Positions 1 through 64,000 are shown, numbered from the stretch's first letter. The stretch: DNA of 64,000 nucleotides from Pelagibacteraceae bacterium AG-345-O09 (GCA_003281725.1 QCBC01000006.1:1-64000), one strand, 5' to 3'. Numbers and translations: made by a program. Notes: generated from the sequence alone by a model not told the origin.

Positions 1-1218
1 TTAAAAAAAAAAAAACAAATTGCAATTATAGCTAAAGATACAAGGCTTTCAGGTTATGCACTTGAACCTGCTTTAGTTTCTGGTTTAGCTTCAGCAGGAA
101 TGCATGTTTTTACCTTAGGACCTTTGCCGACTAATGGACTAGCAATGTTAACAAAATCTATGAATTCTAATTTAGGAATTATGATAACTGCATCTCATAA
201 TTTTTTTGATGATAATGGGTTAAAATTATTTGGCCCGGATGGACTAAAATTATCTGACAAAATTCAAAAAAAAATTGAGGATTTAATTGATCTTGATGTA
301 AAAAAACATTTATCTAATCCAAAATTTTTAGGAAGAGTAAAGAGATTAGAGACAGGCACGGATGATTATTTATCCATACTACAAAAAAAAATCCCTAAGA
401 CCTTTAAATTAAAAAATATGAAAATCGTATTAGACTGTGCTAATGGAGCTGGATATAAATCTGCACCTAAAATGATCAAATCTCTTGGAGCTAAGCTTAT
501 AGTAATTGGAGACAAACCAAATGGTTTTAACATTAATAAAAACTGTGGATCTACTTTCCCTAACACTCTGCAAAAACATGTTAAAAAATGTAAAGCTGAT
601 TTAGGCATTTCTCTAGATGGAGATGCAGATAGAATTATAATGTGTGATGAAAAAGGATCTATAATAGATGGAGATCAAATTATAGCAGCATTGGCTGTTA
701 GGTGGAAAAAAAAAAAAATCCTTAAGGGAGGTGTGGTAGGAACTTTAATGTCAAATTATGGTTTAGAAGACTTTTTTAAAAAAAAAAAAATTAAATTCAT
801 TCGAGCTAATGTTGGCGACAGATATGTTAAAGAAATTATGCAAAAGAAAAAGTTTAATTTAGGAGGAGAACAATCAGGACATATAATTCTTGGAAAATTT
901 GCTACTACAGGTGATGGTCTCTTAGTTGCCCTTGAGGTCATTCAAGCATTAAATGGAAAAATAAAAGCAAGCAATTTTTTTGAAGTATTTAAAAAAATAC
1001 CTCAAGTATTAGTAAATATTAAAATTAAAGATGAAAACATATTAAAAAAACTCTCTGTAAAAAACTCTATAAAAATTGCTAATAAATTAATCAAAGGTCA
1101 CGGTAGAATTCTTGTAAGAAAATCTGGTACAGAGTCAAAAATAAGAATAATGGGAGAGAGTAAAAATAAAGTTTTACTTAATAAATGTATTAAAACTATT
1201 ACTAAAACAATTAATTAA
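1..1218 (+). CDS. glmM: Phosphoglucosamine mutase, 5'-truncated by the window edge
   Basis: Frame is open from base 1 (LKKKKQIAIIAKDTRLSGYALEPALVSGLASAGMHV...), so the ATG at 100 is internal; ITASHNFFDDNGLKLF active-site serine loop, DGDADR metal loop, GGEQSGH and RKSGTESKIRIM motifs. Confidence 0.96.
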   Translation, partial: LKKKKQIAIIAKDTRLSGYALEPALVSGLASAGMHVFTLGPLPTNGLAMLTKSMNSNLGIMITASHNFFDDNGLKLFGPDGLKLSDKIQKKIEDLIDLDVKKHLSNPKFLGRVKRLETGTDDYLSILQKKIPKTFKLKNMKIVLDCANGAGYKSAPKMIKSLGAKLIVIGDKPNGFNINKNCGSTFPNTLQKHVKKCKADLGISLDGDADRIIMCDEKGSIIDGDQIIAALAVRWKKKKILKGGVVGTLMSNYGLEDFFKKKKIKFIRANVGDRYVKEIMQKKKFNLGGEQSGHIILGKFATTGDGLLVALEVIQALNGKIKASNFFEVFKKIPQVLVNIKIKDENILKKLSVKNSIKIANKLIKGHGRILVRKSGTESKIRIMGESKNKVLLNKCIKTITKTIN

Positions 1219-1219
1219 A

Positions 1220-4214
<2,995 letters not shown>

Positions 4215-4254
4215 AGACAGTTTATCTAATTAATAATTTATTTTTTTCAATAAT

Positions 4255-5235
4255 TTATTTACTAGCATTTCTTAGCATTTTTAGAATTATTTCAAGTTCT
4301 TGTGGCAAAATTGAGTTAAAAATCATTTCTTTATTTTTTTTTGGATGAATAAAACCAATAGTTTTAGCATGGAGAAATTGACGTTTTAGATTAATCAGTT
4401 TTTTTTCCAATGTGACATTAATATTTTTAATTTTTTTAAATTTCTTTTTATATTTATCATCACCAACAATACTATTACCTATGGAACTCATGTGAACTCT
4501 TATTTGATGAGTTCTACCAGTTTCTAATTTACATTCTAATAAACTCAAAGTTGGAGTATATTCATTTTCAAAGATTTCTATTGTTTTATAATTTGTAATC
4601 GCTTTTTTTCCTTTTGTTCTACTTACCTCCATCATTTGTCTATTTTTAGAACTTCTGGTAATAAATGTTTCTATTTTTCCCTTTGAAGGTTTTATTTTTC
4701 CCCAAATTAACAATTGATAGACTCTGGTAATAGAATGTTTACTAAATTGAATTGAAAGATTTTCGTGCGTTTCATTATTTTTTGCGACAACTATTAAACC
4801 AGATGTATTTTTATCAATTCTATGTACTATTCCTGGTCTTAACTCATCACCAATATTTGATAAAGAATTTTTATCATAGTTTATTAACGCATTAACAATA
4901 GTCTTATCAAAATTTCCCGCTCCAGGATGCATTACAATTCCTGCAGGCTTATTTATAACAATCAAATCTTCATCTTCATAAATAATATCTAATTTATACT
5001 TATAGGGTTTAAGTGAAGCTATTTTTGGCTCTGGAATAATTAGCTCTAAAGTATCACCATAAGAAACTTTCTTTGATGGATCTATATTAATTTGATTATT
5101 TAACCTTAATTTTTTATCTAAAATTAAATTTTTTATTCTTGTTCTGCTGATTTTATTTTCTTTTTTATTGATAAAAACGTCAACACGAATGTTTTTATAA
5201 GCATCTTCTACAATCAAATTTATTTTTTTTTTCAT
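4255..5235 (-). CDS. rluD: 23S rRNA pseudouridine synthase, RluD family
   Basis: S4-like N-terminus and GIVHRIDKNTSGLIVVAKN catalytic motif; LETGRTHQIRVHM. Confidence 0.9.
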   Translation of the reverse strand: MKKKINLIVEDAYKNIRVDVFINKKENKISRTRIKNLILDKKLRLNNQINIDPSKKVSYGDTLELIIPEPKIASLKPYKYKLDIIYEDEDLIVINKPAGIVMHPGAGNFDKTIVNALINYDKNSLSNIGDELRPGIVHRIDKNTSGLIVVAKNNETHENLSIQFSKHSITRVYQLLIWGKIKPSKGKIETFITRSSKNRQMMEVSRTKGKKAITNYKTIEIFENEYTPTLSLLECKLETGRTHQIRVHMSSIGNSIVGDDKYKKKFKKIKNINVTLEKKLINLKRQFLHAKTIGFIHPKKNKEMIFNSILPQELEIILKMLRNASK

Positions 5236-5258
5236 AAAATAATATATTAATATTATAT

Positions 5259-5335
5259 GCGCTTGTAGCTCAACTGGATAGAGCGCCTGACTTCGGATCA
5301 GGAGGTTCTGGGTTCAACTCCTAGCAGGCGCACCA
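5259..5335 (+). tRNA. tRNA-Arg (anticodon TCG)
   Basis: Cloverleaf: acceptor GCGCTTG/CAGGCGC, anticodon stem CCTGA/TCAGG with loop CTTCGGA, T-arm GGTTCAACTCC, encoded CCA. Confidence 0.96.
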
Positions 5336-5336
5336 T

Positions 5337-6128
5337 CTATTCGCCCATATTAATTAAGGTTCCCTTAATTCGCGCTTTTAAAAAAGAAAAGTAAAATAAA
5401 ATAATTCCAAATGTTAAATAAATTAAATTTAATAAATAAGCTTGTTTTAAATTTTCATAATTAACAAAATTATTTAAAAGTATATTTCTGGTTTCATCAA
5501 AAATATATACCAAAGGTAATCCTTTAGCAATTATTTGAAAAAAATTAGGAAGGATCTCTATTGGATAGTATATACAACCAAGAGGAGCCAATAAAAATAA
5601 AGATGACCAAGCAATATTTTCAAAAGATGGACCAAATCTCATAAGACCAGCACTAACAAACAAACCAAGTGTAATTCCAAAAATATATAAACTTAAAAAT
5701 AGTAATAATAATGGTAAACCTAATTTTAGAATTGAAACTCCAAACAATGGAGAAGTTAAAATAATTGCCGGCACTAATCCAATTAAGGTTCTTATCAAAG
5801 CTGTGAAAACTAGTGACACTATTATTTCTTTAAGTTTAAGAGGAGCAATAAAAAGATTTGTAAAATTTCTACTCCAAATTTCCTCTAAAAAAAGCATATT
5901 AAAGCTAATACTAGATCTGAAAAGGATATCATAAAGTATTGCACATGTTAGAATTACTCCAAGCGTATTACTGTAATAGTCACTATAGATAGAAAAGAAC
6001 TTAGAAATAAATCCCCATAGTACAATTTGTATAGTTGGCCAATAAACTAAATCTAAAATTCTAGGTAAGGATCCTTTAATTAAATAGAAATGTCTTAAAA
6101 AAAGACCATACATTTTGTTAAAATTCAT
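5337..6128 (-). CDS. ABC-2 type transporter permease
   Basis: Hydrophobic 263-aa ABC-2 permease pattern; translationally coupled to the upstream ATPase. Confidence 0.85.
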   Translation of the reverse strand: MNFNKMYGLFLRHFYLIKGSLPRILDLVYWPTIQIVLWGFISKFFSIYSDYYSNTLGVILTCAILYDILFRSSISFNMLFLEEIWSRNFTNLFIAPLKLKEIIVSLVFTALIRTLIGLVPAIILTSPLFGVSILKLGLPLLLLFLSLYIFGITLGLFVSAGLMRFGPSFENIAWSSLFLLAPLGCIYYPIEILPNFFQIIAKGLPLVYIFDETRNILLNNFVNYENLKQAYLLNLIYLTFGIILFYFSFLKARIKGTLINMGE

Positions 6129-6853
6129 ATTCTTTCTCTTGTAATTTTCAAAAAAACTTCTTCCATATTTTTTCGCCCATGTTTTTTGATTAATTGTTCT
6201 GGTTTACCACTGTCAACAATTGATCCTTTATTCATCATCAGTACTGAAGAACATAATCTTTCAACTTCAGACATATTATGTGATGCTAGTAAGATAGATG
6301 CTTTATTTTCTTTTTGATAACTTTCTAAAAAACTTCTCACAAAATCACCTGTTTCAGGATCTAGAGACGCTGTTGGTTCATCTAACAGTAAAACTGTAGG
6401 ATTATTAATTATTGATTTAGCAAGACTGACTCTATTTTTTTGACCTGAAGAGAGTTCCCCTGTAAGCTTGTTTATTATTTCGCTCAATCTAAGTTTCTCT
6501 GAGAGCATTTCAATTTTTTTTTTTAAGTTTTTAACATCATAGAGTCTTCCATATACTTCAAGATTTTGTTTTACCGTTAATTTTTTTGGAAGTTCAATAT
6601 AAGGTGATATGAAGTTAAGTTGGTTTAATAAATCAACTCTCTTCTTTTCAATTTCAATTCCATTTATTAACACTTTACCATTTGATGGTTTTAATAATCC
6701 TAAAATCATTCCAATAGTAGTTGTTTTTCCACATCCATTAGGACCTAGTATTCCAATAATTTCATTTTTATTAACTTTAAAAGAAATATCTTTTACAGCA
6801 TCTTTATTGTTATAAATTTTTGATAATCCAATTACTTCCAATGGAATTTGCAT
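6125..6853 (-). CDS. ABC transporter ATP-binding protein (ABC-2/drug or polysaccharide exporter type)
   Basis: Walker A GPNGCGKTT, signature LSSGQKNRV, Walker B LLLDEPTASLDP. Confidence 0.92.
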   Translation of the reverse strand: MQIPLEVIGLSKIYNNKDAVKDISFKVNKNEIIGILGPNGCGKTTTIGMILGLLKPSNGKVLINGIEIEKKRVDLLNQLNFISPYIELPKKLTVKQNLEVYGRLYDVKNLKKKIEMLSEKLRLSEIINKLTGELSSGQKNRVSLAKSIINNPTVLLLDEPTASLDPETGDFVRSFLESYQKENKASILLASHNMSEVERLCSSVLMMNKGSIVDSGKPEQLIKKHGRKNMEEVFLKITRERI

Positions 6854-7785
6854 TAAAATTTCGAAGCCCTTAACAATCTATCATTGATAGTTATACCCAA
6901 TCCTTTGTTAGGAATTTTTCCAACGACAATAGATTTAAATTTACTTTTTTTTATTTTTCTTAGTGTTGTGTATAAATTTTTTGCAGCTTCTTTAAGACTA
7001 CCTTTTTTAGATAAAAAATAATAATTTGGTTTTGCTTTTTTAATTCTTTTAAACAATATATAGGCCTCGTTATCTTTTGCCTTTTTTACATTCATCTTTA
7101 ATGGAATTCCAGGAGAATAGTGAAGCTTATATTGGCCTGGTACAGTAATCTTTAATGGATTATTTTTTATTTTTACTTTTTGATTTAATACTTTTTCAAT
7201 ATTACTAATTTCTAAACCTCCTACCCTTAAGATTTTTGGTTCTTTTCTAAGATCAATTATTGTAGACTCCAGACCTATTTTAGATTTTCCACCCTCTAAA
7301 ATATATTTAATTTTATTTCCAAAATCCTCTTTAACATCTATTGATCTTACAGCACTTACTTTTGAGGATAAATTAGCACTTGGTGCTGCCAGAGGAAATT
7401 TCAGTTTTTTTAACAGAGCTCTTGTAACAGGATGTTTGGGAAATCTTATGGCCAAGGAGTTTCTTTTGTTAGTTGCAATTTTAGAAATTTTTGAATTTTT
7501 ATGTAAATTTAAAACAAATGTAATTGGCCCTGGACAAAATTTTTTATATAAGTCTAAAAATCTATTATCAAAACTACAATCTTTTCTTAATTCTATATTG
7601 TTGTAATAATGAACTATAAGAGGGTTATCTTTTGGTCTATTTTTTAATCTAAATATCTTTTCACAAGCTTTATTTGAGTATGCATTTCCTGATAAACCAT
7701 AAACAGTCTCAGTAGGTATGGCTACACACTCATTTTTATTTAAGTGTTTTATAGCTTTTTTAATATTTGAAAGATTAATTTTCAT
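6853..7785 (-). CDS. tsaC: L-threonylcarbamoyladenylate synthase (YrdC/Sua5 family)
   Basis: CVAIPTETVYGLSGNA, KNRPKDNPL, LAAPSANLSSKVS; C-terminal Sua5-like extension. Confidence 0.92.
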   Translation of the reverse strand: MKINLSNIKKAIKHLNKNECVAIPTETVYGLSGNAYSNKACEKIFRLKNRPKDNPLIVHYYNNIELRKDCSFDNRFLDLYKKFCPGPITFVLNLHKNSKISKIATNKRNSLAIRFPKHPVTRALLKKLKFPLAAPSANLSSKVSAVRSIDVKEDFGNKIKYILEGGKSKIGLESTIIDLRKEPKILRVGGLEISNIEKVLNQKVKIKNNPLKITVPGQYKLHYSPGIPLKMNVKKAKDNEAYILFKRIKKAKPNYYFLSKKGSLKEAAKNLYTTLRKIKKSKFKSIVVGKIPNKGLGITINDRLLRASKF

Positions 7786-7805
7786 GTATTATCTCAGAGT
7801 ATTAT

Positions 7806-8051
7806 ATGAAAGATAAAAATTTACCAAATGATTATAGTGACCTATCTTTAGAGGAACTAACTAATGAAGCTAATAAGATGATCGAATATTTAGAAAACCA
7901 AAAAGATCTAGAAAATTCTATGGAAAACTATCAAAATCTTATTAAGCTTAATAATATAATTGAGAGGAAATTTCAAAGAAATATCAAAAATATAAACATA
8001 AAAACTAAAGAAAAGATTACAAAAATTTTTAATAAAAAAGATGCAAAGTAA
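7806..8051 (+). CDS. xseB: Exodeoxyribonuclease VII small subunit
   Basis: Small acidic helical protein with the SLEELTNEANKMIEYLENQKDLENSMENYQ pattern; directly precedes ispA-dxs, a common alphaproteobacterial order. Confidence 0.8.
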   Translation: MKDKNLPNDYSDLSLEELTNEANKMIEYLENQKDLENSMENYQNLIKLNNIIERKFQRNIKNINIKTKEKITKIFNKKDAK

Positions 8052-8913
8052 ATTAAATAAAATAGCTAAAGACACTGATTTTTTTTTAAAAGGGTTTATA
8101 AAAAAACAAAAAAAATCTGAGTTAATATTACCAATGAAATATGGTTTATTTTCTGGCGGTAAGAAAGTTAGATCAAAAATTCTGATTGATGCTGGCTCAA
8201 TATTTAAAATAGATTACAAAACATTAATAATGATAGGTTCAGCTATTGAGTGTATACATGCTTATTCTTTAATTCATGATGACTTGCCTTGCATGGATAA
8301 TGATACAATTAGAAGAGGCAAACAATCGACGCATATTAAATTTGGGGAATCAACAGCTGTTTTAGCTGGAAACTCACTTTTAACTATGGCGTTTGAGATT
8401 TTGACTCATAAAGATTTAAAAACTTCTCAGGCTGTAAAAGTTGGTCTTGTAAATAAGCTCTCAGAAAGTGCAGGCCATCTTGGAATTGCTGGGGGGCAAT
8501 ATTTAGACTTAAGTTATGAACATAAGAAAGTATCTAAAAAAAGAGTCCTTGAAATGGAAATAAAAAAGACTGGTAAATTATTTAGTTTTTGCTGTGCAGT
8601 ACCTTTAATTTTAAAAAAAAGAAATAAGAGTGAAATTAAGAAATTCGAAAATTTAGGCTCAGATATTGGATTATTATTTCAGGTTGCTGACGATTTAATT
8701 GATCATAAGGGTAGTTTATTAACAGCAGGAAAAAAAACTGGAAAAGATAAAAAAAAGGGCAAAGCAACTCTAATTAGTTTACTAGGACATAAAAATACTA
8801 TTAAATATGCAAATAAATTAATCTTTAAAATTAATAATAAATTGAAAAAATATGGTTCTAAATCAAAAAATTTATCAGCAACCTTAAATTATATTTTAAA
8901 TAGGAATAAATGA
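8041..8913 (+). CDS. ispA: Polyprenyl synthetase (geranylgeranyl/farnesyl diphosphate synthase)
   Basis: [21 protein letters not shown] and [11 protein letters not shown] motifs. Confidence 0.93.
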
Positions 8914-10823
8914 CAAAAGAATACGAATTTTTAAATGAAATAAATTTTCCTTCAGATTTAAAGAAGATACCTGAGTCGAAGTTACAAAAAGTAGCTGATG
9001 AATTAAGAGAGGAAATGATCGATGCAGTATCAGTTACTGGAGGCCATTTAGGGGCAAGCCTTGGAGTTGTTGAACTAAGTGTTGCACTTCATTTTATTTT
9101 TAATACCCCTAATGACAAATTAATTTGGGATGTAGGACATCAGTGTTACCCACATAAAATTTTGACTGGAAGAAAAGATAAAATCAGAACATTGAGGCAA
9201 GGAGGTGGCTTGTCGGGCTTTACAAAAAGATTAGAAAGTGAATATGATCCTTTTGGTGCAGCTCATAGTTCAACTTCAATCTCCTCAGCTTTAGGTATAG
9301 CTGAAGCTAACAGGCTTTCAAATAAGTCTGATAATGTTATTGCAGTTATTGGTGATGGGGCCATCAGTGCAGGTATGGCTTATGAAGCTATGAACAATGC
9401 TGGTGCATCTAAAACTAAAATGATTGTCATATTAAATGATAATGACATGTCTATAGCTAGACCAGTTGGAGCAATGGGTACTTATTTAGCTAAAATTTTT
9501 TCAGGTAAAATTTATTTTAGTCTGAGAGAGACTATTAAATTAATTACATCTGCTTTTTCAAAACGATTTAGTGCAAAAGCAGGCAAAGCTGAAGACTTGC
9601 TTAGATCTGCTGTAACAGGTGGTACGTTATTTAGTTCACTAGGATTCTATTACATTGGCCCAATTGATGGGCATGATTTAAGCTCTTTAGTTCCAATCTT
9701 AAGAAATGCTAAGGACTCGAAGCATGAGGGACCCATTTTAATTCATATCAAAACAAAAAAAGGAAAAGGATATTCATTCGCTGAGGAAGCAAAAGATAAT
9801 TATCATGGAGTTTCGAAGTTTAACGTAAAAACTGGAGAGCAAATTAAAAGTATTAACAAAACACCATCATATACAAAAGTATTTGCAGATACTTTGATTC
9901 AGCATGCAAAAAAAGATAGTAAAATAGTTGCTATTACTGCTGCAATGCCTGATGGGACTGGTTTAAATAGTTTCCGTAAAGAATTTCCAGAAAGAACTTT
10001 TGACGTAGGAATTGCAGAACAACATGCAGTTACGTTCGCTGCTGGTTTAGCCACTGAAAATTTTAAACCTTACGCAGCAATATATTCAACGTTTCTTCAA
10101 AGGGCTTATGATCAAGTTGTTCACGATGTAGCCATTCAAAGTTTACCAGTACGATTTGCAATAGATAGAGCAGGTTTAGTAGGTGCAGATGGACCAACCC
10201 ATGCAGGAAGTTTTGATACAACTTACTTATCGACATTGCCCAATTTTATAGTTATGGCAGCTAGTGATGAGGCTGAATTAGTAAGAATGATAAATACCTC
10301 AACAGAAATAAATGATAGACCCTGTGCATTTAGATATCCAAGAGGTATAGGATTAGGTTCAGTTTTACCTTCAATTAACGAGAAGATAGAGATAGGTAAA
10401 TCAAAAGTTATTAAAGAAGGAAAAAAATTAGCTATCTTAAATTTTGGAGCAAGATTAAATGAAACTTTAAAAGCAGCTGAAAATTTAAAAAAAAAGGGAA
10501 TAGACATAACAATTGTTGATGCAAGATTTGCAAAACCTTTAGATGAAAATTTAATTTGGCAACTTGCAACCACACATGAAGCTATTATGACTATTGAGGA
10601 AGGTTCTATAGGTGGATTTGGTTCTCATGTTGTTAACTTTTTAACTAAAAAAGGTTTAATGGATAATAATCTAAAATTTAGATCAATGAATTTACCAGAT
10701 ATCTTTATTGATCAAGATACACCTGAAAATATGTATAAAAAAGCTAATCTAGACTCTTATTCAATTGAAGAAAAAGTTCTCGATTTATTGAATTCTAATA
10801 TTGTATTACAAAAACAAAAATAA
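8910..10823 (+). CDS. dxs: 1-deoxy-D-xylulose-5-phosphate synthase
   Basis: [49 protein letters not shown]. Confidence 0.98.
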
Positions 10824-10829
10824 TTTATA

Positions 10830-11912
10830 TTAACTGCACTGAGCTTTGTGCATTAGGTAATGATCTAATAAAACACATGAAAGCATAGCCTCACCTACTG
10901 GGACAGCTCTTATGCCCACACATGGGTCATGCCTTCCTTTTACAGATATGGTAGTATTCTTTCCAAGTTTATTAACTGTTTTCCTAATCTTTAAAATTGA
11001 AGAAGTAGGTTTCACCGCAAATGAAACAATTATTTCTTGTCCAGAAGATATACCTCCAAGTATTCCCCCTGCATTATTGGAATTAAATTTTAACTTCTTT
11101 TTGGTTTGTGAAATTTCATCAGAATTTTCTTCCCCAGATAATTGAGCAGAGTTCATTCCTGAACCAATATTTACTCCTTTAACAGCATTAATACTCATCA
11201 TAGCAGAAGCAATATCAGAATCTAATTTCGAGTAAATAGGTGCACCTAAACCAGCTGGAACTCCATTAGCTCTTACTTCGATTATTGCTCCACATGAAGA
11301 CCCTGCTTTCCTAATACTTAAAAGATATTTCTCCCATATTTTTAACATTGACTTATCGGGACAAAAAAATGGATTTTTATAGATTATTTTATTATCCCAT
11401 TTTGTTGTATCACAGCCAAGAATTCCAAGTTGTGTTACCGCAGCAGAAACCTTAAATTTTCTACCTAATTTATTTTCCAAAACTTTTTTGGCAATAGCAC
11501 CTGCAGCAACCCTTGCTGCTGTTTCTCTGGCGGATGATCTTCCTCCTCCTCTGTAATCTCTAATTCCATATTTTTTAAAATATGTAAAATCTGCATGCCC
11601 AGGTCTAAACTTATCTTTGATATCCTTATAATCTTTTGAACGCATATCTTCGTTATAAATTATCAGTGATATAGGAGTTCCAGTCGTTTTGCCTTCAAAG
11701 ACCCCAGAAAGAATTTGAACTTTATCTCCCTCTTTTCTTTGGGTGGTAAATTTAGACTGTCCTGGTTTCCTTTTATCTAATTCTTTTTGAATATCTTGCT
11801 CTTTTAGTTGAATTAAAGGAGGACAACCGTCAATAATACAGCCAATAGCTGGACCATGGGACTCTCCCCAGGTAGTGAAACGAAAAAACTTTCCAAATGT
11901 ATTAAATGACAT
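10830..11912 (-). CDS. aroC: Chorismate synthase
   Basis: [61 protein letters not shown]. Confidence 0.98.
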
Positions 11913-11945
11913 TATTTATATTATATAGATTATTTTGTTAAAATT

Positions 11946-12572
11946 ATGAATCAAAAAAACTCATTAGGCCTAAATAAATGCTTTCTTGATCTTGATGATC
12001 CATTTGAACTATTTAAGGAATGGTTTGAAGTGGCAAAAAAGAAAGAAATAAATGATCCAAATGCTTTGGCTTTAGGAACTGCCAGCAAAGATGGAGTTCC
12101 ATCAGTTAGAATGGTTTTGCTTAAAGGTTTTGATAAAGATGGGTTCATTTTCTATACAAATTTAAAAAGCCAAAAAAGTAAAGAATTAAAAGAAAACCCA
12201 AATGCTACAATGTGCTTTCATTGGAAAAGCTTATTAAGACAAATTAGGATTGTTGGAAAACTAAATCAAGTAGATGATAAAACAGCAGATGATTATTATA
12301 GCACTAGGGCTTATGAAAGCAGAATAGGAGCATGGGCCTCTAAACAAAGCAGTATTTTAAAAAGTAGGGATGAACTTTTAAATAATTTAGAAAATTTCAA
12401 AAAAAAATATAGTGATAAAGATAATGTACCAAGGCCAGATCATTGGTCTGGCTGGAATTTAAAACCATCAAGTATCGAATTTTGGTTAGATGGAGATAAT
12501 AGAATACATGAAAGGCTGAAGTATACTTTAGACAATAATAAAAATTGGGAAAAAAGCCTTTTGAGTCCTTAA
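11946..12572 (+). CDS. pdxH: Pyridoxamine 5'-phosphate oxidase
   Basis: DPFELFKEWFEVAKKKEINDPNALALGTAS, GFIFYTNLKSQKSKEL, RPDHWSGW. Confidence 0.96.
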   Translation: MNQKNSLGLNKCFLDLDDPFELFKEWFEVAKKKEINDPNALALGTASKDGVPSVRMVLLKGFDKDGFIFYTNLKSQKSKELKENPNATMCFHWKSLLRQIRIVGKLNQVDDKTADDYYSTRAYESRIGAWASKQSSILKSRDELLNNLENFKKKYSDKDNVPRPDHWSGWNLKPSSIEFWLDGDNRIHERLKYTLDNNKNWEKSLLSP

Positions 12573-13582
12573 AAATTTCTTGATAAACTAAAAGATGTTA
12601 GATTTTCAAGAATATTTTTTTCGTTAGAGTATTTAAATACTGATAAAGAATTTGAGGCTAAGTTAATATAGTGCTGGGCTTTTTGATAGCATGCTTTAAT
12701 TATATCATATTTTTTTATTAAGGATAAAGTGTAATCTAAATCATTCTCATTTCTCAAACTTTTAGAAAAAATATCTTTCAGTTTTTCTTTTTCTTGATTG
12801 TCAGCTTTTTGAAATAATAAAATTATAGGAAGTGTTATTTTACCTTCGTAAAAATCTTGTCCATTTTTTTTTCCAAACAATTTAATTTCTGAATTATAAT
12901 CCAAAGTGTCGTCAGCTATTTGAAATGTTAAGCCCAGATTTCTTCCATAAAATTCTAAAGCTTCCTTTTCTTTAGTTTGCATATCAGATAATATAGCTCC
13001 AACCTTAGTAGCTGCAGCAAATAACTCTGCAGTTTTTGCTGATATAATTTTTAAATATGTTTCCTCTAACATATCAACTTCTCCCTGATGTTGAAGTTGT
13101 AATATTTCTCCTTGAGCAATTTTTGAGGAGGTTGAAGATAGTAATTTTAAAACTTCTATATTTCCATCTTCTACCATCATTTCAAAACATCTACTAAGAA
13201 GATAATCCCCAACTAATACAGAGGAGTGATTATCCCAAACTTTATTCAAAGTTTTCTTACCTCTTCTTAAGGTACCATTATCTATCACATCATCATGCAT
13301 TAAAGTTGCAGCATGAATTAGTTCAACACAGGCAGCAAGATTTATGTCTCTTGTACCTTTTGAGTAACCACACATTTTAGCTGAACCTAAAGTTAATAAA
13401 GCTCGTAATTTTTTGCCACCAGTGTCTAGATGGTAGTCAGTCATTTTTTGGACCAAATCAACTTTACTTACAAGTTTTGACTTTATCTTATCGTCTACTA
13501 ACAGCAATTTATCTTCAACCGATTCTTTAAGTTGAAAATAAGAATTATTAATTTGGTTTTTGAGCTGAATTACAGTTCCCAT
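12569..13582 (-). CDS. ispB: Polyprenyl (octaprenyl/decaprenyl-type) diphosphate synthase
   Basis: GGKKLRALLTLGSAKM, LMHDDVIDNGTLRRGKKTLN, QIADDTLDY. Confidence 0.92.
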   Translation of the reverse strand: MGTVIQLKNQINNSYFQLKESVEDKLLLVDDKIKSKLVSKVDLVQKMTDYHLDTGGKKLRALLTLGSAKMCGYSKGTRDINLAACVELIHAATLMHDDVIDNGTLRRGKKTLNKVWDNHSSVLVGDYLLSRCFEMMVEDGNIEVLKLLSSTSSKIAQGEILQLQHQGEVDMLEETYLKIISAKTAELFAAATKVGAILSDMQTKEKEALEFYGRNLGLTFQIADDTLDYNSEIKLFGKKNGQDFYEGKITLPIILLFQKADNQEKEKLKDIFSKSLRNENDLDYTLSLIKKYDIIKACYQKAQHYINLASNSLSVFKYSNEKNILENLTSFSLSRNF

Positions 13583-13600
13583 CTATGTTAACAAACTAGT

Positions 13601-13629
13601 ATAATAAGTTTGTATTTATTACTTATCAA
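13601..13629 (-). promoter_or_regulatory. Sigma-70-like promoter for ispB
   Basis: Minus strand TTGATA (13629-13624) - 17 bp - TATTAT (13606-13601). Confidence 0.6.
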
Positions 13630-13657
13630 TTGACGCACCTGTATCTTCAATTATAAG
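13630..13657 (+). promoter_or_regulatory. Sigma-70-like promoter for the S49 peptidase gene
   Basis: Plus strand TTGACG (13630-13635) - 16 bp - TATAAG (13652-13657). Confidence 0.5.
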
Positions 13658-13697
13658 GTGTCTTTATATTCAATTAAAAATTCTATAAAGGTTAAAT

Positions 13698-14504
13698 ATG
13701 TTCTCTTTTTTAAAAAAGAAAAAAATCATCCCACATATAAAATTAAGTGGAGTAATAGGAAATGTTGGAAAGTTTAAACAAGGTATCGATTTTTCAAGTC
13801 AAGAGGAGATTATTTCAAAAGCTTTTTCCTTAAAAAAAGCACCATGTGTTGCAATTACTATCAATTCACCAGGAGGTTCTCCTGTCCAATCTCATTTGAT
13901 TTATAACTTTATAAGACAAAAGGCTAAAAAAAATAAAAAAAAGGTTATTGTTTTTGCTGAAGATGTTGCTGCTTCAGGAGGGTACTTAATTGCATGTGTT
14001 GGAGATGAGATATATGCAAACTCAAGTTCTATTATTGGTTCTATAGGAGTGATTTATTCTTCTTTTGGTTTTACAGAACTTATAAAGAAAATTGGAGTTG
14101 AAAGAAGAGTTCATACCGCAGGTAAAAACAAAAGTACTCTAGACCCTTTCCTTGATGAAAAAAAAGAAGATATAGATAGACTTAAAAATATTCAGTTAGA
14201 TTTACACAAAGATTTTATTGACGTTGTTGAAAAAAGTAGAGGCCCAAAATTAAAAAAATCAGAGGTAGAGTTATTTTCAGGAGAATTTTGGTCAGGACGT
14301 AAAGCCAAGTCTCTTGGTTTAATAGATGAAATTGGAGATGCCAATAAAGTATTAAGAGAAAAATTTGGAGAAGATGTAGTAATTAAAAAATTTGAAAAAT
14401 CTAAAGGCTGGTTAAGTAAAAAATTATCATCATCGAATGATCAGGTAGATCAACTCGCAAATATATTAGATGAAAAATCTGTATGGCAAAGATATGGTCT
14501 CTAA
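13698..14504 (+). CDS. S49-family signal peptide peptidase-like serine protease (SppA/SohB)
   Basis: [48 protein letters not shown]. Confidence 0.9.
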
Positions 14505-15375
14505 AAATAGTAAAAAAAAAGTAAAGTTTCAAACTTTTCAGGATACAATTTTAAATTTACAAAAGTTTTGGAGCAAACAAGGTTGTATAATTTTACAGCC
14601 TTATGATATGGAGGTTGGAGCTGGAACATTTCATCCTGCAACCACCTTAAGATCTCTTGGACCTAAACCATGGAAAGCTGCTTATGTTCAGCCTTCAAGA
14701 AGACCGACAGATGGAAGATATGGAGACAATCCAAATAGACTTCAGCATTATTATCAATTTCAAGTAATTATAAAACCATCTCCGTCCAATATAAAAAAAC
14801 TATACTTAAATAGTTTATCATTAATTGGTATTGATCATAAAAATCATGATATCAGATTCGTTGAAGATGATTGGGAGAGTCCAACATTAGGGGCTGCTGG
14901 TCTGGGTTGGGAGGTATGGTGTGATGGTATGGAAATAAGCCAATTTACATATTTCCAACAAATGGCTGGTTTTGAATGTAAACCAGTTTCAGTTGAAATA
15001 ACATATGGCTTAGAAAGAATTTGTATGTTCACTCAAGAAAAAAAGAATGTATATGATTTAATTTGGAACAATGAGAATGTTGAATATCGGGAAGTTTTTC
15101 ATCAATCAGAAAAAGAATTTTCTGCCTATAATTTTGACCATGCGAACACAGAAAATCTGTTTAAAATGTTTGATATGTTTGAGGGTGAGGCTAAATCATT
15201 AATAGAAAAAAAAATTTCTTTACCAGCTTATGATCAATGTTTAAAAGCAAGTCATATATTTAATATATTAGATGCCAGAAAAGCAATTAGCGTTGCTCAA
15301 AGAGCAGAATATATTGGAAGGATAAGAGAAATCACAAAGTCTACTGCTGCAATATGGATTGATACTCAAGTTTGA
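14494..15375 (+). CDS. glyQ: Glycyl-tRNA synthetase alpha subunit (track start 14470; internal ATG at 14494 preferred)
   Basis: [64 protein letters not shown]. Confidence 0.95.
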
Positions 15376-15376
15376 G

Positions 15377-17449
15377 ATGGCAGAATTTTTTTTAGAGTTA
15401 TTTAGTGAGGAAATTCCAGCAGGACTTCAAAAAGACTTGCGAAATAAACTTTTAGAGGAATTTCAAAATTTTTTTTTAGAAAAATCAATTAAATCAAAAA
15501 AATGTTTTTCATTATCTACACCTAATAGATTAATAATAGTTTTTGAAAATTTAGATAAACAAATCAAAATAGCTTCTGAAAAAATTAGAGGTCCAAAGAC
15601 CATTGCTCCTAAAGAAGCATTAGAAGGTTTTATAAGATCAAACAATATAGAAAAAAAAGATCTATTTAAAAATGAAACTGAAAAAGGTGAGTTTTATTTT
15701 TATAAAACAAAATCGAAATCATTAAAAACGAGTGATTTATTGATTGAGTTTATTCCTAAATTACTTGAAAATTATCAATGGAAAAAATCAATGAATTGGG
15801 GAGAATTTGATCTCAATTGGGGAAGACCTTTAAAATCAATATTGGCTGTATTTGATAGAAAAACACTTAATTTTGAGTTCCATCATTTATCATCTTCAAG
15901 TTCAACTTATATAGATAAAGATTTTGAGGAAAAAAAAAAGAGTTTTGCAGACTTTAGATCTTATGAAAAATATTTCAAAAAACAAGGATCACTTGTAGAT
16001 CAAGATAAAAGGAAAGATTTCATAAAAAGAGAATTTTCAAAAATACTTAACAAAAGAAAACTAACCATCAAAGATAACCCAAGATTATTTGATGAAGTAA
16101 TAAATATTATAGATAATCCAAATGTTTTATTGTGTAGCTTTAATAAAAGATTTTTATCTATTCCAAAAGAGATTTTAACTTTAACTATGCAATCTCATCA
16201 AAAATACTTTCCAACCTTTGATAATAATGGCGTGATTACAAATGAATTTTTAATTGTCTCAAACAAAAAAGATCAAAAAGGACTGATAAAGATTGGAAAT
16301 GAAAGAGTTATTGAGGCGAGGCTCAGTGATGCAGAATTTTTTTGGAATAAAGATAAAACACAAAATTTAGTAAAAAAAATATCCAAATTAAAATTAATGA
16401 ATTTTTTTAAAGGATTAGGAACATATTTTGAAAAGGTTCAACGATTGAGAAAATTGGGTGGAATTATTTCTGATGAGTTGTTGATTAGTAAAGAAAAAGT
16501 AGAGTTATCTGCTTCAATTTGTAAAACAGATTTGACATCTAATTTAGTTGGAGAATTTCCTGAGCTCCAAGGAATTATGGGTGGATATTTTGCATTACAT
16601 CAAGGTTTTGATAGAGATGTTTCATTAGCAATAACTGAACAATATTTACCGATTGGTTTGGACACTCAAATTCCCAAAAAACCTTTTAGTGTTGCTTTAT
16701 CTGTTTCAGATAAAATAGACACTTTAGTCGGTTTTTTTGGGATTAATGAAAAACCTACAAGTTCAAAAGACCCATTTGCATTAAGACGAACTGCACTTGG
16801 TATTATTAGAACAATAATTGAAAATAAAAAAAATTTTAAAGTAAATGATCTTTTGAGTTATTCTTCAAGCTTATATCAAGATCAAGGGTATAATTTAAAT
16901 AATCAAGATTTACAAAAAGAATTACATAACTTTTTAAAAGATAGATTAAGATATTACATGAAAGAAAAAAAAATCCGTTTTGACATAATTGAAGCTACCA
17001 TCTCCTCTTTTTCACTAAACAATTTATTTTCTTCTTTTGAAAAAGCAAATCAGCTTAATAAGATTATTAATAATCAACAAGGAATAGATATTATCTCAAG
17101 TTATAAAAGAGCATCAAGTATATTAGACAATGAATTGAAAAATAGCGAAATAGAAATGGCCAATTCAACTGATCCTGGTATTTTTAAAACAGATATTGAG
17201 AAAAATTTATATAAAAAGATTAATGAGATTAAAAAATACTATTCAAATATTAACAACGATGAAAATTATGAACTATCATTATCGATTTTGGCAGGTGCAA
17301 AGAAAGACATTTTTGAATTTTTTGACAATGTCAAAGTTAATGAAGAAAATGAAACTTTAAAAAAAAACAGATTGGAACTTATTAATATGTTATGTAAAAC
17401 ATTTCAAAATTTTATAAATTTTCAACTATTGAAAATAAATAATGAATAA
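15377..17449 (+). CDS. glyS: Glycyl-tRNA synthetase beta subunit (start revised from track)
   Basis: MAEFFLELFSEEIPAGLQK begins at ATG 15377; follows glyQ. Confidence 0.95.
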   Translation: MAEFFLELFSEEIPAGLQKDLRNKLLEEFQNFFLEKSIKSKKCFSLSTPNRLIIVFENLDKQIKIASEKIRGPKTIAPKEALEGFIRSNNIEKKDLFKNETEKGEFYFYKTKSKSLKTSDLLIEFIPKLLENYQWKKSMNWGEFDLNWGRPLKSILAVFDRKTLNFEFHHLSSSSSTYIDKDFEEKKKSFADFRSYEKYFKKQGSLVDQDKRKDFIKREFSKILNKRKLTIKDNPRLFDEVINIIDNPNVLLCSFNKRFLSIPKEILTLTMQSHQKYFPTFDNNGVITNEFLIVSNKKDQKGLIKIGNERVIEARLSDAEFFWNKDKTQNLVKKISKLKLMNFFKGLGTYFEKVQRLRKLGGIISDELLISKEKVELSASICKTDLTSNLVGEFPELQGIMGGYFALHQGFDRDVSLAITEQYLPIGLDTQIPKKPFSVALSVSDKIDTLVGFFGINEKPTSSKDPFALRRTALGIIRTIIENKKNFKVNDLLSYSSSLYQDQGYNLNNQDLQKELHNFLKDRLRYYMKEKKIRFDIIEATISSFSLNNLFSSFEKANQLNKIINNQQGIDIISSYKRASSILDNELKNSEIEMANSTDPGIFKTDIEKNLYKKINEIKKYYSNINNDENYELSLSILAGAKKDIFEFFDNVKVNEENETLKKNRLELINMLCKTFQNFINFQLLKINNE

Positions 17450-20099
17450 ACTAATTTTAAATTTTAAATCAAAAGATACACAAAAAATTAAAAACCCTAA
17501 AAATTTTTTGGGTGGAAAAGGAGCTAACCTTTCAGAAATGGGAAGAATGAGACTTCCAGTACCACCAGGATTTACGATTTCTACTAAGGTTTGTGAAGTT
17601 TTTTATAAAGATAAAAAGAAATTGAATTCTAAATTAATTAATCAAATTAAAAAGGAGTTAAGAGTTATTGAAAAGGACGTATCAAAAAAATTTGGAGACT
17701 TAAAAAATCCACTTTTATTATCTGTAAGATCTGGGGCCAGAGTTTCAATGCCTGGCATGATGGATACTATTCTTAATCTTGGTCTAAATGATAAAACTGT
17801 AATTGCTTTAGCAAATAAGACTTCAAATGGTAGATTTGCCAAAGATAGCTACAGAAGATTTATACAAATGTATGGTAACGTTGTAATGGGTGTTGAAAGT
17901 TATCATTTTGAAGAATTAATAGAAAATTATAAGTTAACAAAAGGAGTGTTACTAGATACTGATTTAGATGAAGATGATTGGGATGGCCTAATAAAAGATT
18001 TTAAAAATGTTGTTAAAGAAAAATCAAACAAAGAATTTCCTCAAGACGTCAATCAACAATTACTAGGTGCGATAAGTGCAGTATTTCTTTCTTGGGAAAG
18101 TAAAAGAGCAAAAGTTTACAGAAAATTAAATCAGATACCTTCTGAATGGGGAACTGCAGTGAACGTACAATCAATGGTATTCGGAAATATGGGCAATGAT
18201 TGTGCTACTGGTGTAGTTTTTACAAGAAATCCTTCTGATGGATCAAATGATATTTATGGAGAATATTTGATTAATGCTCAAGGTGAAGATGTTGTCGCTG
18301 GCACAAGAACCCCACAGTATATAACTAAAAAAGCAAAAAAAGAAGCTAAAGTTAAGGAAGCATCCATGGAAGAGTCGATGCCTAAAGTTTATTCAGAATT
18401 ATTTAAGATCTTAAAAAAACTAGAAACTCATTATAAAGATATGCAAGATGTAGAATTTACAGTTGAAAATAATAAACTCTGGATTTTACAAACTCGTTCA
18501 GGGAAAAGAACATCAAAATCAGCTGTAAAGATAGCAGTAGATATGGTTAAAGAAAAATTAATTACAAAAAATCAAGCTATATTAAGAATTGACCCAAACT
18601 CTTTAGATACATTACTTCATCCAACTTTAAATGAGAAAAGTTCTATTCAAGTAATCGCAAATGGTTTACCCGCATCTCCTGGTGCTGCAAGTGGTAAAGT
18701 AGTTTTTTCCTCAGAAGAGGCTCAAAGACTTAATGACATGATGCAAGATACTATTTTAGTAAGAGTAGAAACATCTCCAGAAGATATTCAAGGAATGCAT
18801 GCAGCTAAAGGAATTTTAACAGCTAGAGGTGGAATGACTAGTCATGCAGCAGTAGTTGCAAGAGGAATGGGCAGGCCTTGTGTTTCTGGCTCTAGTGAAA
18901 TTGATATCAATTATGAACAAAAATTATTTAAAACTTCATCTGTTGAAGTTAAAGAAGGGGATGTAATTACCATAGATGGTTCTACAGGAAGAATTATCCT
19001 AGGAGATGTTCCTACTGTAAAACCTGAAATATCAGGAGATTTTTCAAAATTAATGGGGTGGGCTGACAATGTCAGAAAATTAAAGGTAAGAACAAACTCT
19101 GAAACACCCTTAGACACCAAAACAGCTAGAGATTTTGGAGCAGAGGGAATCGGTCTTTGTAGGACTGAGCACATGTTTTTTGATGAAGAGAGAATTTTGT
19201 CTGTGAGAGAAATGATTTTATCTAAAACCCAAGAAGATAGAGCTAGAGCTCTTAAAAAACTTTTACCGCATCAAAAAAAAGATTTTATTAAAATATTTAA
19301 AATCATGCATGGACTTCCTGTAACAGTTCGTTTACTTGATCCTCCTTTGCACGAATTTTTACCAAAATCTAATAGAGAAATTTCAGAAGTAGCGAATGTT
19401 GTTGGGACCAATGTGAAAGAAGTTGAGTCAAGAATCGAGGAATTACACGAACAAAATCCAATGCTTGGTCATAGAGGTTGCAGATTAGGGATATCTTTTC
19501 CAGAAATTTATGAGATGCAATGTAGAGCGATTTTTGAAGCATTATCAGATTTAAAAAAAAATAAAAAAAGCTCTGCATTTCCAGAAATAATGATCCCACT
19601 TGTCTCAACAGAAGCAGAAATAAAAATAATGAAGGATCTTGTAATTAAGACAGCGAAACAAGTACAAAAAGAAAATAAAACTAAAATTGAATTTTTAGTT
19701 GGTACAATGATTGAATTACCCAGAGCTGCCATCAAAGCAAAAGATATTGCTAAACATGCTGAATTTTTTAGCTTTGGTACTAATGATTTAACTCAAACTA
19801 CTTTTGGGATTAGTAGAGATGATAGTAGTAAGTTTTTAAATGACTATATTGAGAATAAAATATTCACAATAGACCCATTTGTCTCTATTGATGAAGGTGT
19901 AAAAGATTTAGTAGAAATAGCAGTAGCCAAAGGTAAAAAACAAAATAAAAAAATTAAATTAGGTATATGTGGTGAACACGGTGGTGATCCAGAGAGTATA
20001 TTTTTTTGTTCAAAATTGGGATTAAATTATGTTTCATGTTCTCCTTATAGAGTCCCTATTGCAAGACTTGCGGCTGCCCAGGCTGAAATAAAAAGATAA
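17442..20099 (+). CDS. ppdK: Pyruvate, phosphate dikinase
   Basis: LGGKGANLSEMGRMRLPVPPGFTIS, GGMTSHAAVVARGMGRPCVSG, GIGLCRTEHMFF. Confidence 0.98.
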   Translation: MNKLILNFKSKDTQKIKNPKNFLGGKGANLSEMGRMRLPVPPGFTISTKVCEVFYKDKKKLNSKLINQIKKELRVIEKDVSKKFGDLKNPLLLSVRSGARVSMPGMMDTILNLGLNDKTVIALANKTSNGRFAKDSYRRFIQMYGNVVMGVESYHFEELIENYKLTKGVLLDTDLDEDDWDGLIKDFKNVVKEKSNKEFPQDVNQQLLGAISAVFLSWESKRAKVYRKLNQIPSEWGTAVNVQSMVFGNMGNDCATGVVFTRNPSDGSNDIYGEYLINAQGEDVVAGTRTPQYITKKAKKEAKVKEASMEESMPKVYSELFKILKKLETHYKDMQDVEFTVENNKLWILQTRSGKRTSKSAVKIAVDMVKEKLITKNQAILRIDPNSLDTLLHPTLNEKSSIQVIANGLPASPGAASGKVVFSSEEAQRLNDMMQDTILVRVETSPEDIQGMHAAKGILTARGGMTSHAAVVARGMGRPCVSGSSEIDINYEQKLFKTSSVEVKEGDVITIDGSTGRIILGDVPTVKPEISGDFSKLMGWADNVRKLKVRTNSETPLDTKTARDFGAEGIGLCRTEHMFFDEERILSVREMILSKTQEDRARALKKLLPHQKKDFIKIFKIMHGLPVTVRLLDPPLHEFLPKSNREISEVANVVGTNVKEVESRIEELHEQNPMLGHRGCRLGISFPEIYEMQCRAIFEALSDLKKNKKSSAFPEIMIPLVSTEAEIKIMKDLVIKTAKQVQKENKTKIEFLVGTMIELPRAAIKAKDIAKHAEFFSFGTNDLTQTTFGISRDDSSKFLNDYIENKIFTIDPFVSIDEGVKDLVEIAVAKGKKQNKKIKLGICGEHGGDPESIFFCSKLGLNYVSCSPYRVPIARLAAAQAEIKR

Positions 20100-20123
20100 A
20101 TTTTAATATAGCTTTTTGTTGTA

Positions 20124-21488
20124 TTAACTATTTTTTCTAAGAATCGCCAAAGAGCTTGTAGTCTCTAAAAACATAATTATTGTTTTTTTATCTTTAGAAA
20201 TTATTATATCTCTCACTCTTTCGTTAAGAGGAATAAATTTGTGATTAATTATCTTAATTCGTTTTTTATCAAGTTGAACGTAATGAATACCTAAATCCTG
20301 ATCTTTAATTTCATTACCCATTGCACCAATTAAAAACTCACTATCATCTTTGTTAAATGGAATCACTTCACTTATACCTATAGAGGGATCAAAATATTTA
20401 ATAGGTTCTTCAAAACCGTATTTTTTATGGGAATTATTTAATGGTGCTTCTGCTAATATTTCTTTCGAATAATTTTTATAATAATGTTTGCCGTAAGAAG
20501 ATATTGGCCAACCAAAGTTTTTTATATTTAAAAATGGCTTGTGATTGATATTAATCTCATCTCCTCCTTTAGGCCCATGTTCAGTTGACAATATAAAATC
20601 AAAATTTTTACTATAATATAGTCCTTGGGGATTCCTATGACCCATGGAAATAACTTCAGCTTTTTTATCTTGGAGGTTTATTTTTAAAATCTTACCAAAA
20701 TTACTTTCCTTATTTTGTGCTAGAGGTCTATTTCTAAAATCTCCTGTGGTAAATAAAAGGTTAAAATTATCTATTTTGTCAATCCTGCCTCCTGCACCTT
20801 GATGAGCCCAAAACCCATGACTATTATTTTTGTCAACACAATTAGATGTCTGGTAAAACAGTTGAAAATCTAAATATTTCTCACTTAATCTGGAAGAAAT
20901 AATTTTTAAATCATAACAGTCATCTTTTTTATTTCCTGTATAAGCAACATAAAGCGTATCTTTATCTATGAAAATATCTTTAATACCATATTGTTCATGT
21001 AAATAAAATTTCTCATATTTAATCAAAGAATTAATATTAGAGCTAATTTTTTGAAAATTTTTTAAGTCGTCTATTTTGGAATATGCAAAAATCCCATCAT
21101 AAGTTGCCAATAACAATTTTTTATCTTCATTATAAAAATCAATATAACCAGTACCTACAGCCCCACGGTTTCCATTAAACAATATATCATTAGTTGTGTA
21201 TTTGGAAAAAGAATAATTATCAAAATCACCTAGCTGTATATTATTAACAACTTTTTTAAAATTAATTTCTTTTTGATTTATTAAATCATTAATATTTTTA
21301 TCATTTTTAAATAAATTTTTTTGTATTTCAGCAATTTGAATATTTCTAGTTTTTAATTGCTGAACTATATTTGAAATTTCATTTTTTTTTGATGCTGAAC
21401 TTTTTTTATTAATAAGATAACCAAAGATTAATAAAGAAATTAAAAAAGTGATTATAATTAAATAAATATAATTTAATTTGATTCTCAT
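20124..21488 (-). CDS. PQQ-dependent aldose/glucose-type sugar dehydrogenase-like beta-propeller, membrane-anchored
   Basis: N-terminal TM segment; GHRNPQGLYYSKNFDFILSTEHGPKGGDEIN motif of soluble sugar dehydrogenases. Confidence 0.75.
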   Translation of the reverse strand: MRIKLNYIYLIIITFLISLLIFGYLINKKSSASKKNEISNIVQQLKTRNIQIAEIQKNLFKNDKNINDLINQKEINFKKVVNNIQLGDFDNYSFSKYTTNDILFNGNRGAVGTGYIDFYNEDKKLLLATYDGIFAYSKIDDLKNFQKISSNINSLIKYEKFYLHEQYGIKDIFIDKDTLYVAYTGNKKDDCYDLKIISSRLSEKYLDFQLFYQTSNCVDKNNSHGFWAHQGAGGRIDKIDNFNLLFTTGDFRNRPLAQNKESNFGKILKINLQDKKAEVISMGHRNPQGLYYSKNFDFILSTEHGPKGGDEININHKPFLNIKNFGWPISSYGKHYYKNYSKEILAEAPLNNSHKKYGFEEPIKYFDPSIGISEVIPFNKDDSEFLIGAMGNEIKDQDLGIHYVQLDKKRIKIINHKFIPLNERVRDIIISKDKKTIIMFLETTSSLAILRKNS

Positions 21489-21676
21489 AGAAACTCTCCT
21501 ACACCTTAAACTAAAGTTTTTCTAAATAAATTTTTAAAATCATCAGCGACAAAAAAGCATATTTGCTTACTTATAGAAACTACTTCATTGCAAACTTCAT
21601 TGCCAGAGCGATATGATTTCTTTTCAGTTGCTTTTTTTGCTCTAGTACTTCACTGTAAGGTTTGCTAAGTTAAATC

Positions 21677-21910
21677 ATGAAATATCTAATAACTTTTTTA
21701 TTGAGCATTTTTTTTGTAAACTTTTCGTTTTCAGTGTACTCTTATGACAGTACGAAGTATGCAATCTGCTACGGAAAAATGACAAAAGCACATAAGGCAC
21801 GTGGATTTCATCAAAGCAATAGGTCACAATCTATCCTGGTTAAAGAAACTGTTTGCAAAGCATATGCTAATGGAGAGATAAATGATTATGAAGGCAAGGA
21901 TCAATTCTAA
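21677..21910 (+). CDS. Small secreted protein of unknown function
   Basis: 77 aa with a signal-peptide-like N-terminus (MKYLITFLLSIFFVNFSFSVYS) and two Cys in the mature part. Confidence 0.55.
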   Translation: MKYLITFLLSIFFVNFSFSVYSYDSTKYAICYGKMTKAHKARGFHQSNRSQSILVKETVCKAYANGEINDYEGKDQF

Positions 21911-21919
21911 ATAAAATTT

Positions 21920-22168
21920 ATGAGTATAGGTTTTTGGCAACTATTTATATTATTATTAATCATCGCAGCATATTTTATTCCATTCATAATTGCATTGATT
22001 AGAGATGTTCGTAATAAGGTTTCAGTATTTTTTTTAAATCTCTTTCTAGGTTGGACTGTTATTGGTTTTTTTGTTTTACTATTTTATGCAAGTCTTACAA
22101 ATGCAACCGCAAATGTTTCTGTCGTTGAATTTGTAAAAGGAAAATCAAAAAGAAAAATCAAAAAATAG
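21920..22168 (+). CDS. Small membrane protein resembling the superinfection-immunity (T4 Imm-like) domain family
   Basis: 82 aa; LLIIAAYFIPFIIALIRDVRNKVSVFFLNLFLGWTVIGFFVLLFYA matches the remembered pattern of the Imm_superinfect family. Confidence 0.6.
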   Translation: MSIGFWQLFILLLIIAAYFIPFIIALIRDVRNKVSVFFLNLFLGWTVIGFFVLLFYASLTNATANVSVVEFVKGKSKRKIKK

Positions 22169-22175
22169 TTTAAAA

Positions 22176-22200
22176 GGGGCGTTCTGTTGCCAGGTGCCCC
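22176..22200 (-). terminator. GC hairpin plus T-run at the 3' end of the tmRNA coding piece
   Basis: Minus strand GGGGCacctggcaacagaacGCCCCTTTT; also may form a structural part of the RNA. Confidence 0.55.
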
Positions 22201-22410
22201 GGACCCCGTTTACTTAATTAACTAAGTTGATTAAGCAGCAATTGCGTAACTTTCGTTAGCAGTTATAAATTAGCCCTTCACGGAGGAGCAATTCCGAACA
22301 AAAGAATAGCCTTTAGTCACCCGTCGATTCTGGTTCACCCCCATAAGTTGTAAATGGTGGAGGTGGTGGGTACTGCCCCCACGTCCGCGATGGTTATTGC
22401 GAAATTCGTT
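22176..22410 (-). ncRNA. ssrA: Circularly permuted (two-piece) transfer-messenger RNA, minus strand; 5' boundary approximate
   Basis: Coding piece 5' end GGGGGTGAACCAGAATCGACGGG (from 22342 down) pairs with acceptor 3' end CACCTCCACCA (ending 22355), giving 7 bp including a G3-U pair. Tag frame at 22260-22231 GCTAACGAAAGTTACGCAATTGCTGCTTAA = ANESYAIAA*. 12-nt spacer 22343-22354. Confidence 0.93.
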
Positions 22411-22476
22411 TATCGTCATAGTTGGAAAACCAACCTTATTAATATAAAAGGATTCACAAGAGATTCAATAACAATC

Positions 22477-23424
22477 ATGAAATTAACTAAAGAACAATCA
22501 GCAGAAATAAAGAATCAACAATCTCAAAGCAATTTAACTAAAAGAGTTACGGTTCCAGAGCTAGAAAAGATACTTTATGAAGCTCTTCCAGCACTAGATC
22601 ATGGATTCGTAAGGGTTGTTGATTATATGGGTGATGATACTTCAATAGTACAATCTGCTAGAGTTTCCTATGGCAAAGGAACAAAACAAGTTTCTACAGA
22701 TAAAGGTTTAATAAAATATTTGATGCGTCATTGGCATAGTACTCCATTTGAAATGTGTGAGATTAAATATCATATTAAATTACCAATATTTATTGCTCGT
22801 CAATGGATAAGACATAGAACTGCTAATGTTAACGAGTATTCTGCAAGATATTCTATTTTAGATAAGGAATTTTATTTACCAACGTCTGATAATCTTGCTG
22901 CACAATCAATAAGTAACAGACAAGGTAGAGGAGATGTACTTGAGGGACAACAAGCTAAAGAAGTTTTAGAACTTTTAAAAAATGATGCTGAGAGAACTTA
23001 TGACAACTATGAGACGATGCTTAATGAGAGGTACGATGGATCAACTATTGATGAAAATAAAAAAGGTTTAGCTAGAGAATTGGCAAGGATGAATTTGACT
23101 TTGAATACATATACCCAATGGTATTGGAAAACAGACTTGTTAAATTTGATGAATTTTTTAAGATTAAGAGCTGACAGTCATGCTCAGTATGAAATAAGAG
23201 TTTACGCAGATATAATGTTAGACACTGTAAAAAAATGGGTCCCAATTACTTATGATGCTTTTTTGGATTATAGAGTTGGTGGAACAGAAGTTTCAGCAAA
23301 AGGTAAGGTTATTATCCAGAAATTAATTAAAGGTGAGTCTATTTCGATGGAAGACTCTGGTCTTTCAAAACGAGAATGGAACGAATTAATGGAAGCTTTT
23401 GATCTTAAAGATAAATTGATTTAA
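22477..23424 (+). CDS. thyX: FAD-dependent thymidylate synthase (start corrected from 22354 to 22477)
   Basis: [19 protein letters not shown] ThyX motif; upstream ORF extension is antisense to the tmRNA. Confidence 0.95.
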
Positions 23425-24229
23425 TCTTATTAGCAAAATTTAAGTATATTTTAGAAACTTCATTAGTAGGATCAGACTCTACAATAGGCATGCCTTCGTC
23501 TCCTGTTTTTCCAACCTTAGGATCTATTGGTATTTCTCCTAAGAACTCTTTTTTAAATTCATCAGCAGTTTTTTTGACACCACCTTCACCAAAAATTTTA
23601 TATTTTTTTCCATCATCCCCAATAAAAAAACTCATGTTATCAATTAATCCTAAAATTTTAACTCCTAATTTATCAAACATTTTAATTCCTCTTTTGACAT
23701 CAAGTAAAGCAACTTCCTGGGGAGTAGAAACTATAATAGCACCATCCATTTTAATATCTTGTGCAAAAGTAAGTTGCGTATCTCCTGTACCAGGTGGCAT
23801 ATCCACAATTATAAAATCTAAATTTTGCCAATTTACTTTTTGAGTAAAAGTTTTAATTGCACTTGTTACCATAGGTCCACGCCATATCATAGGAGTCTCT
23901 TGATCTGTTAGGAAACCAATAGACATACATTGAATATCATATTTTTTTATTGGTTCTAATTTTTCACCATCACTTTTAGGTTTTTCATTAATACCAAACA
24001 TCTTAGGAATAGACGGTCCATAAATATCTGCATCTAGCAAACCAACTTTGCAACCAATATTTTTCAGTGCTAAAGCTAAGTTTGTCGCAAAGGTAGATTT
24101 TCCCACACCTCCTTTTGCACTTGAGATTGCTATTGTAAACTTTGTTCCTTTAATGGGGTTTTTCTCAGCCTTTTTACCACTCATTTTTTTTCGCATTGCG
24201 TCACTTAATTCGGGCTTTTCCTTTGGCAT
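23405..24229 (-). CDS. apbC: Mrp/NBP35/ApbC-family Fe-S cluster carrier ATPase
   Basis: [21 protein letters not shown] deviant Walker [30 protein letters not shown]. Confidence 0.93.
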
Positions 24230-24280
24230 ATTTAGATCTTAACTTGTTTTTCTTTATAAAGACACTATATAGAGTGTCAT

Positions 24281-25390
24281 ATGTCAGATGATTTTCAACA
24301 AAGGGGTGGTAGTCCTTGGGGCACTCCTCCAGGAGGAGGTGGAAGTGGTAATGGATCAGGAAGAGGCCCAACACCTCCAGATGTTGAAAAAATTTTAAGA
24401 GAATTTCAAGAAAAAATAAAAAAATTTTTACCAGGTGGAAGTTCTTCTGGTGGTAAACAGGCAATTTTAGTTTTAATTATTTTAGGTTTTGTGTGGCTCG
24501 CAAGTGGCCTTTACAGAGTTTTACCTGATGAACAAGGTGTAGTTTTAAGATTCGGAAAATTTATAAAAACAACTCAACCTGGACTAAATTATCATATACC
24601 TTTTCCAGTTGAGTCAGTACTTACTCCAAAAGTCACAAAAGTTAATAGAATTGATATTGGTTTTAGGTCTGAGAGAGATAGTGGATTTTCTTCCTCTGGT
24701 GGAGTTGCTGATGTTCCTCAAGAAAGCTTAATGTTAACAGGAGATGAAAATATTGTTAACATAGATTTTTCTGTTTTCTGGGTAATCAAAGATGCTGGAA
24801 ATTTTTTATTTAAGATTCAAGATCCTGAAGGAACTGTAAAAGCAGCAGCTGAGACAGCAATGAGAGAAGTAATCGCTAGATCAGATATTCAGCCAATTTT
24901 AACAGAGGGTAGATCCCTTATAGAGACTGATACTCAAGAGATTATTCAAAAAATTTTAGACGAATACACTAGTGGTATTCAAATAACTCAAGTTCAAACC
25001 CAAAAAGCTGATCCACCTGATCAAGTAATTGATGCATTTAGAGATGTACAAGCTGCTAGAGCAGATATGGAAAGATCAAAAAATGAAGCTGAAGCTTATG
25101 CAAATGATGTAATACCAAGAGCTCGTGGAGAAGCACAAAAAATTCTTCAAGCTGCAGAGGCATATAAAAAAGAAGTTGTTGCAAAAGCAGAAGGTGAAGC
25201 AAGCAGGTTTTTAGCTATTTATAATGAATACAAAATGGCAAAATCTGTAACTCAAGAAAGAATGTATTTAGAGACAATGGAAAAAGTTCTAGCAGACATA
25301 GATAAAGTTATTATAGAAAAAAACGCAGGGTCAGGAGTAGTTCCTTATCTTCCATTACCAGAATTAAGTAAAAAAAAAGTGACTAATTAA
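24281..25390 (+). CDS. hflK: FtsH modulator HflK
   Basis: Gly-rich N-terminus, single TM and SPFH domain (LPDEQGVVLRFGKF...QPGLNYHIPFPVE); followed by hflC. Confidence 0.95.
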   Translation: MSDDFQQRGGSPWGTPPGGGGSGNGSGRGPTPPDVEKILREFQEKIKKFLPGGSSSGGKQAILVLIILGFVWLASGLYRVLPDEQGVVLRFGKFIKTTQPGLNYHIPFPVESVLTPKVTKVNRIDIGFRSERDSGFSSSGGVADVPQESLMLTGDENIVNIDFSVFWVIKDAGNFLFKIQDPEGTVKAAAETAMREVIARSDIQPILTEGRSLIETDTQEIIQKILDEYTSGIQITQVQTQKADPPDQVIDAFRDVQAARADMERSKNEAEAYANDVIPRARGEAQKILQAAEAYKKEVVAKAEGEASRFLAIYNEYKMAKSVTQERMYLETMEKVLADIDKVIIEKNAGSGVVPYLPLPELSKKKVTN

Positions 25391-25391
25391 A

Positions 25392-26261
25392 ATGAATATG
25401 GGAAAGATTATTGCTGGAATAGTTGCTTTGCTTGTTGCAACAACATATTTTTCAATCTTTGTAGTTAAAGAAGTAAATCAAGCTATTGTTCTTCAATTTG
25501 GTGATCCTAAAAGAATAATTTCAAAACCAGGACTCAATTTTAAAATTCCATTTATTCAAAACGTTGTTTTTTTAGATAAAAGAATTTTAAATTTAGATAC
25601 TCCACCAGAAGAGGTAATTGCATCTGACCAAAAAAGATTAATTGTTGATGCTTTTGCAAGATTTCAAATAATAGATCCTTTAAAATTTTATATTTCAGTT
25701 GGGAATGAAAGAGTTGCAAGATCAAGGTTAGCAACAATTATAAATTCAAGAATAAGAAACGTTTTAGGTCAACAAGAATTACAAACGCTTTTATCAGAAG
25801 ATAGAACCAAACAAATGGCTTTAATACAAGAGGGCGTAAATAATGAAGCTGAAAATTTTGGAATTAAAATTAATGATGTAAGAATAAAAAGAGCTGACCT
25901 TCCTCAAGCAAATAGTGATGCAATTTTTAGAAGAATGCAAACTGAAAGAGAGAGAGAAGCAAAAGAATTTAGAGCAAGAGGGGCAGAGATGGCCGTAACT
26001 ATTACTTCAACTGCAGATAAAGAGGTTACTGTAATACTTGCAGATGCTCAAAAAAAATCTGAGATAATGAAGGGTGAAGGAGATGGTAAAAGAAATAATA
26101 TCTTTGCTGGTGCTTTTGGCCAAGATCCTGAATTTTTTGCATTTTATAGAGCTATGCAAGCTTATGAAAAAGCACTAATTGGAGGGGAAACATCACTGAT
26201 TTTATCTCCTGATAGTGAGTTTTTTAAATTCTTTGGAAATATAAAACCTAAATCAAATTAA
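25392..26261 (+). CDS. hflC: FtsH modulator HflC
   Basis: SPFH protein with VKEVNQAIVLQFGDPKRIISKPGLNFKIPFIQNVVFLDKRIL; downstream of hflK. Confidence 0.95.
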   Translation: MNMGKIIAGIVALLVATTYFSIFVVKEVNQAIVLQFGDPKRIISKPGLNFKIPFIQNVVFLDKRILNLDTPPEEVIASDQKRLIVDAFARFQIIDPLKFYISVGNERVARSRLATIINSRIRNVLGQQELQTLLSEDRTKQMALIQEGVNNEAENFGIKINDVRIKRADLPQANSDAIFRRMQTEREREAKEFRARGAEMAVTITSTADKEVTVILADAQKKSEIMKGEGDGKRNNIFAGAFGQDPEFFAFYRAMQAYEKALIGGETSLILSPDSEFFKFFGNIKPKSN

Positions 26262-26269
26262 ATTTTAAA

Positions 26270-26455
26270 ATGAAAGAATTGATCATTGCATTTGGTCTAT
26301 TCTTATTCATTGAAGGTATTTTATATGCCATATTTCCATCAAAAATGAAAAATATGTTAAAGAAGTTAGAATTAGTAAAGGTCAGTCAATTAAGAATTGG
26401 AGGATTAATCTTTGCTATAATAGGTTTTATTATTATTTATTATACAAAATACTAA
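26270..26455 (+). CDS. DUF2065-family small membrane protein
   Basis: 61 aa with two TM segments, between hflC and degP as is typical for this family. Confidence 0.7.
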   Translation: MKELIIAFGLFLFIEGILYAIFPSKMKNMLKKLELVKVSQLRIGGLIFAIIGFIIIYYTKY

Positions 26456-27862
26456 ATGAAAAAAATTAAAACACTCTTATTATCAATAATATTAATTTTA
26501 GATATTCAATCCATTTCTTTTTCAAAAGATTATCCAGGTTCATTTGCAGATTTAGCAGAGAAGTTAATGCCATCAGTAGTTAATATTTCAACTACAACAA
26601 TCGTTAAAACTCAATCAAATCAATTTCCTTTTCAATTTCCACCAGGATCACCATTTGAGGATATGTTTAAAGAATTTGGAACACCACAAGAGAGACCATC
26701 CGCAGCCTTAGGCTCTGGTTTTATCATTGATGAAAAAGGAATAGTTGTAACGAATAACCATGTAATTCAAGATGCTAAAGACATTATTATTAGAGTTAAT
26801 GGAAATAAAGAATTTAAAGCTAAGGTATTAGGGGCAGATCCTCTATCTGATATCGCTGTACTACAGTTAGAAACAGAGGAAAAATTTATTCCAGTTAAAT
26901 TTGGTAATTCTGATAAAGCAAGAATTGGCGATTGGGTAATTGCGATTGGAAACCCTTTTGGATTAGGTGGAACAGTAACCTCTGGAATAATTTCAGCAAG
27001 AAATCGATCTATTGGTCTAAGTAGATATGAAGATTATATTCAAACAGACGCTTCTATTAACCAAGGTAATTCTGGTGGTCCACTCTTTGACATGAATGGA
27101 AATGTTATTGGAATTAATACAGCTATCTTAGGAAGAAATGGATCAATTGGAATTGGTTTTTCTATACCATCAAATAGTGCAAAAATTGTAATTGATCAAT
27201 TGATTAAATTTGGTGAAACAAAAAGAGGATGGCTGGGAGTAAGAATTCAAGACGTTACAAAAGAAATTGCAGAAGTTGAAAAGTTAGATAAACCAAGAGG
27301 AGCATTGGTTGCTAGTGTAACTGCTAACAGTCCATCTGATAAAGGAGGTGTTAAAGCAGGAGATATAATTTTAGAATTTGACGGACAAAGAATTCAAGAA
27401 ATGAAACAACTTCCGATGATTGTTGCAAGAACAGCAGTGGGCAAAAAAGTTGAATTAAAAATTTGGAGAAATAAAAAAGAAATTACTAAAATAATTACTT
27501 TGGGTAGATTAGAAACCTCAGAGGATTTTAAAGTTGCGGAACAAAAACCAGAACCAAAAGATTTAAGAATTGAAAAATTAAAAATAAATGTTAGGGAAGT
27601 TTCAAAAGAAGATAAAAAATTAAGAAATTTACCAAATCAAACTCGTGGATTAGTTGTCACAAAAATTGACAGTAATAGTCCTTTATTAAACTCTATAGAG
27701 TTAAATAGTATAATTTTAGAAGCTCAAAAGAAAAAAATAAGAAATGTGAACGATTTAAATCAAGCAGTAGAGGAAGTTTTAAGTACTAATCAAAAAACTA
27801 TATTATTAGTTATTTACAATAATCAAAATCAAAGAAGATATATAGGTGTTAAATTAAAATAA
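26456..27862 (+). CDS. degP: DegP/HtrA-type periplasmic serine protease with two PDZ domains
   Basis: TNNHVIQDA, DPLSDIAVLQ, QTDASINQGNSGGPLFD catalytic motifs; PDZ GVKAGDIILEFDG. Confidence 0.95.
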   Translation: MKKIKTLLLSIILILDIQSISFSKDYPGSFADLAEKLMPSVVNISTTTIVKTQSNQFPFQFPPGSPFEDMFKEFGTPQERPSAALGSGFIIDEKGIVVTNNHVIQDAKDIIIRVNGNKEFKAKVLGADPLSDIAVLQLETEEKFIPVKFGNSDKARIGDWVIAIGNPFGLGGTVTSGIISARNRSIGLSRYEDYIQTDASINQGNSGGPLFDMNGNVIGINTAILGRNGSIGIGFSIPSNSAKIVIDQLIKFGETKRGWLGVRIQDVTKEIAEVEKLDKPRGALVASVTANSPSDKGGVKAGDIILEFDGQRIQEMKQLPMIVARTAVGKKVELKIWRNKKEITKIITLGRLETSEDFKVAEQKPEPKDLRIEKLKINVREVSKEDKKLRNLPNQTRGLVVTKIDSNSPLLNSIELNSIILEAQKKKIRNVNDLNQAVEEVLSTNQKTILLVIYNNQNQRRYIGVKLK

Positions 27863-27865
27863 TTT

Positions 27866-28774
27866 ATGGATTTAAAATCCAAAATTATTTTAATTTATGG
27901 ACCTACAGCATCTGGTAAATCTGATTTTGCAGTTAAACTAGCAAAAAAAATTGACGGTGAGATAATAAATGCAGATAGTATGCAGGTATATAAAGAACTT
28001 AAAGTTTTGTCCGCAAGACCCTTAAAAAAAAATTATCAAAAAATTAAACATCATTTGTATGGTTTTCAAAGTGTAACGAAAAATTTTTCTACAGGGGATT
28101 GGTTAAAATTAGCGGATCAAAAAATTTCTAATTTTAAGAAAAGGAAAAAAGTCCCAATTATAGTTGGAGGCACAGGTTTATATTTTAAGGCATTGACTGA
28201 TGGTCTAGTTAATATTCCAAGGATTCCAATAAAATTTAGAGAAAAGATTAGACTGTTACATAAAAAGATTGGACCTAAAAAATTTTTTTCAAGGTTAATA
28301 AAGTTAGATCCCTTAGTTAAGCATAATCTCAATTATTCAGATACTCAAAGATGTATAAGAGCTTATGAAGTTAAGTCATTTACTAAAAGTTCCATTTATA
28401 ATTGGTTTAAAAAAACCAAATCTAATTATGAACAAAAAGATTTTTATAAGATTTATATAGATTTCCCTAGAAATGAGCTTTTAGATAGAATTAGTCTAAG
28501 AGCTAAAGAAATGATCAAAAAAGGAGCAATATTGGAAGTAAAGAGGTTTATTAAAATCAAAGGTCGCAAAGATAAGACAGCTCATAAAGCCATTGGGATT
28601 AATGAAGTTGCTCAATATCTCCAAAAAAAAATTGGAATTAATCAAGTTATTGAGAAAATATCAATAAAGACTAGACAATATGCCAAAAGACAAAGCACTT
28701 GGGCTAGAGGCAATATGCAAGATTGGATCAAAATGAATCCAGCTGTCTTAGAGAAATTCTTAAAAAAAATTTAG
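27866..28774 (+). CDS. miaA: tRNA dimethylallyltransferase
   Basis: LIYGPTASGKSDFAVKLAKK, INADSMQVYKELKVLSARP, IIVGGTGLYFKALTDGL. Confidence 0.96.
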   Translation: MDLKSKIILIYGPTASGKSDFAVKLAKKIDGEIINADSMQVYKELKVLSARPLKKNYQKIKHHLYGFQSVTKNFSTGDWLKLADQKISNFKKRKKVPIIVGGTGLYFKALTDGLVNIPRIPIKFREKIRLLHKKIGPKKFFSRLIKLDPLVKHNLNYSDTQRCIRAYEVKSFTKSSIYNWFKKTKSNYEQKDFYKIYIDFPRNELLDRISLRAKEMIKKGAILEVKRFIKIKGRKDKTAHKAIGINEVAQYLQKKIGINQVIEKISIKTRQYAKRQSTWARGNMQDWIKMNPAVLEKFLKKI

Positions 28775-28827
28775 ATATCTCTCACTTAGTCTTGACCAAT
28801 CAGCACAACTTCAGCTAGATTGGCTGA

Positions 28828-30593
28828 ATGTCCAAATTATATTCAGGCGCTGAGATAGTATTTAAATGTCTTGAAGATCAAGATGTTAAATTTATCTTTG
28901 GATATCCAGGTGGAGCTGTACTACCAATTTATGATGAGCTTAAAAATCATTCTACTATTAAACATATTTTAGTCAGACATGAGCAGGGGGCAGGACATGC
29001 TGCAGAAGGTTATGCGAGATCTTCAGGTAAACCTGGAGTAGTACTAGTAACATCTGGTCCAGGTGCAACTAATGTTGTCACAGCTTTAACTGATGCATAT
29101 ATGGATTCAGTTCCTCTAGTATGTATATCAGGACAAGTACCAACTCACTTAATTGGAACTGATGCTTTTCAAGAATGTGATACAACGGGAATAACTAGAC
29201 CATGTACAAAACATAATTGGTTAGTTAAAGATATTAGAGATTTACCAAAAATTATGCATGAAGCTTTTCAAGTTGCAACAACAGGAAGACCAGGCCCAGT
29301 ACTAGTTGATATACCGAAAGATATTCAATTTGCTAAAACAAAATATTCAAAACCAAAAATAGAAAAAAAAAATAATGAAAAAATACACAATAAATTTTCA
29401 CAAAATGAAATTAATGAATTGATTAATTTAATTTCTAAAGCAAAAAAACCAGTAATTTATACTGGTGGTGGAGTTATTAATTCTGGCCCGAAAGCAAGTG
29501 AGTCTCTAAGAGAGTTTGTTAGATTAATTGGCTTTCCAATCACATCTACATTGCAAGGACTTGGTGCGTTTCCTGGCGATGACAATCAATTTATAGGAAT
29601 GCTAGGAATGCATGGAACCTATGAAGCAAATAATGCGATGCATGATTGTGATTTATTAATTAATATTGGAGCAAGATTTGATGATAGAATAACAGGAAAG
29701 ATAGATGAATTTTCACCAAGATCAAAAAAGGTACATATTGATATTGATCCATCATCAATTAATAAAATTATAAAAGTAGATTTAGCAATAGTTGGTGACG
29801 TTAATGAGGTTCTTAAAACTACAATTAAAAAGATCAATAAAAAACAAAATGGTTCTAAGATATCAAATAAGCAAAATATTTCTAAATGGTGGGAACAGAT
29901 ACAAAAATGGAGAACAAAAAACTCTTTAGGTTTTATTAATAGTGAAAAAACTATTAAACCTCAATATGCTGTTCAAAGACTATATGAATTAACAAAAAAC
30001 CAAGATACCTTTGTAACTACAGAAGTTGGGCAACATCAAATGTGGGCTGCACAACATTACAAATTTAACAAACCAAATAGATGGATGACATCTGGGGGAC
30101 TTGGAACTATGGGATATGGTCTTCCTGCAGCTGTAGGTGTTCAAATCGCCCATCCAGATAAACTTGTTATTGATATAGCTGGAGAGGCTTCTGTTTTAAT
30201 GACGATGCAGGAAATGTCTACAGCAGTTCAATACAATTTACCTATCAAAATTTTTGTTTTAAATAATCAATATATGGGAATGGTAAGACAATGGCAGGAG
30301 CTATTGCATGAAAAAAATTATTCGGAAAGTTATTCAGAAGCTTTACCTGATTTTGTAAAATTAGCTGAGGCTTATGGATGTAAAGGAATTAAAGTTGATA
30401 ATCCAGATGAGCTAGACTCAAAGATTAAAGAAATGATTGATCACAATGGTCCTGTAATATTTGACTGTCAGGTTGATCCTAATGAAAACTGCTTTCCAAT
30501 GATTCCCTCTGGAAAGCCTCATAATCAAATGATTTTGGGACCTAATGACAAAGAAGAAAATAAGATTACTGGAAAAGGAAAAGCATTAGTTTA

Positions 30594-30594
<1 letters not shown>
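28828..30594 (+). CDS. ilvB: Acetolactate synthase large subunit
   Basis: [48 protein letters not shown], ThDP-binding region. Confidence 0.97.
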
Positions 30595-32185
<1,591 letters not shown>

Positions 32186-32271
32186 ACATTAGTTCCATAT
32201 TGGGGCAAAAATCGCTATTTTATTTTGCAATCTATACGAGAGAATGTATATTTCTAAAATAAAATTTTTAT

Positions 32272-34883
<2,612 letters not shown>

Positions 34884-34888
34884 GAAAG

Positions 34889-36124
34889 ATGGCATCAAGT
34901 AGAGATGATTTTATAATAGCAATCAGATCTGCTTTTTTAAAAAAAAGTACCCAGCAAAAATTTTCTTTACTTAGTTTAGTGTTTACTTCCATTTTTATAA
35001 TTGTATTATCTAATCTAGATTTTAAAGCTGTAAGATATCTTAAAATAGGAATTAATGAATTAGTTTACAGATCTTCTTTTGTAGTATCAATTCCAGAAAA
35101 CTTTATTAAGGATACATTTATAGAAGTAACTGACTACACAACTTTCTTTAATGATTATAAAAAAAAAAGATTAGAATTAAGTAAATTAAAATCAAACTTC
35201 GTCTCTAGTGAGATAATTCAAAATGAAAATAGAGAATTAAAAGAGTTAATCAATGACTATGTTTCAACTTCAGATAAAATTTTGGCAAAAATTATTGTCG
35301 ATCATGAAAGCCCTTTTTTAAAAAGTATAATTATTAACAAAGGTAGTAAAGATAATATCAAAATTGGCACGAACATATACGATCAGTCATATTTAGTAGG
35401 TAGGGTAATTGAGGTTAATTTTAAGACCTCAAGAGTATTATTATTATCTGACCTAAATTCTAATGTTCCAGTCACAATTGCCCCTCAAAATATTCAGGCA
35501 ATAGTTACAGGCACTGGAGATAATTATGGTCAAATTAAATACATTAAGGATGGCCTTTCTAAAGAAATTGATGAAGAAAGTATAATTTATACCTCTGGAA
35601 CAGGGGCAATTTTTAAAAGTGGAATTCCAATAGGAACACTGGAAATTATAAGAGAAAATTCATCAAATGAATTTAGCGTAGAATTTTATAGTGATTTTTC
35701 TCAACTTAAATATGTTTTTGCTGAAATAACAAGTACATCTGAGATTCCAGATCAAAATGTGTCTGAACCTGACAATGAAACTAACAATAGTATAAATGCA
35801 AAACTAAAAATTTTAGAAGATGAACTTGAAATTATTGAGGAGACTAATTCTAAATTTTTAGAGGAAAATATAGATTTAAAAAGTGAAATAAATAATCTTA
35901 ACAATAAGCTATTAATATTAAATAATGAATTATCATCTAAAAATATCACAATTAGTCAGTTTAATATTGATAAAACAGAATTAGAATTTTTAAGACTTAA
36001 TTTAGAATTTGGGCATAAGTGTCGCAAATCTAATAAACTTTTTCAAAAATCTGTAGGTTTTGAACCTGGGAGTGAGGAATATAAAAAGTGTGTTTTAAAC
36101 AAGGGAATAATAATTAATGACTAG
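34889..36124 (+). CDS. mreC: Rod-shape determining protein MreC with a long C-terminal coiled coil
   Basis: N-terminal TM, beta core (SPFLKSIIINKGSKDNIKIGTNIYDQSYLVGRVIEVN); position after mreB. Confidence 0.92.
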   Translation: MASSRDDFIIAIRSAFLKKSTQQKFSLLSLVFTSIFIIVLSNLDFKAVRYLKIGINELVYRSSFVVSIPENFIKDTFIEVTDYTTFFNDYKKKRLELSKLKSNFVSSEIIQNENRELKELINDYVSTSDKILAKIIVDHESPFLKSIIINKGSKDNIKIGTNIYDQSYLVGRVIEVNFKTSRVLLLSDLNSNVPVTIAPQNIQAIVTGTGDNYGQIKYIKDGLSKEIDEESIIYTSGTGAIFKSGIPIGTLEIIRENSSNEFSVEFYSDFSQLKYVFAEITSTSEIPDQNVSEPDNETNNSINAKLKILEDELEIIEETNSKFLEENIDLKSEINNLNNKLLILNNELSSKNITISQFNIDKTELEFLRLNLEFGHKCRKSNKLFQKSVGFEPGSEEYKKCVLNKGIIIND

Positions 36125-36623
36125 TTTAAAATCTAAAGGTTTTTTCTCAAAATTTTACTCTTGGTTGCCAATAGTTGTATTATATGTGTCTGTATTAAAT
36201 GAATTTGATGTTAATTATTTAGACCTTGACTTTTTCTCTTTCAATTTTCCTTTTATTTTAATCTTTTTTTTCACATTAAAAGATTTTAAAAACTTTGATT
36301 ATCTTTTAGTTTTTTTGGCAGGATTAATTAATGATACTGTTGTGGGTTTACCTCTTGGTTTAAGCAGCTTATCTTTCATGATAATTTGTATAGCAACATC
36401 ATATTTTCGAAATATTACAATTAGACCCAATCAAGCAAAAGATTGGTTTTATTTTTTATTTGTTATAATTTTAGTTAACTCTTTGAATTACTCAATTTTA
36501 ACATTATTTTTTTCATATAATTTAATATTATGGGGTTACGTGGTTAATACTTTTTTTACTTTCTTGTTTTATCTTATTTTTCTGACAATATTTAAATTTT
36601 ATCTAAAAGGTATAAATGATTAA
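36117..36623 (+). CDS. mreD: Rod-shape determining protein MreD
   Basis: 168-aa multi-TM protein between mreC and mrdA. Confidence 0.8.
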   Translation: MTSLKSKGFFSKFYSWLPIVVLYVSVLNEFDVNYLDLDFFSFNFPFILIFFFTLKDFKNFDYLLVFLAGLINDTVVGLPLGLSSLSFMIICIATSYFRNITIRPNQAKDWFYFLFVIILVNSLNYSILTLFFSYNLILWGYVVNTFFTFLFYLIFLTIFKFYLKGIND

Positions 36624-38499
36624 TTCATCTAGTGATAATGTAAAAAAACTTAATTCTATAAATAGAAGAATGTTTATTACTGGCTCAGTAAAGTTTTTTA
36701 TAATGATTGGATTAGTAAGTCGATTATTTTTTTTACAGGTTAAAGAAAATAAAAAATATTTAACTCTTTCAGATAAAAATAGAATAAGAGAATGGAAGTT
36801 AGCTCCTGTAAGGGGGGAATTTCATGATTATTTTGGAAATGTTATTGCGGGTAATTTTGAGGCATATCAATTACATATTATTCCAGAACAAGTAGAAGAT
36901 TTTAGATATGTAATTTATAGAATAAAAGATTTACTAGAGTTGAGTGATAAAGAATTCAAAAGAATAATTAAAAAGAAAAATGAGATTAAGTCATGGGAAA
37001 CTTTAATTGTATCAGATAATCTAAGTTGGAAAAAATTCTCAAAAATTAACAATCATCTTTATGATCTAAATGGTGTTAAGCCAGTTATTTCTATTTCTAG
37101 AAATTATCCTTTTGGATCTAATTTTACACATGTTATTGGATATGTAAGTCAGGCAAATGAGCAAGATATTGAAAATAATGAAGCAATAAAGAAAAATTTT
37201 GTACCTGGTCTTAAAATTGGAAAAGTAGGATTAGAAAAATCTTTTGAAAAACAACTTATTGGCTCTAATGATATTGAGAGATATGAAGTAAATGCTTATG
37301 GAAGAAGAATCAGTCAGTTAGAATTTCAAAAAGGAGAGAAAGGTAAATCTTTAAGGTTAACAGTAGATACTAAAGTCCAGCAATTATCCAATGAATTACT
37401 CAAGGATCAGGCTGGATCTATCTGTGTCATGGATATCTATACTGGAGAGTTAATTGCAATGCATTCTTCTCCTTCATTTGATCCTAACCTATTTGTTTTT
37501 GGGATAAGCCAAGATGATTGGCAAATTATTCGTAATGATCCAATGAAACCATTAGTTAATAAAACGTTACAAGGAAATTACTCACCTGGGTCAACTATTA
37601 AACCTATTGTTGCATTATCAGCTTTAGAGAATGGAATTATTAATACTAATTTTGCTGTTAATTGTAGGGGTCATAAGCATCCATTAGAACTCTATGGTCA
37701 AACTTATCATTGTTGGAAAAAGCAGGGGCATGGATTTATGAATTTAAGAAATGCAATGAAACAATCCTGTGATACCTATTTTTATGAGATAGCTAGAAAA
37801 CTTGGAGTAGATAGATTAAGTGAAACTGCTAAAAAATTTGGATTAGGAAAAGAAGTTTTTGGAAATCTTTTTAGCATTGAAAAAAAAGGTTTAATTCCAA
37901 GCACACAATGGAAGAAAAATGTTTTAGGACAAAGTTGGGTATTGGGGGAAACTGTAATCACTGGAATTGGTCAAGGCTATATTCAAACAACTCCAATTCA
38001 ATTATGTTTAATGACTGCTCAAATTGCAAATGGAGGCTATAAGATTTATCCTAAAATAGTTATGGATGATGAAAATAAGGTATCTCCAATCGATAAATTT
38101 ACACCATTGTATAAAAATTCGAAAAATATTAAGATTGTCCAAGATGCAATGTTTGCCTCAACTAATGAAGTAAGAGGAACTTCTTATAGATCTAGAATTA
38201 ATAATCCAAAATATCAATTTGCAGGAAAAACTGGAACTGCTCAGGTCAAAAAAATTACTGAGAGAGATCGAGAGTTAGATTTAAAAACTTTTCAAATTCC
38301 TTATGAAGAAAGAGATCACGCTCTTTATATAGCATATGGTCCATATAAAAACCCACGTTATGCAGTTAGTATTTTAGTTGAGCATGGAGGAAATGGAAGT
38401 ACTACAGCAGCTCCAATGGCAAAAAAATTATTTAAAACAATTATTGATAGACATCAATTAAGAGAGTCAATTAATAATAAAAAATATTTGGATATATAG
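36616..38499 (+). CDS. mrdA: Penicillin-binding protein 2
   Basis: SPGSTIKPIVALSALE (SxxK), SCDTYFYEIA (SxN), KTGTAQ (KTG). Confidence 0.96.
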   Translation: MINSSSDNVKKLNSINRRMFITGSVKFFIMIGLVSRLFFLQVKENKKYLTLSDKNRIREWKLAPVRGEFHDYFGNVIAGNFEAYQLHIIPEQVEDFRYVIYRIKDLLELSDKEFKRIIKKKNEIKSWETLIVSDNLSWKKFSKINNHLYDLNGVKPVISISRNYPFGSNFTHVIGYVSQANEQDIENNEAIKKNFVPGLKIGKVGLEKSFEKQLIGSNDIERYEVNAYGRRISQLEFQKGEKGKSLRLTVDTKVQQLSNELLKDQAGSICVMDIYTGELIAMHSSPSFDPNLFVFGISQDDWQIIRNDPMKPLVNKTLQGNYSPGSTIKPIVALSALENGIINTNFAVNCRGHKHPLELYGQTYHCWKKQGHGFMNLRNAMKQSCDTYFYEIARKLGVDRLSETAKKFGLGKEVFGNLFSIEKKGLIPSTQWKKNVLGQSWVLGETVITGIGQGYIQTTPIQLCLMTAQIANGGYKIYPKIVMDDENKVSPIDKFTPLYKNSKNIKIVQDAMFASTNEVRGTSYRSRINNPKYQFAGKTGTAQVKKITERDRELDLKTFQIPYEERDHALYIAYGPYKNPRYAVSILVEHGGNGSTTAAPMAKKLFKTIIDRHQLRESINNKKYLDI

Positions 38500-39627
38500 A
38501 TGTATCAACATAATAGATTAACAACAAATAATTTTAATTTTTTTACAAAATTAGCAAATTTTGACTATGTTTTAATGGCATGTATCTTATTGTTGGGTCT
38601 TATTAGTCTAGCTACGATGTACTCAACTGATGGAGGAAAAATTTTATTTCATACTAAGAGTCATTTTACTAAGTTGATTGTTTTTACAATTATGATGTTG
38701 ATATTTTCATTTGTTAACATCAAATTTTGGTTTTCTATTGGTTATTTTTTTTATGTTATAATAATTGGGCTTTTAATTTGGACATATTTATTTGGAATCA
38801 AATCTTCAGGATCTCAAAGATGGATAGATTTATATTTTATAAATTTACAGCCCTCTGAATTAATGAAAATATGTATCATTTTATGTCTTGCTAAATATTT
38901 TCATAGGATGAAATTAGAAAACGTAAATTCACTTTATGCAATTTTATCATCTTTAATCATTATTCTGTTACCAATGGGTTTAGTAATTGTACAACCTGAC
39001 TTAGGAACTTCACTTCTAATATCGATTAGTGGACTGGCTGTATTATGGTTTGCTGGAATAAATCATAAATATTTTATTTACACTATGATAGGATTCTTAA
39101 TTTCTTTACCTTTCATAATCTCTTTTTTAAAACCTTACCAAAAATTAAGAGTATTAACTTTTTTGAATCCAGATAGAGATCCTTTGGGTGCAGGATATCA
39201 AATAATTCAATCTAAAATTGCTGTAGGTTCAGGAGGAATCTTTGGAAAAGGTTTTTTAAAAGGCACTCAAAGTTATTTAGAGTTTTTGCCAGAAAAACAC
39301 ACTGATTTTATTTTTACATTATTTTCAGAAGAATTTGGATTTGTTGGTTCAGTAATTCTTCTTTTGATATATGCAATCATTATTTATAGGATAGTTGCAA
39401 TTGGTGCTCAATCTAGAAGTTATTTTGCAAAATTATTTTGTTACAGTTTTGCAGCATCAATTTTTGTTTACATCACAATTAACATGAGCATGGTACTTGG
39501 TTTGCTACCAATTGTTGGATCACCTTTGCCAATTATGTCTTATGGTGGTTCATCAATGTTAGCAACAATGATTGGTTTTGGAATAGTAATGAGTGCCAAA
39601 GTTCACAGTCAACAATTAATTGCATAA
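38500..39627 (+). CDS. rodA: RodA (SEDS family peptidoglycan polymerase)
   Basis: GSQRWIDLYFINLQPSELMKI, PDLGTSLLI, FLPEKHTDFIFTLFSEEFGFVG, GLLPIVGSPLPIMSYGGSSML. Confidence 0.96.
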   Translation: MYQHNRLTTNNFNFFTKLANFDYVLMACILLLGLISLATMYSTDGGKILFHTKSHFTKLIVFTIMMLIFSFVNIKFWFSIGYFFYVIIIGLLIWTYLFGIKSSGSQRWIDLYFINLQPSELMKICIILCLAKYFHRMKLENVNSLYAILSSLIIILLPMGLVIVQPDLGTSLLISISGLAVLWFAGINHKYFIYTMIGFLISLPFIISFLKPYQKLRVLTFLNPDRDPLGAGYQIIQSKIAVGSGGIFGKGFLKGTQSYLEFLPEKHTDFIFTLFSEEFGFVGSVILLLIYAIIIYRIVAIGAQSRSYFAKLFCYSFAASIFVYITINMSMVLGLLPIVGSPLPIMSYGGSSMLATMIGFGIVMSAKVHSQQLIA

Positions 39628-39676
39628 GTATAATTTGTCACCTAAATTATATTAAGAATTACTATATAAGTTAATT

Positions 39677-40918
39677 ATGAGTAATTCTTTAAAAGTCGGA
39701 ATAATTGGTGCTGGTATTCAAGGAATATCTAATGCTTTGTTTCTCCAAAAAAAAGGTTTTGAAGTAACAGTTTTTGATAGAGAAGAGCCAGGGAGCCCAG
39801 CAGCATCGTATGGAAATGCAGGGCATTTTTCTCCATATGCTTCATTATCTTTAAATAGAACCGATGTATTAGCTGATGTCCCAGCAATGTTAGTGAGTTC
39901 TACAGGCCCATTGGCACTTAAATGGAATTATGTTCCAAAAATGATTCCATGGTTTATTAAATTTATATTAAATACATCAAAAAATAAAATGATGCATACA
40001 GCCAGAAACATGCATCAAATTTTAGATTTAGCTTTACCAGCATACGATGAATTATTTGAGGAAATAGACTTAGAGGGATTAGTTGAAAATAAAGGAATAC
40101 TATACATATGGAATGATAAAGATTTAAAAAGCAGAGAATTAGAAATTAAAGTTAGAGAAGAATTAGGTGTTAAGCAACAACTTGTAAATAAAGATGAAAT
40201 TCATGATTTAGAACCTAATATAAAACCATTTTATCATGCTGGCGTTTACTATCCATATGCAAGACACGCAAGAAACCCAAAAAAGATTTTATTAAAACTT
40301 TTTGAACTTTTTTTAAAAAAAGGTGGAAAATTTAATAAAATGAATATTCAAGATATAAGTTTTGATGAAGAGAATCCTGTAATTGTGACTGATAACAACA
40401 GATATACTTTTGATAAAGCAGTCATTGCTTGTGGAGCATTTTCTAAAAAATTAACAGATAAATTAGATGAAAAAATTCCTTTAGATACTGAAAGGGGATA
40501 CCATGTACATTTTAAAGATTGTGATCATCTGTTAAGTAGACCAGTTATATTTTCTAATCGAGGCTTTGGGATCACCCCAATGGAGCAAGGATTGAGAGTT
40601 GTTGGAACAGTTGAGTTTGGTGGATTAGATAATCCTCTTTCAAAATCAAGAATAAAAAATTTAATTGATAATGCCAAATACATGTTAGGGGATTTACCGG
40701 ATCATGAAGATGAGTGGTTAGGATTTAGACCAACTTTACCAGACTTTTTACCAGTTATGGGACCATCAAAAAATCATAAAAATGTTTTTTATTGTTTTGG
40801 ACATCATCATTTAGGATGGACATTAGGTCCAATTTCTGGAAAGATTGTTTCTGGAATGATAGCTAAAGAAAATACCAATTTAAATTTAGACCCTTATAGC
40901 TCAGCAAGATTTAATTAA
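39677..40918 (+). CDS. dadA: D-amino-acid dehydrogenase-like FAD-dependent oxidoreductase
   Basis: VGIIGAGIQGISNALFLQKKGFEVTVFDREEPGSPAASYGNAG; DAO fold, C-terminal FGHHHLGWTLGPISG. Confidence 0.82.
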   Translation: MSNSLKVGIIGAGIQGISNALFLQKKGFEVTVFDREEPGSPAASYGNAGHFSPYASLSLNRTDVLADVPAMLVSSTGPLALKWNYVPKMIPWFIKFILNTSKNKMMHTARNMHQILDLALPAYDELFEEIDLEGLVENKGILYIWNDKDLKSRELEIKVREELGVKQQLVNKDEIHDLEPNIKPFYHAGVYYPYARHARNPKKILLKLFELFLKKGGKFNKMNIQDISFDEENPVIVTDNNRYTFDKAVIACGAFSKKLTDKLDEKIPLDTERGYHVHFKDCDHLLSRPVIFSNRGFGITPMEQGLRVVGTVEFGGLDNPLSKSRIKNLIDNAKYMLGDLPDHEDEWLGFRPTLPDFLPVMGPSKNHKNVFYCFGHHHLGWTLGPISGKIVSGMIAKENTNLNLDPYSSARFN

Positions 40919-40921
40919 TTC

Positions 40922-41815
40922 ATGCAAAATACCAAAGCATATGTAATGCTGGTATGTGCTACATTATTCTGGGCAGGTAACTTTACATTAGGAAAGTTTG
41001 CTTATTTAGAAAATATACCTCCAAACTCACTTGCATTTTTAAGGTGGTGCCTAGTATGGATAATTTTACTTCCATTCACTTATAAAGAGATATTAAAATT
41101 AAAAAATGAAATTAAAAGAAACGTATCATTATTTCTTATTTTAGGCTCTACCAGTGTGTGCATATTCACTTCACTTACTTATAATGCTTTAAATCATACT
41201 CAAGTGATCAATGCATCACTTTTTAATACCGCAATACCTGTAACAATAATTTTAGTTTGCTTTCTGTTAAAAATCGAAAAAACAAATATTTTTCAAATAT
41301 CTGGATTACTAATTTCTGTCTTAGGAATTTTAGCTATTATTACTAGACTTGATCTTAATATTTTACTTACCTTAAATTTTAATAGGGGAGATCTATTTAT
41401 GATTGGAGCAATAATTGCATGGGGAATATATTCTGCGTATTTAAGAAAAAGAACCTTTGAAGTATCTTTACTTACTCTGGTTCACATAATTTGTACATTT
41501 GGATTATTTTTTCTTCTGCCACTTTTTATTTTAGATATAACTAAGGGAAAAGTTATTGAGATAAGTGAAAATCTTTTTTATATTTTAATCTATGTTGCAA
41601 TATTTCCAAGTATCGGGTCTTATTATTGCTGGGCTGGGGCAGTTTCTATCATTGGGGCAAATAGAGCCGGCATATTCTTATCTCTAATTCCATTATTCAG
41701 CACAATAATGGCAATATTCTTTTATAATGAACAATTTCAATTTTTTCACTTGATTGGAGCAATTTTAATTATATTAGGTTTATTCTTATCAAATAAGGAA
41801 ATAAAAAATGCTTAA
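40922..41815 (+). CDS. EamA/DMT-family permease
   Basis: 10-TM pattern; LFWAGNFTLGKFAYLENIPPNSLAFLRW. Confidence 0.88.
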   Translation: MQNTKAYVMLVCATLFWAGNFTLGKFAYLENIPPNSLAFLRWCLVWIILLPFTYKEILKLKNEIKRNVSLFLILGSTSVCIFTSLTYNALNHTQVINASLFNTAIPVTIILVCFLLKIEKTNIFQISGLLISVLGILAIITRLDLNILLTLNFNRGDLFMIGAIIAWGIYSAYLRKRTFEVSLLTLVHIICTFGLFFLLPLFILDITKGKVIEISENLFYILIYVAIFPSIGSYYCWAGAVSIIGANRAGIFLSLIPLFSTIMAIFFYNEQFQFFHLIGAILIILGLFLSNKEIKNA

Positions 41816-42758
41816 AGTTGCAATTTTAGATGATTATCAAAATGTTTCTCAACAATTTATTGATTTAGAAAAATTATCAGGGAAATATGAAATTAAAATT
41901 TTCAGTGAACCATTTGTTGATGAAGCGGATGTAATTGAACAATTATCAGATTTTGAAGCGTTATTGGTAATGCGAGAAAGAACTCCAATTACCAAAAAAA
42001 TTATTGAAAATTTAACTAAATTAAAATTTATTATTACAAGTGGATTAAGAAATAAATCTATTGATCTTGAGGCCACCAAAAAAAGAAAAATTATAGTTTG
42101 TGGAACAGAAACGAATACTAATCCGACTCCCGAATTGACATGGGGTTTAATACTTGGATTAGCTAGAAATTTTAAGGAGGAAATTGATAATATGTATCAA
42201 GGATACTGGCAGACAACAGTAGGGGTGGAGCTTAAAGGAAAAATTTTGGGTTTAATTGGTCTAGGTAAAGTTGGATTACAAGTAGCTAAAATTGGAAAAG
42301 CTTTTGGTATGCAGGTCATGGCTTGGAGTGAAAATTTAAACTTAGATACCTGTAAGGAGCTAGATGTTCTGCCGTGTAGTAAAGAAGATTTAATAAAGAA
42401 TTCAGACTTTTTATCAATTCATGTTCAAGGTGGAGAGAGATACAAAGATTGCATTACTTTAAAAGAGATGGATAAAATGAAAAAAACCTCTTTCTTAATA
42501 AATACCTCAAGAGGTCCAATTATAAATGAAGATGATTTAATTATAGCTTTATCAACTAATGAAATTGCAGGAGCTGGAATTGATGTTTACGATAAAGAAC
42601 CTTTACCTGAAAATAATAAATTGAGATTTTTACCAAATGCTTTGCTTACCCCACACATTGGCTATGTGACAGCTGAAAATTACACTACTTATTATAATCA
42701 AATGATTGAGTCTTTAGAGTCTTGTGTAAATGGAAAACCTATTCGTATTATAGAATAA
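41808..42758 (+). CDS. D-isomer-specific 2-hydroxyacid dehydrogenase family protein
   Basis: GKILGLIGLGKVGLQVAKIGKAFGMQVMAW NAD-binding motif, INTSRGPIINEDDLI, LLTPHIGYVT. Confidence 0.9.
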   Translation: MLKVAILDDYQNVSQQFIDLEKLSGKYEIKIFSEPFVDEADVIEQLSDFEALLVMRERTPITKKIIENLTKLKFIITSGLRNKSIDLEATKKRKIIVCGTETNTNPTPELTWGLILGLARNFKEEIDNMYQGYWQTTVGVELKGKILGLIGLGKVGLQVAKIGKAFGMQVMAWSENLNLDTCKELDVLPCSKEDLIKNSDFLSIHVQGGERYKDCITLKEMDKMKKTSFLINTSRGPIINEDDLIIALSTNEIAGAGIDVYDKEPLPENNKLRFLPNALLTPHIGYVTAENYTTYYNQMIESLESCVNGKPIRIIE

Positions 42759-42760
42759 AA

Positions 42761-43654
42761 ATGGATTTGCCAGTTATTAATCATGAAGACTATTTTGCCA
42801 AAATTGGTGATGATCATAAGTTTCCTATTAACAAATTTAGTCAACTTGCAAAATATCTAATAGATCAAAAGATAGTAAAAGAATTTCACAAACCTTATCC
42901 ATGTTCTGATGAGACCTTAAAAAGGGCCCATTCGGAAAAATATATTAATGATATTAAGAATAAAACTTTAGATAAAAATGGAGTAAAAAAAATTGGTTTC
43001 CCTTTAGTCGATAGTGTTGTTCGAAGATCCTTAGTGGCAACTGGGGGAACTGTTTTAGCATCAAAGCTTGCAATTAATTATGGCCTTGCTTGCAATACTG
43101 CTGGAGGTAGTCACCATGCAAATTTTGAGGGTGGTGCTGGTTATTGTGTTTTTAATGATGTAGCAGTAGCTGCATATTATCTACTTGATAGAGGACTAGC
43201 AGGTAGAATTTTAATTGTTGATTTAGATGTTCATCAAGGAAATGGAAATTCAGATATATTTAAAGATAATACAAATGTATTTACTTTTAGCATGCATTCA
43301 AAATCAAACTATCCTGCTAAAAAATCAATAAGTGATCTTGATGTTGAGCTTGAGGATAATTTAGAGGACAAACAATACCTTAAAACTCTCAAGTTTTATT
43401 TAAATGAGCTTAATGAAGAAAATTTTGATTATGTTTTTTATATAGCTGGTGTTGATATTCATCATAACGACCGTTTAGGAAAATTAAAAATTTCTGATGA
43501 AGGAATTAAAGAAAGAGATGAACTTGTTACAGAAAACTTTTTTTCAAAGGGTATTCCTCTTTGTGGTGTTTTAGGTGGCGGTTATAACAAAAACTTTGAC
43601 AAATTAGTCGAATTGCACTCATTTTTACATCAATCTTGTGCTAAATTATTATAA
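42761..43654 (+). CDS. Histone-deacetylase/acetylpolyamine amidohydrolase-family protein (start revised from 42722)
   Basis: GGSHHANFEGGAGYCVFNDVAVAA, VDLDVHQGNGN, GGGYN. Confidence 0.88.
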   Translation: MDLPVINHEDYFAKIGDDHKFPINKFSQLAKYLIDQKIVKEFHKPYPCSDETLKRAHSEKYINDIKNKTLDKNGVKKIGFPLVDSVVRRSLVATGGTVLASKLAINYGLACNTAGGSHHANFEGGAGYCVFNDVAVAAYYLLDRGLAGRILIVDLDVHQGNGNSDIFKDNTNVFTFSMHSKSNYPAKKSISDLDVELEDNLEDKQYLKTLKFYLNELNEENFDYVFYIAGVDIHHNDRLGKLKISDEGIKERDELVTENFFSKGIPLCGVLGGGYNKNFDKLVELHSFLHQSCAKLL

Positions 43655-43658
43655 TTTT

Positions 43659-44028
43659 ATGGTCAAAAAAAAACCCCAATCTAACTGCAGAACAAAAATT
43701 AGTTATGTTCGAGGATGGAACTGAACCACCTGGTACTAGTGAATTAAACAATGAAAAACGAGAAGGAAGTTATCATTGTGCAAATTGTGGAATAAAATTA
43801 TTTAATTCAAATAGTAAATATGAAAGTGGTTCTGGTTGGCCTTCTTTTTTCGAATCTTTACCTGAAGTTTTTGAAACGAAAACCGATCATTTAATAGGAT
43901 ATGCAAGAACAGAGTATCATTGTAAAAATTGTGGTGGTCACCACGGTCACATTTTTGAAGATGGACCACAACCTACAGGAAAAAGATATTGTAATAATGG
44001 TATTTGTTTAGTTTTTAAAGTTAAATAA
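43659..44028 (+). CDS. msrB: Peptide-methionine (R)-S-oxide reductase; N-terminus out of frame across an A9 tract (ORF in track is 43705-44028)
   Basis: CANCGIKLFNSNSKYESGSGWPSFFESL, CKNCGGHHGHIFEDGPQPTGKRYCNNG; family N-terminus NPNLTAEQKLVMFEDGTEPPGTSEL begins upstream of ATG 43705. Confidence 0.9.
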
Positions 44029-44030
44029 CT

Positions 44031-44285
44031 TTATTTTAATAAATCTTGCAGCTTATTTTCTTTTTCTAAAGCTCTGACTTCATCGTAGCCACCAATGTGT
44101 TCTTCATTAAAAAAAATCTGAGGAATTGTTTTTTTCCCATTAGCTTTTTTAATCATTTCATCCATAGCACCATCTACTTTTCCAATATCAATTTCATTAT
44201 AAGTAGCATTGTTTCTAGTTAATAATCTTTTAGCTGCATCACAATAATTACAAAATGGACCTGTATAAATTGTTATTTTTTTCAT
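44031..44285 (-). CDS. grxC: Glutaredoxin 3
   Basis: ITIYTGPFCNYCDAAKRLLTR, KTIPQIFFNEEHIGGYDEVRAL. Confidence 0.94.
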   Translation of the reverse strand: MKKITIYTGPFCNYCDAAKRLLTRNNATYNEIDIGKVDGAMDEMIKKANGKKTIPQIFFNEEHIGGYDEVRALEKENKLQDLLK

Positions 44286-44288
44286 TGT

Positions 44289-44585
44289 TTAAAGATAGTC
44301 ACCTTTTTTTATTTTACTAGTAATTTGTTTTCTAGAGTATTCGAACTTTTTTTTGTGCTTTATACTTTTTTGATTTACTCTTTTTCTCCATAATCTAAAT
44401 GATGATGGTTTGAGAGATCGTCTCATTATTTTAATTACATCAGATTCTTTGTAACCAGTTTTTTTTTCAATTTCCTCAAAAGTGATTCTATCTGCCCAAG
44501 CAGCCCAGATGACCCAATCTGGACTTTCAACATTTGGCTCAGGATTTTTGACTCGGGTAATTGGGGTGTGACCTTTTTTTTTCAT
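44289..44585 (-). CDS. TIGR03643/DUF2805-like small protein
   Basis: 98 aa with WVIWAAWADRITFEEIEKKTGYKESDVIKIMRRSLKPSSFRLWRKRV, pattern recalled for this family. Confidence 0.75.
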   Translation of the reverse strand: MKKKGHTPITRVKNPEPNVESPDWVIWAAWADRITFEEIEKKTGYKESDVIKIMRRSLKPSSFRLWRKRVNQKSIKHKKKFEYSRKQITSKIKKGDYL

Positions 44586-44648
44586 AAATTCCTTATATTT
44601 TAAAAAAATCGATAATGCATTTTTTTTCAGATCTGATATATTATTATA

Positions 44649-44704
44649 GATAGTCCTTCTTAGCCATCTTTAGCTCCCGGTTTTTAAGGGCTATCTTTTT
44701 TTAA
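44649..44704 (+). terminator. Terminator-like hairpin plus T-tract ending directly at the LysE start codon
   Basis: GATAGTCCTT (44649-44658) pairs with AAGGGCTATC (44686-44695), followed by a T-run to 44701-44704. Confidence 0.5.
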
Positions 44705-45319
44705 ATGCTCCCCTTAGATTATTTTCTTTTTTTACAGATTATAATTTTTCTTTTTATCACACCTGGTACTCCTAGAATTGTTATTATCTCATATTCGATG
44801 AATTACGGAATTCAAAAATGTATTTGGACTGCATTAGGAGATATTACCGCAAACTTAATTCAAGCTACTTTAGTTATATTTGTTTTGGGTAGTTTTTTTT
44901 CAGATAACCCAAGTTTTTTAAGTATATTAAAATGGATAGGTGTAATTTATTTACTTTATTTAGCTTATGATGTTTATAAAACAGCACCAAAGAATATTAA
45001 TTCAGATGTAATTTCTTCAAAAAGTTTTTTTTCTTTTTTTAAAGATGGTTTTTTAGTTGCTGGTACAAGTCCAAAGGCTTGGTTGTTCTTTCCATTAATA
45101 TTCCCACAGTTTATAAACTTTAATTCCAATTATGTTGTTCAGTTTTTTATTTTAATAACAACTTATGTAGTTTTAGATTTTTTATCTTTGATTGGTTACG
45201 CTTTACTCGCACAAAAACTTATTACTTGGATAAAAACAAATCCAAAAACAATTAATACAATCTCAGCGAGTGTTTTAGTTCTAATTGCGCTAATAATTAT
45301 TATTTCACAACAATATTAA
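44705..45319 (+). CDS. LysE/RhtB-family translocator
   Basis: 204 aa multi-TM; FITPGTPRIVIISYSMNYGIQKCIWTALGDI resembles LysE TPGP motif region. Confidence 0.85.
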   Translation: MLPLDYFLFLQIIIFLFITPGTPRIVIISYSMNYGIQKCIWTALGDITANLIQATLVIFVLGSFFSDNPSFLSILKWIGVIYLLYLAYDVYKTAPKNINSDVISSKSFFSFFKDGFLVAGTSPKAWLFFPLIFPQFINFNSNYVVQFFILITTYVVLDFLSLIGYALLAQKLITWIKTNPKTINTISASVLVLIALIIIISQQY

Positions 45320-45348
45320 AAAAACTTAATGCACCTTTTGTCTCTTGC

Positions 45349-45362
45349 AAAACAGCTGTTTT
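45349..45362. promoter_or_regulatory. 14-bp perfect palindrome AAAACAGCTGTTTT, candidate operator upstream of the LIV binding protein
   Basis: Self-complementary; lies between a TTGCAA (45345-45350) and TTTAAT (45368-45373) separated by 17 bp. Confidence 0.4.
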
Positions 45363-45408
45363 CTTTATTTAATTGGGTATTAATTAATTAATTAACAAGG
45401 GAAATAAA

Positions 45409-46650
45409 ATGAAAATAAATAAAATAATCTTAAGTTTTATTTCTGCAATAGCATTATTATTATCTACTTCAGTAACATCTTTTGCAAAAGTTGTTGGTGA
45501 TAAGATAGTTTTAGGTTCTGCTATTTCATTAACTGGAAAATATTCCTCAAATGGTGTTCACACTCAAAACGGTTATAATATGGCCGTTGACAGAATCAAC
45601 AGCATGGGTGGAGTTAAAGTTGGTGGAAAAACTTATAAGTTTGAAATCATTTATTATGATGACGAGTCAAACCCAAAAAGAGCAGCACAACTTGCAGAAA
45701 GATTAATCTCACAAGATGGTGTTGAGTTTATGCTTGGTCCATACAGTTCTGGATTAACAAAAGCAATCGCCCCAGTAACAGAAAAATATGGTGTACCAAT
45801 GGTAGAAGCTAATGGTGCATCTAGATCATTATTTACAAAGGGATATAAATATTTATTTGCAGTGCTTGCACCAGCAAACTTATATCTAGATGTAGCGATT
45901 GATTTAGCTGTTGAAAAGAACGGTGGAAAACCTGTAAAAATAGCACAAGCTTTTGAACAAGATGCTTTCTCACAAGATGTGAGATTAGGTATTTTAGAAG
46001 CTGCTGAAAGAACAGGTTCAAAAATCATTATTGATGACAAGTTACCAAAAGAATTAAATGATATGGCTGCAACTTTAGCTAAAGTTAAAGCTGTAAAACC
46101 AGATGTTCTTGTAGTTTCAGGTCATACAAAAGGTGCATTAACTGCAATCAGACAAATAGCTGAGATGAAAGTTGATGTTCCAATGTTAGCAATGACACAC
46201 TGTGATGCTGCGAAATTATCAAAGCAACATGGTAAAAACTCTGAGTATGCATTATGTGCATCTCAATGGCATAAAACTCTTTCTTACAAAGATAAGTTCT
46301 TTGGAAATGGAATGAAATATGCTGCTGACTTTGAAAAAGAGTTCAAATATGACCCGCCATATCAAGCGGCTGAGTCATCTGCAGCTTTATTAGTTTTTAA
46401 AGATGCATTTGAAAGGGCAAATTCTTTTGATAAGAAAAAAGTAAGAGATGCTCTAGCAGCTACTAATATGCAAACTTTTTATGGAAACATAAAATTTGCA
46501 GCTGGTGGTCAAAATGTTGACAAGCCAATGGTATTATTCCAAGTTATGTGTAATGCTGATGGAAGTAAGTGTGAAAATAAAGTTGTAGCTCCAACTAAAT
46601 GGGCTTCAGCTAAATTGATCCACCCAATTCCAAGCTGGTCAGAAAGATAA
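45409..46650 (+). CDS. livK: Branched-chain amino-acid-type ABC transporter substrate-binding protein
   Basis: Signal peptide; VLGSAISLTGKYSSNGVHTQNGYNMAVDRINSMGGVKVGGKTY; followed by permeases and ATPases. Confidence 0.9.
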   Translation: MKINKIILSFISAIALLLSTSVTSFAKVVGDKIVLGSAISLTGKYSSNGVHTQNGYNMAVDRINSMGGVKVGGKTYKFEIIYYDDESNPKRAAQLAERLISQDGVEFMLGPYSSGLTKAIAPVTEKYGVPMVEANGASRSLFTKGYKYLFAVLAPANLYLDVAIDLAVEKNGGKPVKIAQAFEQDAFSQDVRLGILEAAERTGSKIIIDDKLPKELNDMAATLAKVKAVKPDVLVVSGHTKGALTAIRQIAEMKVDVPMLAMTHCDAAKLSKQHGKNSEYALCASQWHKTLSYKDKFFGNGMKYAADFEKEFKYDPPYQAAESSAALLVFKDAFERANSFDKKKVRDALAATNMQTFYGNIKFAAGGQNVDKPMVLFQVMCNADGSKCENKVVAPTKWASAKLIHPIPSWSER

Positions 46651-46663
46651 TATCTAATATTTG

Positions 46664-46696
46664 AAATGCCCCCTAGTTCTAGGGGGCATTTTTTTA
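46664..46696 (+). terminator. Strong intrinsic terminator/attenuator between the binding-protein and permease genes
   Basis: AAATGCCCCCTA GTTC TAGGGGGCATTT followed by T-run. Confidence 0.92.
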
Positions 46697-46712
46697 TAAC
46701 AGTATCTGAATT

Positions 46713-47606
46713 ATGGATTTTTTAATATTCCAAGTTCCAATGTTAACTCTACAAGCAACGCTTGATGGAATTCTATTAGGAATATTATTTGCATTAATTG
46801 CTTACGGTATGGCTCTTCAATGGGGAGTAATGAATATTATCAATATTGCTCAAGGAGATTTAGTTATTTTAGGTGGATACATTGCTTACTTTATGTACCT
46901 GTGGGGAATTCATCCTGCATGGGGAGTGATTGTTTCACCATTTATAATGTATTTTGTTGGAGTAGGAATTTATAAATTGGTTATTAATAAAGTAGTGGAT
47001 AGAGATCTATTTATCTCAATTCTAGCAACATTTGGAATAAGTATTTTATTTATGCAATTAATGAACTTTGCATTTGGTGCTGATGTTGTTCTTGCAAACT
47101 CTGGCTATGGAACAACAATGTTATTTGATAACTCTGTAACATTGCCAAATTCTAAAATATTTTCAGCATTCATTAGTATTGTTTTTGCAATAGGTTTAGT
47201 TGTTTATATGAAAAAATCTAAACTTGGCAGAGCAATTAGAGCTACAGCTCAAAATGCCCGTGCAGCAAAGATTTTAGGTGTTGATACAGAAAAAGTTTAT
47301 GCTGCTACATTTGGTATTAATGCTGCTTTATGCGGTGTTGCTGGAGCTTTAATATCAATTACTTTTACAATTCACCCTTATATGGGATTACCTTATACAA
47401 TTAGATCCTTTATGATTGTGATTGTTGCTGGATTAGGAAATCTTCCTGGTGTAGCAATGTCAGGAATGGGACTAGGAGTTTTTGAAGAATTTGCTGATTA
47501 TATTTTAGGTACAGAATTTAGAATTGGTTCTGTATTTTTATTACTAGTTTTGATTTTAGTTTATAGAAGATTTAAATTATCAAGAAAAAGAGAGTATTTA
47601 AAATAA
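46713..47606 (+). CDS. livH: LIV-type ABC transporter permease (LivH)
   Basis: GMALQWGVMNIINIAQGDLVILGGYIAYF, multi-TM. Confidence 0.92.
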   Translation: MDFLIFQVPMLTLQATLDGILLGILFALIAYGMALQWGVMNIINIAQGDLVILGGYIAYFMYLWGIHPAWGVIVSPFIMYFVGVGIYKLVINKVVDRDLFISILATFGISILFMQLMNFAFGADVVLANSGYGTTMLFDNSVTLPNSKIFSAFISIVFAIGLVVYMKKSKLGRAIRATAQNARAAKILGVDTEKVYAATFGINAALCGVAGALISITFTIHPYMGLPYTIRSFMIVIVAGLGNLPGVAMSGMGLGVFEEFADYILGTEFRIGSVFLLLVLILVYRRFKLSRKREYLK

Positions 47607-48655
47607 TGAATAAGAATATTATTTTATATGCAGCATTGTTAATTTTTGGATTAGCTGCGCCATTTATATTTCCAGCTTTTAAAGTTCAACTATCAATACT
47701 ATGTGTTTTAATTGTTTTAGCTCTTACTTGGAATATTCAAGGTGGGGAAATGGGTTATAACACCTTTGGAAATATACTATTTTATGGACTTGGAATGTAC
47801 CTTTGTGCATCAGTTCAAGTAGGAATGTTTTTTCCACTAGCTGAATGGACTGAAAGTGGTGGGGAGAAAACATTTGTACATACTCCAACTCAATTTTTTC
47901 AAGGAATGGCTATGGGTCTTGTTTTTGCGGCAGTAATCCCAACAATTGTTGCTGGATTAATTGGTTACTCAATTTTAGGATTAAGAGGCCATTACTTTGC
48001 AATTTGCACTTTAGGTTTAGGAGTTGCAGCTGGTGAGATTTCAGGTGGTATAGAAATTATAGGAGCTGGACAAGGTTTTACAACTCCACCTTTCCCAGAT
48101 GTAGGAAGCTTAGAAGCAAGAGGTGAATTCTTTTACTTCTTAAGTTTCATGGCAGTTGTTTTGACTTTTATTACAGTCAAATCAATTTATTCAACAAGAT
48201 TTAAATTAATACTAAATGCGATAAGAGACAATGAAGACAAAGCTGAGGCAATGGGAATTCAAACAATGAAATATAAAATAATTGGTTGGATGATATCTGC
48301 TTTCTTTTGTGGATTAGCTGGAGGAATTATGGGTGGTCTAGTTGGTTATATAGACTCAACTGATGTTGCATTTGATGGAAGAGAGATGGGAGTGTTTATG
48401 GTCTTGATGGCCATCTTAGGTGGAAAAGGAACTTTATGGGGACCTGTTATTGGAGCGACTGTATTTCATATTTTCAAAGAAGGTTTTTGGACATTCTTCT
48501 TAGGCTGGCAATACGTTGCACTAGGAGTTCTTATAGTTGTAATTGTAATTTATTTCCCGGAAGGAATAATGGGATGGTTAAGAGAGAAATACCCAGAGAG
48601 ATTTGGGGAAGTAGTTGATGAAGCAGATCGAAAAGCACAGGTAGAATTAAAATGA
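47606..48655 (+). CDS. livM: LIV-type ABC transporter permease (LivM)
   Basis: LRGHYFAICTLGLGVAAGEI, NAIRDNEDKAEAMGIQTMKYK. Confidence 0.92.
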   Translation: MNKNIILYAALLIFGLAAPFIFPAFKVQLSILCVLIVLALTWNIQGGEMGYNTFGNILFYGLGMYLCASVQVGMFFPLAEWTESGGEKTFVHTPTQFFQGMAMGLVFAAVIPTIVAGLIGYSILGLRGHYFAICTLGLGVAAGEISGGIEIIGAGQGFTTPPFPDVGSLEARGEFFYFLSFMAVVLTFITVKSIYSTRFKLILNAIRDNEDKAEAMGIQTMKYKIIGWMISAFFCGLAGGIMGGLVGYIDSTDVAFDGREMGVFMVLMAILGGKGTLWGPVIGATVFHIFKEGFWTFFLGWQYVALGVLIVVIVIYFPEGIMGWLREKYPERFGEVVDEADRKAQVELK

Positions 48656-49392
48656 GTATTTTAGAAGTTAGTAATGTCAGTAAATCATTTGGTGGTGTAA
48701 AGGCCAATGTTGACATTTCAATGAAAGTTGAGAAAGGAAAAATTGTTGGTCTAATAGGACCAAATGGTTCTGGTAAAACAACTCTATTTAATTCAATTGT
48801 TGGTACTTATCCAATCGATAATGGATCAATAAAATTTAATGAGAAAGAAGTATCAGAATTACCCGTTCCAGTAATAGCAAAACTTGGTTTATTAAGAACA
48901 TTTCAACAAACTAGAATTTATGGCAAATTAAATTGTGTAGAGAATATGCTAATTAGTCATAAAGGAAGTGATGCAAGCTTATTCACAATTTTTTCAAAAA
49001 TACCAAAAGACTTAACAGAAAAAGCAGAAAATTTATTAAATTTTGTTGGATTATATCAAAAACGAAACTTAAGGGCTGGCGATTTATCTTTTGGACAACA
49101 AAAATTGCTAGAATTAGCAATGGCACTTATGAATGAGCCTGAGATGTTACTATTAGATGAACCAACTGCTGGTATCAATCCTACTTTAATAAATGGAATT
49201 ATAGATAGATTAATTAAAGTTAATCAAGATTTTGGTATTACACTTTTAGTTATCGAACATAATATGAAAGTAATTATGCAGTTAGCTGAAGATATTTTTT
49301 GTTTAGCACACGGCAAGATGCTTGCAAATGGATCACCAGATGAAATTAAGAATGATAAGCGTGTTATTGATGCTTATTTGGGAGCACAATAG
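48652..49392 (+). CDS. livG: LIV-type ABC transporter ATP-binding protein (LivG)
   Basis: GPNGSGKTTLFNSIVGTY, LSFGQQKLLELAMAL, LLLDEPTAGINPT. Confidence 0.93.
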   Translation: MSILEVSNVSKSFGGVKANVDISMKVEKGKIVGLIGPNGSGKTTLFNSIVGTYPIDNGSIKFNEKEVSELPVPVIAKLGLLRTFQQTRIYGKLNCVENMLISHKGSDASLFTIFSKIPKDLTEKAENLLNFVGLYQKRNLRAGDLSFGQQKLLELAMALMNEPEMLLLDEPTAGINPTLINGIIDRLIKVNQDFGITLLVIEHNMKVIMQLAEDIFCLAHGKMLANGSPDEIKNDKRVIDAYLGAQ

Positions 49393-50177
49393 TGTCAAAT
49401 CAATATGAAGTTTTGGGTAAAGCTCCTGTTGCTGAAGATTTAAAGACTCTATCTCCTAATGATGTTCATTTAACAATAAAGAATCTCAATGCTGGTTATG
49501 GTAAAATGGAAATACTTCATAATTTTGAACTTTTTGTAAGTAAAGCACAATCACTTTGTTTAATAGGTCCTAACGGAGCGGGAAAATCCACAATACTCCA
49601 TTCAATTTATGGATTTACAAATATTTTTTCTGGAAAAATAGAAATAGACGGAAAAGAAATTACAAATCTTTCTCCTGCTGAAAAACTTAAATCAGTTGGA
49701 ATAGCCTATATTCTTCAGGATAACTCAGTTTTTCCAGATATGACAGTAGAAGAAAATTTATTAATGGGTGGGTTTATTAAAGATAAAACAGAGGAGTCTT
49801 ATGAAGAAGCAGAAAAAATTCTTCAAAAATATGAAAGACTAGGAAATAGAAGATATCAACCAGCAAAAGTATTATCTGGTGGAGAAAGAAGATTGTTAGA
49901 AATTTCTCGAGCATTAGTGATGAAGCCATCAGTTTTATTAGTTGATGAACCATCAATTGGGTTAGAGCCCAGATATATAGACATGGTATTTGAAATTTTG
50001 AGAGATCTCCAACAGAATGAAAAAAAAACTATCATTCTTGTAGAACAGAATGCTAAAAAAGGTCTTGAGTTTGCAGATATTGGTTATGTTTTGGTCTCTG
50101 GACAAACTGCAATAGCTGGTAAAGGAGACGATCTTTTAAATAATCCTGATGTCGGTCGCTTATTTTTAGGCGGTTAA
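49392..50177 (+). CDS. livF: LIV-type ABC transporter ATP-binding protein (LivF)
   Basis: GPNGAGKSTILHSIYG, LSGGERRLLEISRAL, LLVDEPSIGLEP. Confidence 0.93.
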   Translation: MSNQYEVLGKAPVAEDLKTLSPNDVHLTIKNLNAGYGKMEILHNFELFVSKAQSLCLIGPNGAGKSTILHSIYGFTNIFSGKIEIDGKEITNLSPAEKLKSVGIAYILQDNSVFPDMTVEENLLMGGFIKDKTEESYEEAEKILQKYERLGNRRYQPAKVLSGGERRLLEISRALVMKPSVLLVDEPSIGLEPRYIDMVFEILRDLQQNEKKTIILVEQNAKKGLEFADIGYVLVSGQTAIAGKGDDLLNNPDVGRLFLGG

Positions 50178-50881
50178 TGATTAAAAAAGAATTATTTTTT
50201 AGAGGATTTAAATCAATTTTAAAACCTGATAGTCCTGCAATAGCACTAGGATGTTGTTTTATCGCTATTGGTGCGCTTCTTAAAAATATAGGTTTTAATA
50301 TCCAGGAAAGCATTTTTTCTACAATGTTAATTTATGCTTTGCCAGGCTCACTAGTTATGGCAGAGTCAATTTTAGTCGGTGCTTCATTAATAAGTATTTT
50401 TATTGCAGTTTGGTTTGTTAATGCAAGACTTTATCCAATGGCAGTTTCTTTATTCCCATTGATGATGGACGAAAAGCAACCAAAATGGAAATATTATTTA
50501 TCTTGTCATTTCATTGCAGTCTCAGCTTGGTTAATTATGAAAAGTAACTATGAGACGATTGAAAAAAAAGATCGAGTTGATTTCTGGATAGGCATAGGTT
50601 CTGCAACATGGAGTGTTGCAGTTGTATCAACAATTCTTGGTTTTTATTTATCTGATTATCTAAATAAAGATATGTTAATGGGTTTAGCTATTTTGAATCC
50701 AATCTATTTTACATGTATGTTGGTAGGAGCGATGAAAACAATTCAAGTTAGTTTATCAGTTATACTTGGAGGATTATTAGGTCCATTTTTTTATTTTTTT
50801 TCACCAGAATGGTCAATTTTACTCGGAGGATTAATTGCAGGATCAATATCTTATTTGATTGGAGAAAAAAATGTCAATTAA
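50177..50881 (+). CDS. azlC: AzlC-family branched-chain amino acid exporter large subunit
   Basis: AIALGCCFIAIGALLKNIGFNIQESIFSTMLIYALPGSLVMAES; followed by a small AzlD-like protein. Confidence 0.85.
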   Translation: MIKKELFFRGFKSILKPDSPAIALGCCFIAIGALLKNIGFNIQESIFSTMLIYALPGSLVMAESILVGASLISIFIAVWFVNARLYPMAVSLFPLMMDEKQPKWKYYLSCHFIAVSAWLIMKSNYETIEKKDRVDFWIGIGSATWSVAVVSTILGFYLSDYLNKDMLMGLAILNPIYFTCMLVGAMKTIQVSLSVILGGLLGPFFYFFSPEWSILLGGLIAGSISYLIGEKNVN

Positions 50882-51194
50882 TATTCTATTATCAATAATT
50901 GTAACTTCATTGGCAACTTATATATCACGATTTTTAGGAGTTTTGTCATCAGTTAAAATTAAAGAAACTTCAAAAATATTTCGATGGTTCAATTGTTTAG
51001 CTTACGCAACACTAGCGGCACTTATTGCACGAACTATAATATTTCCTGTTGGGGCGCTATCTGACGCAAGTTATTTAAGTAGAATTTTAGTTGTCATGTT
51101 GAGTTTAGGGATTTTTTTTGTCACAAAAAAAAACTTTGTTTACCCTACGGTATTTTCAGCAGTGGCAATGAGCTTAATTAATAATTATTTTTAA
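50871..51194 (+). CDS. azlD: AzlD-family branched-chain amino acid exporter small subunit (start revised from 50859)
   Basis: Small 4-TM protein, TSLATYISRFLGVLSS, overlapping azlC. Confidence 0.8.
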   Translation: MSINILLSIIVTSLATYISRFLGVLSSVKIKETSKIFRWFNCLAYATLAALIARTIIFPVGALSDASYLSRILVVMLSLGIFFVTKKNFVYPTVFSAVAMSLINNYF

Positions 51195-51235
51195 GACTTT
51201 AAAAACTTGTTATAATTGGATAAATTATCCTAATT

Positions 51236-52147
51236 ATGAATGACATACCAGGATTTGAAATTTCACCAAATAAAAATTCCCCTAGAATAATTGATGTTAA
51301 GATTAAAAACCAAACTATTGAAAAATTAATTTTCCCTTTTAAAAAATTTGATCTAACAGCAATTGAATACAAACCATTCACGAGATTTACAATTGCAAAA
51401 AGTTTGGACGACTTAACTCAAAATAAACTTAGTATTTTATTAAATAAAATTATCAGAGATAGAAAATTAGGGTGTTTTATAATTGGTCCAGAAGATAAAA
51501 ATTCTAATATTGATGATATCTTTTTGGTTAAGTTGTCCACTGCGATATCTCATTTAATTGGTAACCCCAATCATGACTCTATGGCAGGAAAGTACTATGC
51601 AAGATTTCATGTAAAACATGTAGACAAGAGTGACTCATATTTAAGGAAAGCTTATACCAACATGGATCTTCATACTGATGGAACATATGTGAAGGAAGTA
51701 ACCGATTGGCTTTTGATGACAAAGATTGAAGAAAAAAATGTCGAAGGTGGTGAAACAGCAATGCTACACTTAGATGATTGGGAATACTGTGAAGAATTGT
51801 TTAACGATCCAGTGGGTAAAGAAAATTTTGTTTGGTCTTCACCAAAAAGTAAAAATATAGATTATAAGGTTGAGCATCCAGTATTTTCAAAAGATGAAAA
51901 TGGAAAAGCTCAAATTTCATATATTGATCAATTTCCTGAACCAAGAAATATGTCCCAAGGAAATTTTTTGCAAAAACTATCTGATTGTTTAGAAGAGAGT
52001 AAAAATAAAGTCATAACAAAATTACCAGTTGGCTCAGCCATCGTGGCAAACAATTATTTTTGGTTACATGGCAGACGTCCATTCAAAGAAAACAAAGATT
52101 TAAGCAGAGAACTCTTGAGAATTAGGGGTTCATTTTTCCAAAATTAA
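51236..52147 (+). CDS. glaH: CsiD/GlaH-family Fe(II)/2-oxoglutarate-dependent oxygenase (glutarate 2-hydroxylase-like)
   Basis: YYARFHVKHVDKSDSYLRKAYTNMDLHTDGTYVKEVTDWLLMTKIEEKNVEGGETAMLHLDDWE and NNYFWLHGRRPFKENKDLSRELLRIRG, matching the CsiD family pattern with the HxD iron ligands. Confidence 0.85.
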   Translation: MNDIPGFEISPNKNSPRIIDVKIKNQTIEKLIFPFKKFDLTAIEYKPFTRFTIAKSLDDLTQNKLSILLNKIIRDRKLGCFIIGPEDKNSNIDDIFLVKLSTAISHLIGNPNHDSMAGKYYARFHVKHVDKSDSYLRKAYTNMDLHTDGTYVKEVTDWLLMTKIEEKNVEGGETAMLHLDDWEYCEELFNDPVGKENFVWSSPKSKNIDYKVEHPVFSKDENGKAQISYIDQFPEPRNMSQGNFLQKLSDCLEESKNKVITKLPVGSAIVANNYFWLHGRRPFKENKDLSRELLRIRGSFFQN

Positions 52148-52181
52148 ACTATCATCCCTAAAATAAGAAATTTATAAATTT

Positions 52182-52949
52182 ATGAAATTAGGATTTATTG
52201 GAACAGGAAAAATAGCTTCCTCAGTTATTTTAGGAGTATGTAGATCTAAGATAAAGTTTAGACAAATAATAGTATCTCCAAGAAATAAGAGAATAGCAAA
52301 TAATTTAAAGAAAAAATTTAAAAAAGTAAGTATTGCAAAAAACAATCAAGATGTAATTAACAAATCAAATTGGATATTTTTATCTGTTACTCCAAAAGTA
52401 GGAGATAAAATTATTAAAGACTTAAAATTTAAATCTAATCAAACAATTATAAGTTTTATTTCAACCATAAATCTTTCTGAACTTAAAAAAATGATCAAAG
52501 TAAAATCTAAAATTGTTAGAGCAATACCATTGCCTCCAATTTCTATCAAAAAGGGCCCAGTTCCTATTTGTCCACCTAATAGACAAGTTAAAAGTTTTTT
52601 TGATAAAATTGGATCTACCATAGAAATTAAAAATGAAAAACTGTCTATTAATTTTTGGTCGACATCTGGGATGATGGCATCTTATTATGAAATGTTAAGA
52701 GTAATGAGTAATTGGCTTGTAAAAAAAGGCATAAAGAAACAAGATGCTCAAAAATATATAACTTCATTATTTTTAGCTTTATCAGAGGATGCAGTTGTAA
52801 ATTCTAATAAGAATTTAAAACATTTAGTGAAAGAGTCTCAAACACCGAAAGGACTTAACCAACAAGGTCTTAATACGATGTTAAAAAAAGGTGTTTATAA
52901 ATCTGTTGTTTATACTTTAAACAGTATTCACAAAAGATTGAATAAATAA
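52182..52949 (+). CDS. Pyrroline-5-carboxylate reductase-like (ProC family) oxidoreductase
   Basis: MKLGFIGTGKIASSVILGVC Rossmann motif; IFLSVTPKVGDKI, IVRAIPLPPI. Confidence 0.75.
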   Translation: MKLGFIGTGKIASSVILGVCRSKIKFRQIIVSPRNKRIANNLKKKFKKVSIAKNNQDVINKSNWIFLSVTPKVGDKIIKDLKFKSNQTIISFISTINLSELKKMIKVKSKIVRAIPLPPISIKKGPVPICPPNRQVKSFFDKIGSTIEIKNEKLSINFWSTSGMMASYYEMLRVMSNWLVKKGIKKQDAQKYITSLFLALSEDAVVNSNKNLKHLVKESQTPKGLNQQGLNTMLKKGVYKSVVYTLNSIHKRLNK

Positions 52950-52952
52950 TTA

Positions 52953-53741
52953 ATGTCTCAAATTATTTTAGAAATTAATAATCTTTCAAAATTTTTTGGG
53001 GGATTGGCTGCTGTATCGGACTGTTCATTAAAAGTAAAAAAGGGAACTATCACAGGGATTATAGGTCCGAATGGATCTGGTAAAACAACTTTATTTAATT
53101 TAATAGCTGGAAATTTAAAATCATCTAAAGGAAATGTTAAATTTAATAATGAAGATATTACTGATACTCCATCATATGAATTATTCTCTAGAGGTTTATT
53201 GAGAACTTTTCAAATTGCACATGAATTTACGAATTTATCTGTTTTAGAAAATTTAATGATGGTACCTGGAAATCAATCTGGTGAAAAATTAACGAATGTT
53301 TTGTTAAAGCCTTCTTTTGTTGCAAAAGAAGAAAATTTAATTAAAGAAAAAGCAAAAGAAGTAGTAGAATTTTTAAATTTAAGTCACCTTTCAAATGAAC
53401 TTGCTGGAAATCTATCTGGAGGTCAAAAAAAACTTTTAGAGCTTGGCAGAACAATGATGGTTGATGCAAAATTAGTATTATTAGACGAGGTTGGTGCTGG
53501 AGTTAATAGAACATTGCTTAAAGATTTAGGCACTGCAATTCAAAAATTAAATCAAGAAAAAGGTTATACTTTTTGTATGATTGAACATGATATGGATTTT
53601 ATAGGGAGACTTTGCGATCCAGTTATTGTTATGGCTGAAGGTTCAGTTTTATTCGAGGGTACTGTAGAAAATGCAAAAAAAGATCAAAAGGTTATAGAGA
53701 GCTATTTAGGCAGAGGATCAAAATTAAAGGATAAAAACTGA
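52953..53741 (+). CDS. LIV-type ABC transporter ATP-binding protein, second system (LivG-like)
   Basis: GPNGSGKTTLFNLIAGNL, LSGGQKKLLELGRTM, LLDEVGAGVN. Confidence 0.92.
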   Translation: MSQIILEINNLSKFFGGLAAVSDCSLKVKKGTITGIIGPNGSGKTTLFNLIAGNLKSSKGNVKFNNEDITDTPSYELFSRGLLRTFQIAHEFTNLSVLENLMMVPGNQSGEKLTNVLLKPSFVAKEENLIKEKAKEVVEFLNLSHLSNELAGNLSGGQKKLLELGRTMMVDAKLVLLDEVGAGVNRTLLKDLGTAIQKLNQEKGYTFCMIEHDMDFIGRLCDPVIVMAEGSVLFEGTVENAKKDQKVIESYLGRGSKLKDKN

Positions 53742-54448
53742 TGGCTTTCTTTGAGGGAAATAAAATGACTGGTGGTTATGGAAATGGTCCTGATATTATT
53801 CATTCATGCACTGTTACCGTTGATAGGGGAGAAATTGTATCTATTCTTGGACCCAACGGTGCAGGAAAATCTACAGCCATGAAGGCTATGTTAGGACTTC
53901 TTAATTTAAAGTCAGGTACAATAACTATAGATGGAAAAGATATTTCAAATTTGTCACCACAAGATCGAGTGAAACAAGGAATTTCATTTGTACCTCAGAC
54001 TAAAAATGTATTTGCAGGTATGACTGTTGAGGAAAATTTGGAGATGGGTGCATTTTTATTAGATAAAAATTTAAAAAAATTAATAGATGATATTTTTGAT
54101 TTATTTCCGATTTTACAAGAAAAAAGAAATCAATTAGTTGGAGAATTATCAGGAGGACAAAGGCAACAAGTTGCTTTAGGAAGGGCATTGATGATTAAGC
54201 CTTCAGTATTAATGTTAGATGAACCTACAGCTGGAGTTTCTCCGATAGTAATGGATGAGTTATTTGATCATATAATAAAAGTAAAAAAAACTAATGTTGC
54301 CATACTTATGGTCGAACAAAATGCCAAACAAGCATTAAACATTTCTGATAGAGGATACGTGTTAGTAACAGGAGAGAATCGTTATTCTGGCACAGGAAAG
54401 GAATTGTTGAATGACTCAAGAGTAAGAAGCTCATTCTTAGGTGGTTAA
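53741..54448 (+). CDS. LIV-type ABC transporter ATP-binding protein, second system (LivF-like)
   Basis: GPNGAGKSTAMKAMLGLL, LSGGQRQQVALGRAL, LDEPTAGVSP. Confidence 0.92.
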   Translation: MAFFEGNKMTGGYGNGPDIIHSCTVTVDRGEIVSILGPNGAGKSTAMKAMLGLLNLKSGTITIDGKDISNLSPQDRVKQGISFVPQTKNVFAGMTVEENLEMGAFLLDKNLKKLIDDIFDLFPILQEKRNQLVGELSGGQRQQVALGRALMIKPSVLMLDEPTAGVSPIVMDELFDHIIKVKKTNVAILMVEQNAKQALNISDRGYVLVTGENRYSGTGKELLNDSRVRSSFLGG

Positions 54449-55459
54449 ATGGATTTTATAAACGCAATTATTCTTTTACTAAACTATATATTTGTCCCAG
54501 CTTTAACTTATGGTTCACAGTTAGCACTAGGCGCAATATTCGTGACATTGATTTATGGTATTTTAAGATTTGCCAATTTTGCTACCGGGGACATGATGTC
54601 ATTTGGAACTATGGCGGCAATTTTGTTTACTTGGTATTTTCAATCCTTGGGTGTTTCGTTGGGTGTTTTGCCAACAGCACTTATAGCTATTCCATTTGCA
54701 ATCATTTTTATGATTTTTTATATGCTGTTGACTGATAAATTTGTTTTCAAATACTATAGAAATCAAAAAAGCCCACCTGTTCAACTTGCTATGGTTAGTA
54801 TAGGTGTGATGTTTGTTACTCAAGCAGTAGTAAGAATTATTATAGGGCCTTCAGATAGAAGATTTTTCGATGGCGAGAAATTCATAATTAAAGCAGGTGA
54901 ATTTAAAGAAATTACAGGGTTAAATGAAGGTCTTGCAATTAAATCAACTCAAATATTAACTATACTGGTAACTTTAATTTTAGTTTCAACACTTTTTTGG
55001 TTTTTGAATAAAACTAAGACTGGAAAAAGTATGAAAGCTTATTCGGATAATGAAGATCTTGCTTTACTCTCAGGCATAGATCCAAAAAAAATAGTTATGA
55101 TTACTTGGATAATTGCTGGAATATTGGCAACTATTGGTGGAACTCTTTATGGTTTAGACAAAAGCTTTAAACCATTCACATACTTTAACAATATGCTACC
55201 CATATTTGCGGCAGCGATAGTTGGGGGAATTGGTAATCCTTTTGGAGCGTTTCTAGGGGGATATGTAATTGCTTTTTCTGAAATACTTTTGACATATGCA
55301 TATAAGAAATTTTTTATTTATGTTTTACCAGAAAGTATGGAGCCTGATGGTTTAGTTCAATTACTTTCAACTGATTACAAATTTGCAGTTTCTTTTTCAA
55401 TATTAGTAATTGTGTTGTTATACCGACCGTCTGGAATATTTAAAGGCAAGGTGCTATGA
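54449..55459 (+). CDS. LIV-type ABC transporter permease, second system (LivH-like)
   Basis: TLIYGILRFANFATGDMMSFGTMAAI; multi-TM. Confidence 0.9.
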   Translation: MDFINAIILLLNYIFVPALTYGSQLALGAIFVTLIYGILRFANFATGDMMSFGTMAAILFTWYFQSLGVSLGVLPTALIAIPFAIIFMIFYMLLTDKFVFKYYRNQKSPPVQLAMVSIGVMFVTQAVVRIIIGPSDRRFFDGEKFIIKAGEFKEITGLNEGLAIKSTQILTILVTLILVSTLFWFLNKTKTGKSMKAYSDNEDLALLSGIDPKKIVMITWIIAGILATIGGTLYGLDKSFKPFTYFNNMLPIFAAAIVGGIGNPFGAFLGGYVIAFSEILLTYAYKKFFIYVLPESMEPDGLVQLLSTDYKFAVSFSILVIVLLYRPSGIFKGKVL

Positions 55460-56826
55460 GAAAAAACTTAAATGTAATTGCTGCTTACAGTATTATGATG
55501 GGATTAATCATACTTGTTGGAATATTTCAGTCATGGAATATTGCTTTATCAATATTTAATCTTTGTTTAATCTCAGCTGTCATGACGATGGGAGCTAATA
55601 TCCAATGGGGTTATGCTGGTCTAATTAATTTTGGAATAATGGGTTATACAGCTTTAGGCGGTTTAGCAGCAGTTTTAATTTCAGTTAATCCAGTTCAGGA
55701 AGCTTGGAGTGCAGGAGGTTCTAATATTTTATTTAGTCTATTCTTAATTATAGGAATGGTATTAGCTGTTAGATATGTTTTAAAAAAATATGATAAATCT
55801 AAACTTAGAACTTATATAATTGCCACAATTATCATTTCAGGAATTATTTTAGTTAGATTTGTTTCTGAGCCAGGTATTGAAGCAATAGAAGAAGTAAATC
55901 CTGCTAAAACAGGTTTTCTTGGTGGCTTTGGATTACCAATTATTTTTTCATGGATAGTAGGGGCAGTATTTGCAGGTGGTTTAGCCTTTATTATTGGTAA
56001 AGTAGCTTTAGGCCTAAGAGCTGATTACTTAGCAATAGCAACTCTACTTATTTCAGAAATCGTAATAGCAATTATTAAACATGAAGACTGGTTAACAAGA
56101 GGTGTTAAAAACGTAATAGGTCTGAAGCGCCCAGCGCCATATGAAGTAGATCTTCAGCAAACAGATTGGTTCATAAATTTAGTAGAAAAATTTAATTTTA
56201 GTAAATTAAATTTGATACAAGATTTTTCAGAAAGACAAATTGCACTTAACCAGTTGGTAATCGAAGGTTCTTCAATTTTTGTAAAACTTTGTTATTCAGG
56301 ATTATTTTTAGTTGTAGTAATTATTCTTTTAATATTAACCCAAAAAGCTCTTTATTCTCCATGGGGACGAATGATGAGAGCTATAAGAGATAATGAAGAG
56401 GCAGCAAATGCAATGGGTAAAAATGTAGTTAAGCAACATTTACTAATATTTGTTTTAGGCTCAGCTATAGTTGGAATTGCCGGAGCAATGTTAGTAACGC
56501 AAGATGGACTTTTTACACCAGGTAGCTACCGGCCAATGAGATATACATTTTTAATTTGGGTAATGGTAATTGTTGGAGGGAGTGGAAATAATTTTGGTGC
56601 AATTTTAGGTGGTTTTGCAGTTTGGTTTTTGTGGATTGAAGCAGCACCAATTGCACTCTTTGTAATTAATATAACTACATCCGGATTAGCTGATAACCAC
56701 TTTTTAAAACAACATTTAATTGAAAGTGTGCCTTACTTTAGGTTTTTAATAATGGGAATAGGCCTATTATTAATTATGAGGTATAGACCTAAAGGTATAC
56801 TTCCAGAAAAAATAGAAATAAAATAA
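55456..56826 (+). CDS. LIV-type ABC transporter permease, second system (LivM-like, enlarged)
   Basis: NIQWGYAGLINFGIMGYTALGG, GLRADYLAIATLLISEIV, RAIRDNEEAANAMGKNV. Confidence 0.9.
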   Translation: MRKNLNVIAAYSIMMGLIILVGIFQSWNIALSIFNLCLISAVMTMGANIQWGYAGLINFGIMGYTALGGLAAVLISVNPVQEAWSAGGSNILFSLFLIIGMVLAVRYVLKKYDKSKLRTYIIATIIISGIILVRFVSEPGIEAIEEVNPAKTGFLGGFGLPIIFSWIVGAVFAGGLAFIIGKVALGLRADYLAIATLLISEIVIAIIKHEDWLTRGVKNVIGLKRPAPYEVDLQQTDWFINLVEKFNFSKLNLIQDFSERQIALNQLVIEGSSIFVKLCYSGLFLVVVIILLILTQKALYSPWGRMMRAIRDNEEAANAMGKNVVKQHLLIFVLGSAIVGIAGAMLVTQDGLFTPGSYRPMRYTFLIWVMVIVGGSGNNFGAILGGFAVWFLWIEAAPIALFVINITTSGLADNHFLKQHLIESVPYFRFLIMGIGLLLIMRYRPKGILPEKIEIK

Positions 56827-56830
56827 AAGT

Positions 56831-56902
56831 ATGAAATATATTATAACAGGGGCCGCAATAGCTTGGGCTTTATATATGGCTGATAAATATTTATTTTTTT
56901 AA
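56831..56902 (+). CDS. Candidate 23-aa single-TM peptide MKYIITGAAIAWALYMADKYLFF (not in ORF track)
   Basis: ATG...TAA ORF 4 nt after the LivM-like stop, hydrophobic, followed immediately by a hairpin terminator. Confidence 0.5.
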   Translation: MKYIITGAAIAWALYMADKYLFF

Positions 56903-56904
56903 AA

Positions 56905-56934
56905 AAACCCCCAACGAATTAATGCTGGGGGTTT
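56905..56934. terminator. Bidirectional intrinsic terminator between convergent operons
   Basis: AAACCCCCA (56905-56913) / TGGGGGTTT (56926-56934); T-rich on both outer sides. Confidence 0.88.
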
Positions 56935-56950
56935 ATATTTTAAGATCCAA

Positions 56951-58132
56951 TTATCTTTGTTTTTTAGTTTTGAATTTTCCGCCTTTGATTTCTTGTTCTA
57001 AGAAAGAACCTTCAGCCTCACCGACGCTAGTAAAAGTAACTCCAGTTGCACCCTCGTAGTCAACTTTTTTACCTTTTGCTAGTAAATCTAAACCTTTTTT
57101 TAGTTCACCTGGATAAATTTTTGTTCCAGGACCATTAGCAACATCCATCACATTTTTTGCAATTGATGCTCGATCAGCTGATCCACCTGCTTGCATTGCT
57201 AAAATGATTAAAGCAGCAGCATCATAAGACTCACCAGTGTAAGGACCTGAGCTATCGATACCAGCAGCTTTTGCTACATCACCGAATACACTTGCACCTT
57301 TACCAGTTGAACCTGGCATAGAACCAAAAGATTTTTTCAAGTCTTTTCCAAATACATCAACTAATGACTGACCGATCATACCATCAGATAAAATGAATTT
57401 ATCAAACGCACCAGAGTCTAGGGAGGCTTGAATAATTCCTTTACCACCTTGGTCTAAATAACCAATTACCGCTACTGCATCACCACCTGCTGAAGCAAGA
57501 GTTGCTACTTCAGAGGAGTAATCTGCTTTACCATCTTCATGAGCAGTTACAGTAGTTACTTTGATACCATGAGCTTCAACAGCTGCTTTGTAAACATCTG
57601 CTAAACCTTTTCCATAGTCATTGTTAGTATAAGTGATTGCAACACTTTTAACTTTTCTATCTTTAGTAATATCAGCTAAAATTTGACCACCCCTAGCATC
57701 AGACGGAGCAGTTCTAAAGAAATACCCTTTGTCATCTAAAGTAGTTAATCCTGGTGATGTAGCTGATGGTGAAATCATTACTACACCGTTTGGTACAGCA
57801 ACATTTGAAGCTATTGCTCCAGTTACACCTGAACAGTCTGCGCCCATAATAGCCGCTACACCTTGCGCAATAACACCTTCAGCTGCTGCGGTTGCCGCTG
57901 CTGAGTCTACACAAGTAGAATCTGCTCTTATTACTGAAACAGTTTCCCCACCTAATAGCGATCCTGAGTCAGAAGCTTCTTTGAAAGCAAGCTCAGCGGA
58001 GGCAGCCATTGCTGGTGTTAGAGATTCAATAGGACCAGTAAATCCCAATATAATTCCCATCTTAACATCTGCAAATGTATTCGTTGTAATAGTTGAAACG
58101 AACATGAAAGCAGCAATAAATAGTTTTTTCAT
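56951..58132 (-). CDS. LIV-type ABC transporter substrate-binding protein, second system (start revised from 58198)
   Basis: Signal peptide MKKLFIAAFMFVSTITTNTFA; VKMGIILGFTGPIESLTPAMAASAELAFKEASDSGSLLGG. Confidence 0.9.
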   Translation of the reverse strand: MKKLFIAAFMFVSTITTNTFADVKMGIILGFTGPIESLTPAMAASAELAFKEASDSGSLLGGETVSVIRADSTCVDSAAATAAAEGVIAQGVAAIMGADCSGVTGAIASNVAVPNGVVMISPSATSPGLTTLDDKGYFFRTAPSDARGGQILADITKDRKVKSVAITYTNNDYGKGLADVYKAAVEAHGIKVTTVTAHEDGKADYSSEVATLASAGGDAVAVIGYLDQGGKGIIQASLDSGAFDKFILSDGMIGQSLVDVFGKDLKKSFGSMPGSTGKGASVFGDVAKAAGIDSSGPYTGESYDAAALIILAMQAGGSADRASIAKNVMDVANGPGTKIYPGELKKGLDLLAKGKKVDYEGATGVTFTSVGEAEGSFLEQEIKGGKFKTKKQR

Positions 58133-58206
58133 TATCTTCCTTTTAATTGTTAACAATTTATAAAGATAAATTAAATCTAATTTTCTAAAAATTTTCAATA
58201 ACCAAT

Positions 58207-59064
58207 TTAACTTATTTTATGTAGATAGATTACAGAACTAATAACAATAATGCCTCCTATTACGAATAAGAATGACGGAACCTCTCCAAATATGAGAAAA
58301 CTTAGCAAAATACCAAAAATTGGAAACAAGGAATAGAAAGGAAAAATTTTACCTACTGTATAAAATTTATACAAATAGAACATTAATAGGTGTGCACATA
58401 AAGAAACAATAATTGCTTGGTATGAAATTAATATCCAAGACTCCATTTCAATTAGTCTGATGTTTCTAATTACCTCACCTTCTAATATTGAAGAAATAAA
58501 AATTAAGATAACAAAACCAAAAAGACCTGTGCTTACATTAATTAGACTGATACTTAAATCTTTTAATTGTCTAGAGTAAACTTGAGCTAACCCAAAAAAT
58601 AATGCCATTAAACTTGCAAATAATAAACCAAGAAAATTGTCAGTTAGTTTTGGATCAAAAAATATTATTAGAATCCCTAAAAAAGAAGTAAAAATTAATA
58701 TCCACTTTTTTCTACTGATGTTTTCATCAAGTATAAAAGCACTTGCAATTATACCAAATGGAATTGCTAATTGTGATCCTAGTATTATTGGAGAAATTAT
58801 AGAAGAATGGAATAATGATAAGTTCATAAATACGTAAACCATTACTCCCATAGATAATGAAAAGAATATTAAGGACTTATAATATTTTTTTTCTGGTAAC
58901 TTGAACTTCCAAAATGGAATTAAAATCAATAACACTAATGCCATACGCAGGGAAGCCATTAGTATTGGTGGTACCGAATTGTTTAAAGCCAATTTAGCTA
59001 CAGGAAAAGCACTACCATGTGCAGCCATTATAAAGAGTAAAATTAATAAATGTTTGATTGGCAA
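58207..59064 (-). CDS. EamA/DMT-family permease (TTG start at about 59064 preferred over 59199)
   Basis: 10-TM DMT pattern LLILLFIMAAHGSAFPVAKLAL; the track's N-terminal extension overlaps the ALDH coding sequence. Confidence 0.83.
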   Translation of the reverse strand: MPIKHLLILLFIMAAHGSAFPVAKLALNNSVPPILMASLRMALVLLILIPFWKFKLPEKKYYKSLIFFSLSMGVMVYVFMNLSLFHSSIISPIILGSQLAIPFGIIASAFILDENISRKKWILIFTSFLGILIIFFDPKLTDNFLGLLFASLMALFFGLAQVYSRQLKDLSISLINVSTGLFGFVILIFISSILEGEVIRNIRLIEMESWILISYQAIIVSLCAHLLMFYLYKFYTVGKIFPFYSLFPIFGILLSFLIFGEVPSFLFVIGGIIVISSVIYLHKIS

Positions 59065-59068
59065 ATCA

Positions 59069-60550
59069 TTAACCCATTGTGAAAGGATCAGACATTGGCT
59101 TATCAGAGGAGTTATACCAAGTTGTTTTAATTCTCGTATATTCTTTGATTGACTCGATACCCGCTTCTTTTCCATAGCCACTATCTTTAATTCCACCAAA
59201 AGGTGCCATTGGAGATATTAATCGATAAGTATTTATAAATACTATCCCAGCTCTTATTGCTTTTGAAACCCTAAGGCCTCTTGCAAAGTTAGATGTATAA
59301 ACTCCAGATGATAATCCATATTTGTTATCATTCATTTTTTTTATAACTTCTTCTTCTTCATCAAACTTCATAACGGATAATATTGGTCCGAACAATTCAT
59401 TCTCAGCTACTGGAAGGTTATGATTTTCACATTCAATAATTGTTGCAGGAAAATAATAACCTTTATTTGAAACAGAGGATCTCTCACCACCACATCTTAT
59501 TTTTCCACCTTGTTCAGTAGTTGCCTTAATATTTTTTTCTATATTTTCTAATTGTTTAAAACTATTCAAAGGTCCCATCTGAGTATCTTCTTCCATAGGT
59601 CCACCTAATTTTATTTTTTTTGCTTTAGTTATCAATTTGTCTAAAAATTCATTATAGATTTTAGATTGTAAATAGAGTCTTGATCCAGCAATACAACTTT
59701 GCCCACTAGCACCAAATATTCCTGCAGTAATTCCATTTAAAGCATTTTCTTGATCAGCATCATCAAACACTACGACAGGACTTTTTCCACCAAGTTCTAA
59801 ACTTACTTGTGATAAATTTTCAGCAGAATTTTTTACAATACGTTTGGCTGTTTCAGGGCCACCAGTGAATGCAATTCTTTCTACAAGATTATGTGTAGTC
59901 AGTGCTTTACCACATGGCTCTCCTAATCCAGTAATTATATTAATTACTCCTTTGGGTATTCCAGTTTTTTCTATTAATTTTGCAAATTCTAAAAGGGTTA
60001 CTGGTGCAAGTTCTGATGCTTTTATTACTACTGTATTACCCATAGCAAGTGCAGGAGCAAGCTTAACAGCAGTCAATAGCATTTGAGAATTCCAAGGAAT
60101 AATTGCTGCTACAACACCAATCGGTATCCTTGTTGTAGTGACTTGCATTTCAGGTTTATCAATTGGAATTACAGTCCCCTCAACTTTGTCAGCCAGTCCA
60201 GCAAAATAATCATAATATTCTGCAATATAATTAGCCTGGGTTTTTGTTTCTCTATAAATTTTTCCTGTATCTATAGTTTCTACTTTTCCTAGATGCTCTG
60301 CATTTTCTCTTAGTTGATCAGCAATTAATCTTAAGTATTTTGCTCTATCTCTCGGGTGAAGTATTGACCAACTATTTTCAAAAGCATTTTGTGCTGATTG
60401 AACAGCTCTATCTACATCTTTCTCATTGGCTTCAGGAACTGTTGCCCACACCTCATTGTTTTCTGGGTTAAGAGTTTGTATTTTTTTACCCGATGAGGAG
60501 TCTACCCACTCACCATTTATATACATTTTAAAATTTTGAATTTTTGGCAT
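59069..60550 (-). CDS. NAD(P)-dependent aldehyde dehydrogenase
   Basis: IPWNSQMLLTAVKLAPALAMGNTVVIKASELAP, LELGGKSPVVVFDDAD, GQSCIAGSRLYL catalytic Cys. Confidence 0.95.
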   Translation of the reverse strand: MPKIQNFKMYINGEWVDSSSGKKIQTLNPENNEVWATVPEANEKDVDRAVQSAQNAFENSWSILHPRDRAKYLRLIADQLRENAEHLGKVETIDTGKIYRETKTQANYIAEYYDYFAGLADKVEGTVIPIDKPEMQVTTTRIPIGVVAAIIPWNSQMLLTAVKLAPALAMGNTVVIKASELAPVTLLEFAKLIEKTGIPKGVINIITGLGEPCGKALTTHNLVERIAFTGGPETAKRIVKNSAENLSQVSLELGGKSPVVVFDDADQENALNGITAGIFGASGQSCIAGSRLYLQSKIYNEFLDKLITKAKKIKLGGPMEEDTQMGPLNSFKQLENIEKNIKATTEQGGKIRCGGERSSVSNKGYYFPATIIECENHNLPVAENELFGPILSVMKFDEEEEVIKKMNDNKYGLSSGVYTSNFARGLRVSKAIRAGIVFINTYRLISPMAPFGGIKDSGYGKEAGIESIKEYTRIKTTWYNSSDKPMSDPFTMG

Positions 60551-61333
60551 TTAATTATTAATAAAATTCTTGATGTTCATATTAACATCATCTGCACACT
60601 CTATACTACAAAGATGTTTTCCATTTTTAATTTCAATAAAAATTGAATTAGGTAGGTCTTTAGCTAATTCTTGAGACATTTTTGGAGTCGATCCAGGGTC
60701 ATTAGATCCAGTCATAATTAAAGTCTTTGAGGTAATATTTTTGATTATTAATGAATTATCGTTGTGATTAGCAAATAATTCGTAAGCTTTAAGAAAGTTT
60801 TTATGATCCTCGGGTTCCTTAGTTAGTATTTTCATAAACAAATCGTAAGTCGAAGTATTGTTTTCTATATAATTATCGCTAAACCATCTTTTAAGTGCTT
60901 GTTTTGATATTGGTTTATTTAGTTTAGCTTGATTATATCTATCTAAAACTAGTGCTCTTTCAGCTTCAGATCTTTTGTAAGTTGTCCCGATTAATATAAG
61001 CTTATTAACTTTATCTTGGTAATTTGAGGCAAAGTCTAAGGCTATTAGAGATCCAAGAGAAAACCCAACAAGATTAATCTTATCTACTTGAAGATTATTA
61101 AGTATTTCATCAAGTTGTTTCGAAAAATCATTGAGAGTTAACTTTTCTTTTTTGCAAGGTGTTTTTCCATGACCCAATAAATCATATGTAATTATAGAGA
61201 ATTCATTTAATTTACTAACTTGTGATTGCCACATTTGATGATCAAGGCCAACTCCATGAATAAAAACCAACGGAGTTGTTTTTTTTTTAAAAAAAAAATA
61301 GTGATTTTGATTTGAATCAAAATTATCAGACAT
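60551..61333 (-). CDS. Alpha/beta hydrolase
   Basis: FIHGVGLDHQMWQSQ oxyanion loop, LVGFSLGSLIAL nucleophile elbow, NGKHLCSIE catalytic His. Confidence 0.9.
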   Translation of the reverse strand: MSDNFDSNQNHYFFFKKKTTPLVFIHGVGLDHQMWQSQVSKLNEFSIITYDLLGHGKTPCKKEKLTLNDFSKQLDEILNNLQVDKINLVGFSLGSLIALDFASNYQDKVNKLILIGTTYKRSEAERALVLDRYNQAKLNKPISKQALKRWFSDNYIENNTSTYDLFMKILTKEPEDHKNFLKAYELFANHNDNSLIIKNITSKTLIMTGSNDPGSTPKMSQELAKDLPNSIFIEIKNGKHLCSIECADDVNMNIKNFINN

Positions 61334-61337
61334 TGAA

Positions 61338-61925
61338 TTATTTTAGGTCTAAACCCATTTCTTTCATATCTTGATAACGATCTCCAGTTCTAGCATGTGC
61401 TCTACCACTTGAAGCACCTCCAATTGCAATTACTATTTCATCATCAAATGGTGCATCATGAATTGTAAACTCATGAGTTAGATAATAAGGTCTTAAACCT
61501 GAGTCAGTTTTATGCATCATTGGTATGGATATTTTAGAGCCTGCTGGACCTCTAGTGTTTGTAAAACTTAAATAAGATGTTCCACCAACAGCATCTCTAA
61601 ATTTATTACCAAATCTTAAGGTATGAATGAATGCTGATGCATGTTCTATTTCACCGTTCAAGCCAACAGTTCCTGCTTTACCATAAGCCAAAATTTTTTC
61701 TGGTGATCCGATTTCTTTTATTAATTCTGGAACTAAAGCATCACCAAGTTTTGGAGCTAAATCTAAAATGATTGGTTTTAAATCTTCCACAAAACCTTTT
61801 CCAGCCCAAGGATTTTTAAACACAGCTGCTACTGATACTAATAAGACTGCTTTTTTAGCTTTCTTTCCACCCTCAATGAAAGTTTTATCAACAAACTTTG
61901 TAAACTTTCTAAGCTCTAAATCCAT
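61338..61925 (-). CDS. PF06684 (DUF1185, 'amino acid synthesis') family protein
   Basis: 195 aa; VSVAAVFKNPWAGKGFVEDL, GKAGTVGLNGEIEHASAFIHTLRFGNKFRDAVGG, DEIVIAIGGASSGRAHARTGDR. Confidence 0.82.
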   Translation of the reverse strand: MDLELRKFTKFVDKTFIEGGKKAKKAVLLVSVAAVFKNPWAGKGFVEDLKPIILDLAPKLGDALVPELIKEIGSPEKILAYGKAGTVGLNGEIEHASAFIHTLRFGNKFRDAVGGTSYLSFTNTRGPAGSKISIPMMHKTDSGLRPYYLTHEFTIHDAPFDDEIVIAIGGASSGRAHARTGDRYQDMKEMGLDLK

Positions 61926-63091
61926 TAACTTGCTTTTTCTATACTAGAAGAGTCTAAATTAATTTTTGGAATTACCTCGTCATTAAATAATTTGACGCTT
62001 CTCATACAAGCTTTATGATCTATACCGGGGAAGTTAGACCAAACTTGTAGATTTTGTAAATTTAATTCAGATTTTAATTCATTAATCTTATTAACAACAT
62101 ACTCAGGAGTACCAAATAATAAATTTCTTTTATGAAGAAAATCATAGTTTAGTAAATCCAATTTATGTTTTGTCTCAGGAAGTTCTTCGCCAGGATCCAT
62201 ATGATTTCCTAATCCTCTCCAATGACAAACCCATTTCATATAATTAATGATGTGTTCACCAGCCATTTTTTCTGCTTCTTCCATAGTTTCAGCAACAAAC
62301 ATATCCCTTACTAAAGATATACCTTCTCCTAATGGAACATCTCTATTTTCAGCCCTTGATTTTGCATCTCTATAAATTTCAAATCTTTTCTTTAAAGCTT
62401 TAACAGTTGGTATCCACATAATTGTATTTAAACCATTCTGTGCAGCCCACTCAATTGATCTAGCACCATCAACAACTTGCCAAATAGGAGGATGCGGTGA
62501 TTGTTTTGGTTTTGGAACGATACTTATTTTTTTTATTTCATTTGTCTTTGTATCTAAAAACTTTTCACTTGGCGGACTCATATCATGTTGCCAAACAAAG
62601 TTTGGTGAGGGATAAGTATAAAATTCACCTTGATGACTAAAAAACTCTTCTGTCCAAGCTTTTTTCATGATTGTTAAAGATTCTTCAAATAGTCTGAAAT
62701 TTTTAGCCTGGTCCTTGAGATCAGCTTCTTTATTCATATTTATTGCTTCTCTTCCATAGATTCCTCTACCAATACCAACATCAACTCTGCCACCTGATAA
62801 TTGATCTAGTAAAGCTATGTCTTCTGCTAATCTTATTGGATTATGAAATGTAATGACATTGCATGCTTGTCCAATTCTTATTTGTTTAGTTCTAGCTGCT
62901 GCATCAACACCCATCATTAAAGGATTTGTACAAGACTCCATTCCTTCATGATTAAAATGATGCTCAGTATACCAAATTGAGTCCCAATTATTTTCATCAC
63001 AAAAAGTTGTGATCTCTTTGGTTTCATTAAGTAGTTGATTATATGACTTGTGATTCCAATTTGTGGTGTTGCAAAAATATCCAAATTTCAT
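61925..63091 (-). CDS. LLM-class (bacterial luciferase-like) flavin-dependent oxidoreductase
   Basis: IRLAEDIALLDQLSGGRVDVGIGRGIYGREAINM, WYTEHHFNHEGM, PPIWQVVDGARSIEWAAQNGLN. Confidence 0.92.
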   Translation of the reverse strand: MKFGYFCNTTNWNHKSYNQLLNETKEITTFCDENNWDSIWYTEHHFNHEGMESCTNPLMMGVDAAARTKQIRIGQACNVITFHNPIRLAEDIALLDQLSGGRVDVGIGRGIYGREAINMNKEADLKDQAKNFRLFEESLTIMKKAWTEEFFSHQGEFYTYPSPNFVWQHDMSPPSEKFLDTKTNEIKKISIVPKPKQSPHPPIWQVVDGARSIEWAAQNGLNTIMWIPTVKALKKRFEIYRDAKSRAENRDVPLGEGISLVRDMFVAETMEEAEKMAGEHIINYMKWVCHWRGLGNHMDPGEELPETKHKLDLLNYDFLHKRNLLFGTPEYVVNKINELKSELNLQNLQVWSNFPGIDHKACMRSVKLFNDEVIPKINLDSSSIEKAS

Positions 63092-63231
63092 TCGAGCCTC
63101 CTTAAATAATTAAATCTAAGACGATCGATCCCACTTTCGTATTTTGTAAATATCGACGAGTTATGTATCGCTCAGCTAAGACTGTAATTTAACTAGACTA
63201 TTTAATCAATATATATTTAATCAGCAATTAA

Positions 63232-63975
63232 ATGAAACTAATTAAAATAGAACCAAAATTTATTGAAAAACATAACCCAAGGATAGGATTAATTACCTTA
63301 GCAAGCGATTTTAGGATTGAAAAAGATTTTAACAATATAATTTATGGTAAAGACATAGACTTATTTTGTAATAGAATTCAAAGTTATAATCCCTTAACAA
63401 ATGAAACATTAAAAAAAATGGCAGATGATATTCCTAAAGTTGTTAAGAATATCTTACCTGACCAAAAAATTGATTGTATAGCCTATGGATGTACTTCAGG
63501 AACAATTGCTGCAGGATATGCATCTATTTATGAAAAAGTTAATTCAACAAAACCAAATACAAAAGTCACAACACCAATTACATCTGCAATTAATGCATTA
63601 AAGGCACTTAAGATAAATAAATTATCTATATTCACACCTTATACAGATGAAATAAATCAGTCAGTAATTAATTATTTTCAAAAAGAAAATATAGAAATCA
63701 CTGGATTAACTTATTTTGATATAGCCTCAGATTTAGATATAGGAAAAGTTAATCCAGATCATTTATTTGATGTTTTAAGTAAAATAGATTTGTTAAATAG
63801 TGATGCATTGTTTATTTCTTGTACTGCGTTACCTGTGTTATCAATTATTAAAGATTTAGAAAAAAAAATGAATAAAATAGTTTTATCTAGCAATCAAACT
63901 TTAATATGGGACACACTCAAACAGATTGATTTTAAAAGTAAAGTTAAAGGCTACGGTGAATTATTTAATAATTAG
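63232..63975 (+). CDS. Asp/Glu racemase / maleate isomerase superfamily protein, EutA-like
   Basis: PRIGLITLASDFRIEKDF, YGCTSGTIAAG and ISCTALPVLS two-Cys motifs, SIFTPYTDEINQSVINYF. Confidence 0.75.
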   Translation: MKLIKIEPKFIEKHNPRIGLITLASDFRIEKDFNNIIYGKDIDLFCNRIQSYNPLTNETLKKMADDIPKVVKNILPDQKIDCIAYGCTSGTIAAGYASIYEKVNSTKPNTKVTTPITSAINALKALKINKLSIFTPYTDEINQSVINYFQKENIEITGLTYFDIASDLDIGKVNPDHLFDVLSKIDLLNSDALFISCTALPVLSIIKDLEKKMNKIVLSSNQTLIWDTLKQIDFKSKVKGYGELFNN

Positions 63976-63978
63976 ATT

Positions 63979-64000
63979 ATGAATTTTACAAGAGAAGAAT
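63979..64000 (+). CDS. Start of a further CDS truncated by the window (MNFTREE...)
   Basis: ATG 3 nt after the preceding stop; only 7 residues visible. Confidence 0.35.

Follow-up and report, generated by a model that had tools for sequence, protein, structure and literature searches.

A SAR11 variant of the trigonelline-type degradation operon, probably for feeding on a related marine compound

SAR11 bacteria are the most abundant heterotrophs of the ocean. The window analysed here, a stretch of 64,000 nucleotides, comes from a SAR11 genome (Pelagibacteraceae; assembly of 0.91 Mb, 78% complete). Six genes run along its minus strand from 63091 to 56951, and profile searches placed all six in the families named by the first-pass annotation. 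Gene 1 (61925-63091) encodes a luciferase-like (LLM) flavin monooxygenase (PF00296, E 1.9e-45), whose luciferase-like domain carries the EHH catalytic motif. It is followed by a PF06684 (AA_synth, TgnF family) protein (61338-61925; E 7.6e-64, 215 bits), an enol-lactonase-like, PcaD-like alpha/beta hydrolase (60551-61333; PF00561, E 3.2e-28) with a GFSLG serine motif and matching Asp and His, and an aldehyde dehydrogenase (ALDH) of TgnC-like type (59069-60550; PF00171, E 4.3e-162). An accessory EamA/DMT permease (58207-59064; PF00892, E 6.4e-22) and a LIV-type periplasmic binding protein, SBP (56951-58132; PF13458, E 1.5e-30; aligned to Leu/Ile/Val-binding proteins), complete the set.

The tight packing described at first pass was also borne out, with the SBP gene last. 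LLM and PF06684 overlap by 1 nt, PF06684 and hydrolase are 4 nt apart, hydrolase and ALDH 0 nt, and ALDH and EamA 4 nt; a gap of 74 nt precedes the SBP gene, which starts with ATG at 58132. The EamA start is most likely the TTG at 59064, rather than the ORF start at 59199; the resulting protein has 285 aa, like its counterpart in the relative L169. All of the 80 relatives closest to the PF06684 protein come from Pelagibacteraceae/Pelagibacterales, with 93-98% identity.

The range first proposed for the operon, 56951-63975, covers the six genes, but its upper end takes in a seventh, divergent gene on the plus strand (63232-63975). This EutA/Amdase-like gene (TIGR02990, 185 bits against a cut-off of 318) heads a neighbouring operon that continues with a DoeA-like gene and polyamine-type ABC genes, and it lies outside the six-gene transcript.

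At the other end, a convergent ABC transporter set on the plus strand comprises LivG-type (52953-53741) and LivF-type (53741-54448) ATPases and LivH-type (54449-55459) and LivM-type (55456-56826) permeases. Since this LivGFHM set (52953-56826) comes without a binding protein, the SBP is likely to be its missing subunit and not an orphan; the two are arranged tail-to-tail in most loci carrying both. A GC-rich hairpin read from the sequence, AACCCCCAACGAATTAATGCTGGGGGTT, lies between the converging LivM and SBP genes (approximately 56905-56938) and is a probable terminator common to both. Its loop exceeds the length handled by the terminator scanner, and the promoter and terminator scan around the operon gave matches no more frequent than chance. 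An Rfam search near the operon found no riboswitch. The P5CR-like and CsiD genes at 51236-52949 were not adopted as pathway members because they are absent near the operon in many loci.

The core order LLM-(TPP enzyme)-PF06684-hydrolase-ALDH was kept in all 64 SAR11 loci long enough to test, and the 1-nt overlap of LLM with PF06684 in 59 of 60 adjacent pairs, so that conservation of order and packing is far beyond chance. The EamA and SBP genes follow ALDH in only 39 of 63 SAR11 loci, with SBP directly after ALDH, without EamA, in 3 more; where both are missing, unrelated housekeeping-like genes on the minus strand lie downstream of ALDH. The unit is thus the four-enzyme catabolic core, with the uptake genes as accessories. 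The co-occurrence proposed by the first-pass annotation therefore holds for the core, which was also met in two other alphaproteobacterial genomes (G211 and G226), but not for the transport genes; likewise, its picture of import and catabolism in one operon fits this locus, although permease and SBP are no fixed part of it. The transporters near the operon vary among SAR11 lineages.

PF06684 is carried by about a third of the sampled Pelagibacterales genomes (48 of 147), and in every SAR11 locus tested it lies inside this operon. In 17 of 77 SAR11 loci, and also in the related family f159, the LLM and PF06684 genes are separated by a gene for an Xsc/acetolactate-synthase-like TPP enzyme.

Two of the core proteins, ALDH and PF06684, are kin to those of plasmid-borne operons of the tgn (trigonelline degradation) type. 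Among plasmid proteins, tgnC-type enzymes encoded beside PF06684 come closest to the SAR11 ALDH (50-55% identity); in about 20 records among the matches listed, a PF06684 match lies 3-6 kb from a tgnC-type ALDH. In the ALDH tree the SAR11 enzyme falls inside an operon-associated, TgnC-containing clade (support 100/98). The PF06684 protein, a homolog of TgnF from the trigonelline pathway of strain ADP1 (PMC7913881), is 52-57% identical to the PF06684 proteins of tgn-type plasmid operons, groups with these operons in its tree and is the operon's most conserved member. Its residues H95, H101 and H177 are invariant in the alignment and belong to a histidine cluster reported as conserved in this family (PMC2954203).

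The hydrolase has diverged more. It is 45-50% identical between SAR11 lineages and 26-34% identical to the hydrolases of tgn-type operons, which belong to the same enol-lactonase-like family; many of its top plasmid matches sit in such operons. S92, D212 and H240 are invariant in 16 SAR11 copies. The model of the hydrolase (pLDDT 88) matched the enol-lactonase 2xua best in the PDB, and this search returned only the enol-lactonase/esterase fold, with no clue to the substrate.

The LLM differs. In the tree it belongs to a 27-row clade (support 100/99) that is distinct from the clade of TgnB-type enzymes (12 rows, 100/100), and this S-type LLM is about 26% identical to TgnB. The EHH motif (residues 43-45) is invariant in the alignment with TgnB-type and other LLMs. 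The SAR11 LLM is not a TgnB orthologue. A canonical TgnB hidden elsewhere in the genome was considered and rejected: in five of the six Pelagibacter genomes searched the operon LLM itself was the best match to TgnB, and the sixth, G299, has one extra LLM at 29%. The AlphaFold model of the LLM (pLDDT 58) was set aside. The S-type LLM was found beside PF06684, hydrolase and ALDH in G211 and G226 as well. As the LLM clade differs while ALDH and PF06684 are kin to those of tgn-type operons, the oxygenase has been exchanged, and its partners retained, within an otherwise conserved pathway.

No PF01613 flavin reductase was detected in the genome studied here (78% complete), nor in six operon-bearing Pelagibacter genomes that are 99-100% complete. 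FMN_red (PF03358) proteins are present in SAR11 and are candidate suppliers of reduced flavin.

Judged from these relationships, the operon probably allows SAR11 to feed on a marine compound related to trigonelline, most likely homarine. With moderate confidence we regard it as a SAR11 variant of the tgn/hom-type operon that would open the ring of an N-methylated pyridine carboxylate. Homarine is favored for three reasons. It is commonly met in the sea; trigonelline is much less plentiful, with reported levels in the pM range in seawater particles; and Heal et al. argued that homarine would be a sterically hindered substrate for TgnA/B (PMC8269262). Such hindrance fits a changed oxygenase beside unchanged partners. 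A correction to that work cut the homarine concentrations 25-fold and withdrew the growth test (PMC10134881). Another paper cites a homarine catabolic pathway (Ferrer-Gonzalez et al. 2026, Nat Microbiol 11:1531) in which N-methylglutamate dehydrogenase participates (PMC13390433).

The mechanism proposed for homarine is drawn by analogy from the trigonelline pathway (PMC7913881, PMC8269262). The LLM, with reduced flavin and O2, would oxygenate the ring carbon next to the methylated nitrogen, and opening of the ring would leave an N-formyl group and an aldehyde end. The TgnC-like ALDH would then oxidize the aldehyde, or its cyclic hemiacetal, to a carboxylate, after which the alpha/beta hydrolase would release formate from the N-formyl group. 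The PF06684 protein may help a late step, as reported for TgnF. With homarine as substrate, the product would be N-methylglutamate and then glutamate. Uptake would rely on the LIV transporter and EamA permease in this genome and on other systems in other SAR11 lineages. The scheme put forward at first pass, in which the LLM cleaves a ring oxidatively, a hydrolase acts and a semialdehyde is oxidized, is compatible with these findings.

The genome also has one SoxBDA-like locus (41/45/34% identity to Mgd-like subunits of Acinetobacter sp. PK01), in which sarcosine oxidase and Mgd could not be told apart. Co-occurrence of SoxD/Mgd-type genes was dropped as a substrate clue because nearly all Pelagibacter have them, with or without the operon.

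Several observations count against homarine or against the tgn scheme as such. The hydrolase shows poor conservation, the complete operon-bearing genomes lack the PF01613 reductase, and neither the TPP enzyme nor the Rieske oxygenase near the G211 operon has a place in the scheme. With only about 26% identity between the LLM and TgnB, the SAR11 substrate may differ from trigonelline by more than one ring isomer. A wider sample covered PF06684 loci across 289 alphaproteobacterial genomes, from which 40 loci were fetched. Most belong to a distant subfamily (33-41%) without operon neighbors; five are in operons with a TgnB-type LLM, one of them in a 1.4-Mb genome, so homarine users could instead carry that type.

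A different substrate is the likeliest alternative, though we consider it rather unlikely. The S-type LLM would open or cleave another N or S heterocycle or a betaine, a marine compound without a published pathway, using a flavin reductase of another family; ALDH, hydrolase and PF06684 would handle a similar enamide-semialdehyde, and in some SAR11 lineages the product would pass to the in-operon TPP enzyme. The deep split of the LLMs, the TPP insertion and the lineage-specific transporters speak for it, as do other layouts, in which the module stands with CoA-pathway genes or with a GbcA-like oxygenase of the Rieske type; the TPP enzyme and the Rieske, FAD and GMC genes of G211 are what keep it in play. 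Nevertheless, the enzyme set in most loci is exactly the tgn set minus the reductase, and the strong conservation of PF06684 suggests a shared intermediate.

That the operon simply degrades trigonelline, the S-type LLM performing the TgnB reaction to give succinic semialdehyde, methylamine and formate, seems improbable. The partner families, including PF06684/TgnF, are the same and the ALDH lies within the TgnC-containing clade, but the LLM is outside the TgnB clade and the compound is scarce at sea. Moreover, no succinic semialdehyde dehydrogenase (TgnE) was found within or adjoining the SAR11 operon, while Acinetobacter sp. PK01 and S. meliloti have one downstream of theirs. A loose cluster of generic oxidative enzymes serving no single pathway, conceivable given how widespread the LLM, ALDH and alpha/beta hydrolase families are, is contradicted by the unbroken colinearity, the nearly constant 1-nt overlap and the recurrence of the combination in distant proteobacteria, and is given almost no credence.

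If homarine is the substrate, a considerable fraction of the most abundant heterotrophs in the sea can draw C and N from a solute that is common in phytoplankton. The marker gene would then be the S-type LLM and not tgnB, and the wrong marker would miss these SAR11 in metagenomes. Beyond the substrate, the operon illustrates oxygenase exchange within an otherwise conserved pathway, and it raises the question of which enzyme provides the reduced flavin where cells lack a PF01613 reductase. Two points are new: the S-type LLM, which forms a separate, well-supported clade and stands with these partners in two other alphaproteobacterial lineages as well, and the existence of complete operon-bearing SAR11 genomes without that reductase.

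The closest known system is the trigonelline degradation (tgn) operon of Acinetobacter baylyi ADP1, reportedly described by Perchat et al. in 2018. It was seen here as the operon of Acinetobacter sp. PK01 (NZ_CP094644), three genes of which are annotated tgnA, tgnB and tgnC (trigonelline monooxygenase, dehydrogenase), and which adjoins N-methylglutamate-dehydrogenase-like genes as well as the succinic semialdehyde dehydrogenase. The order in plasmid operons of this kind is GntR regulator, PF06684, hydrolase, flavin reductase, LLM and ALDH, usually followed by a transporter. They occur in Rhodobacterales, rhizobia, Acinetobacter and Burkholderia, with homologous operons in Leisingera, Thioclava, S. 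meliloti pSymA, Shinella, B. multivorans and Marivivens. Further layouts of the module were found in Agrobacterium/Rhizobium/Thalassospira and, with CoA-pathway genes, in Parasedimentitalea/Aminobacter.

The tgn and SAR11 operons both combine PF06684/TgnF, alpha/beta hydrolase, LLM and ALDH/TgnC; the first-pass label of a candidate undescribed operon, a set not recognised as a named pathway, therefore does not fit. ALDH and PF06684 are close to those of PK01 (about 51-54%). The SAR11 operon differs in its LLM clade, lacks a TgnA-type flavin reductase gene and a GntR regulator, has another gene order, and is associated with LIV/EamA transport instead of a cytosine-permease-type transporter. The match to a characterized pathway is thus one of kind and not exact, owing to the non-orthologous LLM and the missing reductase.

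The operon of G211 (locus L145) ties the S-type LLM to tgn-type partners. Its order, flavin reductase-LLM-PF06684-hydrolase-ALDH, is that of SAR11 apart from the reductase, with identities of 55% (LLM), 63% (PF06684), 32% (hydrolase) and 52% (ALDH). It differs from the SAR11 operon in carrying a flavin reductase, in having a LysR regulator and in the presence of a Rieske oxygenase, and its ALDH is nearer to TgnC (60%) than the SAR11 ALDH is; the Rieske GbcA-like oxygenase, an FAD oxidoreductase and a GMC dehydrogenase lie near the operon.

Finally, the homarine work of Ferrer-Gonzalez et al. is said to concern a conserved operon, homABCDER, also present in SAR11, that yields N-methylglutamate and glutamate. 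The plasmid arrangement of GntR plus a five-gene operon has the matching gene number. That work may already cover the SAR11 operon, and if the two operons are the same, the system is already known. The first-pass interpretation is sound in outline, but the set is of a known kind: a SAR11 variant of the tgn/hom-type ring-opening operon with a non-orthologous LLM.

Divergently from the LLM–PF06684–hydrolase–ALDH core runs a neighbor operon that lies at positions 63232–63975 of the window and 7080–9335 of L172, the continuation of the same contig (C6 of the source genome G000) past the window end. Its members include a EutA-like gene (63232–63975), a DoeA-like ectoine hydrolase gene (468 bits against a cut-off of 613) and polyamine-type ABC transporter genes, and in related loci its far end carries a 3-hydroxyacyl-CoA dehydrogenase-like gene. 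None of the operon's matches reached the ectoine family cut-offs. In 39 of 58 loci, the core has a divergent EutA gene on its upstream side.

A gene for a CsiD-type glutarate dioxygenase (459 bits against a cut-off of 333) and, after it, one for a P5CR-like protein (318 bits against a cut-off of 254) occupy 51236–52949, upstream of the LivGFHM transporter genes. A second, complete LIV-type transporter (45409–50177), which includes a binding protein of its own, is followed by AzlC and AzlD genes, the whole covering 45409–51194. An rhtB sRNA element (RF01814, 81.9 bits) at 44631–44713 directly precedes a LysE-type exporter gene. The minus strand encodes a permuted alphaproteobacterial tmRNA at 22140–22472 (ARAGORN; RF01849), with the tag peptide ANESYAIAA as given by ARAGORN.

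In loci L170, L171, L052 and L066, from other SAR11 lineages, same-strand genes precede LLM; they are of GMC choline-dehydrogenase-like, TauD-like, 2OG-Fe(II) oxygenase, EamA and thioesterase types. In L171, a DAO-family oxidoreductase gene is immediately ahead of LLM. A TPP enzyme of the sulfoacetaldehyde acetyltransferase/acetolactate synthase family is encoded between LLM and PF06684 in part of the SAR11 lineages and also in f159, a related family, as seen in L066 (7304–9004), L141 (6761–8458), L170 (9645–11342) and L052. Plasmids of Parasedimentitalea and Aminobacter (L161 and L162) show a third layout, in which the PF06684/LLM/hydrolase/ALDH module is accompanied by genes for enoyl-CoA hydratase, 3-hydroxyacyl-CoA dehydrogenase and BKACE.
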